In this document: piece by piece, positions 1 to 43,573 of the stretch
How positions within the stretch are numbered: the first letter of the stretch is position 1
How the letters are laid out: each line of letters begins with the position of its first letter
Source: a virus
Reading direction: 5' to 3' (one strand)
Length of the DNA stretch: 43,573 nucleotides
IMG/VR virus record: IMGVR_UViG_3300031696_000016
Coordinates: 1-43,573 of that record
Made by a program: the position numbers and the translations under genes
The notes under the pieces: model-generated
Databases searched by the model: none
The model's input: only the letters and a program-made list of their open reading frames with translations
What the model was told of the DNA's origin: nothing

Positions 1-10
1 AAAAGATTAT
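1..10 (-). promoter_or_regulatory. Partial copy of the putative phage promoter, cut by the window edge
   Basis: Read on the minus strand, bases 12-1 give AGATAATCTTTT. This matches the first half of the 16-bp motif ATCTTTTAAGTACCTT found intact at 38-53 (minus), 3143-3158 and 7790-7805. The rest would lie left of base 1. It suggests two tandem leftward copies about 45 bp apart. Only about ten bases are visible, so this is a weak call that depends on the sequence beyond the edge. Confidence 0.3.
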
Positions 11-29
11 CTGAGAGAAAACCCTTAGT

Positions 30-56
30 GTTCCTATAAGGTACTTAAAAGATTAC
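30..56 (-). promoter_or_regulatory. Putative leftward promoter for the T7-like RNA polymerase
   Basis: On the minus strand this reads GTAATCTTTTAAGTACC then TTATAGGAAC. The 16-base core recurs exactly before the rIIA operon (3143-3158) and before the operon at 7838 (7790-7805), both on the plus strand. The TTTTA-(7 nt)-TATAG arrangement resembles SP6- and T7-class promoters, which suits the phage-encoded T7-like polymerase. It points left, out of the window. If the genome map closes on itself, it faces the leftward late genes whose 5' end lies beyond base 43573. Repetition is seen; promoter function is inferred. Confidence 0.5.
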
Positions 57-93
57 AGAAGTTTATCTCAAGGATACACGGGTAAGTCCCTAT

Positions 94-135
94 ATATCAA
101 GGTACCCTTCATACTTCAGGGACCCCCCTTGATAT
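94..135. repeat. Large inverted repeat
   Basis: ATATCAAGG (94-102) is perfectly complementary to CCTTGATAT (127-135). The inner arms GGTACCC (101-107) and GGGACC (119-124) extend the helix imperfectly, leaving a loop of about 11 nt. No T-run follows on either strand, so it is not a standard terminator. It lies in the gene-free control region between the leftward promoter-like copies and the tandem array. It could be a protein-binding site, a replication structure or an RNA structure in a late leader; the sequence does not decide. Confidence 0.55.
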
Positions 136-295
136 CCCTCAGAACTCCCCAAGAATCCCTAAGGATCCTTTAGTAATCACCTAGAACTACAGAAGGGTTG
201 TGTGTTCTGTTGTAGTCCCGAGGGGTACCGGGGGATAGCCCAAAGAACTCCCAAAGAAGTACATATATACCCATACATACACAATGTATTACAGC

Positions 296-391
296 AGTAC
301 TAACATAGTCCTAACATAGTCCTAACAGTAGTCCTAACAGTAGTCCTAACATAGTCCTAACATAGTCCTAATATAGTCCTAATATAGTCCT
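296..391. repeat. Tandem array of about nine 11/12-bp units (AGTCCTAACAT)
   Basis: Units start at 296, 307, 318, 330, 342, 353, 364, 375 and 386. The type unit is AGTCCTAACAT. Two units have one extra base (AGTCCTAACAGT), the first has AGTAC, two have AATAT, and the last is partial. There is no spacer and no gene. The array resembles the short-repeat arrays beside the terminal repeats of T7-like phages, and also iterons near replication origins. It may therefore mark a genome end, a packaging or processing site, or an origin. Confidence 0.85.
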
Positions 392-412
392 CAAGGAATA
401 GCCGAAACACTG

Positions 413-557
413 CATACTAAAGACATTGACTAATAGTGTACTCAGACATGTCTCACTTCGTGAGCCAGAGCTGTCTGACTTAGTTCATACTAAAGACATT
501 GACTAATAATATACTCAGACATGTCTCACTTCGTGAGCCAGAGCTGTCTGACTTAGT
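413..557. repeat. 72-bp tandem direct repeat with internal hairpins
   Basis: Bases 413-484 are repeated at 486-557 with two mismatches and a 1-bp spacer. Each copy contains CATTGACTAATA, then an outer inverted pair (CAGACA / TGTCTG) enclosing a small hairpin CTCAC-TTC-GTGAG (452-464 in the first copy). Near-identity implies a recent or conserved duplication. There is no ORF in it. It sits just upstream of the first early hairpin promoter (566-588), so a role in transcription or replication control is plausible but not shown. Confidence 0.85.
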
Positions 558-565
558 ATTGACTT

Positions 566-588
566 GGAGCCTTTGGCTCCTTTAAGGT
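566..588 (+). promoter_or_regulatory. Putative early hairpin promoter 1 (virion RNAP type)
   Basis: GGAGCC (566-571), loop TTT (572-574) and GGCTCC (575-580) form a 6-bp stem with a 3-nt loop, followed by TTTAA and GG at 586. The known N4 virion-RNAP promoter has a 5-bp stem, a 3-nt loop purine-rich on the template strand, a short T-tract and a GG start about 11 nt from the loop centre. Here the template loop is AAA and the spacing is 13. It lies 42 bp before the first early gene and is related to the sites at 868 and 1321. A second small hairpin, GGTACT/AGTACC (586-603), follows directly. Confidence 0.5.
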
Positions 589-629
589 ACTACTTTCAGT
601 ACCACCAACTCATCCAAGAGGATTAGCCC

Positions 630-818
630 ATGAGTCTTGCAATTCCAGTCCAAATCTCCACAGGACTTAAAAACCGTGGTTCCATCTACATTCAAATCAA
701 GAACGGTAACGTGTACCGTTTGATCAAGAATGTAGCTCCATTCAAAGCACAGGTCATGATGAACACCATCATGTCTAAGAAGTCAGTGGCTCTCAAGCAC
801 TGGGTTCGTGTACGTTAA
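630..818 (+). CDS. Early 62-aa protein of unknown function
   Basis: This is the first gene of the rightward set, starting after GAGGATTAGCCC with a good ribosome-binding site. The product is small and basic, with no cysteine and no membrane segment. It has one compact region (GSIYIQIKNGNVYRLIKN) that looks like beta strands, followed by a Lys/Arg-rich end. I recognise no family. It forms its own transcription unit: a hairpin promoter candidate lies at 566-588 and a strong terminator at 822-850. First-expressed small phage proteins often act on host functions, but nothing in the sequence shows this. Confidence 0.8.
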   Translation: MSLAIPVQISTGLKNRGSIYIQIKNGNVYRLIKNVAPFKAQVMMNTIMSKKSVALKHWVRVR

Positions 819-821
819 CCC

Positions 822-850
822 AAAGGACTCTTGCGAGTCCTTTTCTTTTT
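822..850 (+). terminator. Rho-independent terminator after the first early gene
   Basis: AAAGGACTC (822-830), loop TTGC (831-834) and GAGTCCTTT (835-843) form a perfect 9-bp stem followed by TTTTCTTTTT. It lies 4 bp after the stop codon at 818 and just before the next hairpin promoter candidate. The early genes therefore appear to be separate transcription units. Confidence 0.9.
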
Positions 851-867
851 ATACTCATCTCTGACCT

Positions 868-897
868 TACGGCCAGAGCCTTTGGCTCCTATTGGGT
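868..897 (+). promoter_or_regulatory. Putative early hairpin promoter 2 (virion RNAP type)
   Basis: GAGCC (876-880), loop TTT and GGCTC (884-888) are followed by CTATT and GGG at 894-896, 12 nt from the loop centre. The 30 bases 868-897 match 1321-1350 at 28 positions, including the GGGT after the hairpin. A dedicated terminator (822-850) lies directly upstream, so this hairpin is not needed to end transcription. Its position 28 bp before a gene start, and the conserved GGGT downstream, favour a promoter. Confidence 0.6.
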
Positions 898-925
898 TCT
901 CAATTAACTAGTAAGGAGTAATAGT

Positions 926-1291
926 ATGGAACTGTTTAAGATAGTAGTAGCTGGTGGTCGGGAGTTCTCTGACTATGAGCTACTAAAGGCCAAGATGGAT
1001 AGCCTCATCAAGGCCAAGTCTCTCACTCATGAAGTCATCATCATCTCTGGTACTGCAAAAGGTGCTGATATGATGGGTGAGACTTATGCTGCTGATCGTC
1101 AGTTAAACATCATGAAGTTCCCAGCTCAATGGGAGTTACATGGTAAGTCAGCTGGTTACAAGCGTAATGTACAGATGTCTGCTGTTGCAGATGCTGTTGT
1201 TGTGTTCTGGGACGGTAAGTCCAAAGGCTCAAAGCATATGGTTGACATTTCCAAAGCTGCTGGATTACCACTCAGGGTAGTTCGGTACTAA
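926..1291 (+). CDS. DUF2493-type SLOG/Rossmann-fold protein
   Basis: 121 aa starting after AAGGAGTAATAGT. The N-terminal beta strand and loop KIVVAGGREF (residues 5-14) and the SGTAKGAD motif (41-48) are the nucleotide-binding signatures of DUF2493 proteins in the SLOG/DprA-like superfamily. The later region with HGKSAGYKRNVQM is also typical. Members probably bind nucleotides or nucleotide-derived ligands; the substrate is unknown. It is an early gene here, between hairpin promoter candidates 2 and 3. An early nucleotide-sensing or host-takeover role is inference only. Confidence 0.85.
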   Translation: MELFKIVVAGGREFSDYELLKAKMDSLIKAKSLTHEVIIISGTAKGADMMGETYAADRQLNIMKFPAQWELHGKSAGYKRNVQMSAVADAVVVFWDGKSKGSKHMVDISKAAGLPLRVVRY

Positions 1292-1320
1292 CCTAAGGAA
1301 CTTCCGACTGTTCTGGTCAA

Positions 1321-1350
1321 TACGGCCAGAGCCTTCGGCTCCTTTTGGGT
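1321..1350 (+). promoter_or_regulatory. Putative early hairpin promoter 3 (virion RNAP type)
   Basis: GAGCC (1329-1333), loop TTC and GGCTC (1337-1341) are followed by CTTTT and GGG at 1347-1349, 12 nt from the loop centre; the template-strand loop is GAA. This is the closest match to the published N4 promoter layout of 5-bp stem, 3-nt loop, TTTT and GG. It shares 28 of 30 bases with 868-897. Because it has TTTT and follows the DUF2493 gene, it could also serve as that gene's terminator. Confidence 0.55.
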
Positions 1351-1379
1351 ATTAAATAAAACAATACCTATGTGAAGCT

Positions 1380-1430
1380 GTTGGATTCTCCAACCTCTCA
1401 CACCAATTAAATTCCACCAAGTGGAAAGGA
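1380..1430 (+). promoter_or_regulatory. Leader hairpins flanking the ribosome-binding site of the early SSB-like gene
   Basis: Two stem-loops lie in the 5' leader: GTTGG/CCAAC (1380-1394, 5-nt loop) and TTCCAC/GTGGAA (1412-1426, 3-nt loop). The second abuts the AGGA ribosome-binding site (1427-1430) of the SSB-like gene starting at 1439. A structure there could modulate translation. Some phage ssDNA-binding proteins, such as T4 gp32, repress their own mRNA, but autoregulation here is only inferred. Confidence 0.35.
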
Positions 1431-1438
1431 TAATCATT

Positions 1439-1855
1439 ATGTCAGATTTTAAAGTTGTACGTAACATCACCATCGTTAACACTCGCATGATCACACCTGT
1501 CACACGTGACTTTGGTGACCAGTATTCAATCCTTGCAAGTGGTACAAGCTTGCAGGAAGTTGGTATCAAAGCCAATAAGGATGGATCAGGTTGGATCAAC
1601 TCCAACGCAAGCTACCCAAATGGTGATTCCATTCCTAACATCCCTATGGTAGACCGTTCTAAACGTGCTATCACTACGGAGTTGGGTGCTGGTTCACAGG
1701 TAGAGTTAGCTTTCAGAGTGGTTAAGACTGCCAAAGGCACGTACCACAACCTTGCCGCTGTTAAGGTTATGAAACTGGTAAAACCGTTTAACATCTTAGA
1801 CGTCTTTGACGAAGCAGAAGAGATCACTGAAGAAGATGTTCTCGATTCATTCTAA
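1439..1855 (+). CDS. Early SSB-like protein with acidic, Phe-terminated tail
   Basis: 138 aa. I chose ATG 1439 because AAAGGA lies just upstream; a GTG 18 bases earlier lacks a ribosome-binding site. The body is beta-rich with basic residues (RSKRAITTELGAGSQVELAFRVVKT) and looks OB-fold-like. The last 18 residues are strongly acidic and end in SF, like the acidic aromatic-ended tails of SSB and T7 gp2.5. Neighbours are early hairpin promoter 3 and a strong terminator. N4 early transcription depends on SSB, so an early SSB fits a virion-RNAP phage. SSB identity is inferred from composition and tail, not from a clear family motif. Confidence 0.6.
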   Translation: MSDFKVVRNITIVNTRMITPVTRDFGDQYSILASGTSLQEVGIKANKDGSGWINSNASYPNGDSIPNIPMVDRSKRAITTELGAGSQVELAFRVVKTAKGTYHNLAAVKVMKLVKPFNILDVFDEAEEITEEDVLDSF

Positions 1856-1868
1856 CATAGCACCACAC

Positions 1869-1902
1869 GGAGGCTCCTAACGGAGTCTCCTGCCTTTTTT
1901 TT
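1869..1902 (+). terminator. Rho-independent terminator ending the early region
   Basis: GGAGGCTCC (1869-1877) pairs with GGAGTCTCC (1882-1890) over nine positions with one G-U, with loop TAAC and then TGCC plus eight T residues. It lies 13 bp after the SSB-like stop codon and closes the block of three early genes. Confidence 0.9.
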
Positions 1903-1944
1903 ACACACTGTTCAATATCCCACTTAAGTTAAGAGGAATTAACC

Positions 1945-2067
1945 ATGTCACATCAAGAAGAGTATCATAATAAAATAGCAGAACGACAATCAGATGAAGA
2001 AACTGTAGATACGCAGTTAGATAACCTAATAGAATACGTCTTTGGTGAGTTCAGAGAGGTAGAGTAA
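1945..2067 (+). CDS. Small acidic 40-aa protein
   Basis: An ATG at 1945 follows AAGAGGAATTAACC. The 40-residue product (MSHQEEYHNKIAERQSDEET... ending FGEFREVE) is highly charged, mostly acidic and probably helical. Its stop overlaps the next start (TAATG at 2065-2069), indicating translational coupling. It is the first gene after the early terminator. I recognise no family and assign no function. Confidence 0.6.
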   Translation: MSHQEEYHNKIAERQSDEETVDTQLDNLIEYVFGEFREVE

Positions 2068-2249
2068 TGTTTGTACTCTTAGTATTGCTGTTCGCAGCAG
2101 ATAATCAAGACTTCTTAAAGCAAGTAGAAGTCAATAAAAATCAAGGAATGGAATGGACATATGTTGGGCCGAAAGAACCAACAAATAGTCCGTACATACC
2201 TATCGTAAAAGAAGATGGTACTGAAATCATCTTGTTTAAAATGAAGTGA
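2067..2249 (+). CDS. Small protein with hydrophobic N-terminus (60 aa)
   Basis: The start overlaps the stop of the preceding 40-aa gene, with GAGGT upstream. Residues 1-11 (MFVLLVLLFAA) are hydrophobic, either a short membrane anchor or a truncated signal-like segment. The rest is soluble, with WTYVGPKEPTNSPYIPIVKEDGTEI. No family is recognised. Coupling to the upstream gene suggests the two are made together. Confidence 0.6.
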   Translation: MFVLLVLLFAADNQDFLKQVEVNKNQGMEWTYVGPKEPTNSPYIPIVKEDGTEIILFKMK

Positions 2250-2279
2250 TAAACTAAATGATAACCAAAAGGAATAATC

Positions 2280-2564
2280 ATGTTCATACTACATCTGATA
2301 ATGCAGAACAACTGCAAACATACAGTGTTTGTGGAAGAGAACAAGCGATTGGAAGCAATTCCAACTGCTATTGCTCACCTAAAAGCGGAAGCTTCTGGAC
2401 TAGCAGCAGAAATAATTATCTGCAACGAGCAAAACATGCCACTAAACTACCATACTATAAAAGGAACTTCCGATGGAATACATATGGATGAAAACCCGTG
2501 GCTATGGATGGGAATGGGTTTGTTGTTAGCAACATTGCTGTTCCCTTGGTTACTATTGTATTAA
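2280..2564 (+). CDS. 94-aa protein with C-terminal membrane segment
   Basis: It starts at 2280 after AAAAGGAATAATC. The N-terminal two thirds are soluble and partly helical. The C-terminus (WLWMGMGLLLATLLFPWLLLY, about residues 74-94) is a clear transmembrane helix ending at the last residue, as in tail-anchored small proteins. A second frame over 2258-2491 is a shadow without the membrane end. It lies immediately before the structured RNA at 2571. No family is recognised. Confidence 0.6.
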   Translation: MFILHLIMQNNCKHTVFVEENKRLEAIPTAIAHLKAEASGLAAEIIICNEQNMPLNYHTIKGTSDGIHMDENPWLWMGMGLLLATLLFPWLLLY

Positions 2565-2570
2565 AGCTTT

Positions 2571-2813
2571 ACGACACCCTGTAGCCATGTACATGGTTTA
2601 CTTTGTAATTCCCCGAAAGTAGTACGGGTATAGACAGGGTGTCACCCTAGCCGCGTTAGGTTGCTCCTAACTAGTACGGTTTACAGCTCCGTATGATTGA
2701 AGTGGTGTCGCAGTCACAACAAAAGAGGTCGATGCAAGTATGCCGTCATCGTGTATGGCGTTAGTGAGAAGAGGTGGAGCGAAAGCTTAGAAACCGTTAT
2801 CGCATACACACCC
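2571..2813 (+). ncRNA. Structured non-coding RNA of unknown class
   Basis: This gene-free stretch folds densely. GACACCCTGT (2573-2582) pairs perfectly with ACAGGGTGTC (2634-2643) over 10 bp. Inside lie a CCAT/ATGG hairpin (2585-2596) and an H-type pseudoknot candidate: ACTTT 2600-2604 with AAAGT 2616-2620, and CCCG 2612-2615 with CGGG 2625-2628. The 3' half has GTTAGG/CCTAAC (2655-2671), TACGG/CCGTA (2675-2693) and GTGTATGgCG (2751-2760) with CGCATACAC (2801-2809), the last enclosing an AGC-GAAA-GCT tetraloop hairpin (2778-2787). No tRNA, tmRNA or riboswitch signature is recognised. Strand is assumed from the flanking genes. Confidence 0.6.
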
Positions 2814-2844
2814 TTTTACCAACAAAACCAACAGGATGCACATT

Positions 2845-3120
2845 ATGCGCAGAGTAGATATACTTAAACAACAACTTCAAAGCAGCCGTGGACGTTTCTT
2901 CACAGCAACCTACAAAACCAGTGTAGGTCCAATGCTTACTCTTAACTTCAAAGTCAATGAAGTAATGTCAATAAAAACTAACCAGATCAAATGTAAGGTG
3001 TACATACCTTCTATCATGCGATCTCAAGTTATGATCTTTGATATAGGTAAATCAGGTGACCTGCAATATCTAGCAGCAGATCGAAGCAAGATCAGCATGT
3101 CAGGTAAAGGTCTACTATAA
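2845..3120 (+). CDS. 91-aa protein of unknown function
   Basis: I chose ATG 2845 because ACAGGA (2831-2836) sits about 8 nt upstream; the earlier ATG at 2836 overlaps that site. The product is basic and beta-rich (GRFFTATYKTSVGPMLTLNFKV), with no membrane segment and one cysteine. It follows the structured RNA by about 30 bp, so the RNA could be its 5' leader and regulate it. No family is recognised. Confidence 0.6.
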   Translation: MRRVDILKQQLQSSRGRFFTATYKTSVGPMLTLNFKVNEVMSIKTNQIKCKVYIPSIMRSQVMIFDIGKSGDLQYLAADRSKISMSGKGLL

Positions 3121-3126
3121 CAATCA

Positions 3127-3161
3127 GGTACTTAGGAGAATAATCTTTTAAGTACCTTTAG
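3127..3161 (+). promoter_or_regulatory. Putative T7-like-RNAP promoter within a hairpin, upstream of rIIA
   Basis: TAATCTTTTAAGTACCTTTAG (3141-3161) shares the 16-base core ATCTTTTAAGTACCTT with 7790-7805 and with the leftward site at 38-53. Its TAAGTACC (3149-3156) is also complementary to GGTACTTA (3127-3134), giving an 8-bp stem with a 14-nt loop. The site is 26 bp before the rIIA-like gene. A promoter for the phage T7-like RNAP is the favoured reading; a processing hairpin is the alternative. Confidence 0.5.
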
Positions 3162-3186
3162 CACATCAAACCAATAGGTAAAAACA

Positions 3187-5277
3187 ATGCAATTATCCAA
3201 CTATGGTAACGCAGCGCAAGTAATAGGTGTACAACACACTCAACAATTCCAAATGCAAATGAACGCTAAAATGTTCAGCATCTTAACCGATAAACTGTAT
3301 CAAAACAAAGAAGGTGCAGTAATCCGTGAGCTATCCGCTAACGCAAGAGATGCACATGTTGCCGCAGGTAAATCAGAGTTACCATTTCATATCACCTTAC
3401 CTTCATGGATCTCAACAGAATTCAAGATACGTGACTTCGGTACTGGCATAGATCCTGATGAATTCTATGATATATACACAAACCTTGGACACTCTACCAA
3501 AGACCATGAAGATACCTCAATCGGTGCTTATGGCTTAGGTTCAAAGACTCCATTTGCTATCACTGACAGTTACACAATACGTAACTACTGGAATGGCATG
3601 GTGTATGTGTATACTGCATTTAAAGATTCAGGTATGCCCACAGTATCCCTCATAGGTTCAGAGACTTCTGATGAAGTTAATGGCCTTGAGATCAGTGTTG
3701 ACATTGGTAGTGACGGTAATGTGTCTTCTTTCCGCAGACAATGTGGAGAACAATTAGGATACTTCGATGTAAAACCAATCATACATAACTATGATGACTT
3801 CGAGTGGCCTGAAATACCTGAACTACACATGGGGTATGATGTAAAAGCTGGACACTATTCTTCTGAGATTACGATTGTAATGGGCGGTATACCTTATACC
3901 TCACCTACAAGATCGCTTCCAGAAGAATTAAAAAGTTCTATTTACCGACTAGACGTAACCCTTGTAGCAAAGCTAGGTGAAGTGGATATACCACCATCAA
4001 GAGAGTCATTAGAACTAACAGCTAAGACTATTGCATTCATTTCTAGTAAAATTGTAGAAATATCAGAAGACTACGTAATAGACTTCGCATATAGGATAGA
4101 ACATGCAGATAATGACCTTCAACTTAACGCCATACTACTTAGTAGGATAGACGAATGGCTAAAAACTAAAGACTTCAATGTATCAAATTACGAATACAAA
4201 AAGCTCAAATACTCAGGTGAAACTCTTACAGAAATAGTTAACAAAGAATTAACAATGTTCAATGCAAAGAAAAACATTAAACATTATAAAAGTCTTAGAA
4301 ATAACTACAATGGTTGTTCAGTAGGAACAATTGTGCAAATGTTAAGAAACTACAGCAATTCAAGTAGTAACGGAGATGGAAATTCTCTATATTTGAACGA
4401 CCTGTCACCAAGAGCTAACAAAGTAATAAATGAGAATAAATATTCATTAAGTAGTAACAGTGTCGTTATCTTCCCTAATGAAAGAAAATCAAAAATGTTC
4501 TCAAACGCTGCAAATGAAGCCTATGTAAAGCTAAAAGAGCTAGGTTTTGAACCAATAAAGTTATCAACGCTTATGTCAATGCCTGTTGTACTTAAAAATA
4601 CAACAAAGAGTAAAAGCTACAACAAGCCTGATCAAATATTCTTAACAAACCATAGGCATGGCGATGTAATTAAAACTTCAATAGGAGAACTACCAGAAGA
4701 AGGTTATTTTGTAACAATGTCCAACTGGACAATGAGCCAAAAAGACTCATACATATCGTGTGTACACAGTGTACTTGACTTAGACGTATATGCGCTCAGA
4801 AGTCATGCACAACAAGCAGCATCTCGTTCAGGTAAATGGACTTCAATCCATAAGCTAGCAAATAAAGTAATCAAAGGCTTAACTGCAAAACTAAAAAGAG
4901 CAAAAGATGCTGAAGAAACGTTAAGGGTTCTGAGTACACACTTAAACTGTGGACCATTATTTGATGTGTACATAGAAAAAGTAGAACTAAACCCTAAGAG
5001 AAAACTAGCAAAGCTTATTAAAAGTTGTAGAGAAGCACAAGTAGAATTTGATAACTCTCGTCTAACAAGGCAAGAAGAATATCAAATCGTAGACTTAGCT
5101 ATACCTGAATATAAGTCAGAAGCTAAACCACCAGCGTACATAGTAAGGTACGCAAATGAAACGTCTGATAAATGGTCTCATATTATCAATTCAACATTCT
5201 ACTTCAACAGGTGGAATGATGAAGGTAAAGCAGCATTACGTCAGGCACTTAATCTAATTGAAGGTAATTTCAAATGA
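3187..5277 (+). CDS. rIIA: rIIA-like GHKL ATPase-domain protein
   Basis: 696 aa. The N-terminal domain has the GHKL ATP-binding motifs: IRELSANARDAH (E48, N52, D55), DFGTG (83-87) and SIGAYGLGSK (111-120). These are typical of rIIA-like phage proteins and related to the Hsp90/MutL fold. The C-terminal half is long, lysine-rich and unassigned. In T4, rIIA and rIIB are membrane-associated and affect lysis inhibition and exclusion by prophages; the role in podoviruses is unknown. The stop overlaps the rIIB-like start by 4 bp (ATGA), so the pair is translationally coupled. Confidence 0.85.
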   Translation: MQLSNYGNAAQVIGVQHTQQFQMQMNAKMFSILTDKLYQNKEGAVIRELSANARDAHVAAGKSELPFHITLPSWISTEFKIRDFGTGIDPDEFYDIYTNLGHSTKDHEDTSIGAYGLGSKTPFAITDSYTIRNYWNGMVYVYTAFKDSGMPTVSLIGSETSDEVNGLEISVDIGSDGNVSSFRRQCGEQLGYFDVKPIIHNYDDFEWPEIPELHMGYDVKAGHYSSEITIVMGGIPYTSPTRSLPEELKSSIYRLDVTLVAKLGEVDIPPSRESLELTAKTIAFISSKIVEISEDYVIDFAYRIEHADNDLQLNAILLSRIDEWLKTKDFNVSNYEYKKLKYSGETLTEIVNKELTMFNAKKNIKHYKSLRNNYNGCSVGTIVQMLRNYSNSSSNGDGNSLYLNDLSPRANKVINENKYSLSSNSVVIFPNERKSKMFSNAANEAYVKLKELGFEPIKLSTLMSMPVVLKNTTKSKSYNKPDQIFLTNHRHGDVIKTSIGELPEEGYFVTMSNWTMSQKDSYISCVHSVLDLDVYALRSHAQQAASRSGKWTSIHKLANKVIKGLTAKLKRAKDAEETLRVLSTHLNCGPLFDVYIEKVELNPKRKLAKLIKSCREAQVEFDNSRLTRQEEYQIVDLAIPEYKSEAKPPAYIVRYANETSDKWSHIINSTFYFNRWNDEGKAALRQALNLIEGNFK

Positions 5278-6035
5278 ATATAATCACAGATCACTCAGTA
5301 ACACTCTTTGACAATCTAAAACCTGTCACAGTAACAGAATCCCATGCTCTGTTTGAGAAAATCAAAGATCTAGTGTCACAGGGTAACTATGATGAAGCCC
5401 TGAACATGATTGACAACAGGCGTACAGCTAAGAAAGCAATAGCTAATACTGACTTTGAGTTAGTAGGTGACTGCTTGTACCTAGACGACTACCGAATCCC
5501 TGACAACATGGCTTCGCGTATCTTCGATCTAATGGGTAGCTATAACTCTGTAAAGCCATTAGAACGGTTCTTCCGTAATCTGTTAAGCAACCCATCATAT
5601 CGTGCAGTTCAAGAGTTATACGGCTTTCTAGAGCTGTCTAAACTACCAATCACAGATGATGGTCATTTCGTTGCGTACAAAGCAGTAAACCAAGACTACA
5701 AAGACTGCTTTACAAACAGTATGGATAACAGCATAGGTGCACAACCTACCATGCCACGTAATCTAGTAGACGAAGATAAAAATCGTACATGCTCTGCAGG
5801 TCTGCACTTTGCAGGATATGAGTATGCACGTGGGTTTGTAGATCGTGACGGTCACCTTATGGCTGTACGTATCAACCCTAAAGATGTGGTCGCTATCCCT
5901 TCAGATTACCACAACATGAAAGGTCGTGCATCAAGCTACCTTGTTGTAAATGAGATAGAAGGTATGAACGACACACTAACAGACACGCCTCTGTATAAAG
6001 GCGACTTCGAAGCACAATCATCACTATCACTATAA
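5274..6035 (+). CDS. rIIB: rIIB-like protein
   Basis: 253 aa, starting 4 bp inside the rIIA stop with GAAGG upstream. The central and C-terminal part carries the rIIB-like pattern FVAYKAVNQDYKDCFT, then a CSAGLHFAGYEYA motif and VRINPKDVVAIPSDY, all shared with rIIB-like proteins of many phages. It is probably a partner of the preceding rIIA-like ATPase. Its biochemical activity is not known from the sequence. Confidence 0.85.
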   Translation: MNIITDHSVTLFDNLKPVTVTESHALFEKIKDLVSQGNYDEALNMIDNRRTAKKAIANTDFELVGDCLYLDDYRIPDNMASRIFDLMGSYNSVKPLERFFRNLLSNPSYRAVQELYGFLELSKLPITDDGHFVAYKAVNQDYKDCFTNSMDNSIGAQPTMPRNLVDEDKNRTCSAGLHFAGYEYARGFVDRDGHLMAVRINPKDVVAIPSDYHNMKGRASSYLVVNEIEGMNDTLTDTPLYKGDFEAQSSLSL

Positions 6036-6051
6036 TCCAAAGGATATACAA

Positions 6052-6522
6052 ATGTCAGACACAAACTTAGGCACAAGCATTTTACGCAATGTGACACTTA
6101 ACTACTTAAAAGTAGACCCATCAAAGCCAGTAAGTCCTTTTGGCACACTTCAATGGGAAGTTCAAATCGAAGTACCAGAAAACCGAGCTGATGAGATTTC
6201 AGAAATGGGTAAGCTACGAACCTTGGACAACGGGAACGTAGCGGTTAACATCAAGCGTAAAGCTTTAAAACATGACGGTTCTGCTAACTTCCCAGTAGCA
6301 CTTGTAGATGCTAAGAAGAATACAATCGAAGTGTTCAACAACATCGGCAATGGTTCCACAGGTAACGTTAAAGTATATCGAAATGAATACGATGTAGCTG
6401 GTCGTCAGGGTATCTCAACAAGTCTTAGTGCAATCCAAATCACTAACCTAATTGAGTACACAGGATCAGTAGATTTCGACATTGAAAGTGATGATGCTGT
6501 AGCAACACATGATGATTTTTAA
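6052..6522 (+). CDS. Second SSB-like protein
   Basis: 156 aa, starting after AAAGGATATACAA. The beta-rich body has regularly spaced basic residues (VAVNIKRKALKH). The acidic C-terminal segment (FDIESDDAVATHDDF) ends in DDF, like the tails of T7 gp2.5 and bacterial SSB that bind replication partners. It is the last gene of the rIIA operon and is followed by a strong terminator. It probably coats ssDNA during replication. It differs in sequence from the early SSB-like protein at 1439, so the phage may use two. Confidence 0.65.
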   Translation: MSDTNLGTSILRNVTLNYLKVDPSKPVSPFGTLQWEVQIEVPENRADEISEMGKLRTLDNGNVAVNIKRKALKHDGSANFPVALVDAKKNTIEVFNNIGNGSTGNVKVYRNEYDVAGRQGISTSLSAIQITNLIEYTGSVDFDIESDDAVATHDDF

Positions 6523-6530
6523 ATAAATAT

Positions 6531-6560
6531 AAAGGGGCCTGAAAAGGTCCCTTTGTTTTT
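6531..6560 (+). terminator. Rho-independent terminator after the second SSB-like gene
   Basis: AAAGGGGCC (6531-6539), loop TGAAAA and GGTCCCTTT (6546-6554) form a 9-bp stem with one G-U, followed by GTTTTT. It lies 8 bp after the stop and separates the rIIA operon from the GP88 operon. Confidence 0.9.
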
Positions 6561-6578
6561 AAATCAAGTGACAAAGGA

Positions 6579-6686
6579 ATGTACCAGAAGTACCTAAAAG
6601 GACCATTGAGACAGGCTCATATGGTATTTGTAATACCTACAATAATGATTATATCTTTCATTCTTAATATAATCGACAGGAAGTAA
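6579..6686 (+). CDS. Possible 35-aa single-span membrane peptide
   Basis: An ORF of 35 residues ends 1 bp before the next gene. Its C-terminal half (MVFVIPTIMIISFILNII) is a convincing membrane helix. The ATG at 6579 touches AAAGGA with no spacer, so a shorter form from ATG 6621 (21 aa, AGG upstream) is as likely. The first 25 bases overlap a promoter-like motif. Coding status is uncertain. Confidence 0.3.
   Translation: MYQKYLKGPLRQAHMVFVIPTIMIISFILNIIDRK
6588..6604 (+). promoter_or_regulatory. Weak candidate copy of the T7-like-RNAP promoter motif
   Basis: AAGTACCTAAAAGGACC resembles the 3' half of the repeated motif (AAGTACCTTATAGGAAC at the left end, AAGTACCTTAAAGAAC at 7797), but the upstream ATCTTTT half is missing. 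It follows the terminator at 6531-6560 and precedes the GP88 gene, where a new promoter would be expected. Confidence 0.3.
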
Positions 6687-6687
6687 G

Positions 6688-7338
6688 ATGATTAAACTCT
6701 CCAAAACAAGTAAGATGCCACGTAAATGTAAATCATGGTCATTGGAAGCCTTGAAGACATGCCCCGGAAGTATTAAAGCAATCATAAAAGGAATTATAGA
6801 ACTTGTAGATGCATGTAAAGGTTGTTACGCAACCACAGGTATGTACAATATGCCCAATGTTAAAGCCCCAAGAATACATAATAAAGAAGATTGGAAACGT
6901 AAGGATTGGGTTGATAATATGGTAGAAGCAATATTCAATGATGAACTATTTCGATGGTTTGACAGCGGTGATTGCTATGACCTCAGATTAGCTAAGAAGA
7001 TTAAAAAAGTTATCTCAAGAACACCAAGAACTAAACATTGGTTTCCAACAAGACAACACAAATTCCCTAAATTCGCCAAAGTATTAGCTGAAATAGCTGA
7101 ACTGCCAAATGCAGTTGTACGTCTATCCTCAGATTCTATCAATGGTGGAATTATAAAAGGTGATACAACATCAACCATCTGGAGTACAAAGCCACCTAAA
7201 GAAGCTTTCGAATGTGGTGCTTATACAAGAGAAGGTAAATGTGGAGATTGTAGAGCCTGTTGGGATAAATCAGTAAAAGTAGTGGCATACCCCGGTCATG
7301 GGGCTAAAATGCTTAAAGTAATCAGAATACAAGGGTAA
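6688..7338 (+). CDS. GP88-like Cys-rich phage protein
   Basis: 216 aa, starting after AGGAAGTAAG. The N-terminus SKTSKMPRKCKSWSLEALKTCPGS and the following CKGCYATTGMY resemble the phage gene-product-88 family first described in mycobacteriophages. The C-terminal CGAYTREGKCGDCRACWD adds a four-cysteine cluster. The conserved cysteines suggest metal binding or an iron-sulfur site. No activity is established for the family as far as I know. It is paired with the SleB-like hydrolase gene 6 bp downstream. Confidence 0.75.
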   Translation: MIKLSKTSKMPRKCKSWSLEALKTCPGSIKAIIKGIIELVDACKGCYATTGMYNMPNVKAPRIHNKEDWKRKDWVDNMVEAIFNDELFRWFDSGDCYDLRLAKKIKKVISRTPRTKHWFPTRQHKFPKFAKVLAEIAELPNAVVRLSSDSINGGIIKGDTTSTIWSTKPPKEAFECGAYTREGKCGDCRACWDKSVKVVAYPGHGAKMLKVIRIQG

Positions 7339-7344
7339 TAAATT

Positions 7345-7755
7345 ATGTTAGAAGCAGTCATGTGTTTGGCCTTAAACCTATACTTTGAGGCAAGAGACCA
7401 ACCAGTAGTGGGTCAACTAGCAGTCGGTTTTAGTACAATGAACAGGGTCAAAGATGAACGTTATCCAGACACTGTATGTGAAGTAGTCAAACAAGCTAAA
7501 TACCATGCATGGGATATGGAAAACCCCATAAGACACAAATGTCAATATTCTTGGTTTTGTGATGGAATGTCTGACGTACCTACAAACGACAAAGCTATGC
7601 TAGAAGCGACCATTCTAGCTGCTAACATTTTCTATGGCAAAGTAACTGATATATCAACTGGAGCAACACACTACCATGCAACCTATGTAAACCCATACTG
7701 GGCAGACCATATGACAGTCCTTTTCAGGATAGATGATCATATCTTTTATAGATAA
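7345..7755 (+). CDS. SleB-type cell wall hydrolase
   Basis: 136 aa with the Hydrolase_2/SleB pattern throughout: LALNLYFEARDQP (E15 is the likely catalytic acid), GQLAVGFSTMNRV, YPDTVCEVV, CQYSWFCDG and GATHYHATYVNPYW. It has no signal peptide, so it would need a holin or act inside the cell. It is placed among middle genes, far from the late lysis cassette that has its own M15 endolysin. In T7 the amidase gp3.5 is also a middle protein and binds the phage RNAP; a similar second role here is speculation. Confidence 0.85.
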   Translation: MLEAVMCLALNLYFEARDQPVVGQLAVGFSTMNRVKDERYPDTVCEVVKQAKYHAWDMENPIRHKCQYSWFCDGMSDVPTNDKAMLEATILAANIFYGKVTDISTGATHYHATYVNPYWADHMTVLFRIDDHIFYR

Positions 7756-7766
7756 ATTACAAAGCC

Positions 7767-7812
7767 TTGACATCTAGGTTAATCTCTAGATCTTTTAAGT
7801 ACCTTAAAGAAC
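7767..7812 (+). promoter_or_regulatory. Putative T7-like-RNAP promoter upstream of the 7.8-kb operon
   Basis: GATCTTTTAAGTACC then TTAAAGAAC (7789-7812) carries the exact 16-base core found at 3143-3158 and, inverted, at 38-53. Just upstream, ATCTAG (7772-7777) pairs with CTAGAT (7786-7791) in a 6-bp stem. A perfect sigma70 -35 box TTGACA occurs at 7767-7772 but has no good -10 at 16-18 bp. The site precedes the long operon that includes the RNR, replication and RNAP genes. Confidence 0.5.
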
Positions 7813-7837
7813 TTAAATAACTAAGGAGTAACCTAAG

Positions 7838-8332
7838 ATGAAAGAACACGTTAAGTACGTGGAAGGAATTGTAAAACCTGAAAACCTAACAAAGAAACCT
7901 AAAATAGCAATCACAGAATCTTCACTTGCAAACCTTAAACCTAAATGGGATAAGGAACATATGAAGATGATGTCAAAGAAAAGCATTGAAAAGCGTAGGT
8001 CCAACAAAGAAGCACGTGAAAAGATGAAAGAAACTGTAGAAATACTAAAGTATCTTTCAGATGGTGTAATCAGTAACATGCCCTCTGGCTTAACTGTAAT
8101 GCAAATCATGATGCTCAGAGCTATTCAAGATGGTGACCCTGCAGAAGCCTCAAAACTTGCTGCAACTATTGCTGAATACCAACAACCTAAACTGCAACGT
8201 ACCGAGAATATCAACACAAACATTAACTTAGAAGACTTAACTGATGAGGAATTAGCTCAACAACTAGCAATCATCAATGAGCCTATACTAAAACCACTAA
8301 AAGATATTGAAGGTGAAGTAGTAAATGACTAG
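7838..8332 (+). CDS. Possible small terminase-like or other DNA-binding protein
   Basis: 164 aa, starting after AAGGAGTAACCTAAG. The N-terminal half is very basic and helical (HMKMMSKKSIEKRRSNKEAREKMKETVEILK). The C-terminal part (MLRAIQDGDPAEASKLAATIAEYQQPK, then NLEDLTDEELAQQLAII) resembles the oligomerisation and linker segments of phage small terminase or DUF5681-like proteins. No large terminase lies nearby to support this. Its stop overlaps the next start. Confidence 0.5.
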   Translation: MKEHVKYVEGIVKPENLTKKPKIAITESSLANLKPKWDKEHMKMMSKKSIEKRRSNKEAREKMKETVEILKYLSDGVISNMPSGLTVMQIMMLRAIQDGDPAEASKLAATIAEYQQPKLQRTENINTNINLEDLTDEELAQQLAIINEPILKPLKDIEGEVVND

Positions 8333-8465
8333 CTATAACAACATAACTGGTGATGCACTTGTATCTAAAAGCAACACTAATAAGTTCAGAGATAACTATG
8401 ACAAGATATTCTCTAAACCTGATAAGGAAAAGAAAGATGAAAGAAAACTTAAAAGAGTTCCTTAG
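8325..8465 (+). CDS. Small basic 46-aa protein
   Basis: ATG 8325 lies inside the end of the preceding gene, with GAAGGTG upstream. The product is polar and lysine-rich (KPDKEKKDERKLKRVP at the C-terminus) and probably disordered. It overlaps the next small ORF by 29 bp. No family is recognised. Confidence 0.5.
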   Translation: MTSYNNITGDALVSKSNTNKFRDNYDKIFSKPDKEKKDERKLKRVP

Positions 8466-8529
8466 TGGGTTTATATATATCGGACTTATATTATCACCAA
8501 TAGTAATCTTATCAACAATAATATGGTGA
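8437..8529 (+). CDS. 30-aa single-span membrane peptide
   Basis: ATG 8437 overlaps the 3' end of the 46-aa gene in another frame, with GGAAAAGAAAG upstream. The sequence MKENLKEFLSGFIYIGLILSPIVILSTIIW is a short charged N-terminus followed by one hydrophobic helix ending in Trp. The overlap and clear membrane helix support translation, but peptides this small are hard to prove. It could modulate the host membrane. Confidence 0.4.
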   Translation: MKENLKEFLSGFIYIGLILSPIVILSTIIW

Positions 8530-8534
8530 CATAA

Positions 8535-8801
8535 ATGCGTGGAAGAGTAAACAAAGATATGCTGACTGCAATCCAAAAAAGCTTTGACAGTAAAATTGGA
8601 ATTGAAGTTAAAATGATCCTAGTCCCTGAAGATTACCACAGAGCAATCCAAAGGGACAGTGAGTTCTTAGAGATCCTTGATGCTAATGGCATTGAAGATT
8701 GGGTTTCATACGATGAGTGTGTAGCTGAGCATGATAGAAACATAGCTGAATCAGAAACAGAAGGTGAAGAATATGCACACGGGAATCGTTTTCAGACCTA
8801 A
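8535..8801 (+). CDS. 88-aa acidic protein of unknown function
   Basis: It starts at ATG 8535, 6 bp after the preceding peptide, with a weak ribosome-binding site. It has a basic N-terminus (MRGRVNKDML) and an acidic C-terminal third (ECVAEHDRNIAESETEGEE), with no membrane segment. It overlaps the next gene by 29 bp. No family is recognised. Confidence 0.6.
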   Translation: MRGRVNKDMLTAIQKSFDSKIGIEVKMILVPEDYHRAIQRDSEFLEILDANGIEDWVSYDECVAEHDRNIAESETEGEEYAHGNRFQT

Positions 8802-9009
8802 GATAGGTGACCACCTACGTAAAGCAGAAAATGTAAGTGTAAATAGCTACACTACAGAAGAAATACAAGAACTAGTAGCACTACGAGCTGCAAATGTATC
8901 TTACACAGACTGTAGTCTTAAGCTTTCCAAGTCTATTGGTAGTATTGGTAATATGATTCACTACTATAAACTTCAACCTAAGATAGATGAAGCCAAAGGA
9001 CTATTATGA
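8773..9009 (+). CDS. Small helix-turn-helix protein
   Basis: 78 aa from ATG 8773, preferred over a GTG at 8764 because AAGGTG lies 7-12 bp before it. Residues about 28-62 (YTTEEIQELVALRAANVSYTDCSLKLSKSIGSIGNMI) match the helix-turn-helix pattern of GcrA/SigA-r4-like small regulators, with turn and recognition helix KLSKSIGSIGNMIHYY. It probably binds DNA and could regulate phage or host genes. It overlaps the methyltransferase start by 4 bp (ATGA). Confidence 0.65.
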   Translation: MHTGIVFRPKIGDHLRKAENVSVNSYTTEEIQELVALRAANVSYTDCSLKLSKSIGSIGNMIHYYKLQPKIDEAKGLL

Positions 9010-9752
9010 GTATTGTAATTTCATTATATGACTACACAGGTGTCGCTGCAATCCCTTGGGCTAAAGCAGGGCATACTTGTTACTGCTTCGACATACAGCA
9101 TGAAGGAGACAGTTGGGAGAAAGCACGTGTTGATAAGTATGAAAGTGGTGGAGCAATCTACTACTTACATGCAGACCTACATGACTATAAATCAATAAAT
9201 GACTTATGGATTGACTTTAACGATAGAGATGAAGATATTGTATTCGCAATGGCCTTCCCTGTATGCACTGACTTAGCTGTAAGTGGTGCTGCATGGTTTA
9301 AAGCTAAATACTTCAAAGACCCTCAGTTCCAAAGAAAAGCAGTAGGGTACGCAACATGGTGTGCTGAGTTGTTTAACGATCTCAAAGTACCATATTACAT
9401 AGAAAACCCAGTGTCAGTCCTGTCAACTAAGTGGCGTCAACCAGACTATCGTTTCCACCCATATGAATACGGTGGTTACATCAAAGAAGGTGAAGAAATA
9501 CACCCACTGTATCCAAAGTACATTGCACCAAAAGATGCATACTCTAAAAGAACATGTTTATGGACAGGTGGTAAGTTCAAAATGCCAGCAAAAGATCCAG
9601 TACCTTGTGAAAGTTACGGTTCAAGTGCACAACACAGAAAGCTTGGAGGTAAATCAATGAAGACAAAGAACATAAGGTCAGCGACTCCAAGAGGATTCGC
9701 AGAAGCCGTGTATCAAGCTAATAAAAAGCAATGTGTACAATATGAAATGTGA
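9006..9752 (+). CDS. C5-cytosine DNA methyltransferase-like protein
   Basis: 248 aa. It has a Rossmann-type start (VISLYDYTGVAAIPWAKAGH), FPVC at residues 84-87 as the PC catalytic motif, YIENPVSVL (132-140) as the EN motif, and SATPRGFAEAVYQAN at the C-terminus where motif X-like sequence is expected. It would methylate cytosine in DNA with S-adenosylmethionine, possibly to resist host restriction. It is short for a C5 enzyme and its target domain is reduced. No cognate restriction gene is nearby. Confidence 0.75.
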   Translation: MSIVISLYDYTGVAAIPWAKAGHTCYCFDIQHEGDSWEKARVDKYESGGAIYYLHADLHDYKSINDLWIDFNDRDEDIVFAMAFPVCTDLAVSGAAWFKAKYFKDPQFQRKAVGYATWCAELFNDLKVPYYIENPVSVLSTKWRQPDYRFHPYEYGGYIKEGEEIHPLYPKYIAPKDAYSKRTCLWTGGKFKMPAKDPVPCESYGSSAQHRKLGGKSMKTKNIRSATPRGFAEAVYQANKKQCVQYEM

Positions 9753-10182
9753 ACAAATGAAGTTATTCACAGAAAACATAAAAGTATCATCTGAAAACCC
9801 TGCATGTAAAGATACAAAAACATGCTCCAAGTGTAAAAACAACCTACCTACTTCATACTTTGGACCATCAGGTGGAGGTACTTATCTTAGAGCAGAGTGT
9901 AAATCATGTAACAATGAGTTAGGTAAGGTACGTAGTCGTCTTAAATCTATACATGGCTCTCCTCCAATAGATTACAAATGCCCTGTGTGTTTATGTAATG
10001 AGGAAGAAGCAAAAGGAAGAGGTGGTAGAGCAGGTTCTTGGGTTCTCGACCATGACCATAGTACGGAAGAATTCAGAGGATGGTTATGTCATAGCTGCAA
10101 CAGAGCATTAGGTGGGTTCAATGATAATATTCCTCGTATGAAAAGAGCCATTAAATATATAAAAGGAAACTTACAAAACTAA
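9742..10182 (+). CDS. Recombination endonuclease VII-like protein
   Basis: 146 aa from ATG 9742; the start is uncertain because no strong ribosome-binding site is visible, and GTG 9733 or ATG 9757 are possible. Paired cysteines C28/C31, C53/C56 and C80/C83 precede LDHDHSTEEFRGWLCHSCNR (102-121), the His-Me nuclease and zinc signature of T4 endonuclease VII (gp49). It probably resolves branched DNA before packaging, a job done in T7 by the unrelated gp3 nuclease. It overlaps the methyltransferase end by 11 bp. Confidence 0.85.
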   Translation: MKCEQMKLFTENIKVSSENPACKDTKTCSKCKNNLPTSYFGPSGGGTYLRAECKSCNNELGKVRSRLKSIHGSPPIDYKCPVCLCNEEEAKGRGGRAGSWVLDHDHSTEEFRGWLCHSCNRALGGFNDNIPRMKRAIKYIKGNLQN

Positions 10183-10203
10183 AACTACAGGAGTACAAAG
10201 TAA

Positions 10204-10536
10204 ATGGATCTAGATATTATGAAAATAGAACCTTGGTTCGATGACTTCGGAGATACGGATAAACTAACTGATGATATTACCGTTAAAGAATGGAAATCTA
10301 GTGTAAAAGCAAATGCAACAAACTCACAAGTAGGTGGTGATCATTATAAAAATCAAGGAATACAACCACTTGAAGCTACCTTTGCTAACTTCGGTTATGA
10401 AGGTGTACGTGCATCGATATACACAAAAGTAGGTAAATACCTGACAAGAGATAAAGATTCACATCGTCAAGATATAACAAAAGCTATTCACGTATTACAA
10501 ATGCAACTAGAGTTCCTAGACAGAGACAATAAATGA
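10204..10536 (+). CDS. DUF3310-family protein
   Basis: 110 aa, starting after AGGAGTACAAAGTAA. Residues about 41 onward (QVGGDHYKNQGIQPLE, then YTKVGKYLTRDK and DITKAIHVLQMQLEFL) match the DUF3310 pattern common in phages. These are often labelled nucleotide kinases, but I see no P-loop. It overlaps the next start by 4 bp. Confidence 0.8.
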   Translation: MDLDIMKIEPWFDDFGDTDKLTDDITVKEWKSSVKANATNSQVGGDHYKNQGIQPLEATFANFGYEGVRASIYTKVGKYLTRDKDSHRQDITKAIHVLQMQLEFLDRDNK

Positions 10537-10787
10537 TAATTACAATGGTAACTGAAATACTTTGGCTGGCAACAGCACTTGCAGTCTTCTCTTCAGTAAT
10601 ACTATTCATACTAAACCCACTGTATGCCTTTTGGATAGAAAACAAATACAATATGGATTTAGAAAGTGAAATATACCAAAAAGTATCAGAAGCTGTAGAG
10701 TCAGCAGCAGAAGACGGATCAATAATAAGCATTAACATCATAGTCGGAGAACCAGAAGTTGAAGAAGCCTCAAAAGAAAAAGATTAA
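10533..10787 (+). CDS. 84-aa inner-membrane protein
   Basis: The start overlaps the DUF3310 stop. One long hydrophobic segment (about residues 5-33, EILWLATALAVFSSVILFILNPLYAFWI) is followed by an acidic soluble tail. No family is recognised. The PhoH gene begins inside its 3' end. Confidence 0.6.
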   Translation: MIITMVTEILWLATALAVFSSVILFILNPLYAFWIENKYNMDLESEIYQKVSEAVESAAEDGSIISINIIVGEPEVEEASKEKD

Positions 10788-11457
10788 AGTTCCCAGTAAC
10801 TCATTAGGATTACAAGCTCTATCTCAGAATCAATCACATTACATAAACTCAATAGATAATTATGTAGTATCAGTTGGTACTGGGTTCGCAGGTTCAGGTA
10901 AAACATATATCGCATCTACATGTGCTGCTCAATTTATGATTGACAACAAAGATAGCCGTATCGTTCTATGCAGACCTAATGTATCTGATTCAAAATCTAT
11001 AGGCTTCTTACCCGGAGAAGAACTCGACAAAATGGCACCTTGGATTACCCCATACACTGACATACTCCGTAAGCATCTAAATGGTACTTATGAAAAAGCT
11101 ATGCAATCAGGGGCAATCCAAGTAGTTCCCTTTGAATACATGCAAGGTAGGACATTCGATAACTCGTTTGTAATACTAGACGAAGCACAACACACTACAC
11201 CTAAAGAAATAGAAATGTTCTTAAAGCGTATAGGTAAAGATTCAAAAGTAGTTATATGTGGTGACATACCTCAAGCAAGATTAGGCCCTAAATCAGGTCT
11301 TAATCTTATTATTAAAATGCACACCGATAAGGCGTTACCAGAAGTATCTGATAATATTGGAATAACTGACTTCAATAACCCTGACGACATTGTAAGATCT
11401 GTATTCTGCCGTGAGATAACTAAAGCATTTGACAGGCACTATGCTATGGGAGGGTGA
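10759..11457 (+). CDS. phoH: PhoH-like ATPase
   Basis: 232 aa. The only reasonable start is TTG 10759 with GGAGA about 9 nt upstream, inside the previous gene; the next ATG would remove the P-loop. Walker A GFAGSGKT (42-49) and Walker B FVILDEAQH (137-145), plus GDIPQARLG, define PhoH. The family has predicted ATPase/RNA-helicase-like activity and is common in marine phages; its benefit to phage is not settled. It is followed 3 bp later by a 56-aa gene. Confidence 0.9.
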   Translation: MKKPQKKKIKVPSNSLGLQALSQNQSHYINSIDNYVVSVGTGFAGSGKTYIASTCAAQFMIDNKDSRIVLCRPNVSDSKSIGFLPGEELDKMAPWITPYTDILRKHLNGTYEKAMQSGAIQVVPFEYMQGRTFDNSFVILDEAQHTTPKEIEMFLKRIGKDSKVVICGDIPQARLGPKSGLNLIIKMHTDKALPEVSDNIGITDFNNPDDIVRSVFCREITKAFDRHYAMGG

Positions 11458-11459
11458 CA

Positions 11460-11630
11460 ATGTTAATAAACACAAAGGAATGGGTAGACTGTCTCGTAAT
11501 AAGATATAACAAAGGTAAACCAATACTACTGCAAGATATCTTAGGTGAACAAGAAAGAAATAAACTAGCAAACCTTATAGACGGATTAACCATCATAAGG
11601 ATAGACGAAGCACTGAGCAATGAAGATTAA
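11460..11630 (+). CDS. 56-aa protein of unknown function
   Basis: ATG 11460 follows GGAGGGTGACA, which overlaps the PhoH end. The product (MLINTKEWVDCLVIRYNKGKP... ending ALSNED) is soluble and likely helical. It sits between phoH and the glutaredoxin-like gene in the RNR operon. A strong ribosome-binding site and tight spacing support it. No family is recognised. Confidence 0.65.
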   Translation: MLINTKEWVDCLVIRYNKGKPILLQDILGEQERNKLANLIDGLTIIRIDEALSNED

Positions 11631-11641
11631 CGAGGCCGTAA

Positions 11642-11875
11642 ATGATTATAAAGTTTTACACAAAAGGATGCCAACCATGCTATGCACTGACAACACTTCT
11701 GGATAATATGATGGTTGAATACGTGTCTTGCGACATAGAAGAAGAATGGGTAATAGCTGCTGATAATAAAGTAATGAGTGTACCTACACTGCTAAACACT
11801 GAAACTGGTAAAAGACTTATTGGTTTCAAGAATGAAGAAAAAGTAAAGGAATTTCTAAATGACAATAACAGTTGA
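11642..11875 (+). CDS. Glutaredoxin/NrdH-like redox protein
   Basis: 77 aa with a thioredoxin-fold start IIKFYTKGCQPCYAL; the redox pair is C10/C13 in CQPC. The cis-Pro motif VPTLL and a C-terminal helix follow, matching the NrdH/glutaredoxin size. It overlaps the ribonucleotide reductase large-subunit start by 17 bp, so it is the likely electron donor for that enzyme. Confidence 0.85.
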   Translation: MIIKFYTKGCQPCYALTTLLDNMMVEYVSCDIEEEWVIAADNKVMSVPTLLNTETGKRLIGFKNEEKVKEFLNDNNS

Positions 11876-13622
11876 TTACGAACGTAATAGTTTGCTTTCA
11901 GAACAAGCATACACACTCCTTAAGGACTACTATTGTCGTGAAGGTGAAGACCCACAAGACGCATACGCTAGGGCAGCTATGGCATTTTGTAAGTCTGACT
12001 ATGATCTAGCACAACGTATATATGACTATGCTAGTAAAAGTTGGTTTATGTTCAGCTCACCTATCTTATCTAATGCCCCTGCACTTGGAGAAAAAGTACA
12101 TGGTCTTCCTATTAGTTGTTTCTTATCTTACGTCCCTGATACTCTTGAGGGCCTTATTGGACACAGCACGGAATTACGGTGGCTATCCGTCAAAGGTGGC
12201 GGTGTTGGCGGTCATTGGTCTGACATTAGGTCTGTCAGTGATGTGGCTCCCTCTCCTATCCCTTTCTTAAAGACTGTAGACAGTGATATGACTGCGTACA
12301 GGCAAGGTAAGACTCGTAAAGGTTCTTACGCTGCATACATGGACATCACACATCCAGATATTATTGAATTTATTAACATTAGAGTGCCAACAGGTGGAGA
12401 TCCTAATCGTAAAGCGTTCAATATACACAACGCAGTAAACATCACTGACTCATTCATGGATGCAGTGACATCAGGTGGTCAATGGGATCTAATCGACCCA
12501 AATGATAAAACAATAAGAGATACATTACCTGCAAGAGATCTATGGGAACGTCTTATCGAGACAAGATTCCGTACTGGAGAGCCATACCTTAACTTCATTG
12601 ATGAAGCTAACAGGCATCTACCACCAGAAATGCGTGAAAAGGGTTTAACTATCAAGGGTTCAAACCTTTGTAATGAAATTCATCTACCGACAAATGAAGA
12701 GCGTACGGCAGTTTGTTGCCTGTCAAGTGTAAACCTTGAATACTATGAGGATTGGAAAGAAACCACTATGGTAGCTGACCTAATCACCATGCTTGACAAT
12801 GTAATAAGCTTCTTCTGTTTCCATGCACCCAAAGAGCTTCGTAAGGCTGTCTATAGTGCCACACAAGAGAGAAGTTTAGGACTAGGGGCAATGGGGTTCC
12901 ATAGTGCATTACAACGTGCAGGGCTACCATGGGAGACTCCTATGGCTGCTGCATATAATACTGATATGTTTACGCATATCAAAGCACAAGCTAGAGCTGC
13001 TTCTGTATATCTAGCAGAAGAACGTGGTTCATGCCCTGATGTGGATGGAATACGTAATTCACACCTATTAGCAATAGCACCTAATGCAAACTCATCTATC
13101 ATTGCTGGTTGTTCAGCATCAATAGAACCACTTAAATCTAATGCATTCACACATCGTACACGTGTAGGTGCACACCTTGTTGTAAACCCTTACCTTGATA
13201 AAGTAATCTTTGAGTATGCAGATGCATGGAAAGATAAATCTAAAGTTTGGATTGAAGAGCAATGGACTTCAATTATACTGAATGAAGGTAGTGTTCAACA
13301 CTTAGATTGGATGGAAGATTGGGATAAACAAGTATTTAAAACAGCTTTTGAGCTTGATCAAAGGTGGGTAATAGATCATGCAGCAACACGACAACCCTTT
13401 ATATGTCAGGGTCAGTCTGTTAATCTATTCTTTCCTTCAGGAACCGACAAAGCATACGTAAACGAGGTGCATATTCGTGCATTCAACAAGAAACTAAAGG
13501 GACTTTACTATCTTCGAACAAGTGCAGGTGCTAAGGCTGACACAGTAAGCTTCAAGCCTACCCGTGTAGCACTAAAAGACTACGCAACTGAAGAAGATGA
13601 GTGCCTATCATGCCAAGGATAA
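11859..13622 (+). CDS. nrdA: Ribonucleotide reductase class I, large subunit
   Basis: 587 aa, starting after AAAGGAATTTCTAA. It reduces ribonucleotides for phage DNA synthesis. Visible key residues are C87 (PISCFL), the active-site NLCNE (269-273, with thiyl-forming C271), CCLSSVNL (286-293) with the partner cysteine, and the C-terminal ECLSCQG that relays electrons. It is much shorter than E. coli NrdA (about 760 aa): the N-terminal ATP-cone is absent, so allosteric dATP inhibition is probably lost, as in other phage enzymes. It is coupled to the redox gene upstream and nrdB downstream. Confidence 0.95.
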   Translation: MTITVDYERNSLLSEQAYTLLKDYYCREGEDPQDAYARAAMAFCKSDYDLAQRIYDYASKSWFMFSSPILSNAPALGEKVHGLPISCFLSYVPDTLEGLIGHSTELRWLSVKGGGVGGHWSDIRSVSDVAPSPIPFLKTVDSDMTAYRQGKTRKGSYAAYMDITHPDIIEFINIRVPTGGDPNRKAFNIHNAVNITDSFMDAVTSGGQWDLIDPNDKTIRDTLPARDLWERLIETRFRTGEPYLNFIDEANRHLPPEMREKGLTIKGSNLCNEIHLPTNEERTAVCCLSSVNLEYYEDWKETTMVADLITMLDNVISFFCFHAPKELRKAVYSATQERSLGLGAMGFHSALQRAGLPWETPMAAAYNTDMFTHIKAQARAASVYLAEERGSCPDVDGIRNSHLLAIAPNANSSIIAGCSASIEPLKSNAFTHRTRVGAHLVVNPYLDKVIFEYADAWKDKSKVWIEEQWTSIILNEGSVQHLDWMEDWDKQVFKTAFELDQRWVIDHAATRQPFICQGQSVNLFFPSGTDKAYVNEVHIRAFNKKLKGLYYLRTSAGAKADTVSFKPTRVALKDYATEEDECLSCQG

Positions 13623-13629
13623 TTAATAA

Positions 13630-14583
13630 ATGAGCTTACTAACTGCATCACCAGCCTTTAAACCCTTCAACTACACTAGCTTTGTCACTCAAGCAATTGA
13701 ACATGACAAGTTACATTGGGGTGAATGGGAGTGTGATCTTAATGAGGACGTAACACAGTGGAAATCTGGGAAGATTACTCCATCTGAGAAGAACTTTATC
13801 ACCCAAATCCTACGATTATTTACACAATCTGATGTAATTGTAGGTGGTAGTTACGTAGATGTGTTCCTACCTCGCATTAAAAACAACGAAGCACGTATGA
13901 TGATGCTATCTTTCGCACAACGAGAGACAATCCACATGAGATCTTATGCATTACTGAACGACACCTTAGGTTTTGCAGAGTCAGAGTACGCAGCATTCCT
14001 AGAATATGAAGCAATGGCAGAGAAACTTGAGTTCATGCAGACATTTGACCCAGATACTAAGCAAGGCTTAGCTAAAGCACTGGCACAAACTGTATGTAAC
14101 GAAGGTATGTCTCTGTTTTCTGCCTTTGTGATGCTCTTAAACTTCCAAAGGTATGGTAAGCTTAAGGGAATGTGTGAGATTGTGGAGTGGTCTATTCGTG
14201 ATGAGACAATGCATGTCGCAGGTATGACTGAGTTGTTCCGAACATACACACATGAAAACCCGGAGGTTGTAAATGATGAGTTTAAACTATCTATCTATGA
14301 AATGTACCGAACTGCGGTCCAACTTGAAGACAAAGTTATTGACCTTGCGTTTGAAATGGGAGCTATGGAGGGTCTTACAGCAGAAGAAGTCAAGCTCTAT
14401 ATTCGATATATCGCGGACAGACGACTAACAAACCTAGGACTTAAACCAAACTGGAATATAGAAGAGAACCCACTGCCTTGGCTTGATTGGGTTTTAAATG
14501 GTGACAGTTTTAAGAACTTCTTTGAAGGTCGAGTTACCGATTACTCAGCAGATGGAATGTCTGGCTCCTCTTGGGGCTGGTAG
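13630..14583 (+). CDS. nrdB: Ribonucleotide reductase class I, small subunit
   Basis: 317 aa, starting 7 bp after nrdA with AAGGA upstream. Di-iron ligands are visible as D68, E99 and H102 (RETIHMRSY), a glutamate in CNEGMSLF, and the RDETMH pair. Y106 aligns with the radical tyrosine, so this looks like a tyrosyl-radical enzyme that generates the radical for NrdA. A short hairpin leader and a new ribosome-binding site separate it from the DNA polymerase gene. Confidence 0.95.
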   Translation: MSLLTASPAFKPFNYTSFVTQAIEHDKLHWGEWECDLNEDVTQWKSGKITPSEKNFITQILRLFTQSDVIVGGSYVDVFLPRIKNNEARMMMLSFAQRETIHMRSYALLNDTLGFAESEYAAFLEYEAMAEKLEFMQTFDPDTKQGLAKALAQTVCNEGMSLFSAFVMLLNFQRYGKLKGMCEIVEWSIRDETMHVAGMTELFRTYTHENPEVVNDEFKLSIYEMYRTAVQLEDKVIDLAFEMGAMEGLTAEEVKLYIRYIADRRLTNLGLKPNWNIEENPLPWLDWVLNGDSFKNFFEGRVTDYSADGMSGSSWGW

Positions 14584-14644
14584 AATAAATAATTGACCTA
14601 AGCAAGGTCACTGTAAACTGCTTAACGGTCTGGGAGGACTGACT

Positions 14645-16498
14645 ATGACAACTAAATTGATTTGGGATCTAGAAACTAACGGACTTATCCCTGAAGTAAA
14701 CAAGATATGGTGTCTTGTAATGCAAGATATTACCACAAAAGACATCTTCTCTTACTCAGATTATGATGACAACCTACCATCCCTGGAAGAAGGGCTTCAG
14801 AAGCTCCTAGAAGCTGATCTAATAGCAGGTCACAACATAATTGGATATGACCTACCAGTTCTTAAAAGACTTCTAGGATGGGAACCTAGGCCCTCTCAGA
14901 CTGTATGGGATACACTGCTAATGTCACAGCTATGTATGTTCCAACGCACACACAGACATGGTCTTGCAGGTTGGGGTGAGTTCTTCAAGTATCCAAAAGG
15001 AGACTACAATGATTGGACTAACTACAACCAAGAGATGCTGACATATTGTATACAAGACGTTACATTAAACACGTTAGTATACGAAAGGCTTTCTCGTGAA
15101 GCTTCAATACAAATCAAAGCAAGACCTGAGTTCAAGCAAGCTTTAGTACTAGAGCATGACTTCGCTATAGTTAACGCAGACATAACAGCTAAAGGTTGGT
15201 TGTTCAATATGCCTAAAGCTAAGGAACTTAAAGAGAATCTTACATGGAAACTACATGCCATTGAGGATGAGCTTGAGCCACAGCTAGGCAGTGTGTGTAT
15301 GCTTAAGGGTAGTAAAGAAGTAGATAAGATTGTAAAGAAGAATGGTGACTACTATAAGTTAATAACTGATTGGTATGACTTAGCTGCAGACACTAAGGCT
15401 TCTAAAAGTTTCATCACAGGACCTTTCTCTCGTATAGAGTTTAGTGAGGTACGACTAGGTCAATTAGCAGAGGTAAAGAAGTACCTCTCTGACATTGGTT
15501 GGAAGCCTGATGATTGGACGTTCAAGAAAGTCAGAGGCAAGTGGATTAAGATGTCACCTAAACTAACAGACTCATCACTAGAACCCCTAGGTATCGTTGG
15601 TTCAATGATAAGTGACTACTATATGTTACGTCAAAGGTTATCTATGGTTGACAACTGGATAGAAATGGTTGCTAGGTGGGGTGATGGTAGGCTTCATGGT
15701 GATATGTTTACCATAGGTACACCATCATTCCGTTGCAGACACAGAGGTATCGTAAACATTCCCGGAGTACACTCACAATACGGTAAGGATCTTAGAGCTT
15801 TACTTACTTGTGAGCGTGGTCGTAGGCTTGTTGGGGCTGACTCTGCTGGTAATCAATTCAGAGGTCTTGCACATTACATGGGAGATAATGAGTTCACAGC
15901 TTCAGTTGTTGTGGGTAAAGAATCTGATGGAACTGATGCTCACTCTCGTAACGCTGCTATCCTTGGTATCTCAAGAACAAAAGCTAAGAGTTTTATCTAT
16001 GCATATTTGTTTGGTGCAGGTATGTCTAAGCTTGGTGAGGTTGTCACTGGATTGAAATCCCCTAAGGCTGGTAAGGAAGCAGATGCTAAGTTCAAAGCAG
16101 CATTCCCTAAGCTTAAGGAACTCAAGGATTCTTTGTCAGCTGAATACAACCATAACAAAATGAAGACAGGTATAGGTTTTATCATAGGTGCTGATGGCAG
16201 ACGAGTAATCGTAGGTTCAGAGCATCAACTCTTAAACTATTTACTTCAAACACTGGAAGGCATAACGTGTAAGTCTGCGTTAGTCTATCAGTACAAGAAG
16301 ATTAAAGAGTTAGGTATCGAAAACACATACCCTATCTTGTTCTATCATGATGAAACTGCATGGGTTACCCCAACTAAACATGCTAAGACTGTACTAGAAA
16401 TATCTGTAGCTGGATTCCGTGAGGGTCCTAAGTCTGTAGGTGTAACTTGTATGGATGGGGATGGGAAGATAGGTATTAATTATGCAGAAATACATTAA
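14645..16498 (+). CDS. T7-like family A DNA polymerase with 3'-5' exonuclease
   Basis: 617 aa, starting after GGGAGGACTGACT. The exonuclease domain has DLETNG (D8, E10), GHNIIGYDLP (62-71) and YCIQDVTLN. Polymerase motif A has D399 (GADSAGNQFRGLAHYM). The O helix is RTKAKSFIYAYLFGAG, with Tyr452 at the position of T7 Tyr526 and Phe456 where T7 has Tyr530. Motif C is YHDE (567-570). Motif A is slightly unusual (DSAGNQF where T7 has DASGLEL). It is the replicative polymerase, beside the exonuclease and primase-helicase. Confidence 0.95.
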   Translation: MTTKLIWDLETNGLIPEVNKIWCLVMQDITTKDIFSYSDYDDNLPSLEEGLQKLLEADLIAGHNIIGYDLPVLKRLLGWEPRPSQTVWDTLLMSQLCMFQRTHRHGLAGWGEFFKYPKGDYNDWTNYNQEMLTYCIQDVTLNTLVYERLSREASIQIKARPEFKQALVLEHDFAIVNADITAKGWLFNMPKAKELKENLTWKLHAIEDELEPQLGSVCMLKGSKEVDKIVKKNGDYYKLITDWYDLAADTKASKSFITGPFSRIEFSEVRLGQLAEVKKYLSDIGWKPDDWTFKKVRGKWIKMSPKLTDSSLEPLGIVGSMISDYYMLRQRLSMVDNWIEMVARWGDGRLHGDMFTIGTPSFRCRHRGIVNIPGVHSQYGKDLRALLTCERGRRLVGADSAGNQFRGLAHYMGDNEFTASVVVGKESDGTDAHSRNAAILGISRTKAKSFIYAYLFGAGMSKLGEVVTGLKSPKAGKEADAKFKAAFPKLKELKDSLSAEYNHNKMKTGIGFIIGADGRRVIVGSEHQLLNYLLQTLEGITCKSALVYQYKKIKELGIENTYPILFYHDETAWVTPTKHAKTVLEISVAGFREGPKSVGVTCMDGDGKIGINYAEIH

Positions 16499-16515
16499 TA
16501 AGAAGGGTAATAAAT

Positions 16516-17298
16516 ATGTTCAATAATAACGATGCAGTCTACACTATGTTTAGTAAGAGCTGTATGACAGAAGAGATGGAGTTCGATAAGTGTTTTATAG
16601 ACGCTGACTCAATCATCTTTCGTATAGCAGTAACAACAGACTCAGTCACACAAGCAAAGAGTTACTTTGATAAAGCACTTGATGCCATCATGCGTGACAC
16701 AGGTAGTATCAAAGGTTACGTAGCTGTCAAAGGCAAGGGTAACTTCCGATATGATATCTCTGAGGACTACAAAGGTAATAGGAGTAGCACACCTCTGGAT
16801 CCTAAGGTCAAGGAAAGACGAGAGGCAGTGACAGAGTACGCATGGGAGACAGGTTGCTTTAAGTCTGACAACTGTGAGGCAGATGACATTGTATCTATAT
16901 GGGCGCAAGAAGCTTATGAAGCTGGTGAACATTACATCATAGCTCACATAGATAAAGACATTGACATGGTTCCCGGATGGCATTACAACTTCAACAAGAA
17001 GACACAATACTTTATTGACGGTGACCAAGGTCATTACAAAATGTGTATTCAAATGCTAACAGGAGACAGTACAGATAACATTCATGGACTAAAAGGTATA
17101 GGCCCTAAGAAAGCTGAGAAGATTTTAAAAGATGTACCGACAAAAGATATGATTGAGACTGTTGCTAACACATGGCGTGACCATCATCCACGTGATTGGA
17201 AACCTAAGCTTGAGACCTGCTTTAACTTACTGTACATGCGCAGGAATTGGGATGGGTTTCGTAGGTTAACTATTGAAGAGGTATTTGTTAATGAGTAA
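16516..17298 (+). CDS. 5'-3' exonuclease / flap endonuclease
   Basis: 260 aa. It carries the FEN/PIN-like metal motifs FIDADSI, YKGNR, CEADDIVS and HIDKDIDMV, then GDSTDNIHGLKGIGPKKAEKIL, the helix-hairpin-helix DNA-binding segment. It corresponds functionally to T7 gp6, which removes RNA primers and degrades DNA for nucleotides. It lies between the polymerase and GIY-YIG genes and overlaps the latter by 8 bp. Confidence 0.9.
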   Translation: MFNNNDAVYTMFSKSCMTEEMEFDKCFIDADSIIFRIAVTTDSVTQAKSYFDKALDAIMRDTGSIKGYVAVKGKGNFRYDISEDYKGNRSSTPLDPKVKERREAVTEYAWETGCFKSDNCEADDIVSIWAQEAYEAGEHYIIAHIDKDIDMVPGWHYNFNKKTQYFIDGDQGHYKMCIQMLTGDSTDNIHGLKGIGPKKAEKILKDVPTKDMIETVANTWRDHHPRDWKPKLETCFNLLYMRRNWDGFRRLTIEEVFVNE

Positions 17299-17782
17299 AC
17301 CCTTAGGACACTGGGACTACAAAGGAGATCCATTTGTTGTTGACGATTACTTTGGTTTCATATATCTTATAACTGTATCTGTACCCGATGGTAACCCCAT
17401 AAGGTACATAGGTAAGAAGCAGTTCCATTCATATAAGAAAACCAAAAGAGACAAAGAGTCTAACTGGAAATCGTATACAAGCTCCTCCAAACATATCAAT
17501 GAACTAAAAACTAATGGTTCTGAATTGTCTTACGAGATCATTCAATTGTTTGAAACAAGAGGTGGCTTGTCAGCAGCAGAGTGTAAAGTTCAATGGTACT
17601 TAGATGTTCTTACAGAGAAATGCCTGTTAGGTGTGCCTCTGTATTTAAACAGACAGATAGGTGCAATTAAGTTCATTCCAAAAGAAGCAATAACAAATGA
17701 AACAAAAACAAGACTTGACGAAATCTACAGAAGTGGAAGATTACTTATTGAAACCAAAGGAGAAGAAGCAACAGAGACTTGA
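17291..17782 (+). CDS. GIY-YIG-like endonuclease
   Basis: 163 aa from ATG 17291, chosen for GAGGT about 9 nt upstream; a TTG at 17273 would add six residues. FGFIYLI (21-27) and IRYIGKKQF (37-45) are the two strands of the GIY-YIG fold. The remainder resembles putative SegE-like phage nucleases. It may be a repair or homing-type nuclease. No intron or flanking duplication is seen, so homing is not indicated. Confidence 0.7.
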   Translation: MSKPLGHWDYKGDPFVVDDYFGFIYLITVSVPDGNPIRYIGKKQFHSYKKTKRDKESNWKSYTSSSKHINELKTNGSELSYEIIQLFETRGGLSAAECKVQWYLDVLTEKCLLGVPLYLNRQIGAIKFIPKEAITNETKTRLDEIYRSGRLLIETKGEEATET

Positions 17783-17849
17783 CGCTAAGTCTAAAGCAAG
17801 TACCAGACGTACTGATACTAAATCCTTAAAAGAAAGCAGGTGGAACTGA
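17697..17849 (+). CDS. Overlapping 50-aa basic protein coupled to the primase-helicase
   Basis: This ORF begins inside the 3' end of the GIY-YIG gene in another frame (ATG 17697, AAAGAAG upstream). It ends at TGA 17847-17849, whose last base is the first base of the primase-helicase ATG (TGATG). The product (MKQKQDLTKSTEVEDYLLKP... ending TKSLKESRWN) has many Lys and Arg residues. It fills an otherwise empty 66-bp gap. The exact stop-start overlap is the main support; no family is recognised. Confidence 0.5.
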   Translation: MKQKQDLTKSTEVEDYLLKPKEKKQQRLDAKSKASTRRTDTKSLKESRWN

Positions 17850-19477
17850 TGGGTGCAACATTCACTAAGCACTACCCATGTGTACATTGTGGGTCTTCAG
17901 ATGCAGTAGCACTATGGTCCAATGGAAGAGGTAAATGTTTTGCATGTAATAAGCCAGCATTCCTAGATCAATATGATGACACAGTCGTGTCAAAGTTTAA
18001 CCCCAATACCGAACGAGAGTATGATATGAGTGGCGATTCACTTCAAGATATAAACAACTATGATAGTGCAGGTGTACGTGAACGTGGTCTTACTAAGACT
18101 GCATGTGATGAGTATGATATGAAAGTGTCTTACGATTCTAACGGAACAATTAATGCACACTACTACCCATACACAGTTAAAGGTAAGGTGGTTGCATACA
18201 AGAAAAGAACTTTACCTAAAGAGTTCCGAGTTGTAGGTGACCTTAAGAACGCTAAGCTTGAACTGTTTGGTCAGTCTAAGTTCCAACCCGGTGGTTTCAA
18301 GGTGATCATAACTGAGGGTGAGCTGGACGCTATTGCAGTACAGCAAGCTATGCTTAACAAGTACAAGAAAGTATACCCTGTAGTATCCCTACCATCCTCA
18401 TCTAACATGAAGATACTTGTAGCTAACAGAGATTGGTTACGATCGTTCAAGGAAGTCATCTTAATGTTTGATCAAGATGAAGCTGGTGAAAAAGCAGTAG
18501 CAGAAGCAGCTAAGATAATTGGTTGGGATAAAACTAAAGTAGCATCCCTGTCTTCCAATGATCCCTGTGATGCTCTGATAGCTAACCCATCTGAGATCAT
18601 AAGCTCTGTGTTCAGTGCAAGAAGCTACACACCTGCAGCTATTGTACGTGGTGAAGCTATCTGGGAGGCATACGTTGAACGTAAATCTGTTGAGTCTATC
18701 CCATACCCTAAGTGTCTTGAAGGTCTTAACGATAAGCTAGATGGTATGCGTAAGGGTGAGATAGTCTTATTCACATCTGGAACTGGTTCAGGTAAATCAA
18801 CAATGATCAAAGAGATCATACTAGAATTGGAGGATAATACAGATGAAAGCATTGGGCTTGTATCTCTTGAAGAAAGTATTGGAGATTCTGCAGAGAAATT
18901 TATCAAGATGTTTACTCCTCCAGACCCGACTGTTGAGCAAGAGCGTAAAGCATTTGAAAGAGTATTTGGAAATGAACGTCTCATATTACTTGACCACAAT
19001 GGAGCTGTTTCAGATTCTAGTCTCATTGACCAAATCGAAAACCTATGCTTGCTTGGGTGCCAGTATATCATTCTTGATCATATCACCATCGCTGTATCTG
19101 AAGGGGCTGATGGAAAGACAGGTAACGAAGCCATAGATTCAGTCATGTCTGACTTACTTAAGATAGTCAAGAAGCATAACGTATGGCTGGGGTTAATCAG
19201 TCACCTTAGGAAGTCACAAGGTAGGTCCTTCGAAGAGGGACACCTCTCATCTATTGATGACATCAAAGGTTCAGGCTCGATTAAACAGATCAGCTTTGAT
19301 ATAATTACATTCTCTCGTAACTTAGTGGCAGAAGATGAAGATGAAAGAAACACAATTAAACTCCGAGTACTTAAGTCACGATTCACAGGACGAACTGGAG
19401 ACTGTGGTTCAGCATACTACGACACCAGAACCAACCGACTCAGAGGACAAGAGGACTTCCTCGAGTACACTGGATAA
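17849..19477 (+). CDS. T7 gp4-like primase-helicase
   Basis: 542 aa from ATG 17849 (AGGTGG 6 nt upstream); a GTG at 17840 would add three residues. A zinc ribbon (C11, C14, C30, C33) leads to a TOPRIM domain (ITEGELDAIAVQQA, then MFDQDEAGEKA). The C-terminal helicase has Walker A SGTGSGKST, QYIILDHITI as Walker B, and a DnaB/gp4-type end. It unwinds DNA and makes primers at the fork. The RNAP frame begins inside its 3' end. Confidence 0.95.
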   Translation: MGATFTKHYPCVHCGSSDAVALWSNGRGKCFACNKPAFLDQYDDTVVSKFNPNTEREYDMSGDSLQDINNYDSAGVRERGLTKTACDEYDMKVSYDSNGTINAHYYPYTVKGKVVAYKKRTLPKEFRVVGDLKNAKLELFGQSKFQPGGFKVIITEGELDAIAVQQAMLNKYKKVYPVVSLPSSSNMKILVANRDWLRSFKEVILMFDQDEAGEKAVAEAAKIIGWDKTKVASLSSNDPCDALIANPSEIISSVFSARSYTPAAIVRGEAIWEAYVERKSVESIPYPKCLEGLNDKLDGMRKGEIVLFTSGTGSGKSTMIKEIILELEDNTDESIGLVSLEESIGDSAEKFIKMFTPPDPTVEQERKAFERVFGNERLILLDHNGAVSDSSLIDQIENLCLLGCQYIILDHITIAVSEGADGKTGNEAIDSVMSDLLKIVKKHNVWLGLISHLRKSQGRSFEEGHLSSIDDIKGSGSIKQISFDIITFSRNLVAEDEDERNTIKLRVLKSRFTGRTGDCGSAYYDTRTNRLRGQEDFLEYTG

Positions 19478-21581
19478 CTCAGGTGGTATAGAAAAGATAA
19501 CAGAGTATATCAAGGAAAGATGTGAGGGTAATACCTTCCGTGGGAGGCCCCCAGAAGGGGCCAGATTGATCTCTTCAATGATCCCATATGGATGTAGCTA
19601 CGAGAAGCTATCTGTAAGGGCCGTAGCAGGTGCTGTGGCAGCTTATCAGAAGTCCCGAAGGTCATCAGCTAGCCCCTTTAAACTAACCGTCACATCGTCT
19701 GTGATAGGCTTACAGGTGCTGTCTGCTTTAGGTGTACTAAACACTAACCATCAAGAGATTTTAGCAGTAGGTGACCTATACCTAGAAGCTTTCTTTCAAC
19801 TGGGTTATATCCATATTGAAAGAGAGTACAAAGGGTTTCGTGCACCGTACATTATACAGTTGCTAAGCACATGGGCTACCCTTGGAGACCTACCACCTGA
19901 GTATGTAAGGAGTACGCTTATAGGTACGTCCTTTACACCACCAAAAGACATCGTGTCATTGCGTAATGAGTTCACCAAGAGGCCATACATTAAACGTATG
20001 AGTTCAGAGGAAGACTTTAAGCAGCTTATAGGAGCACCTTTTATCACTGCCCTTAACAAGCTACAGCAAACACCTTGGAGACTCAACAGTACAGTTGCCA
20101 AAGCCTTAGAGACTAACCTAGGATTGTTCATAGATCTTGAAGATGAGTCTATAAAAGCTAAATCAAAAGCTATAGAGATGAAGTTTGTCATGGCTAAGGT
20201 ACATGCCATAGGACTACGTGACTTCTATCAGATGGTAGAGTGTGACTATCGTGGACGTGTGTACTACACTGAGCCATTCCTAAACTTCCAAGGGTCTGAT
20301 GTATCTAAAGGACTCTTTGAGTTTGCTTATGCAAAAGCTATGGACACTGAGGGATACAAGTGGTTGTGCATACATACAGCTTGTTCTTATAATCAATCAT
20401 ATGAACTGGAGGAACTACCCGAATGGGCGACAGCGGACTACAAAACTTATCTTCAAGACGAAGGATTATCCACAATCTCAGTAGACAAGATGACCCTAAA
20501 GGATCGAGAGTTGTGGACCCTAAACAACCTGACTTGGATAAACCGATTAGCGGATGGACAAAGCTTCAGGACAGAAGCAGAAAAGCCCGTTAGCTTTCTT
20601 GCATGTTGCTTAGATGTGGCAGGTTATAACAATGCTGTACTAAATAATAAAGTACACATGAGTCGTACACCTATCCCGGTTGACGGGAGTAATAATGGTT
20701 GGCAACATCTGGCAGCTATCTCTAAAGACAAAGAAGCTGGTGAGCTTGTGTCCCTAGTACCAAGCGAAATACAGAAAGACTTCTATGTTCAAGTGGCTAA
20801 ACGTCTTATCGACAGGATGCCTGAGTGGTTTGCTGAACGTAACATACCAATGAAAGCTATCAGGAAAGGGATAGCTAAGCGTGGCTCCATGACAAGGGCT
20901 TACTCAGCTGGTCAGAAAAAGATAGCTGCTAACATGTACTACGACTGTAAGGTTGAAGGCTATGATAAGATGTACAATATCACTGAAGATGACTGTACCC
21001 CTCTGTCAAAGCAATTAATACTTGCAATCAATGACACATGCGTAGGACCCTTAAAGACCATGAAGTTTATACAGAAGATGACTGACCATATCTTATCAAC
21101 AGGTGAGACATGTACACGTTGGACAACTCCCTCAGGATTCCCAGTGTTGTATGAAGTGTGGAGGCAGAAGAACATCACTGTACGCAGTACCATCCGTGGT
21201 CTTGGTCAGATAGGTCACAGCATTAAGATACCTTACATCACTTCCAATGGAGATCTGTTGCCATGTAGGAGATCGTTTGCATCTGGATGCTCACCTAACT
21301 TTGTCCACTCAATGGACGCAGCGCACATGGCTAAAGTTATTCAGAGTTTCTCTGGAGACTTTGGAGCTATACATGATTCCTTTTCTACTCATGCATGTGA
21401 TGTGAATAAACTTGTTGACCACACCAAGTGGCAATTTGCTATGATGTACAACAGCACTAACTTCTTCACTGCTATAGAAGAGATGCTACTAGAAACCCGA
21501 GAGGGCTATGAACTTAAACAACCAGAGCTTGGTGACTTAGATATATCTGAGATCATATCTTCTGACTATTTCTTTTGTTAA
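19335..21581 (+). CDS. T7-like single-subunit RNA polymerase
   Basis: Up to 748 aa. The start is uncertain: ATG 19335 lies 143 bp inside the primase-helicase gene and the first 60 residues are low-complexity. Catalytic motifs are CDYRGRVYY (R306, R308), PVDGSNNGWQH (D450), RKGIAKRGSMTRAY (K511, K515, Y523) and IHDSF (D681). The end SDYFFC resembles the FAFA foot of T7 RNAP. It is about 135 residues shorter than T7 RNAP, mainly N-terminally. It sits downstream of the replication genes rather than at the early end as in T7, consistent with a middle/late transcription role. Confidence 0.95.
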   Translation: MKMKETQLNSEYLSHDSQDELETVVQHTTTPEPTDSEDKRTSSSTLDNSGGIEKITEYIKERCEGNTFRGRPPEGARLISSMIPYGCSYEKLSVRAVAGAVAAYQKSRRSSASPFKLTVTSSVIGLQVLSALGVLNTNHQEILAVGDLYLEAFFQLGYIHIEREYKGFRAPYIIQLLSTWATLGDLPPEYVRSTLIGTSFTPPKDIVSLRNEFTKRPYIKRMSSEEDFKQLIGAPFITALNKLQQTPWRLNSTVAKALETNLGLFIDLEDESIKAKSKAIEMKFVMAKVHAIGLRDFYQMVECDYRGRVYYTEPFLNFQGSDVSKGLFEFAYAKAMDTEGYKWLCIHTACSYNQSYELEELPEWATADYKTYLQDEGLSTISVDKMTLKDRELWTLNNLTWINRLADGQSFRTEAEKPVSFLACCLDVAGYNNAVLNNKVHMSRTPIPVDGSNNGWQHLAAISKDKEAGELVSLVPSEIQKDFYVQVAKRLIDRMPEWFAERNIPMKAIRKGIAKRGSMTRAYSAGQKKIAANMYYDCKVEGYDKMYNITEDDCTPLSKQLILAINDTCVGPLKTMKFIQKMTDHILSTGETCTRWTTPSGFPVLYEVWRQKNITVRSTIRGLGQIGHSIKIPYITSNGDLLPCRRSFASGCSPNFVHSMDAAHMAKVIQSFSGDFGAIHDSFSTHACDVNKLVDHTKWQFAMMYNSTNFFTAIEEMLLETREGYELKQPELGDLDISEIISSDYFFC

Positions 21582-21591
21582 GGATAATTAT

Positions 21592-21786
21592 ATGAGTAAC
21601 ATAACACAATTCCCCGAAAAGTATGCATCTGAAAACAGTATGCTTCAAGACTTAAACGATTTAATACAAGAGTACAACGGCAAGATGACTAACGTAGCTA
21701 TGCTGGGTGTGCTTCAAGCATCTGCTAACTTTGTATTCTTATCTATAGCTCAAGACTCTATGGATTCTGATGAAGGGGATGAGTAA
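21592..21786 (+). CDS. 64-aa protein of unknown function
   Basis: It starts after AAGGATAATTAT, 10 bp behind the RNAP gene. The product is soluble and mainly helical, with an acidic C-terminus (DSMDSDEGDE). Its stop overlaps the MazG-like start (TAATG), so the two are translationally coupled. No family is recognised. Confidence 0.65.
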   Translation: MSNITQFPEKYASENSMLQDLNDLIQEYNGKMTNVAMLGVLQASANFVFLSIAQDSMDSDEGDE

Positions 21787-22118
21787 TGTATATGATCTTT
21801 GAAGAGTTAGAAAACAATGTGATTGATTGGGGTAACCGCAAGGGTATCCTTGGAGATATCTTTGAACATAAAGATCTTGTAGATAGGAGAAGTAAACAGC
21901 TGCTCAAGTTCTCAGAAGAATCTCAAGAGATGGTTAAGGAGATACATGAAGGTGATGTAGATCGAGTACGAGATGAGATGGGAGATGTTCTGGTGACCCT
22001 AGCCATCCAAGCGAACCTATGGGGTTTGTCTCTGACAGAATGTTTAGAGGAAGCCTATAATAAAATTAACGTACGCACTGGTCGTATGGTAGATGGAGTA
22101 TTTGTAAAAGATGAGTAA
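21786..22118 (+). CDS. mazG: MazG-like nucleotide pyrophosphohydrolase
   Basis: 110 aa. The central helices FSEESQEMVKEIHEGD (EExxE metal-binding pattern) and VRDEMGDVLVTLAIQ (ExxD-type second motif), followed by LTECLEEAYNKINVRTGRM, match the all-alpha MazG fold. Such phage enzymes hydrolyse non-canonical or excess NTPs. The older idea that they lower (p)ppGpp is disputed. It is one domain, shorter than bacterial MazG. Confidence 0.85.
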   Translation: MYMIFEELENNVIDWGNRKGILGDIFEHKDLVDRRSKQLLKFSEESQEMVKEIHEGDVDRVRDEMGDVLVTLAIQANLWGLSLTECLEEAYNKINVRTGRMVDGVFVKDE

Positions 22119-22362
22119 TGAAAATAAGTCCTACAATATAGTTCCGGGTATTGACGACATGGAGTACGTTGAGATGTTTAATCTTGACCCAGCCCTTGCG
22201 TATACACCTGAGATCAATGAAGCTATCCTGAGTAAAGTCTGGGAACAGAACTACTCAGGTGCAGTTGCTGAGGGTCTCTCAGAAGAAGAAGCTATGGCTC
22301 ATGCTGAAGCTCAACGAGTATCAGGACGAATGACTGTAGCTAATGCTACGAAAGATAAGTAA
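22111..22362 (+). CDS. 83-aa acidic protein, last rightward gene
   Basis: ATG 22111 overlaps the MazG-like end by 8 bp. The product is acidic, soluble and helical in its second half (EAILSKVWEQNYSGAVAEGLSEEEAMAHAEAQRVSG). No family is recognised. It is followed immediately by the convergent terminator. Confidence 0.65.
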   Translation: MSNENKSYNIVPGIDDMEYVEMFNLDPALAYTPEINEAILSKVWEQNYSGAVAEGLSEEEAMAHAEAQRVSGRMTVANATKDK

Positions 22363-22369
22363 TAAAATA

Positions 22370-22451
22370 ACCCCCAAGTATACGTAATGTATACCTGAGG
22401 GTAACGCCTCCTTGGGATCCTTAACTGGATTCCTTGGGGGCTTTCTTTTTT
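22370..22451. terminator. Bidirectional terminator between convergent operons
   Basis: CCCCCAAG (22371-22378) pairs with CTTGGGGG (22433-22440). The plus strand continues CTTTCTTTTTT. On the minus strand the same stem is followed by TTATTTTATT (complement of 22361-22370). Smaller stems lie inside, including GTATAC repeated around 22379-22394 and GGATCC/GGATTCC near 22415-22432. This ends the rightward middle operon and the leftward late operon. Confidence 0.85.
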
Positions 22452-22468
22452 ATTATCTCTTGTTATGT

Positions 22469-25400
22469 TTAATCAGCTTCACGTAATGAATCTAAAGTAT
22501 ACTGATGCACATCCTTAACCTTAGCTCTGATCTTCTTACGACCTTCCTTTGCACGTAACCTTAGTTTCTCAAAGGACTTCGCAAGGTTCTTCACACCACT
22601 ATCGTTAAGAACTGCAAGTGATAACTGATATAGCTCCTTGTTTGTGATAAAATTCCAAGGTTCCTCAATCATACCCTCAGCTTTACTGTCAAGGCTATTC
22701 ACATAGTTAAGAGACCTATGCTCAAGTTCAGAAGAGTAGGTAGAACTATCACTGCCCATACCCTTCAGCTCACTGTAAACATACTTGGCATGGTTAGGGT
22801 CTGCAGGGAAGCCTGAAGGATTACCTTCTGCCAATGAACGTAGGTTCGCAAGGCCTCTGTGAGTAGCCTCACGGATACCTTTCTGCATCTCACCTATAAG
22901 GTCATAGTCTAATGTTGTGTCTAACCAAGCATCGTTTATAGCCTTATAAGCAGACCTAAATGAACCTGCATCTGTTATGATCTCATCATAGACAGGTATC
23001 AAGTAAGGGTCTCTTCCATTCTGGGAAGCACGAAGCTTAGCAAGGTACTTACCAGTGCCTAGTACAACAACAGATGAAGCATCGAAACCAATAGTAGTTT
23101 GAGCTAATACACCTTGACTTGCACCTAAACCTGCAACACCATTCCTATCGTACAATGCTGAGGTATCTATGTCATACGTTGATGTAATCGCAGACTTACT
23201 GGTACCACCTTCACTGATATAGATACCATCCTCACCTGCTGCAAACTTCTTCTTGTTAGTAACATCAAAGAACTGACCTTTCTCATTCCTCTTACGAGTA
23301 CGAGTAATAGCAGCAGACGCTAACTTAGCCTCAGTCATAACAGTACCACTGATAGATGTTTGCTGACCTGTTGGTTGTGTGTAGATGATAGGTTCATTTA
23401 CAAACCCAGCGACTTTCACATAACTCTTAAGCATATTAACATAGTTAACAACATCAGCACCTACAGTAGCCACAAGATTATTCATAAGGGAATCACTAAG
23501 AATCTTTATTGCCTTATCAGTTCCTATTTCACCAGCAAGAAGTCCTATCTCTGAGTTAGGGTTTGATATAACTGCCTTAACAGCATACTGTTTCATACTC
23601 TTTAAGTCTTGACCATAGACAAAAGTAAGAAGCGGAGGCTTGAGGAAGTTCTTCTTATCATCGGTGGCTAACTTAACCAACCTTGTGATCTTTATTGCAT
23701 CCTCAGGGCTAGCTTTACCTATCTCATCGACAGGGTTTGTCAATAAGTTGTGCTTCAGTAAGTCACGGGGGTCACCTGAAATACCTTCAAACTCAGCCAA
23801 TATCCTTGGGGAGTTCTCAGGTCTATACACACCTACTCGAGGCATCATATGTTCCTGACCTAACTGAGTCATAAGACCTGCAAGTCCGTTGGCAATACCA
23901 TCTTGTGCAACCATACGCATCTGAGTTGTGTACGGCTTACCAGACCTGTAGGATTGCATGTAACGTGCAAGCTCTGTAGTAGCTTCCAAGACGTTGATGA
24001 ACTCATCAGGATGAGCTTTGGCATTGGCATCTATAAAGTCCCTAGTGGCCTGTGAAAGGTCAGCTAAGATTGCTTTGAAGTCTTCAAGCTCTGCATTACG
24101 AAGTAAGTTATCAACACCCATGACACCCTGAGGTGTAGACTCAAGTTGCTTAAGGTCTCTTATAGCATTAGCATCTTCAAATGCTAGCAACCAATGTCCA
24201 ACCTCGATACCTATAGCCTCAAGGGATTTAAGCTCAGGGTCATTACCAGACTGCATACGTTTGATTGTATCACGGTACACCGCATCAGGTTTCAAACCAC
24301 CTACCTTAAGCAGGAAAGCAGCTATAGACACAACGATACCAAACTCTTCATCTGTATTAGACATAGGTCTTATACTGTAGAGATGTGGAGAACCAAGCAC
24401 CTGACGTACCATCTTGTGGTTCTGAGGGCTTATGTGGTGCTGATGCATAGTGACACGTGTATTGCCTAACTGTCGTTGAAAGGTAAAGCCTATCTGGTCA
24501 TTCTTGTAGTGAGCTAACGCATTAAGAACTTCCAGTTGGTTGGTGGCATGTTTCTTATACATACCATTCTGCCACTCAGGAGTTCTTGCAAGTTCTAAGA
24601 AATCAGATAGAGTTTTGACATCCATTATCAATAAGATATTATCACCATCGTTTGGAGAGTATCTACGTGCAGCTGAAAGCTTCTTCTTTGCCTCGTTTAG
24701 TTGGTACTCAATCTCGACAGGGATGTTACGTATCTTATCAATACGCTTATGTCCAACATCAAAGAAGTCTGATACAAAAGTAAGGTGGTTGTTAGCTACA
24801 CCTGCAGTAAGGTCAACAGAAGATGCTTCCTCCAGTGCAGAGATACCGAAGCCAAACGCAGCCTTACCACGAATACCCCCAACAACACTCTTAACATTAG
24901 AGTAGAACTTGATTGCATCAGTGATAACATCAACCTGACCCATATCATACTGAGCACCAGTTGTCTTCTTGGTACGTGTACTTGAAGCATACTTAGGCTG
25001 ACCATCCTTAGAAGTCTCCCCGATAATCGGAGGTACTCTAAACTTAGGTGGGGATACCTGACTACTACGTAACTGTAGTGCCTTACGACCTGTAGGTGTT
25101 AGGTTGTACAGTATAGGTTGAGCCTTACCGCCTATCATCTCTCCAACAGCATCAACATAGGATGGGTTGGCTTCCTTATAAGCATGTAGTGCATTGAAAC
25201 CTATGAGTTGATTAGCTTCTCTTGAGAACCTTTTAAACAACTTAGGATCAACTAGGGTATCCATGCCACCTTCACGTACCTGACGGAAACCCTGCCATGC
25301 ATCAGACACAGACCTACCGATATCAACAACAGTCCTTGCCTGACTCTCACTTGCAGCGTCCAGTATACCAATCTGCTTCATAACATCTTCAGGTAGTGTG

Positions 25401-26275
25401 TCAATGACCTCTTGTGGTATGAATGAACCACTGTTGTCAAGCATAGCTTCCACTACTACAAACGAATTGATAAGGTAGTCAGGGTCCATGCGGTACACCC
25501 TGTTGTCATTAGAAACAACAGATGCATCAAGTCCCTGAGGACCTACAAACAAAGACTCTTGTGTCAGTGCATACCTTCCATCTTGATCTAAGGTTGCCTG
25601 ACCTTCTTCAGGTGCTTTAATAAAACCAACATCAAGATCGAACACACTTGCCACACCCTTCTGTATTAATCCAAGACCACTTTCGTACTCAGCCTTAGCT
25701 TCCACAGGGTCAGGGAACCTGTCTGTGTTATCAAAGGATCTGGAAGTACCTATCAGGTCAAAGTCATTCTTAAGTCCTACTAAAGACCTTGCAACAACAG
25801 GGCCATGAACAGGACCCCATATCTTCATAAGATCCTGAGGACCTAAGTAACCAGAGTCTAGTTCAGGTGACGAACCACCTAAGTCAAAGCGTTGTTGCAA
25901 TGACTGTGGTGCTTCCATCTGCTCCTGCCTTTGCTCTAACTCCATAGGATTCAGGTTAGGTTGCATGTACTCAGCTGGTTCATTACCGAAATCCATACTG
26001 GTCTGATTAGGATCAGGTGCAACCCTTTGATCAATGTCTGCAGGGTCAGTGTCAACACCTCCCCATTGGACACCTGATGGTACTGGACCACCTCGCTCTG
26101 TTCCGGGTATGTGCATTTGCTTTTGTGGTGATGAGCTAAAAGGGGCAATCCCTTCGGGGCCTACTTGTTCAGGTGCATTATCAAACACACCCGCCCTCAT
26201 AAGGGCATCAGCAGTATCACTGCTTAGACCTCGCTTAGGTCCACTTTGCTTTAGAGCTGTATACTTACCAGCCAT
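22469..26275 (-). CDS. Putative virion-packaged single-subunit RNA polymerase
   Basis: 1268 aa. I chose ATG 26275 (MAGKYTALK) because GGAGGT lies 7 nt upstream; a TTG 15 bp earlier is part of that site. Ordered RNAP motifs are visible: GNTRV (R607) with PQN ten residues on, like RGRV...NPQG of T7; AQDGIANGLAG (D792); KKNFLKPPLLTFVYG (K875, K879, Y887), with the same -4/+8 spacing as T7 R627-K631-Y639; and PVYDEII (D1097), like the HD of motif C. The A-B and B-C distances (87, 218) lie near T7 (94, 181) and N4 (about 111, 281). The first 400 residues are Pro/Gly/Gln-rich, then unassigned. As the last gene of the ejection cluster, it is probably packaged and injected. Its length is close to the N4 mini-vRNAP core, not the 3500-aa N4 protein. 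Confidence 0.8.
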   Translation of the reverse strand: MAGKYTALKQSGPKRGLSSDTADALMRAGVFDNAPEQVGPEGIAPFSSSPQKQMHIPGTERGGPVPSGVQWGGVDTDPADIDQRVAPDPNQTSMDFGNEPAEYMQPNLNPMELEQRQEQMEAPQSLQQRFDLGGSSPELDSGYLGPQDLMKIWGPVHGPVVARSLVGLKNDFDLIGTSRSFDNTDRFPDPVEAKAEYESGLGLIQKGVASVFDLDVGFIKAPEEGQATLDQDGRYALTQESLFVGPQGLDASVVSNDNRVYRMDPDYLINSFVVVEAMLDNSGSFIPQEVIDTLPEDVMKQIGILDAASESQARTVVDIGRSVSDAWQGFRQVREGGMDTLVDPKLFKRFSREANQLIGFNALHAYKEANPSYVDAVGEMIGGKAQPILYNLTPTGRKALQLRSSQVSPPKFRVPPIIGETSKDGQPKYASSTRTKKTTGAQYDMGQVDVITDAIKFYSNVKSVVGGIRGKAAFGFGISALEEASSVDLTAGVANNHLTFVSDFFDVGHKRIDKIRNIPVEIEYQLNEAKKKLSAARRYSPNDGDNILLIMDVKTLSDFLELARTPEWQNGMYKKHATNQLEVLNALAHYKNDQIGFTFQRQLGNTRVTMHQHHISPQNHKMVRQVLGSPHLYSIRPMSNTDEEFGIVVSIAAFLLKVGGLKPDAVYRDTIKRMQSGNDPELKSLEAIGIEVGHWLLAFEDANAIRDLKQLESTPQGVMGVDNLLRNAELEDFKAILADLSQATRDFIDANAKAHPDEFINVLEATTELARYMQSYRSGKPYTTQMRMVAQDGIANGLAGLMTQLGQEHMMPRVGVYRPENSPRILAEFEGISGDPRDLLKHNLLTNPVDEIGKASPEDAIKITRLVKLATDDKKNFLKPPLLTFVYGQDLKSMKQYAVKAVISNPNSEIGLLAGEIGTDKAIKILSDSLMNNLVATVGADVVNYVNMLKSYVKVAGFVNEPIIYTQPTGQQTSISGTVMTEAKLASAAITRTRKRNEKGQFFDVTNKKKFAAGEDGIYISEGGTSKSAITSTYDIDTSALYDRNGVAGLGASQGVLAQTTIGFDASSVVVLGTGKYLAKLRASQNGRDPYLIPVYDEIITDAGSFRSAYKAINDAWLDTTLDYDLIGEMQKGIREATHRGLANLRSLAEGNPSGFPADPNHAKYVYSELKGMGSDSSTYSSELEHRSLNYVNSLDSKAEGMIEEPWNFITNKELYQLSLAVLNDSGVKNLAKSFEKLRLRAKEGRKKIRAKVKDVHQYTLDSLREAD

Positions 26276-26290
26276 AGGGTTTACCTCCAA

Positions 26291-29200
26291 TTATTTCCAT
26301 TGAGTAACTTCATATAGTCTATGTTTCATTGGGCCTAAAAACGGTAGACTTCCATAGAAACTCTTCATCATCTTAGCATCATCATCTTCAAAGTAGCCTT
26401 CAGCTATCCTGTAGAATCTCTCCACAGTTCCTGCTGCAGCTGCTTCACTTGCAACGTTATTCCACGTCCACTCTGTAAAGTCTCTGCTACTGCTACCATA
26501 AAGTGGTAATAGCATTGGACTACCTATGATACGCTCACCAGTACCTATAAGTCCTGAAGAGTAGATCATACGTAAAACCTTTTCCCTGTCTGTCAAATAG
26601 GGTGAGGGTTCTCCATACTTAAGCTCGTCTTTCATAGCCTGAGACAGGAATCCCATGAACAGCATTGTAGCTGCTGAAGCAAAGGTTGAGTAACGTAATC
26701 CCTTAGAGTACTTAAGACCATCCCACAAACGTGGTAACTGGTTAGCAGTAAACGCTGAGATATATCCATTGAACTGAGTAAGTAACATTAGATGTTGATT
26801 GCTATATGGTATAGGTCTGTTGAATGCATCTGGCATAGGCACTGCTTGGTTTATAAACCGACCAGCTCCTGTCAAGAAGTTACGTTCCCATGTAGACTGA
26901 TCAGCTTGTGACAAACCATCCCAACCAGATCTAGACTTTAAGAAGTTATTGATACGGGTGAATGAAGCTTTCTCAGAAGCTGTAAGCGAACGCCCATCTT
27001 TAACCTTCTTATTCAACTCTTCCATCCGCATTGTATCTTCATTCGTAAGGCTTGAGATATCAGGAAGACCTAGCATCTGGTTAGAGATACGGGTCATTGC
27101 TTCAACATCAATACCTAAGTCCTTAAGCATCTTACGTGATTCCATAAGTTCAGGTGTTGGTTCCTTACCCCTGTAACTCATTATGAGATCCATCTTATCA
27201 ATCAAGAAGTCATTAAAGAATGCAGCTCGTATGTTGCGGTGCATCTGTGTCTGATCTTGTAAGAAGTTAGACTTAAAGAATGCGTCTGCAATATGCTTAG
27301 TCAGCTGGTTAGTTTCAACCATACCTGTTGTGGTTGCTGCCCCTGTCTCTTGGAGACTAAGGCCTACCCTCTGGACAATAGTCTCAGGGGATCCTGCAAA
27401 CATCCTACGAGGATCTTTGACTGAACGTGCAACAGGTTCCTCTTTTGACTTAGCCTTATCCTTAAGCCCTAGTTTCTCAGCTGCACCAGATACCCTAGTG
27501 ATTTCACCAAGGTTAGCTGCGTAAGACGCAAGGGCTTTACCAGCTTGGTAACCTGCAAGACCTATGTTATCAACAAGGACTTTACGTGGTACACCATGGA
27601 ACAGTAGTCCAACCTCAGGGAAAGATGAGACAGCTGCCAGACCTAAGCCTTGCATTGCAGTAAGAAGAGTCAAATATTTCTGAGCTGTCTTTAAGTAGTA
27701 ACTGTCTATACGTTTGTAGTTACCTGACTCAGCATTGATAAGATTACGTACATGGAATGCAGCCTCATTAAACTGAGACTTAGCTTCTGCCTGACGTTCA
27801 GTATCAGTACCTGCTTTAACCATAAGACCTCTGTATAGGTTACGGAAAGCCTGATCCATCACCTCACCATTACGACCAAGGAACTTCATATGAGTCTGAT
27901 ATCGTGAAGACATACGAGACACTTCCTCAACGTTATTGAAGAAGTCTTGCTCAAGGAACTCATCAAAGAGTGCATTGTCAGATAGTCCAAGTGTACGTGA
28001 TTCATATTCAGATGGTGAGATACCACCCTCCATCACGTTAAACTCTTTGTTGTCATCTAAGACTGTATCATTGATGATGTTATCAGCTATCTTAGTTGCT
28101 TGGGTGTGTGACATACGATACTCTTTTGAAAGTAACTGAATGAACCTAGCCTTGTTAGCATCTATGTACTCACGCTTGAACCCCTTATGTCTGAACATAA
28201 AGTCTTGAAGGTTATGGATAAGACTCTTCTTGGCCTTTGCATTAACTTTATTAGTCTCTTCAAATACTCTGTTAAGCATTGCTTCGTACTTGATCAACGA
28301 ACTTTCTAAGGCTTCCCTGTTCTTAAGATACTTTGGGTCTATCTTATCCCAGTTGATCTTAGACATAGCCTGACGTACACCCATAGTCTTCACACCTTTT
28401 CGGTTCTTACGACCTGTGATAGGCGCTAACACTTCTTTGTAGAAAGCATTGATCATATCAGATGCATAAGCTTGCTTAGCTGTGGAGCTACTCAGTGGGT
28501 CACTGTCAAACTTCTTATAGTTATCAACTGCTTTACCTGAAAGAGTTTCATGTGAGGCTTGCTTAACCCTCTGGTACTCTGCAAAGTTACTTCCGTGGAA
28601 GATACCATGCCTTGTGTAACCAAAGACACTTAATAATCTAGCAGCTTCAGAGTCAACCTCAGCCAGCTTAATCATTGCCCGTGATGCAGAAGACCTGAAG
28701 AAGTTCTGGGGGTTCTTTATGAATTCCCAGATATCTTTAGCTCCAAGGAATCCCTCGGGGTTATTATTCCTGTGGGAATTTGCAGCTGATTCCATCATGC
28801 TATCGTTAGATGGCTTACGGCTTCCGTCCGAGTTGTATGCAGATGTACTTTTATCTTTACTGGATAAAGCAGCTTGCTCAACACGAACATTTGCAGAAGA
28901 CTGTAGATCATCAGCCCATTCATCATTAGAACGAACCTTACCCTGCCTCTTAAGTTCTTCTTCTTCGGCATAGTCAAACTTAGTGTTATACCTGTCAGCC
29001 TTAGATGGATCTAAATAGTCAGCGGTTGCACTCCAATCACCTACATCAAATGCAGTCTTGGGTACTGACAATGCACCACCCATGATACCTCCAGCAGCTA
29101 TTGCGTTTATCATACGGTTCTCAACTTCATCGAAGTTCCACTCTTTATCAGAGCCAAGCACAGCAGCTGTGTACTGTGTCATTTCCTGAAGTAGTTCCGT

Positions 29201-30613
29201 ACTACCTTCAAAGACAGCACCTCTTGAGAGCTGACCAGCAACCCTCTTAAATAAAGCACCCTTGACTACTTGATCTTGAGCAAACTTAAAACCATCTTTG
29301 GATAGTTTAGCAAGCTCTAGCTTAGCCATTGAAGCTATCTGCTTCTCAGCAGCAGCTTCTGTCATACCTTTGGCGGTAAGGTGCTTTATAAGTTCTGCCT
29401 TACCACTGCCAGTGAGGAACTGATTAGGACCTATGATACCTTTCAGGCCTAAGCGATCCGCAACCATCATCAGTGCACCAGCACCAATAGCAAGTGGTAA
29501 GTTCTTATCACTTATGTCACCTTCCATTTCATCTAAGACTAAGCCAGTGTACATCATACCTGTTGATGTTGCTCCTAGGGCACCTGCAGTTCCTACAGCA
29601 GCAGCTCCTGCACCTAATGCTCCAACCACAGGGGCAGCTGCCATACCTGCAATAGTCATTGTCATATATGGTAGTGAAGACCCGAAGATAGTTGCAAGGT
29701 AATCTGTTGATTCATTAAAGGAAGACCAATCAACCTGAGTTATATCTGATTGGAGCATAGGCATCTCTGCCATCTCCCTCTCAGCTGTGGCTACATCAGA
29801 TGCAAAGTAAGTTGAAGCATCTTCAAACCCAGCTTCATCAGCCATCTTCCACATAACCTGATCAAAACCTTTGCCGATACCCATCCATGAGACATCCCAG
29901 CTTGCACTCATTGGAGAGTATGCCATGCCCTCAGGATCAGCCCCATCTATACGAGTACGGATACCCTTGTATAGGTCTGGGTTAGCTGCGTACTCTTGCA
30001 TGTTAAAAGCCATAACCTTTTCGATAGGTATGCCACCAGAGTGTGCAGTCTCAGCAGAACGAAGTAACTTTGCAGCCTTCTCCCAATCTGATAACTTATC
30101 AAAGTTAAGGTCACGCATCTCACGTTGGTAGACACCACCCATATACACATCAGATCCATAGGGATCTGTAGTCTCTTTAGACTTACCCATGTATCCGGGG
30201 AGTGCCATACCAGATGCAAGCATCATGTCTGATAAAGCAACACCATCAGGATCATACAGTTCACCAAGTGAACGATCATGAGTGTCAAGCTCGTCACCTG
30301 CGGATACCTTTGTAAAACCATGTCTGTTGGCAAGATCCCAGATGTATTGTGTTGCCAGTTCACCACCAACTTCACCATGTTTAAAGCCAGCATCAGAACC
30401 TTCTGTTATGATTCTGCCAATCTCACGGGTATCAATGTTACCGACACGAACTCGTTGACCTGTCTTAAGGTTCTTAGCTGTATCGCCATCAATCAAGGCC
30501 CAATCGGAATCCCCAAGCCTATAGGAAGGTGCTTGAGATGATCCTTCCTCATCTCCAGTTTTGTAATCTTCAAAAACAGAAGACAAGGCCTCCATCGTAT
30601 CATCTCTAAGCAT
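26291..30613 (-). CDS. Large ejection protein with N-terminal SNase-like nuclease domain
   Basis: 1440 aa, starting after AAGGAATAAAAT. Residues about 30-145 match the staphylococcal nuclease fold: WALIDGDT (D42, D44), GQRVRVGNIDTREI (R56, D61, E64, exactly the R35-D40-E43 spacing of SNase) and DTHDRSLGELYDPDG (R114, like R87). Residues about 308-390 are Ala/Gly-rich and hydrophobic and could enter a membrane. The rest is long, helical and unassigned, ending in hydrophobic segments (YSTFASAATMLFMGFLSQAM). It is probably an internal virion protein, comparable in size and position to T7 gp16. It would reach the host cell, where the nuclease may act on host DNA. Confidence 0.75.
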   Translation of the reverse strand: MLRDDTMEALSSVFEDYKTGDEEGSSQAPSYRLGDSDWALIDGDTAKNLKTGQRVRVGNIDTREIGRIITEGSDAGFKHGEVGGELATQYIWDLANRHGFTKVSAGDELDTHDRSLGELYDPDGVALSDMMLASGMALPGYMGKSKETTDPYGSDVYMGGVYQREMRDLNFDKLSDWEKAAKLLRSAETAHSGGIPIEKVMAFNMQEYAANPDLYKGIRTRIDGADPEGMAYSPMSASWDVSWMGIGKGFDQVMWKMADEAGFEDASTYFASDVATAEREMAEMPMLQSDITQVDWSSFNESTDYLATIFGSSLPYMTMTIAGMAAAPVVGALGAGAAAVGTAGALGATSTGMMYTGLVLDEMEGDISDKNLPLAIGAGALMMVADRLGLKGIIGPNQFLTGSGKAELIKHLTAKGMTEAAAEKQIASMAKLELAKLSKDGFKFAQDQVVKGALFKRVAGQLSRGAVFEGSTELLQEMTQYTAAVLGSDKEWNFDEVENRMINAIAAGGIMGGALSVPKTAFDVGDWSATADYLDPSKADRYNTKFDYAEEEELKRQGKVRSNDEWADDLQSSANVRVEQAALSSKDKSTSAYNSDGSRKPSNDSMMESAANSHRNNNPEGFLGAKDIWEFIKNPQNFFRSSASRAMIKLAEVDSEAARLLSVFGYTRHGIFHGSNFAEYQRVKQASHETLSGKAVDNYKKFDSDPLSSSTAKQAYASDMINAFYKEVLAPITGRKNRKGVKTMGVRQAMSKINWDKIDPKYLKNREALESSLIKYEAMLNRVFEETNKVNAKAKKSLIHNLQDFMFRHKGFKREYIDANKARFIQLLSKEYRMSHTQATKIADNIINDTVLDDNKEFNVMEGGISPSEYESRTLGLSDNALFDEFLEQDFFNNVEEVSRMSSRYQTHMKFLGRNGEVMDQAFRNLYRGLMVKAGTDTERQAEAKSQFNEAAFHVRNLINAESGNYKRIDSYYLKTAQKYLTLLTAMQGLGLAAVSSFPEVGLLFHGVPRKVLVDNIGLAGYQAGKALASYAANLGEITRVSGAAEKLGLKDKAKSKEEPVARSVKDPRRMFAGSPETIVQRVGLSLQETGAATTTGMVETNQLTKHIADAFFKSNFLQDQTQMHRNIRAAFFNDFLIDKMDLIMSYRGKEPTPELMESRKMLKDLGIDVEAMTRISNQMLGLPDISSLTNEDTMRMEELNKKVKDGRSLTASEKASFTRINNFLKSRSGWDGLSQADQSTWERNFLTGAGRFINQAVPMPDAFNRPIPYSNQHLMLLTQFNGYISAFTANQLPRLWDGLKYSKGLRYSTFASAATMLFMGFLSQAMKDELKYGEPSPYLTDREKVLRMIYSSGLIGTGERIIGSPMLLPLYGSSSRDFTEWTWNNVASEAAAAGTVERFYRIAEGYFEDDDAKMMKSFYGSLPFLGPMKHRLYEVTQWK

Positions 30614-30616
30614 ATT

Positions 30617-32854
30617 TTATTCCTTCTTATTGATTGGTGGTATAAGTCCAAGATCTCTGTATACATTTATATTAAGACTCTCATAACTACTATGCTGTCT
30701 GCCCGGATCTGTAACAGATGTAAGCCACATGATGAAAGGTGAGGACTTGTTGGAGTCCTTAGCCTGTTTCTTCCAGAAGTCCATGTGGTTCGGGGGTATT
30801 GCATTGAAGCTCTTGTTAAGTTGTATGAGGATGTCAGCTTTGGTAGCTTCAGTTTTCATAGAATAAGTGAACTCTTCCTTCTGATCATCTGTAAGATCTG
30901 GTGAAGCTTTGACTACATCTATATAACCTTTCTGAACTTGATGAACCTTAGTAAGTTTCTCTGATAGTGTATTCATTGAATCTGAACCAACCACCTTACC
31001 TTCTGAATGATAGACAGACTTAGGTACTTGTGTCTTACCTGAGGTTATCATTGCCCGATCTAAGTGTCCCATCAATGAAGCTACTTTAACTTCCTCACCA
31101 TCAGCAACAGCTGAGGAGTACGACTCCATAGCTCGTCTGAGCATTGGAATACTCTTCTCAAGTCCATCAATGCCATAGGAGTCAGTGTACGAATCAACCA
31201 TCTGTTGTGACAGACCAGCTTCTTGGAACATCTGAGTAACTTTAGCAACGTTGTTCTCGTCATACATGCCATTACCATCAGCATCCTTAGTCTGAGATCT
31301 CAAGTTATTTAATACCTGATCTTGGATCTTATTGACACTGTCTGTTGCATCTAGCTTACGAGTCTGACGATCCTTCTCACCTGTAGCAGCAGGTCTCCAT
31401 CCTGTCTTGGAGACATCGATAGTGCCTAGCTTTGGGTGGTTCAGGAACTTACCGTTCTTAGATGCGTACACCTTCTGGAACTTACCATACTGATCAACAT
31501 AGTTAACAGTCTTAGACATATCAATATCATTATTCTCAGCAGACTTAGTAGCAGCTTCAGCTGAAAGGGCATCTGCATCAGCTTGGTTATCCCAACCTTT
31601 AATAAGAACACCACCAGCAGCCATACCTGAACCACTAGCGGAGTAACCCATAAGACGAGAACCCATGTAGTATACAAATGCATTCCTGATAGCAGTGTCA
31701 TCCCATAAGCTACCTAATCCTTTAGCCGCAAGGGACATAGCCTTATTAAGTGTCTCTCCATTAAAGAAACTATTTAGACCCTTATCACCAGTTTTCTTAA
31801 GTAATTCAATTGTTTCCTCATCTAAAGATCCAAGCTGTGGCGTTAACTTACTAGGGTCCATTCCTTTAGTCATACTGATAAGAGCAGCAGCCTCTTTGTC
31901 TTGTTGTACTTTATTAGATTTATCTATTAGATCTATATCTGTAAGCTTGTTTACAAGAGCATCTTTTCTGTCTAACCAACCTGAAGCTTTTAGTTTCTGT
32001 TGAGTAAGTTCTGGATTTCCAGCTACATAGAATTCTTGAATCTTCAAATCAAGTAGAGTTTGAACTTCTGCAAGCTCTTCCTCAACCTCACTCCTGTAAT
32101 CTGTAAGGTGATCTTTGGTTGGTGTATCATTAATTGCAGATAACTCCGCTTTAGCTTGGTTTATAAGTGAGGCACTTGCACCAGACTCTATTAATACATT
32201 GAGCTTCTCTTCAGCTAGACCAACCTCTTTTATTTTAGAGTTAGAATCTATTGCTGTCCTAGACATTATATCAGATTCAACAGACATAGTGCTTGAGGTC
32301 CAACCTTCTGGCCTGTTCTCATCAAGCCATACCTGACCATCTTCACCTTCAAACTCACCAACGTTAAGTGATTCACTGTGAAACAGAGCCTCTGCTCCAG
32401 CAGCAGGTGCTCCAAGCACAGAACCCAAGCTTATCTTAGGTGTCTTCCAAGGTAACTCCCACTTAGGTGGTGCACCGATACGTGCCTGTGCAGTTGAGCC
32501 AGTACCTGCACTAGCATTGTTTAAGCTTGGCACAACCTTACGACCAGTGGATTCAACAACAGGTACTGGTTGTTTACCTCGAGGAATTGATTGACCTTGA
32601 TTTCCAAGTCTCCAGTTAACCTTACCAGCATTCTTAGTTGTCTGTTCCACCATACCTGCAGCATTAGTAGGTCTTGCACTAGTCCTTGGTATTGCAGGTT
32701 TCTCATCTAAAGCAGGTACTGTGGGTGTGTCAGGTTTAAGGTTTTTATTAGCTGCATCTGCTGCCCAACGGGTCAGTTTATTATCGTTAGGTGTGTCAGG
32801 TTTTAAATCAGTATTACCACCGAAAGTATTTAACCATCTCTCCAATGCGTTCAT
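30617..32854 (-). CDS. Internal virion (ejection) protein, 745 aa
   Basis: It starts after GGAGGTAAGTA, one base into the preceding gene. The N-terminal 160 residues are Pro/Asn-rich and disordered, with LKPDTP twice (17-22 and 39-44). The middle is long-helical (about 200-330). DADGNGMYDENN (524-535) looks like an EF-hand calcium loop, with Asn at the last position. No catalytic domain is recognised. By size and order between the lysozyme-like and nuclease-domain proteins, it probably fills the T7 gp15 position of the ejection complex. Confidence 0.7.
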   Translation of the reverse strand: MNALERWLNTFGGNTDLKPDTPNDNKLTRWAADAANKNLKPDTPTVPALDEKPAIPRTSARPTNAAGMVEQTTKNAGKVNWRLGNQGQSIPRGKQPVPVVESTGRKVVPSLNNASAGTGSTAQARIGAPPKWELPWKTPKISLGSVLGAPAAGAEALFHSESLNVGEFEGEDGQVWLDENRPEGWTSSTMSVESDIMSRTAIDSNSKIKEVGLAEEKLNVLIESGASASLINQAKAELSAINDTPTKDHLTDYRSEVEEELAEVQTLLDLKIQEFYVAGNPELTQQKLKASGWLDRKDALVNKLTDIDLIDKSNKVQQDKEAAALISMTKGMDPSKLTPQLGSLDEETIELLKKTGDKGLNSFFNGETLNKAMSLAAKGLGSLWDDTAIRNAFVYYMGSRLMGYSASGSGMAAGGVLIKGWDNQADADALSAEAATKSAENNDIDMSKTVNYVDQYGKFQKVYASKNGKFLNHPKLGTIDVSKTGWRPAATGEKDRQTRKLDATDSVNKIQDQVLNNLRSQTKDADGNGMYDENNVAKVTQMFQEAGLSQQMVDSYTDSYGIDGLEKSIPMLRRAMESYSSAVADGEEVKVASLMGHLDRAMITSGKTQVPKSVYHSEGKVVGSDSMNTLSEKLTKVHQVQKGYIDVVKASPDLTDDQKEEFTYSMKTEATKADILIQLNKSFNAIPPNHMDFWKKQAKDSNKSSPFIMWLTSVTDPGRQHSSYESLNINVYRDLGLIPPINKKE

Positions 32855-34314
32855 TACTTACCTCCAAATCCTTTGACACCCGTTAGCTGATCTACAGCTG
32901 ACTGAGGTGTGGCATTAGCGCCTTTACCACCAGCAGGTGCTTTATAAGCTGGGTTCTGTGTGGGAAGTCCAATAGCATTTCCATTACCAGAAGTAACAGG
33001 TCTTCCAAACTGATCCATTAAGATGTTGTTCTGTGGTTGAGCAGGTATCCCAGCTGGCTCTCTGCCAAAAGGTGCTGCAAAGGCTTGACTGAATTCTTCA
33101 GCATGTTGTGGTAATGTGTTGTCAACATAACTGTACGCATTCATTCGACCACTCTCAGGCACATATGTCCTAGGTTCATTTAATAAAGTTTCAATCTCAG
33201 CAAACTGTGCTGGACCAGTGTCAAGTGGTTCTTTAGTTACAGTACCAGCAAGAGGGTACATTGGTTTAGGTTTTACTTGCATTTCCACACCCGGACTATA
33301 ACTGTCGACAGGTATCACCTTGTCTTCAACTAGTTGTTGTTGATGTGGTACAAGATTATCAGTCATATTGGGTAGATCATTTAAGTTTCTAAACTCTTTA
33401 AAATAAGCCTGAGCTTCTGGTGTTGCCATTTCATTCTCCGCTTTAGGTACAGTAGTCCCTTGTTCGGGTACTGGAATTTCTTGTGTTTTTATTGATGGTA
33501 CTTTTTGTTGTGGCATTTCACCAGTGGATAACAGCTCATCCATAAAACCTTGTACAGAATCGAAAGCATCACCAAAGAAGTTTGACTCTGTCGTCTTATC
33601 TTTTGCCCTCTGATCATAGATTTCTTTACTACGGTCTTGCATCTGTTGTATAATCTGAGGATCTGCTGATCTCTTTAAAGCCGCAGCTCTCCAATCAAAC
33701 CTTGGAATAAGACCCCTGTTAACACCATTGAAACCCTTAGCTTTGTTATATTCACTATGGTTAATGTGTTCAGCAGCAGCCTTATCAAACTCTCCATTGT
33801 TCACGTGAGTAACCCATTTCTGAGGAGTAACAACACCATCCTTAGTGTTAGTCAAGTCACCACGATAGGCAGAATCAACAAGTGCAAGTTGCACCTGAGG
33901 GTGTAGGTTTGCGTAGTTAGGTACAAGCTTCTTAGCCTGATCGGTCTTCTCTGTCATAGCCCTAAGTGGGGAAGCATCAGCTACATAATTACCTGTAAGG
34001 CCTACGCCTGTGGTTAAAATACCTGACCCATCTAAATAGAAGTTTGGATTGTAAGCCTCTTCACCAGAAAGATGAGAGAGTAACCCTTGGTATTCTTCTG
34101 TAACATCAGTATAAATTTCAGCTGTTTTTAACTTTGCAGCATTGCCCCTTAATGTACCACTCGGATCTAGAATTGGAACCTTACCTGCAGTTTCCATAGT
34201 ATCAAGTGCTGCTTTATTGGATGCCCAAGTGTCTTTAGTAGCTTTAACTTTATCTTTACCAAACGTGTCATCAAGCCTAGTTTGAAGATCTTTAATTTGT
34301 GTAGCAGTTGCCAT
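32854..34314 (-). CDS. Virion-associated lysozyme-like ejection protein
   Basis: 486 aa, starting after AAGGAGTATACA. Residues about 70-225 resemble a GH24 lysozyme: HLSGEEAYNPNFYLDGSGILTTGVGLTG (E85/86, D95, T101/102 as the E-D-T triad), then QLALVDSAYRGDLT and the NRGLIPRFDWRAAAL pattern with a repeat-cutting end. The remainder is Pro/Gln-rich and extended. It probably opens the cell wall locally during genome entry, as the transglycosylase of T7 gp16 does. It is separate from the lysis endolysin at 41319. Confidence 0.75.
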   Translation of the reverse strand: MATATQIKDLQTRLDDTFGKDKVKATKDTWASNKAALDTMETAGKVPILDPSGTLRGNAAKLKTAEIYTDVTEEYQGLLSHLSGEEAYNPNFYLDGSGILTTGVGLTGNYVADASPLRAMTEKTDQAKKLVPNYANLHPQVQLALVDSAYRGDLTNTKDGVVTPQKWVTHVNNGEFDKAAAEHINHSEYNKAKGFNGVNRGLIPRFDWRAAALKRSADPQIIQQMQDRSKEIYDQRAKDKTTESNFFGDAFDSVQGFMDELLSTGEMPQQKVPSIKTQEIPVPEQGTTVPKAENEMATPEAQAYFKEFRNLNDLPNMTDNLVPHQQQLVEDKVIPVDSYSPGVEMQVKPKPMYPLAGTVTKEPLDTGPAQFAEIETLLNEPRTYVPESGRMNAYSYVDNTLPQHAEEFSQAFAAPFGREPAGIPAQPQNNILMDQFGRPVTSGNGNAIGLPTQNPAYKAPAGGKGANATPQSAVDQLTGVKGFGGK

Positions 34315-34324
34315 TGTATACTCC

Positions 34325-34858
34325 TTACTTTCCTGAGTTAGCTGCTAACATCATTCCACCAAGTACCAGTGGAGCAAACGGACCTGCTGCCAGCGCCATT
34401 GGAGCTGCTGCTGCTGCTGCACCTGTACCTGCTGCCACTGTACCTGCTGCTGCTGTAGGAGCTGCAAACGCACCTGCACCTGCGGCTATCTCTGCAGCAG
34501 TAGCCCCTGTGGCTGCTAAGGTTGGAGCTGCGGCAGTAACTCCAGTGCCCATACCATTAAGCATTGCAGCGTCAGTGAACACACCTACACTCTCAGTTAC
34601 AGGTATTGCACTTGGAGCTACTGATGGACCTGTAAGCGCACTCCATGCATCTTTAGCACCTTGCTTACCTAAATCTAATGCGCCCTTAGCAACAGAACCT
34701 ACTGCGTCTGAACTCATAGCTTTCTGCATAACTGTAGGTGCAATCGTTTCCATAAGTCCGGGTTTATCTTGCATAGCTACGTTAGGTGCTTGAAACCCCT
34801 GAATCTGTGGTTGTTGTTGTTGTGTCATCTGAGGGGCAAAGGGATTAAATCCAGCCAT
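34325..34858 (-). CDS. Ala/Gly-rich hydrophobic ejection protein (gp14-like position)
   Basis: 177 aa, starting after GGAGGTAAGTA. The N-terminal 30 residues are Gln/Pro-rich. Residues about 100-170 are almost entirely Ala, Gly, Thr and Pro (AAAPTLAATGATAAEIAAGAGAF and on), suited to a membrane channel. The opposite-strand ORF in this region is a shadow of this composition. By position it resembles T7 gp14, which forms an outer-membrane channel; there is no clear sequence similarity. Confidence 0.7.
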   Translation of the reverse strand: MAGFNPFAPQMTQQQQPQIQGFQAPNVAMQDKPGLMETIAPTVMQKAMSSDAVGSVAKGALDLGKQGAKDAWSALTGPSVAPSAIPVTESVGVFTDAAMLNGMGTGVTAAAPTLAATGATAAEIAAGAGAFAAPTAAAGTVAAGTGAAAAAAPMALAAGPFAPLVLGGMMLAANSGK

Positions 34859-35574
34859 TACTTACCTCCAGTTTTATTAGTTGTTTGTTCCTTAGGTGCA
34901 ATGCCAGAGAACAAACCAATCTGTTGTGCAAGAGCTGTGTATGGTGCATCAGCAAGTGCTTGGTTCTGTGCCTGTTGTGCCTGACCAATCATACCCATTG
35001 TCTGTGCACCCTGACCTTGAACACCCAGAGCAGCATTAAGGTTAGCCATTTGATTCTGCTGAGCTTGTTGATCAATACCAGCAAATGAAGCAGCTAGGTT
35101 ATTCTCAATACCACTCTGATTCAAAGACTGACGAGCGCCACCAAGACCACCACGTTGTCCAGCCATACCTTGAGAAGTCCCTAAAGCACCTTTTGCATCT
35201 AATAGGGATTGTGCCCTCATACCTGAGAGATCCACAGGTTGGTTGGCAATGTCCATCATGTTGGTGGCAATACCTGTCTGGTTATTAGCTGCTGCTAATC
35301 CAGCTTTCTGTGCATCTAGTCCTGTTTGGGTAAACCCTGCGACTTGACCTAGCTGACCAGAGTCATACATACCCTTGGCATCTGCCATCATACCACTGAT
35401 CTGTGGCTTGTACTCTTGGGCAAAGCCAGAGGTAGTCGTCTGAGTTGATGGGCCTCCACCACCGCATTGTGCAATATCTTCTTCAGCATGGTAGGTGATA
35501 TCACCATGAGAAAGTACTTCTCCTGTAGACATGTCAAATGTCATGCCATCATAAATCTTTACTAGTTTAGACAT
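34858..35574 (-). CDS. Gln/Ala-rich virion protein, 238 aa
   Basis: I chose ATG 35574 (AAAGGAG 7 nt upstream); the preceding TTG adds one residue. The N-terminus MSKLVKIYDGMTFDMSTGEV leads to QCGGGGPSTQTTTSGFAQEYKPQISGMM, a motif I associate with structural proteins just before the ejection genes of marine podoviruses. The rest is low-complexity Gln/Ala/Gly helix. It overlaps the next gene by one base. Probably a minor virion or ejection protein. Confidence 0.65.
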   Translation of the reverse strand: MSKLVKIYDGMTFDMSTGEVLSHGDITYHAEEDIAQCGGGGPSTQTTTSGFAQEYKPQISGMMADAKGMYDSGQLGQVAGFTQTGLDAQKAGLAAANNQTGIATNMMDIANQPVDLSGMRAQSLLDAKGALGTSQGMAGQRGGLGGARQSLNQSGIENNLAASFAGIDQQAQQNQMANLNAALGVQGQGAQTMGMIGQAQQAQNQALADAPYTALAQQIGLFSGIAPKEQTTNKTGGK

Positions 35575-36007
35575 CAAAGGTCTCCTTTAAACTCTTTCTC
35601 ATTGTTGTGTATCGTTCTTTCCAACCAGCTTTCTCAAGTGGTTTTAGTAGGCCTCTTCGACCTGTAAATTCTAAACAGTCAATCTGAGGGAACTTACTCA
35701 TCTGTGTAGCAAACTCAGTGGTCCATTCTGTCATCTTATCATTGGTCTTACCGCCAAGAGTTATTATGTGGAGTGACACAAAGTTGTTGTACTGTATTAG
35801 TCTTGTAGTTCCAATCGCAACAAACTCACCATCATCAAAGACCTCCCATACATGGAAGTTCTGAGGATCTGATACAGCTCCTTGGATTATCTGTTGTGTA
35901 GTCCATTCACCTGAGCTGTGCACTAATGCAGACTCTATGTATGGCTTTAGATCGTTGTACTTTATAAGTATGTCTTCACCCACTACTTGTGTGATTTCAA
36001 TTGACAT
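35567..36007 (-). CDS. GNAT-fold-like protein (T7 gp13-like position)
   Basis: 146 aa, starting after GAGGACTAACCAGAC. FHVWEVFDDGEFVAIGTTRLIQ and FVSLHIITLGGK, then CLEFTGRRGLLKPLEKAGWKE, follow the beta-strand and helix order of GNAT acetyltransferases. The acetyl-CoA loop is not typical. T7 gp13, of similar size and GNAT-like, also lies before gp14. A virion or assembly role is more likely than catalysis. Confidence 0.65.
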   Translation of the reverse strand: MSIEITQVVGEDILIKYNDLKPYIESALVHSSGEWTTQQIIQGAVSDPQNFHVWEVFDDGEFVAIGTTRLIQYNNFVSLHIITLGGKTNDKMTEWTTEFATQMSKFPQIDCLEFTGRRGLLKPLEKAGWKERYTTMRKSLKETFDV

Positions 36008-36030
36008 GTCTGGTTAGTCCTCTAGTTTGT

Positions 36031-36516
36031 CTACCCTTGTACAGAGTATTGTGTGGTACGGTATACTGTTCCATCTGCATTATATGTAGTCCCTGCGTAT
36101 GGTGTGTCAATTGTAATAGTGTTTATCTCAGGCATAACAGAGCCATCTATAGCATGATATAAAGTGTACTTATCATCATCAGTGTAAACACCTGTGGCTA
36201 CGATAGTAAAGTCTTCAACCTTATTTAAAGTATTACCAAAGTCGTAGGCTTTACCTGACATAGCTCCAGTGCTTTTAACCACACGTAAACTATACACTTC
36301 ATGGTCTTCACTGAAAATACTAGGTCTGTCTTGTCTTGCATAAACAAAGCGATATACATCTTCACTTTCCTTAGCTGCAGTTAACGGTAGCCCTACATCC
36401 ACACCTACTTCAGAAACTAACTCTGAGTATTCTAAAGGATGTTTAAACCTATGGTACTCCGAACGTCTTACCTCACCATTAGTTGTAGCAAGTATAGTGC
36501 CTACTTCAAAAGTCAT
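36031..36516 (-). CDS. Tail-region protein, 161 aa
   Basis: It starts after GAGGGGTATGACTT and overlaps the 69-aa gene by 4 bp. It is beta-rich and acidic with aromatic repeats (SGKAYDFGNTLNKVEDFTIVATGVYTDDDKYTLYHAIDG), consistent with a tail fibre or tip subunit. No family is recognised. It lies between tail-tip and ejection genes. Confidence 0.6.
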   Translation of the reverse strand: MTFEVGTILATTNGEVRRSEYHRFKHPLEYSELVSEVGVDVGLPLTAAKESEDVYRFVYARQDRPSIFSEDHEVYSLRVVKSTGAMSGKAYDFGNTLNKVEDFTIVATGVYTDDDKYTLYHAIDGSVMPEINTITIDTPYAGTTYNADGTVYRTTQYSVQG

Positions 36517-36722
36517 AAGTCATACCCCTCTGCTTCTATAGCATCCACAAGATCTGAAGTATTGTAACCTGAAGGTAAAGACACAACTACTTTATTTATG
36601 GTAGTGTTCTTGTAACCCTCGTTAACTCCTATAACTTCGTCAACTACAATCACTTTAAGTGTGACTGTAGTACCCTCGGGACTATCCACCTCTTGCATAA
36701 CTTCATAAGTTGTACTAATCAT
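36513..36722 (-). CDS. 69-aa tail-region protein
   Basis: It starts inside the end of the 323-aa tail protein gene and overlaps the next gene by 4 bp, so it is translationally coupled. The product is beta-rich (TTVTLKVIVVDEVIGVNEGY, then INKVVVSLPSGYNTSDLVDAIEAEGYDL) and looks like a small soluble domain. No family is recognised. Confidence 0.6.
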   Translation of the reverse strand: MISTTYEVMQEVDSPEGTTVTLKVIVVDEVIGVNEGYKNTTINKVVVSLPSGYNTSDLVDAIEAEGYDL

Positions 36723-37686
36723 AATAAGATGCCTTGCTTATAAGAACACTGTTAGCTTCACCCTGATTACGTGCAGCATCACTGAATGGGAAATGTTGTA
36801 CTGCGCCAACAACTGGATTTCCATTTAAGTATCCTAGCCCAAGAAATGAACCACTAACCTGAGCTTGCCATATATGACCTGCCATATATACAGACCAATT
36901 AGATTGAAAAGTATTGTTAGCGGATATACGAAAGGCAGACCTGTAGAAGCACCACCAGATATCGTAACGACTCCATGTGTAGTACGACCAGTTATTAAAA
37001 CCGCTTTCCTCTCTGCCGAGTTCGTGCTCATTACAAGCAGAAGCTAAAGAAGGACAATAGTAAATTTGATCACTTGCAGTTGTGTTTGCCCCAGTTGTGT
37101 ACGAGTTTGGTGTAGCATTCACATTAAGATATGGTGCAGTCCCTGACCCTAAAGATCCAGAATTAGGACTTGAAGGGGGCAATGCATTAGCAGCACCAAT
37201 GATACGTAATGGTTTACGTCTTGAATCAAAAGTAACTTGCCCTGAACTGTTAAATGTTTGCAACCCGTACGTATCACTTACTGTACTGTTTGTCTGATCC
37301 ATAGTTGAGAATGCATATATAGTAGGGCCAGTTCCATGATTTGAAGACTGTAAGATCCAGACCTTCCAAGTGTTAGTGTCATATTTCCATACACGAATTA
37401 CACTGGAATACCTAGCACTAGTTCCTGTGTTTGTAGGTTTAATGAAACACATCGGAGGTTTAGTTGAGGATGGTAATGTTATAGAATAAACAAAGACACG
37501 TCCGGGGGTTTGATTAGAATCTATTGTGTTAGGTGAATCCCAGTTGTCCTCACCACCTAAATCGCTTAGGTAAGTATGGTTATGGCTAGAAACTGAGCTG
37601 TACTTACCAATAAAATGATAACTAAATAAATCAGAATCTATCAATACTTGACCACTATCATTAGTTATTTTTAATCCGTAGGCCAT
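36715..37686 (-). CDS. Tail appendage protein with DUF6453-like N-terminus (323 aa)
   Basis: It starts after GGGAGATAACCT. The N-terminal strand block MAYGLKITNDSGQVLIDSDLF is shared with the next-upstream 96-aa protein (MAHGIKLLDSSSNIIYDSTS), so the two are paralogous. The rest is rich in Ser, Thr, Asn, Trp and Tyr, as in receptor-binding or decoration domains. It probably sits on the tail tip. The exact role is unknown. Confidence 0.65.
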   Translation of the reverse strand: MAYGLKITNDSGQVLIDSDLFSYHFIGKYSSVSSHNHTYLSDLGGEDNWDSPNTIDSNQTPGRVFVYSITLPSSTKPPMCFIKPTNTGTSARYSSVIRVWKYDTNTWKVWILQSSNHGTGPTIYAFSTMDQTNSTVSDTYGLQTFNSSGQVTFDSRRKPLRIIGAANALPPSSPNSGSLGSGTAPYLNVNATPNSYTTGANTTASDQIYYCPSLASACNEHELGREESGFNNWSYYTWSRYDIWWCFYRSAFRISANNTFQSNWSVYMAGHIWQAQVSGSFLGLGYLNGNPVVGAVQHFPFSDAARNQGEANSVLISKASYYD

Positions 37687-37689
37687 AGG

Positions 37690-37980
37690 TTATCTCCCAA
37701 AGACTTGAAATGTAGTGGCTTGTGTCTGTGTAGAAGACGGTCTTGTTGCAGTAAGAGTTGTACCAGATAGTACGTAAGTGTGTACATATGCCCTGTCAGT
37801 ATTGTTATCGTCACTCACCATCTGCCGTATGACTACCCTTTCGTTCATAGACGTAACACCAGTGAAGGTTGCATTGCTATTCTGAGGGGCAGTGTAGACA
37901 CCTATAAGATTCCATGAGACAGACGTTGAGTCATATATAATATTACTTGAGCTGTCTAAAAGCTTTATACCATGTGCCAT
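37690..37980 (-). CDS. Small tail protein, DUF6453-like (96 aa)
   Basis: It starts with AGGT upstream and overlaps the end of the 338-aa gene by one base. It consists of essentially one DUF6453-like domain (MAHGIKLLDSSSNIIYDSTSVSWNLIGVYT) followed by beta strands. It is paralogous to the N-terminus of the 323-aa protein 3 bp downstream, suggesting duplication and fusion. Probably a tail-tip component. Confidence 0.65.
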   Translation of the reverse strand: MAHGIKLLDSSSNIIYDSTSVSWNLIGVYTAPQNSNATFTGVTSMNERVVIRQMVSDDNNTDRAYVHTYVLSGTTLTATRPSSTQTQATTFQVFGR

Positions 37981-38996
37981 TACAGAAGACCTATGTTAAC
38001 TCGTAGAGTCCCACTATTATAAACCTTGATGTTTGTATTACTTATCTCAATTCTACTTGTCCCAGTACCTGTAGTTACCATGTTAGCAGTAATAGCACCT
38101 GTAGCTATCTGACTTGCAGTGATAGAGTTAGCTTGTATCCTATCTGCAGCAAGAGTCCCTGATACCACCAAAGAACCATCTATAAGTTCACCAGCGGATA
38201 CCCAAGTGCTTACGCCACTGCTCAGAGTAAACTTACCTGACAGTGTAGCGTTATCATACTTGATCACACACACAGTACCATAGCCTAACTCTTTTTGATT
38301 AGAGTAAGGTCTACCTGTAAAAGATTGAGCTGCAGTTACAACATCAGCAATCCATACGGAGTCATTTAGAGTAGGTGCATTATGGCCTGTCTTAACATAT
38401 CTAATTAACGTAACACCATTGTCCATTGCTTGTACTGGGTATAGCTCCCAAGGACCCACCTTACCATCAATAGTAAAGCGATCAGCAAGCCAAGTTGTAT
38501 TTGTTGTTGCACCACCAAGGGTCCAAGTGACACCCTCCACAGGGCTGCTAGGAGTCCCCATGTCTGCACGAAGACCTATGTCTTCAGAACGATACCTTGT
38601 CAACGCTGATGGTGTAGATGTTATGTCAAACCATTCGTAGTCTGTGGGGTCTGTTGTTGCAGTTAGGCTCCCCCACCATAGGCCTCTCCAAGCCTTAAGG
38701 GATCCATTAGGATTCAATGGGTCAGAACTAAAGTTAGTCACTTGAGATTGAACTGTAGGTGGGTTAGTTGTGACAGCATCTGCATACCTAACATGTAGGA
38801 CCGATGCGTCTATAGACCATGTGCCACTTGAAAACAACCACAAGTTATTTGTAGTTGCATTGTAGTGTGTGTCACCTTCTGTGAAAGAACCAGCTACTGG
38901 GTCTATGCTAGAAAGATAGTTGCTTTCTTTACTAGAAGGCTTACGTTCTAAAGCTTTTAACCTTCTCTGTAATTCTGTTTCACTTATGTTAGCCAT
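37980..38996 (-). CDS. Tail tip / receptor-binding protein, 338 aa
   Basis: It starts after AGGTAGTAT. The N-terminus is a short coiled coil (ISETELQRRLKALERK). The C-terminal LIDGSLVVSGTLAADRIQANSITASQIATGAITANMV is the repeat typical of the ends of lambda gpJ-like host-specificity and tail-fibre proteins. No enzymatic domain is seen. It probably contributes to host recognition. Confidence 0.75.
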   Translation of the reverse strand: MANISETELQRRLKALERKPSSKESNYLSSIDPVAGSFTEGDTHYNATTNNLWLFSSGTWSIDASVLHVRYADAVTTNPPTVQSQVTNFSSDPLNPNGSLKAWRGLWWGSLTATTDPTDYEWFDITSTPSALTRYRSEDIGLRADMGTPSSPVEGVTWTLGGATTNTTWLADRFTIDGKVGPWELYPVQAMDNGVTLIRYVKTGHNAPTLNDSVWIADVVTAAQSFTGRPYSNQKELGYGTVCVIKYDNATLSGKFTLSSGVSTWVSAGELIDGSLVVSGTLAADRIQANSITASQIATGAITANMVTTGTGTSRIEISNTNIKVYNSGTLRVNIGLL

Positions 38997-38999
38997 ATA

Positions 39000-40565
39000 C
39001 TACCTCTTACCTTGACCCTTTATACCAAACTGGAGGGTTGTTAACTTAGGGTTATTTGTACCGTTCATTGTAACCCTTAAGTTCATGAACCTTCCCGACT
39101 CTCGTACGTTTACCTTATGAGCACTTGCAGGATCAAAGGTTTTATCATTAGAGTTAAAGCTTGTGTTTAGATCAGACTCTGTCATCTTTGTACTAGAACC
39201 TACAAGAGAAATCTTAAGTGACCCTTTAGATTCTGGGTACATTGTTGCAATGTCTTTGAATATACTTGTGTTTTCCATAGAGTCTTCAATTCTTGTAAAG
39301 AACCCTGAGGTTATTAACACAGTGTTAGATAAAGAGTGTATACCTGATGTACCCTTAGCTGCATAGATTTGTAAAGAACCATTTAACTCTGCTTCCCACA
39401 TATCTGAAATGTTAGGTAGCGTTCGTATGTGTACCTTCTGGTCACTGTAGTTAAATACAAAAGCCTTGTTACAACCAAAACCTGTAGTCCCTTTCTCTCT
39501 GAAACAGAACCACACTTCTTTATCTCTGGTCTGTTGGAATACAAAGGACCTTTCTTTATCTGAAGAGCTTACCAAGTTGAACATAGTTTCTTGGAATAAA
39601 CCTTTTGCAATGTCTTGTCTTGAAGACTGACCATCGTGAAGATACACACCATAGTTACCTACAACCAAGTGTTGTGAGTCACCTATGTTTGCAAAGCATC
39701 TTGTTGAGTACAGGCCATCGTCTTCAAATATAGAATCAAATCGTAGTATAAAGTTATCACCTGTTTCAGATACCCTGACAACAGAGTCAGACTTGTAAGC
39801 AATAAAGAACTCACCCAGCTGACCACCATCAAGTATCCTTCCGGGGGTCTGTGTTAAGAATGCATCACCAGCTGTATTTACAGTTGATGCTTGCCACGTT
39901 ACACCAGCTAAAGAATCTATTGTTGTTATGTGAGAAGACCATGCGAAGTCTACGGGATATGATTCATCATCTGCAAGGCTAGCTGTATTCTTATCATCAA
40001 AGAAACTCATAGCTACCAGACGGTTTTTATAAGGTCTCATTATACGAGAGTACTGTGTACCAGCCATAGCTGACCAATTTGGTAGGTCAACTAAGTTACC
40101 TGCTGTTGTTGCATCTGCAGATATATATTGTGGATTACCAGTTCCAGGATTACATATTAGTATCCCATTAAACACAAATAATTGTGGTGGGTACTGGTAG
40201 TCTATCTCAAAGTTAGCCCCTGAAGTTGCATTGGTTATCTCTGCATGAACAGATGTGCTGGTGTTGTATACAAACACACGACCCTTAGTACCTGTTGAAG
40301 ACGCTTTGTCTTTTAGTACATAAGCAATGTTTAAGAAAGAAGAACCTGCTGGGGTCCATTGGGTAACAGACATTACTTCACCAGCAGAGTACCCTGATGG
40401 AAGTCCTATAGAAGCCACAAAGGCATTTACACCTTGGACAGATCCATCCTTAACTCTAATGTTTAGGCAGTCATTCCAAGCCCCTTGTGGGAGAGCATGT
40501 GCAGGTACATCTGTGATTAGACCCACAGCTGAGAAATCAATCTCTGGTGTTATTTGAAATGGCAT
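39000..40565 (-). CDS. Tail tube/hub protein (T7 gp12-like position), 521 aa
   Basis: It starts after GGAGGCAAT. The N-terminus (FSAVGLITDVPAHALPQGAWNDCLNIRVKDGSVQGVNAF) resembles beta-propeller-type tail proteins that cap the podoviral connector or nozzle. The rest is beta-rich, with SDKERSFVFQQTRDKEVWFCFRE. It is placed between lysis genes and the tip protein. No enzymatic motif is seen; the exact tail position is inferred. Confidence 0.7.
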   Translation of the reverse strand: MPFQITPEIDFSAVGLITDVPAHALPQGAWNDCLNIRVKDGSVQGVNAFVASIGLPSGYSAGEVMSVTQWTPAGSSFLNIAYVLKDKASSTGTKGRVFVYNTSTSVHAEITNATSGANFEIDYQYPPQLFVFNGILICNPGTGNPQYISADATTAGNLVDLPNWSAMAGTQYSRIMRPYKNRLVAMSFFDDKNTASLADDESYPVDFAWSSHITTIDSLAGVTWQASTVNTAGDAFLTQTPGRILDGGQLGEFFIAYKSDSVVRVSETGDNFILRFDSIFEDDGLYSTRCFANIGDSQHLVVGNYGVYLHDGQSSRQDIAKGLFQETMFNLVSSSDKERSFVFQQTRDKEVWFCFREKGTTGFGCNKAFVFNYSDQKVHIRTLPNISDMWEAELNGSLQIYAAKGTSGIHSLSNTVLITSGFFTRIEDSMENTSIFKDIATMYPESKGSLKISLVGSSTKMTESDLNTSFNSNDKTFDPASAHKVNVRESGRFMNLRVTMNGTNNPKLTTLQFGIKGQGKR

Positions 40566-40580
40566 ATTGCCTCCTGTTTA

Positions 40581-40850
40581 TTATGAGTCTCTTAACATGA
40601 ATGCTGCACCTGTGACTAGACAGGCTATAAGTAATCTTATAAACCACTCATTTGCTCCACTGGATTTAGATACGACTGCTAGCTTAACAGCGTGTGTGTC
40701 AATAGCTTCACTATGTTTATTTAAACGTTTATCTTGTATGTTATTGTGAAAGAGAAGACCGTCAATCTTAGTGTCTATCTCTACAAGTTTTATCATAGCT
40801 TCTGCCAGCTTATCTAGTTTAGCTTCAAGCCTATCAAATCGTGCATCCAT
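40581..40850 (-). CDS. Coiled-coil protein with C-terminal membrane helix (89 aa)
   Basis: I chose ATG 40850 (AAGGAG 9 nt upstream) over a GTG at 40895, which would overlap the holin-like gene without a good site. Residues 1-70 are a helical coiled coil (DRLEAKLDKLAEAMIKLVEIDTKI). Residues about 71-86 (WFIRLLIACLVTGAAFML) span a membrane. It resembles XhlA-type or related lysis accessory proteins. It is next to the holin-like gene. Confidence 0.65.
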   Translation of the reverse strand: MDARFDRLEAKLDKLAEAMIKLVEIDTKIDGLLFHNNIQDKRLNKHSEAIDTHAVKLAVVSKSSGANEWFIRLLIACLVTGAAFMLRDS

Positions 40851-40875
40851 CAAGTCAAACTCCTTGTATTGTAGG

Positions 40876-41316
40876 TCACTTAAGTTTAATCCCACCTAAC
40901 TTACCTGATACTAATTTTGTAAGTAAACCACGCATACCAAACTTAACTACGTACACACCAATAACTAAGTATTGATACCAATCAGGCATTGAAGCAAAGG
41001 ACTCAAATGCCGCTGTAACTTCTGCTTGATAACCTATAAATGATGCTGCAATAGGTACTAGTAGTAGTGCAATCATTACTTCATCGAGCAATGACTTGTC
41101 CATCTGTTGCATAGCCACCAGATCTAAATTAAAGTCTTGTGTCTGTCCATCATCAGCCAGCTTGTTAGCTGCCCTAGCACCTGCTGTTTTAACATCAGCA
41201 TCTGCTTGTATTCCTACAATGGCTGCTGCTGACTTAGCTTTAGCTACTTGGTTCTTACCTTCTAAGTATGTCTTACCAATACTCGCAATGGGGTTTAAGA
41301 AACTTAAGAAACTCAT
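40876..41316 (-). CDS. Holin-like protein
   Basis: 146 aa, starting after AAAGGATTAACT. The N-terminal half is soluble helix (VAKAKSAAAIVGIQADADVK). Two membrane segments follow: LLDEVMIALLLVPIAASFIGY and WYQYLVIGVYVVKFGM. This matches holin-like proteins of T7-related and marine podoviruses. It lies directly beside the M15 endolysin, with which it would form the lysis cassette. Confidence 0.75.
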   Translation of the reverse strand: MSFLSFLNPIASIGKTYLEGKNQVAKAKSAAAIVGIQADADVKTAGARAANKLADDGQTQDFNLDLVAMQQMDKSLLDEVMIALLLVPIAASFIGYQAEVTAAFESFASMPDWYQYLVIGVYVVKFGMRGLLTKLVSGKLGGIKLK

Positions 41317-41318
41317 AG

Positions 41319-41708
41319 TTAATCCTTTAGTTCAAAGTGAGGCATGTCTTGCCATGATTTCCACAGGCCACCCCACTTAAGTTCATAGCCCAATTGAGCT
41401 GATGCCTGTAGCATTGCTGTAGCTACTAAGGCTAAATGTAGTTTGTCCCATGATGCTTTACCATCAACGTAAGCATACACATCAAGTGCTTTACCTGATT
41501 GGTGGTATGACTTACCATTGACTCCGTCTGCTTTTGATACTCCATCTGCAAATAGCTTGGCTTGATCTTCTGTTGTGCGAAGTCCACCAGTAGATGGAAT
41601 GCCAAAGTCAATGTTAGACAGTTTAATAGCTACCTCTGCTATATCAATAAGACGGTTATCAATTCCCTTCATATTGTTAATACTGTTATTGCTTAGTTTA
41701 AAGCTCAT
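41319..41708 (-). CDS. M15-family endolysin (peptidase)
   Basis: 129 aa, starting after AAGGTAACTTATAAC. GGLRTTEDQAKLFADGVS, SYHQSGKALDVYAY (H69, D76) and the C-terminal MPHFEL (H124) provide the HxxxxxxD...H zinc ligands of VanY/M15 peptidases such as the T5 endolysin. It cleaves peptidoglycan cross-bridges at lysis. No signal peptide is seen, so it depends on the adjacent holin. Confidence 0.9.
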   Translation of the reverse strand: MSFKLSNNSINNMKGIDNRLIDIAEVAIKLSNIDFGIPSTGGLRTTEDQAKLFADGVSKADGVNGKSYHQSGKALDVYAYVDGKASWDKLHLALVATAMLQASAQLGYELKWGGLWKSWQDMPHFELKD

Positions 41709-41709
41709 G

Positions 41710-42138
41710 TTATAAGTTACCTTTTATGTAAATTAATAAGCCAACAAATACTCCTAAGAAAAGGACAGTTAATAGTGTTACTAGAAAACCTGTTTCTACA
41801 TTACTCTTTATCTTTTTGTTTCTTACTATTTGTCTTGCTGCTTCTGCTTTCTGCTTCTTAAAAAACTCATCTCTGAATTGGCAGTACTTGTAGTAGCCCA
41901 TAATGCCTTGTTTGTTTAGCATCCATTCCAATTCTTTCTCTTGCCTTTCTATCGCTTGCTTTGCTTGGTAAGCTGCTAGTACATCTCCTGTACCCATCTT
42001 AGCTTTCTGCTGGATAGATTGACTTGCACCAAAGTAATTAGTTAAAGCTGACCCAGCATCTGCAATCTCTTTACCATTAGAAAGAGTCTGTTTAATAACC
42101 GAAAAGGCTGCATTCGCAATGGCTAGTTCAGCTAACAT
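41710..42138 (-). CDS. 142-aa protein with C-terminal membrane helix
   Basis: I chose ATG 42138 because GGAGGG is 7 nt upstream; ATG 42144 is only 1 nt from that site. The soluble helical region is basic (QAKQAIERQEKELEWMLNKQG, then FFKKQKAEAARQIVRNKKIK). It is followed by one long membrane helix (TGFLVTLLTVLFLGVFVGLLIYI). Within the lysis cassette it could be a spanin-like or accessory factor, but no lipoprotein motif is seen. Confidence 0.6.
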   Translation of the reverse strand: MLAELAIANAAFSVIKQTLSNGKEIADAGSALTNYFGASQSIQQKAKMGTGDVLAAYQAKQAIERQEKELEWMLNKQGIMGYYKYCQFRDEFFKKQKAEAARQIVRNKKIKSNVETGFLVTLLTVLFLGVFVGLLIYIKGNL

Positions 42139-42314
42139 ATCCATACCCTCCGTGTGTATTCTTGGGGAATCCCATAAGGCTCCCTAGATGGTTGCACTAC
42201 GAGGTACTCTGCATTTACTGTGTGAGTTGTTGGTTCAATTAATGGCCTCTGACCTTCAGGTGCAAGGGTAGGAGCTACGTGTATTGGATATAACTCTAAT
42301 GGGCTAGACCACAT
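42132..42314 (-). CDS. Small Pro-rich protein, 60 aa
   Basis: The start overlaps the stop of the 75-aa gene (ATGA) and the end overlaps the 142-aa gene. It is extended and Pro-rich (LYPIHVAPTLAPEGQRPLIEPTTHT), ending in a lone cysteine. The tight overlaps on both sides support coding. No family is recognised. Confidence 0.5.
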   Translation of the reverse strand: MWSSPLELYPIHVAPTLAPEGQRPLIEPTTHTVNAEYLVVQPSREPYGIPQEYTRRVWIC

Positions 42315-42541
42315 CAGATAGACCGCATATCTTTAACACAGAAAGCTGTTGTAGTTTTCTCTGCTTCTACATTGACCACTGCAAGTCCTACCATAGGGCT
42401 GACCACAGGCTCATAGCCTCCTATTGTACCTACACGTAATAACTCTTTTCTACAGTTATCTAGTGTGCTGTAGCTGGACATTATCAGGGGTACTTGGGGT
42501 TCACCACTGGCTAACATTGTGGCTAATACGATGGCCCACAT
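42314..42541 (-). CDS. 75-aa protein with signal-like N-terminus
   Basis: I chose ATG 42541, in a TGATG overlap with the preceding stop and with AAGGTG 8 nt upstream. The N-terminus MWAIVLATMLASGEP is signal-peptide-like with possible cleavage after LAS. Two cysteines (in NCRKE and FCVKD) could form a disulfide. It may be exported to the periplasm; no lipobox is seen. Function is unknown. Confidence 0.6.
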   Translation of the reverse strand: MWAIVLATMLASGEPQVPLIMSSYSTLDNCRKELLRVGTIGGYEPVVSPMVGLAVVNVEAEKTTTAFCVKDMRSI

Positions 42542-42819
42542 CACCATTTCACCTTATCTGCCCAGTAAGCTGCTGAAGTTTTACCTTTGGCAATGTTCTT
42601 ACCATGACGGGCTTTAAATGATTTACGTTTAGCTTTCATAGCATCTGATTCACCTGACTTAGGTGCTCCTGCTGTGGAAGCTCCTTTCTCCCCGAACCTA
42701 ATCATCCGATCCTTGCCACCCTCTTTGATAAGGACAGCATGGGATTTCGTAGGATGGTTCGGAGTACGCTTAGGCTTGTTGTAGCCAGCAAAGGTTTCAC
42801 CTCGGTAGGTTATGCTCAT
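42541..42819 (-). CDS. Conserved basic phage protein, 92 aa
   Basis: It starts after AGGAGAGTAGA. The order YRGETFAGYNKPKRTPNHPTKSHAVL, RFGEKG and the end SAAYWADKVKW is one I recognise as a conserved small protein beside terminase or lysis genes of many podoviruses. It is very basic (pI clearly high). Nucleic-acid binding is plausible; function is unknown. Confidence 0.7.
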   Translation of the reverse strand: MSITYRGETFAGYNKPKRTPNHPTKSHAVLIKEGGKDRMIRFGEKGASTAGAPKSGESDAMKAKRKSFKARHGKNIAKGKTSAAYWADKVKW

Positions 42820-42828
42820 TCTACTCTC

Positions 42829-43092
42829 CTATTCTGGGCTTGCTGCTGCTGCTGCTTCATTACGCTGCGCTGCTGTCTGCACATTAGCTGCTAATACCAC
42901 AGCATCTTTATCTGCTGGTATCGTTGTAATGTCAGGGTCTGCTGTCATACGAGCCACTTCTATGCCATAAATTTCATCAATAGCAACAGCACATCGGTTG
43001 TGTACTGCGTTCTCTGCCCACTCTTGCGGTGATGCGGCAACGTAGGCTAGACCCTTTTCTTGTGCTGCTGTAAGTGTAATTGTAATGTTCAT
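42829..43092 (-). CDS. Conserved phage protein, 87 aa
   Basis: It starts after AAAGGAAAAACTA. The N-terminus MNITITLTAAQEKGLAYVAASPQEWAENAVHNRCAVAIDEI is a pattern I have seen in small late proteins of tailed phages. The Ala-rich C-terminus ends in ASPE. Function is unknown; it lies between the appendage protein and the lysis genes. Confidence 0.65.
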   Translation of the reverse strand: MNITITLTAAQEKGLAYVAASPQEWAENAVHNRCAVAIDEIYGIEVARMTADPDITTIPADKDAVVLAANVQTAAQRNEAAAAASPE

Positions 43093-43106
43093 TAGTTTTT
43101 CCTTTG

Positions 43107-43573
43107 TTATCCGATTAAGTGTATTGACAACGCAGAGTGTATATCCGCATGAGCAGTCTTATTCGCCCCGTTCTGAGCGCAGATTATAGATATATAGTCA
43201 TTTGCAGCACAGGTCATAATTATAGTAGCGGCTTGGTTGTTCCACTGGCCACTTCCAGAAGCGTTTGAGTCATAGGTTTGAGTAAAGGCAACACCATTCA
43301 GCATTAAATAGAATCCAGAAGCACCAGCTTCTGACATAGTGTGGAATCCGACATGGTAGGTTCCTGCAACTGGGACTGTAAATCTACCATTGCTAGTATT
43401 GTGTGTTATGCCACCCTTGTTCGTGTACTTGGTTACTCCCGTTGTGGCAAAATAGGAGTCACCTACATTAAAGACTAATTGACCGCCACTGCGTCTAATG
43501 CTAAGTGCTGGCTGGTTAGGTATGGTGGCTATGCCAGCATTATTAATAGTCATAGCATCAATCCAGCTAATCG
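43107..43573 (-). CDS. Tail appendage protein with C1q-like C-terminal domain, 5' end missing
   Basis: The frame stays open upstream of the first ATG (43553) to the window edge (codons for ISWIDA), and that ATG has no ribosome-binding site. The gene therefore probably continues to the right. The visible ~150 residues (ATIPNQPALSIRRSGGQLVF, GRFTVPVAGTYHVGFHTMSEAG, GFYLMLNG, NDYISIICAQNG and the last strand) match the C1q/TNF-like jelly roll found at the ends of phage fibres. It probably forms a trimer that contacts the host. The true start and shaft are outside the window. Confidence 0.7.
   Translation of the reverse strand, partial: ISWIDAMTINNAGIATIPNQPALSIRRSGGQLVFNVGDSYFATTGVTKYTNKGGITHNTSNGRFTVPVAGTYHVGFHTMSEAGASGFYLMLNGVAFTQTYDSNASGSGQWNNQAATIIMTCAANDYISIICAQNGANKTAHADIHSALSIHLIG

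Follow-up and report, generated by a model that had tools for sequence, protein, structure and literature searches.

Three perfect hairpins with 5–6-bp stems and 3-nt loops lie at the left end of virus record IMGVR_UViG_3300031696_000016, whose 43,573 nt, analysed as a whole, are called the window below. The question is whether they are early promoters of the type used by the virion RNA polymerase (vRNAP) of phage N4. So far the extruded-hairpin promoter and the injected RNA polymerase (RNAP) of N4 have been taken to characterise a single phage family; promoters of this type depend on gyrase and SSB. We consider it quite probable that the window hairpins are early promoters of the kind used by the N4 vRNAP, in a phage group outside Schitoviridae; transcript, binding and virion-protein data are lacking.

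Hairpins ahead of the early genes

Coordinates of the features discussed are collected in Table 1. A first-pass annotation, made from the sequence alone, had described the three hairpins, and recounting bore it out: positions, stem lengths and loop sizes agree exactly with the sequence, sites 2 and 3 are identical at 28 of 30 bases (868–897 versus 1321–1350) and one hairpin lies upstream of each early ORF. The annotation had placed GG(G) 12–13 nt from the loop centre; at site 1 the distance to the first G is 13 nt, and at sites 2 and 3 GGG spans 12–14 nt. Hairpin 1 is also found at the same place in L017, L040, L041 and G003.

Table 1. Features of the window and hairpin stems in related early regions
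Feature	Position	Strand	Remarks
Two tandem 73-bp repeats	413–557	+	One CTCAC(TTC)GTGAG hairpin per repeat, template C(GAA)G; no GG at promoter distance (13 nt)
Hairpin 1	566–580	+	GGAGCC(TTT)GGCTCC, template loop AAA; upstream of 62-aa gene
Predicted start GG of hairpin 1 (inferred)	586–587	+	GG column invariant across the 16 aligned sites (6 genomes)
Early gene 1, 62 aa	630–818	+	Without family match
Terminator-like hairpin plus TCTTTTT	822–843	+	3′ of early gene 1; terminator scan
Hairpin 2	876–888	+	GAGCC(TTT)GGCTC, template loop AAA; GGG at 894–896
Early gene 2, 121 aa	926–1291	+	YspA/cpYpsA-related SLOG family PF10686, 8e-16
Hairpin 3	1329–1341	+	GAGCC(TTC)GGCTC, template C(GAA)G; GGG at 1347–1349; satisfies N4-derived rule
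Early gene 3, 138 aa	1439–1855	+	Kept in every early-region relative; C-terminal tail acidic
Terminator-like hairpin plus T-run	1869–1890	+	3′ of early gene 3; terminator scan
Second RNAP, 748 aa, T7-type	19335–21581	+	phrog_414 2.5e-105; PF00940 4.7e-52
Candidate virion RNAP, 1268 aa, no cysteine	22469–26275	−	Single-subunit RNAP motifs A, B, C
Neighbouring Cys-free proteins, 1440, 745, 486, 177 aa	26291–34858	−	Candidate ejection cassette
G015 hairpin stems			GAGGC, GGAGCC, GGGGGC; loop TAC
G016 hairpin stems			GGTGGC twice; loop TAC
G017 hairpin stems			GCCAC three times; loop TAC
G019 hairpin stems			GGGTC twice; loop TGC

A scan of the window for C(TNY)G with a 5-bp stem and GG at 13 nt returned three matches, all of them these sites, against 0.15 per shuffled sequence. 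This rule was tuned on the window sites, and the relatives are the fair test.

Other repeated elements share the left end. The hairpins of the 73-bp repeats, at 452–464 and 525–537, also have 5-bp stems and 3-nt loops and were missed by the first-pass annotation; the repeat occurs in one to five copies in close relatives, and its length is about seven helical turns. An array of 11-bp repeats (AACATAGTCCT type) lies upstream of the hairpins at 301–393. The element TTCCTATAAGGTACTTAAAAGAT is found at 31–53 (+), 7790–7812 (−) and about 3145 (−) of the window, and almost all early-region relatives, L109 of a 55%-identity lineage included, have two tandem plus-strand copies upstream of their early genes; it might serve the 748-aa RNAP as a promoter or have a part in replication. 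The product of early gene 3 may be a ssDNA-binding protein, which is only a guess. Beyond the early genes, a 250-base ORF gap (2568–2820) has local hairpins; it gave no Rfam match and folds no better than its shuffles.

The N4 rule and the early regions of relatives

The N4 vRNAP promoter needs a C-G closing pair in the template strand and a loop with 5′ G and 3′ A, i.e. C(GNA)G, features that are also required for hairpin extrusion; its stem has 5–7 bp, the start lies 11 nt from the loop centre and an altered stem is tolerated if the hairpin is kept (PMC4496689). The search rule derived from these data was a template C(GNA)G loop, a stem of at least 5 bp and GG 10–14 nt from the loop centre. 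The distance was thus widened; at the exact 11 nt of N4 no site of the relatives passes. As a positive control, positions 1–12000 of N4 yielded exactly three sites (90, 557 and 4546), all with GG at 11 and each before an early gene. The first, GTTGC(GAA)GCAAC, is identical to the hairpin of the P1 oligonucleotide in PMC12633501, and by position and sequence the three sites can be identified as P1–P3.

Related early regions were reached via early gene 3. Two or three hairpins occupy the corresponding places in each of four lineages (G015, G016, G017 and G019), with other stems (Table 1). The N4-derived rule detected 3, 2, 3 and 2 sites in them, respectively, with 0.015–0.067 expected in each by dinucleotide shuffling; taken together, there are 10 sites versus about 0.15 expected, all on the plus strand and all in the early region. 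No such hairpin was found in the early region of L109 and L110, the 55%-identity lineage.

An ungapped alignment of 16 sites from six genomes has invariant G1, C5, T6, G9, C13, G20 and G21, and GG stands 13 nt from the loop centre in every one of the 16. Stem pairing is kept in all 60 cells, 16 of which are changed on both sides; such double changes with kept pairing occur at three of the five stem positions. The sites were picked by perfect stems and the pairing count is partly given by construction and not independent, but how many sites there are, where they lie and how they are oriented and spaced does not depend on that selection. The comparison of leaders in related phages, proposed with the initial description, has thus come out in its favour.

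The loop is genome-specific (TTT/TTC, TAC or TGC). Its central template base (−11) is A, a purine, at the three window sites and T or C in relatives, while in G015 the stems differ within the genome around a constant loop. A loop (nearly) constant within a genome, with stems that may differ, is the expected trace of one loop-reading polymerase per genome.

The claim that the sites have N4 architecture is supported, with differences in detail. The template C(GNA)G mini-hairpin (site 3 and the 10 sites of the four relatives), the position before early genes, the fixed GG distance and stems that vary with pairing kept agree with it. The distance is 13 and not 11 nt, sites 1 and 2 have C(AAA)G instead, and the −8G of the N4 stem is replaced by C in the window, though it is present in G016 and in two G015 sites.

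Short hairpins between early genes could also be intrinsic terminators. Site 3, alone of the three, passes a terminator scan (five pairs, CTTTT), and sites 1 and 2 have short T-rich spacers; yet separate and stronger terminators with long T-runs follow early genes 1 and 3, the first of them being the terminator already noticed ahead of site 2, and no early gene lies upstream of site 1. A T-tract is absent from the homologous sites of G019 and from most sites of G017, where CTATGTGG or CATTGTGG is found, and pairs of copies precede a single gene in G019 (54 bp apart) and in G015 (37 bp apart). Nor would a terminator need the invariant GG. With T-tracts missing from several of the sites, termination cannot account for them as a group, and we regard this explanation as very improbable; for the window, the first-pass annotation had argued likewise from the separate terminator.

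We give little credence, too, to hairpins acting as RNA elements of 5′ leaders (in stability, protein binding or translation control) in transcripts made by host RNAP from upstream promoters. Leader hairpins with kept pairing are usual for RNA elements, the RNA folds equally well and DNA folding energies did not tell the two strands apart. On the other hand, the conserved features fit the needs of N4 at the DNA level (template C(GNA)G, fixed GG distance), and a leader element would leave the invariant GG at 13 nt unexplained. No sigma-70-like site was found on the plus strand of 157–1938, though host promoters may differ. An Rfam search gave no significant match.

A candidate virion RNA polymerase

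The promoter reading calls for an enzyme, and the candidate is the 1268-aa protein. It has the motifs of single-subunit RNAPs: A, AQDGIANGL (D792); B, KPPLLTFVYG (K879, Y887); and C, PVYDE (D1097), the last matched by eye. The four residues are conserved down to 31% identity; the N4 vRNAP counterparts of the motifs are EADGVTNGP, KNPLTITIYG and KIFDG. Alignment by hhalign with 13 Schitoviridae vRNAP cores was moderate (E 3e-5, prob 73) and paired D792 with D559 and K879/Y887 with K670/Y678; shuffled, reversed and T7-type controls gave 0.02–0.67. The N4 vRNAP profile gave 5e-6 for the 1268-aa RNAP versus 1e-3 for the 748-aa RNAP. Cysteine is absent from the protein in all members examined, and the vRNAPs of LUZ7, LIT1 and PEV2 are likewise Cys-free (PMC3715699). 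Its gene lies next to further Cys-free genes of virion type, the candidate ejection cassette, in which the 486-aa protein has a weak lysozyme match.

A profile search of PDB sequences with the 1268-aa RNAP gave no match, tblastn against phages gave none and a scan of genome contigs for the protein gave none. AlphaFold2 models of residues 101–1268 and 560–1165 were unusable (pLDDT 36–37), and no fold search was made. Motifs, lack of cysteine, gene neighbourhood and the moderate profile match thus support assignment of the protein as a putative N4-like virion RNAP, an assignment of moderate homology without structure, biochemistry or virion data.

Both the RNAP and the early region are present only in the window, G003 and G013. 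The window and G003 have common hairpins and RNAPs 93% identical; in G013 early gene 3 is 89% identical, the RNAP only 31%, and these hairpins are missing. This single case is in line with joint exchange of hairpins and RNAP. Enzyme–promoter co-variation could be tested in three genomes only, because the sequences of the lineages with other stems are fragmentary and do not include the RNAP gene; a search for a longer contig holding both the G016 promoters and an RNAP found only the same contig. The earlier claim of a matching enzyme–promoter set is supported for the enzyme by the four lines given above; for the match itself there is only the joint presence in two genomes that are nearly identical and the absence of the hairpins from G013.

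G013 has two related sites before early genes (L063 5855–5945), GTCGCTAGCTCCCACTCTGGTA and GTCGCTTCGCTCCCAAGGTGGTA, with template GC(GAA)GC and, in the second, flanking tandem G-A mismatches. As alternative sites of G013, GTCGCTTCGCTCCC and GTCGCTAGCTCCC have GC(GAA)GC with tandem G-A mismatches, with GG at 13 in one; there are two copies only. It is possible, as a weak lead, that the GC(GAA)GC sites are promoters of the divergent RNAP.

The indirect link between RNAP and hairpins leaves room for another protein (a replication initiator, SSB or the 748-aa RNAP) to use the sites, and the similar GG-free hairpins in the 73-bp repeats would suit it. At least one site per early gene, a single orientation and a constant GG distance speak against this, being the pattern that N4 vRNAP sites show as well; we think such a role highly unlikely.

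The T7-type RNAP is presumed to be the middle/late enzyme. TerL (56%) and capsid (52%) of G003 are closest to those of Roseobacter phage CRP-7 (MK613349), the nearest isolate, and the 748-aa RNAP compares with CRP-7 at 38%. CRP-7 is an unclassified podovirus (Caudoviricetes), placed by its own authors with non-N4-like podoviruses. The marks of Schitoviridae, a giant vRNAP and a heterodimeric RNAPII, are not met by a 1268-aa RNAP and a single 748-aa RNAP, and judged by these comparisons the phage group is of CRP-7 type, outside Schitoviridae. On the 59.8-kb contig of G003 the early region adjoins TerL, as expected if it lies at the end of a linear genome; the physical ends are undetermined.

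Proposed start of infection and known systems

We propose that on entry the 1268-aa RNAP, whose packaging in the virion is inferred, would find the left end of the phage DNA. Negative supercoiling would extrude the inverted repeats (again an inference), with the template strand forming compact 3-nt-loop hairpins, mostly C(GNA)G and, at window sites 1 and 2, C(AAA)G. Loop and stem would be read by the polymerase, if it binds them as we suppose, and RNA would start at a distance of 13 nt from the loop centre, at the GG, the exact start base being a prediction. Short one-gene early transcripts, two of them closed by terminators, would result, and the 748-aa RNAP would take over later, like RNAPII in N4.

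We somewhat favour the broader view of a second, separate branch of ejected RNAPs with DNA-hairpin promoters outside Schitoviridae, with a compact virion RNAP, a 13-nt ruler and a loop-centre base (A, T or C, depending on the genome) that acts as a recognition code and changes along with the polymerase. Starting infection with an injected RNAP may then be more widespread than thought, extending to a marine phage that does not belong to the N4 family. Because stems, loops and spacing differ in a second lineage, its natural variants would help to show how the loop, the stem and the start distance are recognised. A compact virion RNAP that brings its own hairpin would also be of practical use for transcribing single-stranded DNA. 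A full-text literature search, limited to open-licence papers, found no report of an N4-like hairpin promoter with an injected RNAP outside the N4 family.

CRP-7 has the same genome layout and, in the RNAP position, a Cys-free 1235-aa protein, gp33. As a homologue of the 1268-aa RNAP gp33 was rejected for lack of detectable similarity, though it has a motif-C-like IHDALIT. No hairpin was found in CRP-7 with the N4 rule. Intergenic hairpins are seen at 300–1250 of CRP-7 (L084), CACACC TGTAATG GGTGTG and TCCTCC TGTAATG GGAGGG, with one loop and different stems; these might be the CRP-7 counterpart of the window hairpins.

T7-type RNAPs have palm motifs A, B and C in common with the 1268-aa RNAP. 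The T7 enzymes, however, work on double-stranded promoters and do not travel in the virion.

LUZ7, LIT1, PEV2 and other Schitoviridae are similar to the window phage in 3-nt-loop hairpins before early genes and a Cys-free vRNAP (a candidate only in the window), and the early region of LUZ7 has C(GTA)G hairpins too. They differ in genome size (72–75 kb) and giant vRNAP, and ort11, JWAlpha and V12 of this family have GG at 11.

Relative to N4 itself, GG is at 13 nt in the window group and not at 11, the window lacks −8G and its sites 1 and 2 have AAA loops; the polymerase has 1268 aa and not about 3500 (N4 gp50 has N- and C-terminal domains), and one 748-aa chain stands where N4 has the heterodimeric RNAPII. 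Common to the window sites and N4 P1–P3 are the 3-nt loop, the 5–7-bp stem, template C(GNA)G (in the window at site 3 only), downstream GG and left-end early genes, and common to the candidate polymerase and gp50 are the single-subunit type, the DGxxNG of motif A and the absence of H from motif C.

Follow-up and report, generated by a model that had tools for sequence, protein, structure and literature searches.

In a marine phage, the gene that ends the leftward late operon encodes, very likely (probability about 0.85), a compact virion RNA polymerase (vRNAP) of the phage N4 type: a 1268-aa protein that would be injected into the host and would start early transcription at DNA hairpins. That the protein belongs to the single-subunit RNA polymerase (RNAP) family, has the fold of that family and stands nearer to N4 vRNAP than to T7-like RNAPs is shown here by computation; that it synthesizes RNA is inferred. 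Because it is free of cysteine and encoded beside DNA-injection proteins, and because N4-style hairpins lie before the first genes, the phage probably injects its own RNAP.

The window, by which we mean the whole stretch of DNA analysed, is a 43,573-base virus record from a marine phage with a cultured relative, roseophage CRP-7. Plus-strand genes, among them those for ribonucleotide reductase, DNA polymerase, primase-helicase and a T7-like RNAP, extend from about 0.6 to 22.4 kb, and minus-strand late genes occupy 22.5-43.5 kb. The candidate vRNAP gene is the final gene of the late operon and is convergent with the replication operon; genes for proteins of 1440, 745 and 486 aa precede it in the same operon (Table 1), the 745-aa product having found no family match in profile searches. 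The sequence-only reading had assigned the gene to 22469-26275 with a product of 1268 aa, placed it last in the ejection block, and noted a separate T7-like RNAP at 19335. These claims held: the gene is located on the minus strand, both the operon layout and the gene order shared with CRP-7 and N4 bear out its final position, and the other polymerase matches Pfam RNA_pol (E 4.7e-52). The segment 36000-43573 lacks genes of portal, capsid or terminase size. Since head genes are missing here and present in CRP-7 (58 kb), the record looks like a fragment cut within the late operon.

Table 1. Positions in the window of the candidate vRNAP, its motifs, neighbouring genes and left-end elements
Feature	Position	Strand	Remarks
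GTGTTCCTATAAGGTACTTAAAAGATTA, candidate promoter of the T7-like RNAP	28..55	+	four related contigs have it in pairs at the left end
Hairpin CTCAC-TTC-GTGAG	452..464	+	within first 73-nt repeat
Hairpin CTCAC-TTC-GTGAG	525..537	+	within second 73-nt repeat
Hairpin GGAGCC-TTT-GGCTCC, candidate vRNAP promoter before ORF 630	566..580	+	AGG at loop centre +12; conserved in L186
Hairpin GAGCC-TTT-GGCTC	876..888	+	GGG at centre +12; between terminator 822-843 and ORF 926
Hairpin GAGCC-TTC-GGCTC, before ORF 1439	1329..1341	+	GGG at centre +12; also terminator-like
Separate T7-like single-subunit RNAP, 748 aa, 15 cysteines	19335..21581	+	Pfam PF00940, E 4.7e-52
Candidate compact virion RNAP, 1268 aa	22469..26275	-	ATG at 26275, stop at 22469
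Codon D1097, motif C (Y/F-D; VYDE in the window)	22985..22987	-	invariant
Motif B, K879 to Y887 (KKNFLKPPLLTFVYG)	23615..23641	-	K879, T884, Y887 invariant
Codon D792, motif A (DGIANG)	23900..23902	-	invariant
Codon R607, TxxR motif (GNTR)	24455..24457	-	followed by K621 and R624, aligned with N4 K437 and R440
Large ejection-type protein, 1440 aa, no cysteine	26291..30613	-	phrog_6958 virion structural protein, E 3.5e-12
Ejection-type protein, 745 aa, no cysteine	30617..32854	-	assigned on position and cysteine absence
Virion-type protein, 486 aa, no cysteine, endolysin-like stretch at 77-230	32854..34314	-	phrog_7 endolysin, E 1e-5

Homologues of the candidate were gathered from IMG/VR, both directly and by way of the neighbouring T7-like RNAP. 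The groups of the family are too divergent for reliable alignment with each other; the alignment used here (A4) comprises 36 sequences, all but one of them, a close relative, only 16-38% identical to the window protein. Residues R607, R624, D792, G793, G797, K879, T884, Y887, G888, D1065, D1097 and N1114 are invariant in A4, and as these columns include the catalytic positions of T7 and N4 the motifs amount to more than chance. When 44 representatives are considered, D792, Y887 and D1097 are present in every one and R607 in 43. The K621 column of A4 has K in 28 members and H in 8. The sequence ExDGxxxG, described as an N4-vRNAP motif (PMC10654107), is found in 28 of the 36; the window protein reads AQDGIANG, with A where the motif has E. 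The sequence-only reading had recognized four single-subunit RNAP motifs, a claim which held for R607, D792, K879, Y887 and D1097. It failed for K875, proposed as a motif B residue at the position of T7 R627, where the homologues have D, A, K, R or N; and the YD of motif C, which had been considered divergent, is instead close to the N4 form (IFDG in N4, IYDA or IFDA in the candidate's family).

Conventional searches detect this relationship weakly or not at all. The T7-type RNAP profile PHROG 414 matches the window protein at E 1.3e-5 and 9 of 20 homologues, at best with E 7.7e-9. Pfam has no match for the window protein. The PDB returned nothing to plain sequence searches, whether the query was the protein or its profiles, and 50,697 phage records returned nothing to tblastn queries with the protein or with two distant family members.

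Structure prediction, suggested in the earlier reading as a check on the polymerase assignment, yielded a model with the cupped right-hand polymerase fold that matches both N4 mini-vRNAP and T7 RNAP. The AlphaFold2 model covers residues 122-1268, the N-terminal ~120 aa having been omitted, with mean pLDDT 80.5 and pTM 0.77; the polymerase fold lies in 122-1268, with the catalytic motifs at 600-1120. The top Foldseek match in the PDB is N4 mini-vRNAP (3c46, E 7.4e-13, probability 1.00), followed by T7 RNAP (1s76, E 8.4e-13) and, lower down, mitochondrial RNAPs; matches in BFVD are to vRNAPs of N4-like phages and to T7-like RNAPs. The TM-scores are moderate (0.36-0.45), so that the conclusion as to fold rests on the E-values and not on close superposition. 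Foldseek ranks the N4 and T7 enzymes about equal. Profile comparison by hhalign, in which E-values refer to single comparisons, separates them: A4 aligns with nine N4-type vRNAP domains at E 2.6e-13 (probability 98%) and with sixteen T7-like RNAPs of the same phages at E 4.5e-6, while these T7-like RNAPs compared directly with the N4-type vRNAPs reach only E 0.071. Finer details shared with N4 are the spacing of the K/R pair after TxxR (K621/R624 in the window protein, K437/R440 in N4, where these residues hold the initiating nucleotide; PMC4496689) and an Asn at +17 from the motif C Asp (D1097-N1114 and D951-N968).

For packaging of the protein and its threading through the tail, the strongest hint in the sequence is the lack of cysteine; packaging itself is inferred, no proteomics data being available. 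Zero cysteine is found in 86 of 87 members of the family, whose mean length is 1217 aa and in each of which about 20 would be expected from the composition of phage early proteins. N4 gp50 (3500 aa), gp51 and gp52 likewise have none, whereas the T7-like RNAPs have 8-16.

The comparison with N4 extends to gene order. In N4 the gene for gp50 closes a leftward late operon, adjoins gp51 and gp52, and converges with the replication operon; the window has an equal layout. With N4 gp50 (mini-vRNAP, residues 998-2103) and the vRNAPs of Schitoviridae the window protein shares the fold, TxxR and the K/R pair, motif B and an F/Y-D motif C, and most of its family also has ExDGxxxG; with N4 gp50 the window protein also shares its place at the end of the late operon, the absence of cysteine, and triloop hairpins at the left genome end. 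The two also differ. At 1268 aa the window protein is about one third as long as gp50, too short to hold the large domains found at both the N and C termini of the N4 protein, and shows no BLAST-level similarity to gp50; it falls outside the range of 2,842-3,820 aa of the Schitoviridae reference vRNAPs (PMC10654107) and so fails the size criterion for giant vRNAPs. The R22Y vRNAP is 2,083 aa (PMC11705849). The window phage also has a genome smaller than that of N4, and a one-chain T7-like RNAP in place of the N4 RNAPII heterodimer. With T7-like single-subunit RNAPs (PF00940, phrog_414) the window protein shares superfamily, order of motifs and weak profile matches; unlike them it is cysteine-free and nearer N4, and the same genome carries a separate T7-like copy. 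A vRNAP has been suggested before in non-N4 podophages, namely StenR_269 and Zobellviridae (PMC10747016), a proposal which rested only on size, helix content and absence of cysteine, with no motifs, confident fold or promoters shown.

Promoters of N4 vRNAP must form a hairpin whose 3-nt loop is closed by a C-G pair and has G..A on the template strand; the enzyme reads the -11 purine and -10G (PMC4496689). We scanned for C-TNC-G hairpins with stems of at least 5 bp (strict) and, in a relaxed version, admitted the TTT loop as well. On the plus strand over the first 20 kb of the N4 genome, the strict scan returns P1, P2 and P3 and nothing else. In the window it returns the hairpins at 452, 525 and 1329; those at 566 and 876 appear once the TTT loop is admitted. 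The leftmost 1.4 kb contains all five. The rest of the plus strand has no such hairpin, and the minus strand has one. The first 1500 bases thus hold five where 0.04 are expected, a number reached in 0 of 5000 shuffles; the strict count, three against 0.017 expected, is the fairer measure since the loop classes were chosen partly after the data had been seen. The existence and clustering of the hairpins are therefore shown; their use as promoters is inferred, with three of the five strictly satisfying the N4 demands on the closing pair (C-G) and the template loop (GNA), and those at 566 and 876 having AAA as template loop. The GAGCC hairpins stand directly upstream of ORFs 630, 926 and 1439, with a likely start, RGG, at +12 from the loop centre, as against GG at +11 in N4; the -8G of N4 is not retained at the window hairpins.

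Relatives vary in this respect. The GAGCC hairpins are conserved in one (G001), another (G005) has one of equal geometry, and in the distant relative G009 the N4 P1 hairpin, GTTGCTTCGCAAC (GTTGC-TTC-GCAAC), is present four times. In the stretches examined, G002 and G003 have no perfect hairpin of the N4-promoter type and CRP-7 has no clear hairpin promoters. The CTCAC hairpins of the window are each contained in a larger imperfect dyad within 73-nt repeats (413-557), of which there are two copies in the window and five in G001 (L186), with a loop change from TTC to TGC. Just to the left of these repeats, at 280-393, are iteron-like tandem 11-nt units (TAACATAGTCC).

We propose that the compact vRNAP is made late, from the ejection-protein operon, and that it would be packaged alongside the other cysteine-free ejection proteins. 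Threaded through the tail, it would reach the host together with the left end of the genome, which would enter first. There it would start the early genes at extruded DNA hairpins (stem 5-6 bp, 3-nt loop) in the left 1.4 kb, and the early operon would later yield the T7-like RNAP, which may then take over middle and/or late transcription. The idea of a second, virion-type RNAP, already put forward from the sequence alone, is supported by fold, profile-profile comparison, catalytic residues, operon position, lack of cysteine and hairpins; packaging and transcription have not been demonstrated by experiment and, like injection and the division of labour between the two polymerases, are inferred. 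The limits of this reading are the lack of proteomics and activity data, the variability of K875, and a window that is a fragment without head genes.

The cultured relative provides a point of comparison. In CRP-7 (MK613349) the T7-like RNAP, gp30, is followed by the convergent gp33, gp34 and gp35; the genes for capsid, portal and terminase come later on that late strand. CRP-7 gp33, annotated as hypothetical, corresponds to the window protein in position, size and gene order; the CRP-7 paper, in the sections that bear on it, reports only one RNAP (PMC6918029). BLAST of the candidate against gp33 gave no meaningful match, and profile comparison was thus needed: the gp33 group aligns with A4 at E 2.7e-6, and its profiles found no match to T7-like RNAPs. 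Unlike the window protein, members of this group have R for the motif B K and a motif A D without the G; the R replaces the catalytic Lys in L011 (17862-21566), L103, L020 and L023. It is possible that the gp33 group represents an inactive or altered virion polymerase. Fold prediction for the CRP-7 type, from an alignment of only 8 sequences, reached pLDDT 36, for which reason the model was kept out of the fold search.

This CRP-7 sub-group gives some substance to the argument that the candidate is an ejected or structural protein that descends from a virion RNAP, has lost polymerase activity and serves only DNA entry, as does the location of these genes among those for ejection proteins. We consider this very unlikely: in the window protein's branch K879 and both catalytic Asp residues are invariant over 36 sequences, down to 16-17% identity, for which purifying selection on catalysis is the best explanation, and hairpins stand before the early genes. 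About as unlikely is an active second RNAP that is made late and works in the cell without being packaged. Some phages do have additional polymerases made after infection, and the gene does belong to the late operon; against this are the complete absence of cysteine, a trait common to ejection proteins and N4 gp50-52 and not to T7-like RNAPs, and the position within the ejection cassette, as in N4.

A more serious possibility concerns the hairpins, which might, whatever the protein does, be terminators, RNA structures or replication/packaging repeats instead of vRNAP promoters. One of them, at 1329, also scores as a weak terminator, the CTCAC hairpins are part of 73-nt repeats near the 11-nt tandem repeats, and perfect hairpins are absent from some relatives. 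On the other hand, the 876 hairpin, directly before a gene, is already preceded by a genuine terminator just upstream (822-843), no gene lies upstream of the first hairpins, U-runs in the hairpin tails are poor, the scan recovers N4 P1-P3, and G009 has its four N4 P1 hairpins. On these grounds we rejected terminators alone as the main reading.

Essentially all that is known of packaged single-subunit RNAPs that use hairpin promoters comes from N4-like phages, whose enzymes are giant. If marine phages combine a compact form with a T7-like RNAP, the strategy is broader than that, and a small natural enzyme becomes available for study. The family also opens to test how the N4 enzyme and its hairpin promoters arose, and the cultured CRP-7 is a direct experimental entry to it. 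We found no description of such a family in the open-access literature searched. One survey dropped all N4-vRNAP homologues shorter than 2,500 aa (PMC10654107), a cut-off by which the family would have been filtered out. We lean slightly towards a bolder reading, that a widespread unannotated lineage of marine podophages pairs a minimal N4-type vRNAP and hairpin promoters with a T7-like RNAP. If so, the N4 strategy predates Schitoviridae and reaches beyond them, and the giant N4 enzyme has grown from a compact ancestor of about 1,200 aa.

The T7-like RNAP gene is convergent with the candidate's homologue in nearly every relative with enough flanking DNA, and its product may have a promoter of its own. 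Two tandem copies of a conserved element, TGTTCCTATAAGGTACTTAAAAGATT, lie at the left end of L186, L187, L188 and L190, and the window begins inside the end of the first copy; we predict that this paired element is likely to be the promoter of the T7-like RNAP. In a bridging sub-group (L081, L082, L083) the virion-type protein has T7-like DGTQSG and HDS motifs, and an additional gene of ~668 aa is present downstream of the T7-like RNAP. An element resembling the paired one (TTCTTTAAGGTACTTAAAAGATC) occurs at about 7810 on the minus strand of the window, within the early region; it points leftward, against the direction of the genes there, and the relatives L189 and L200 retain it.
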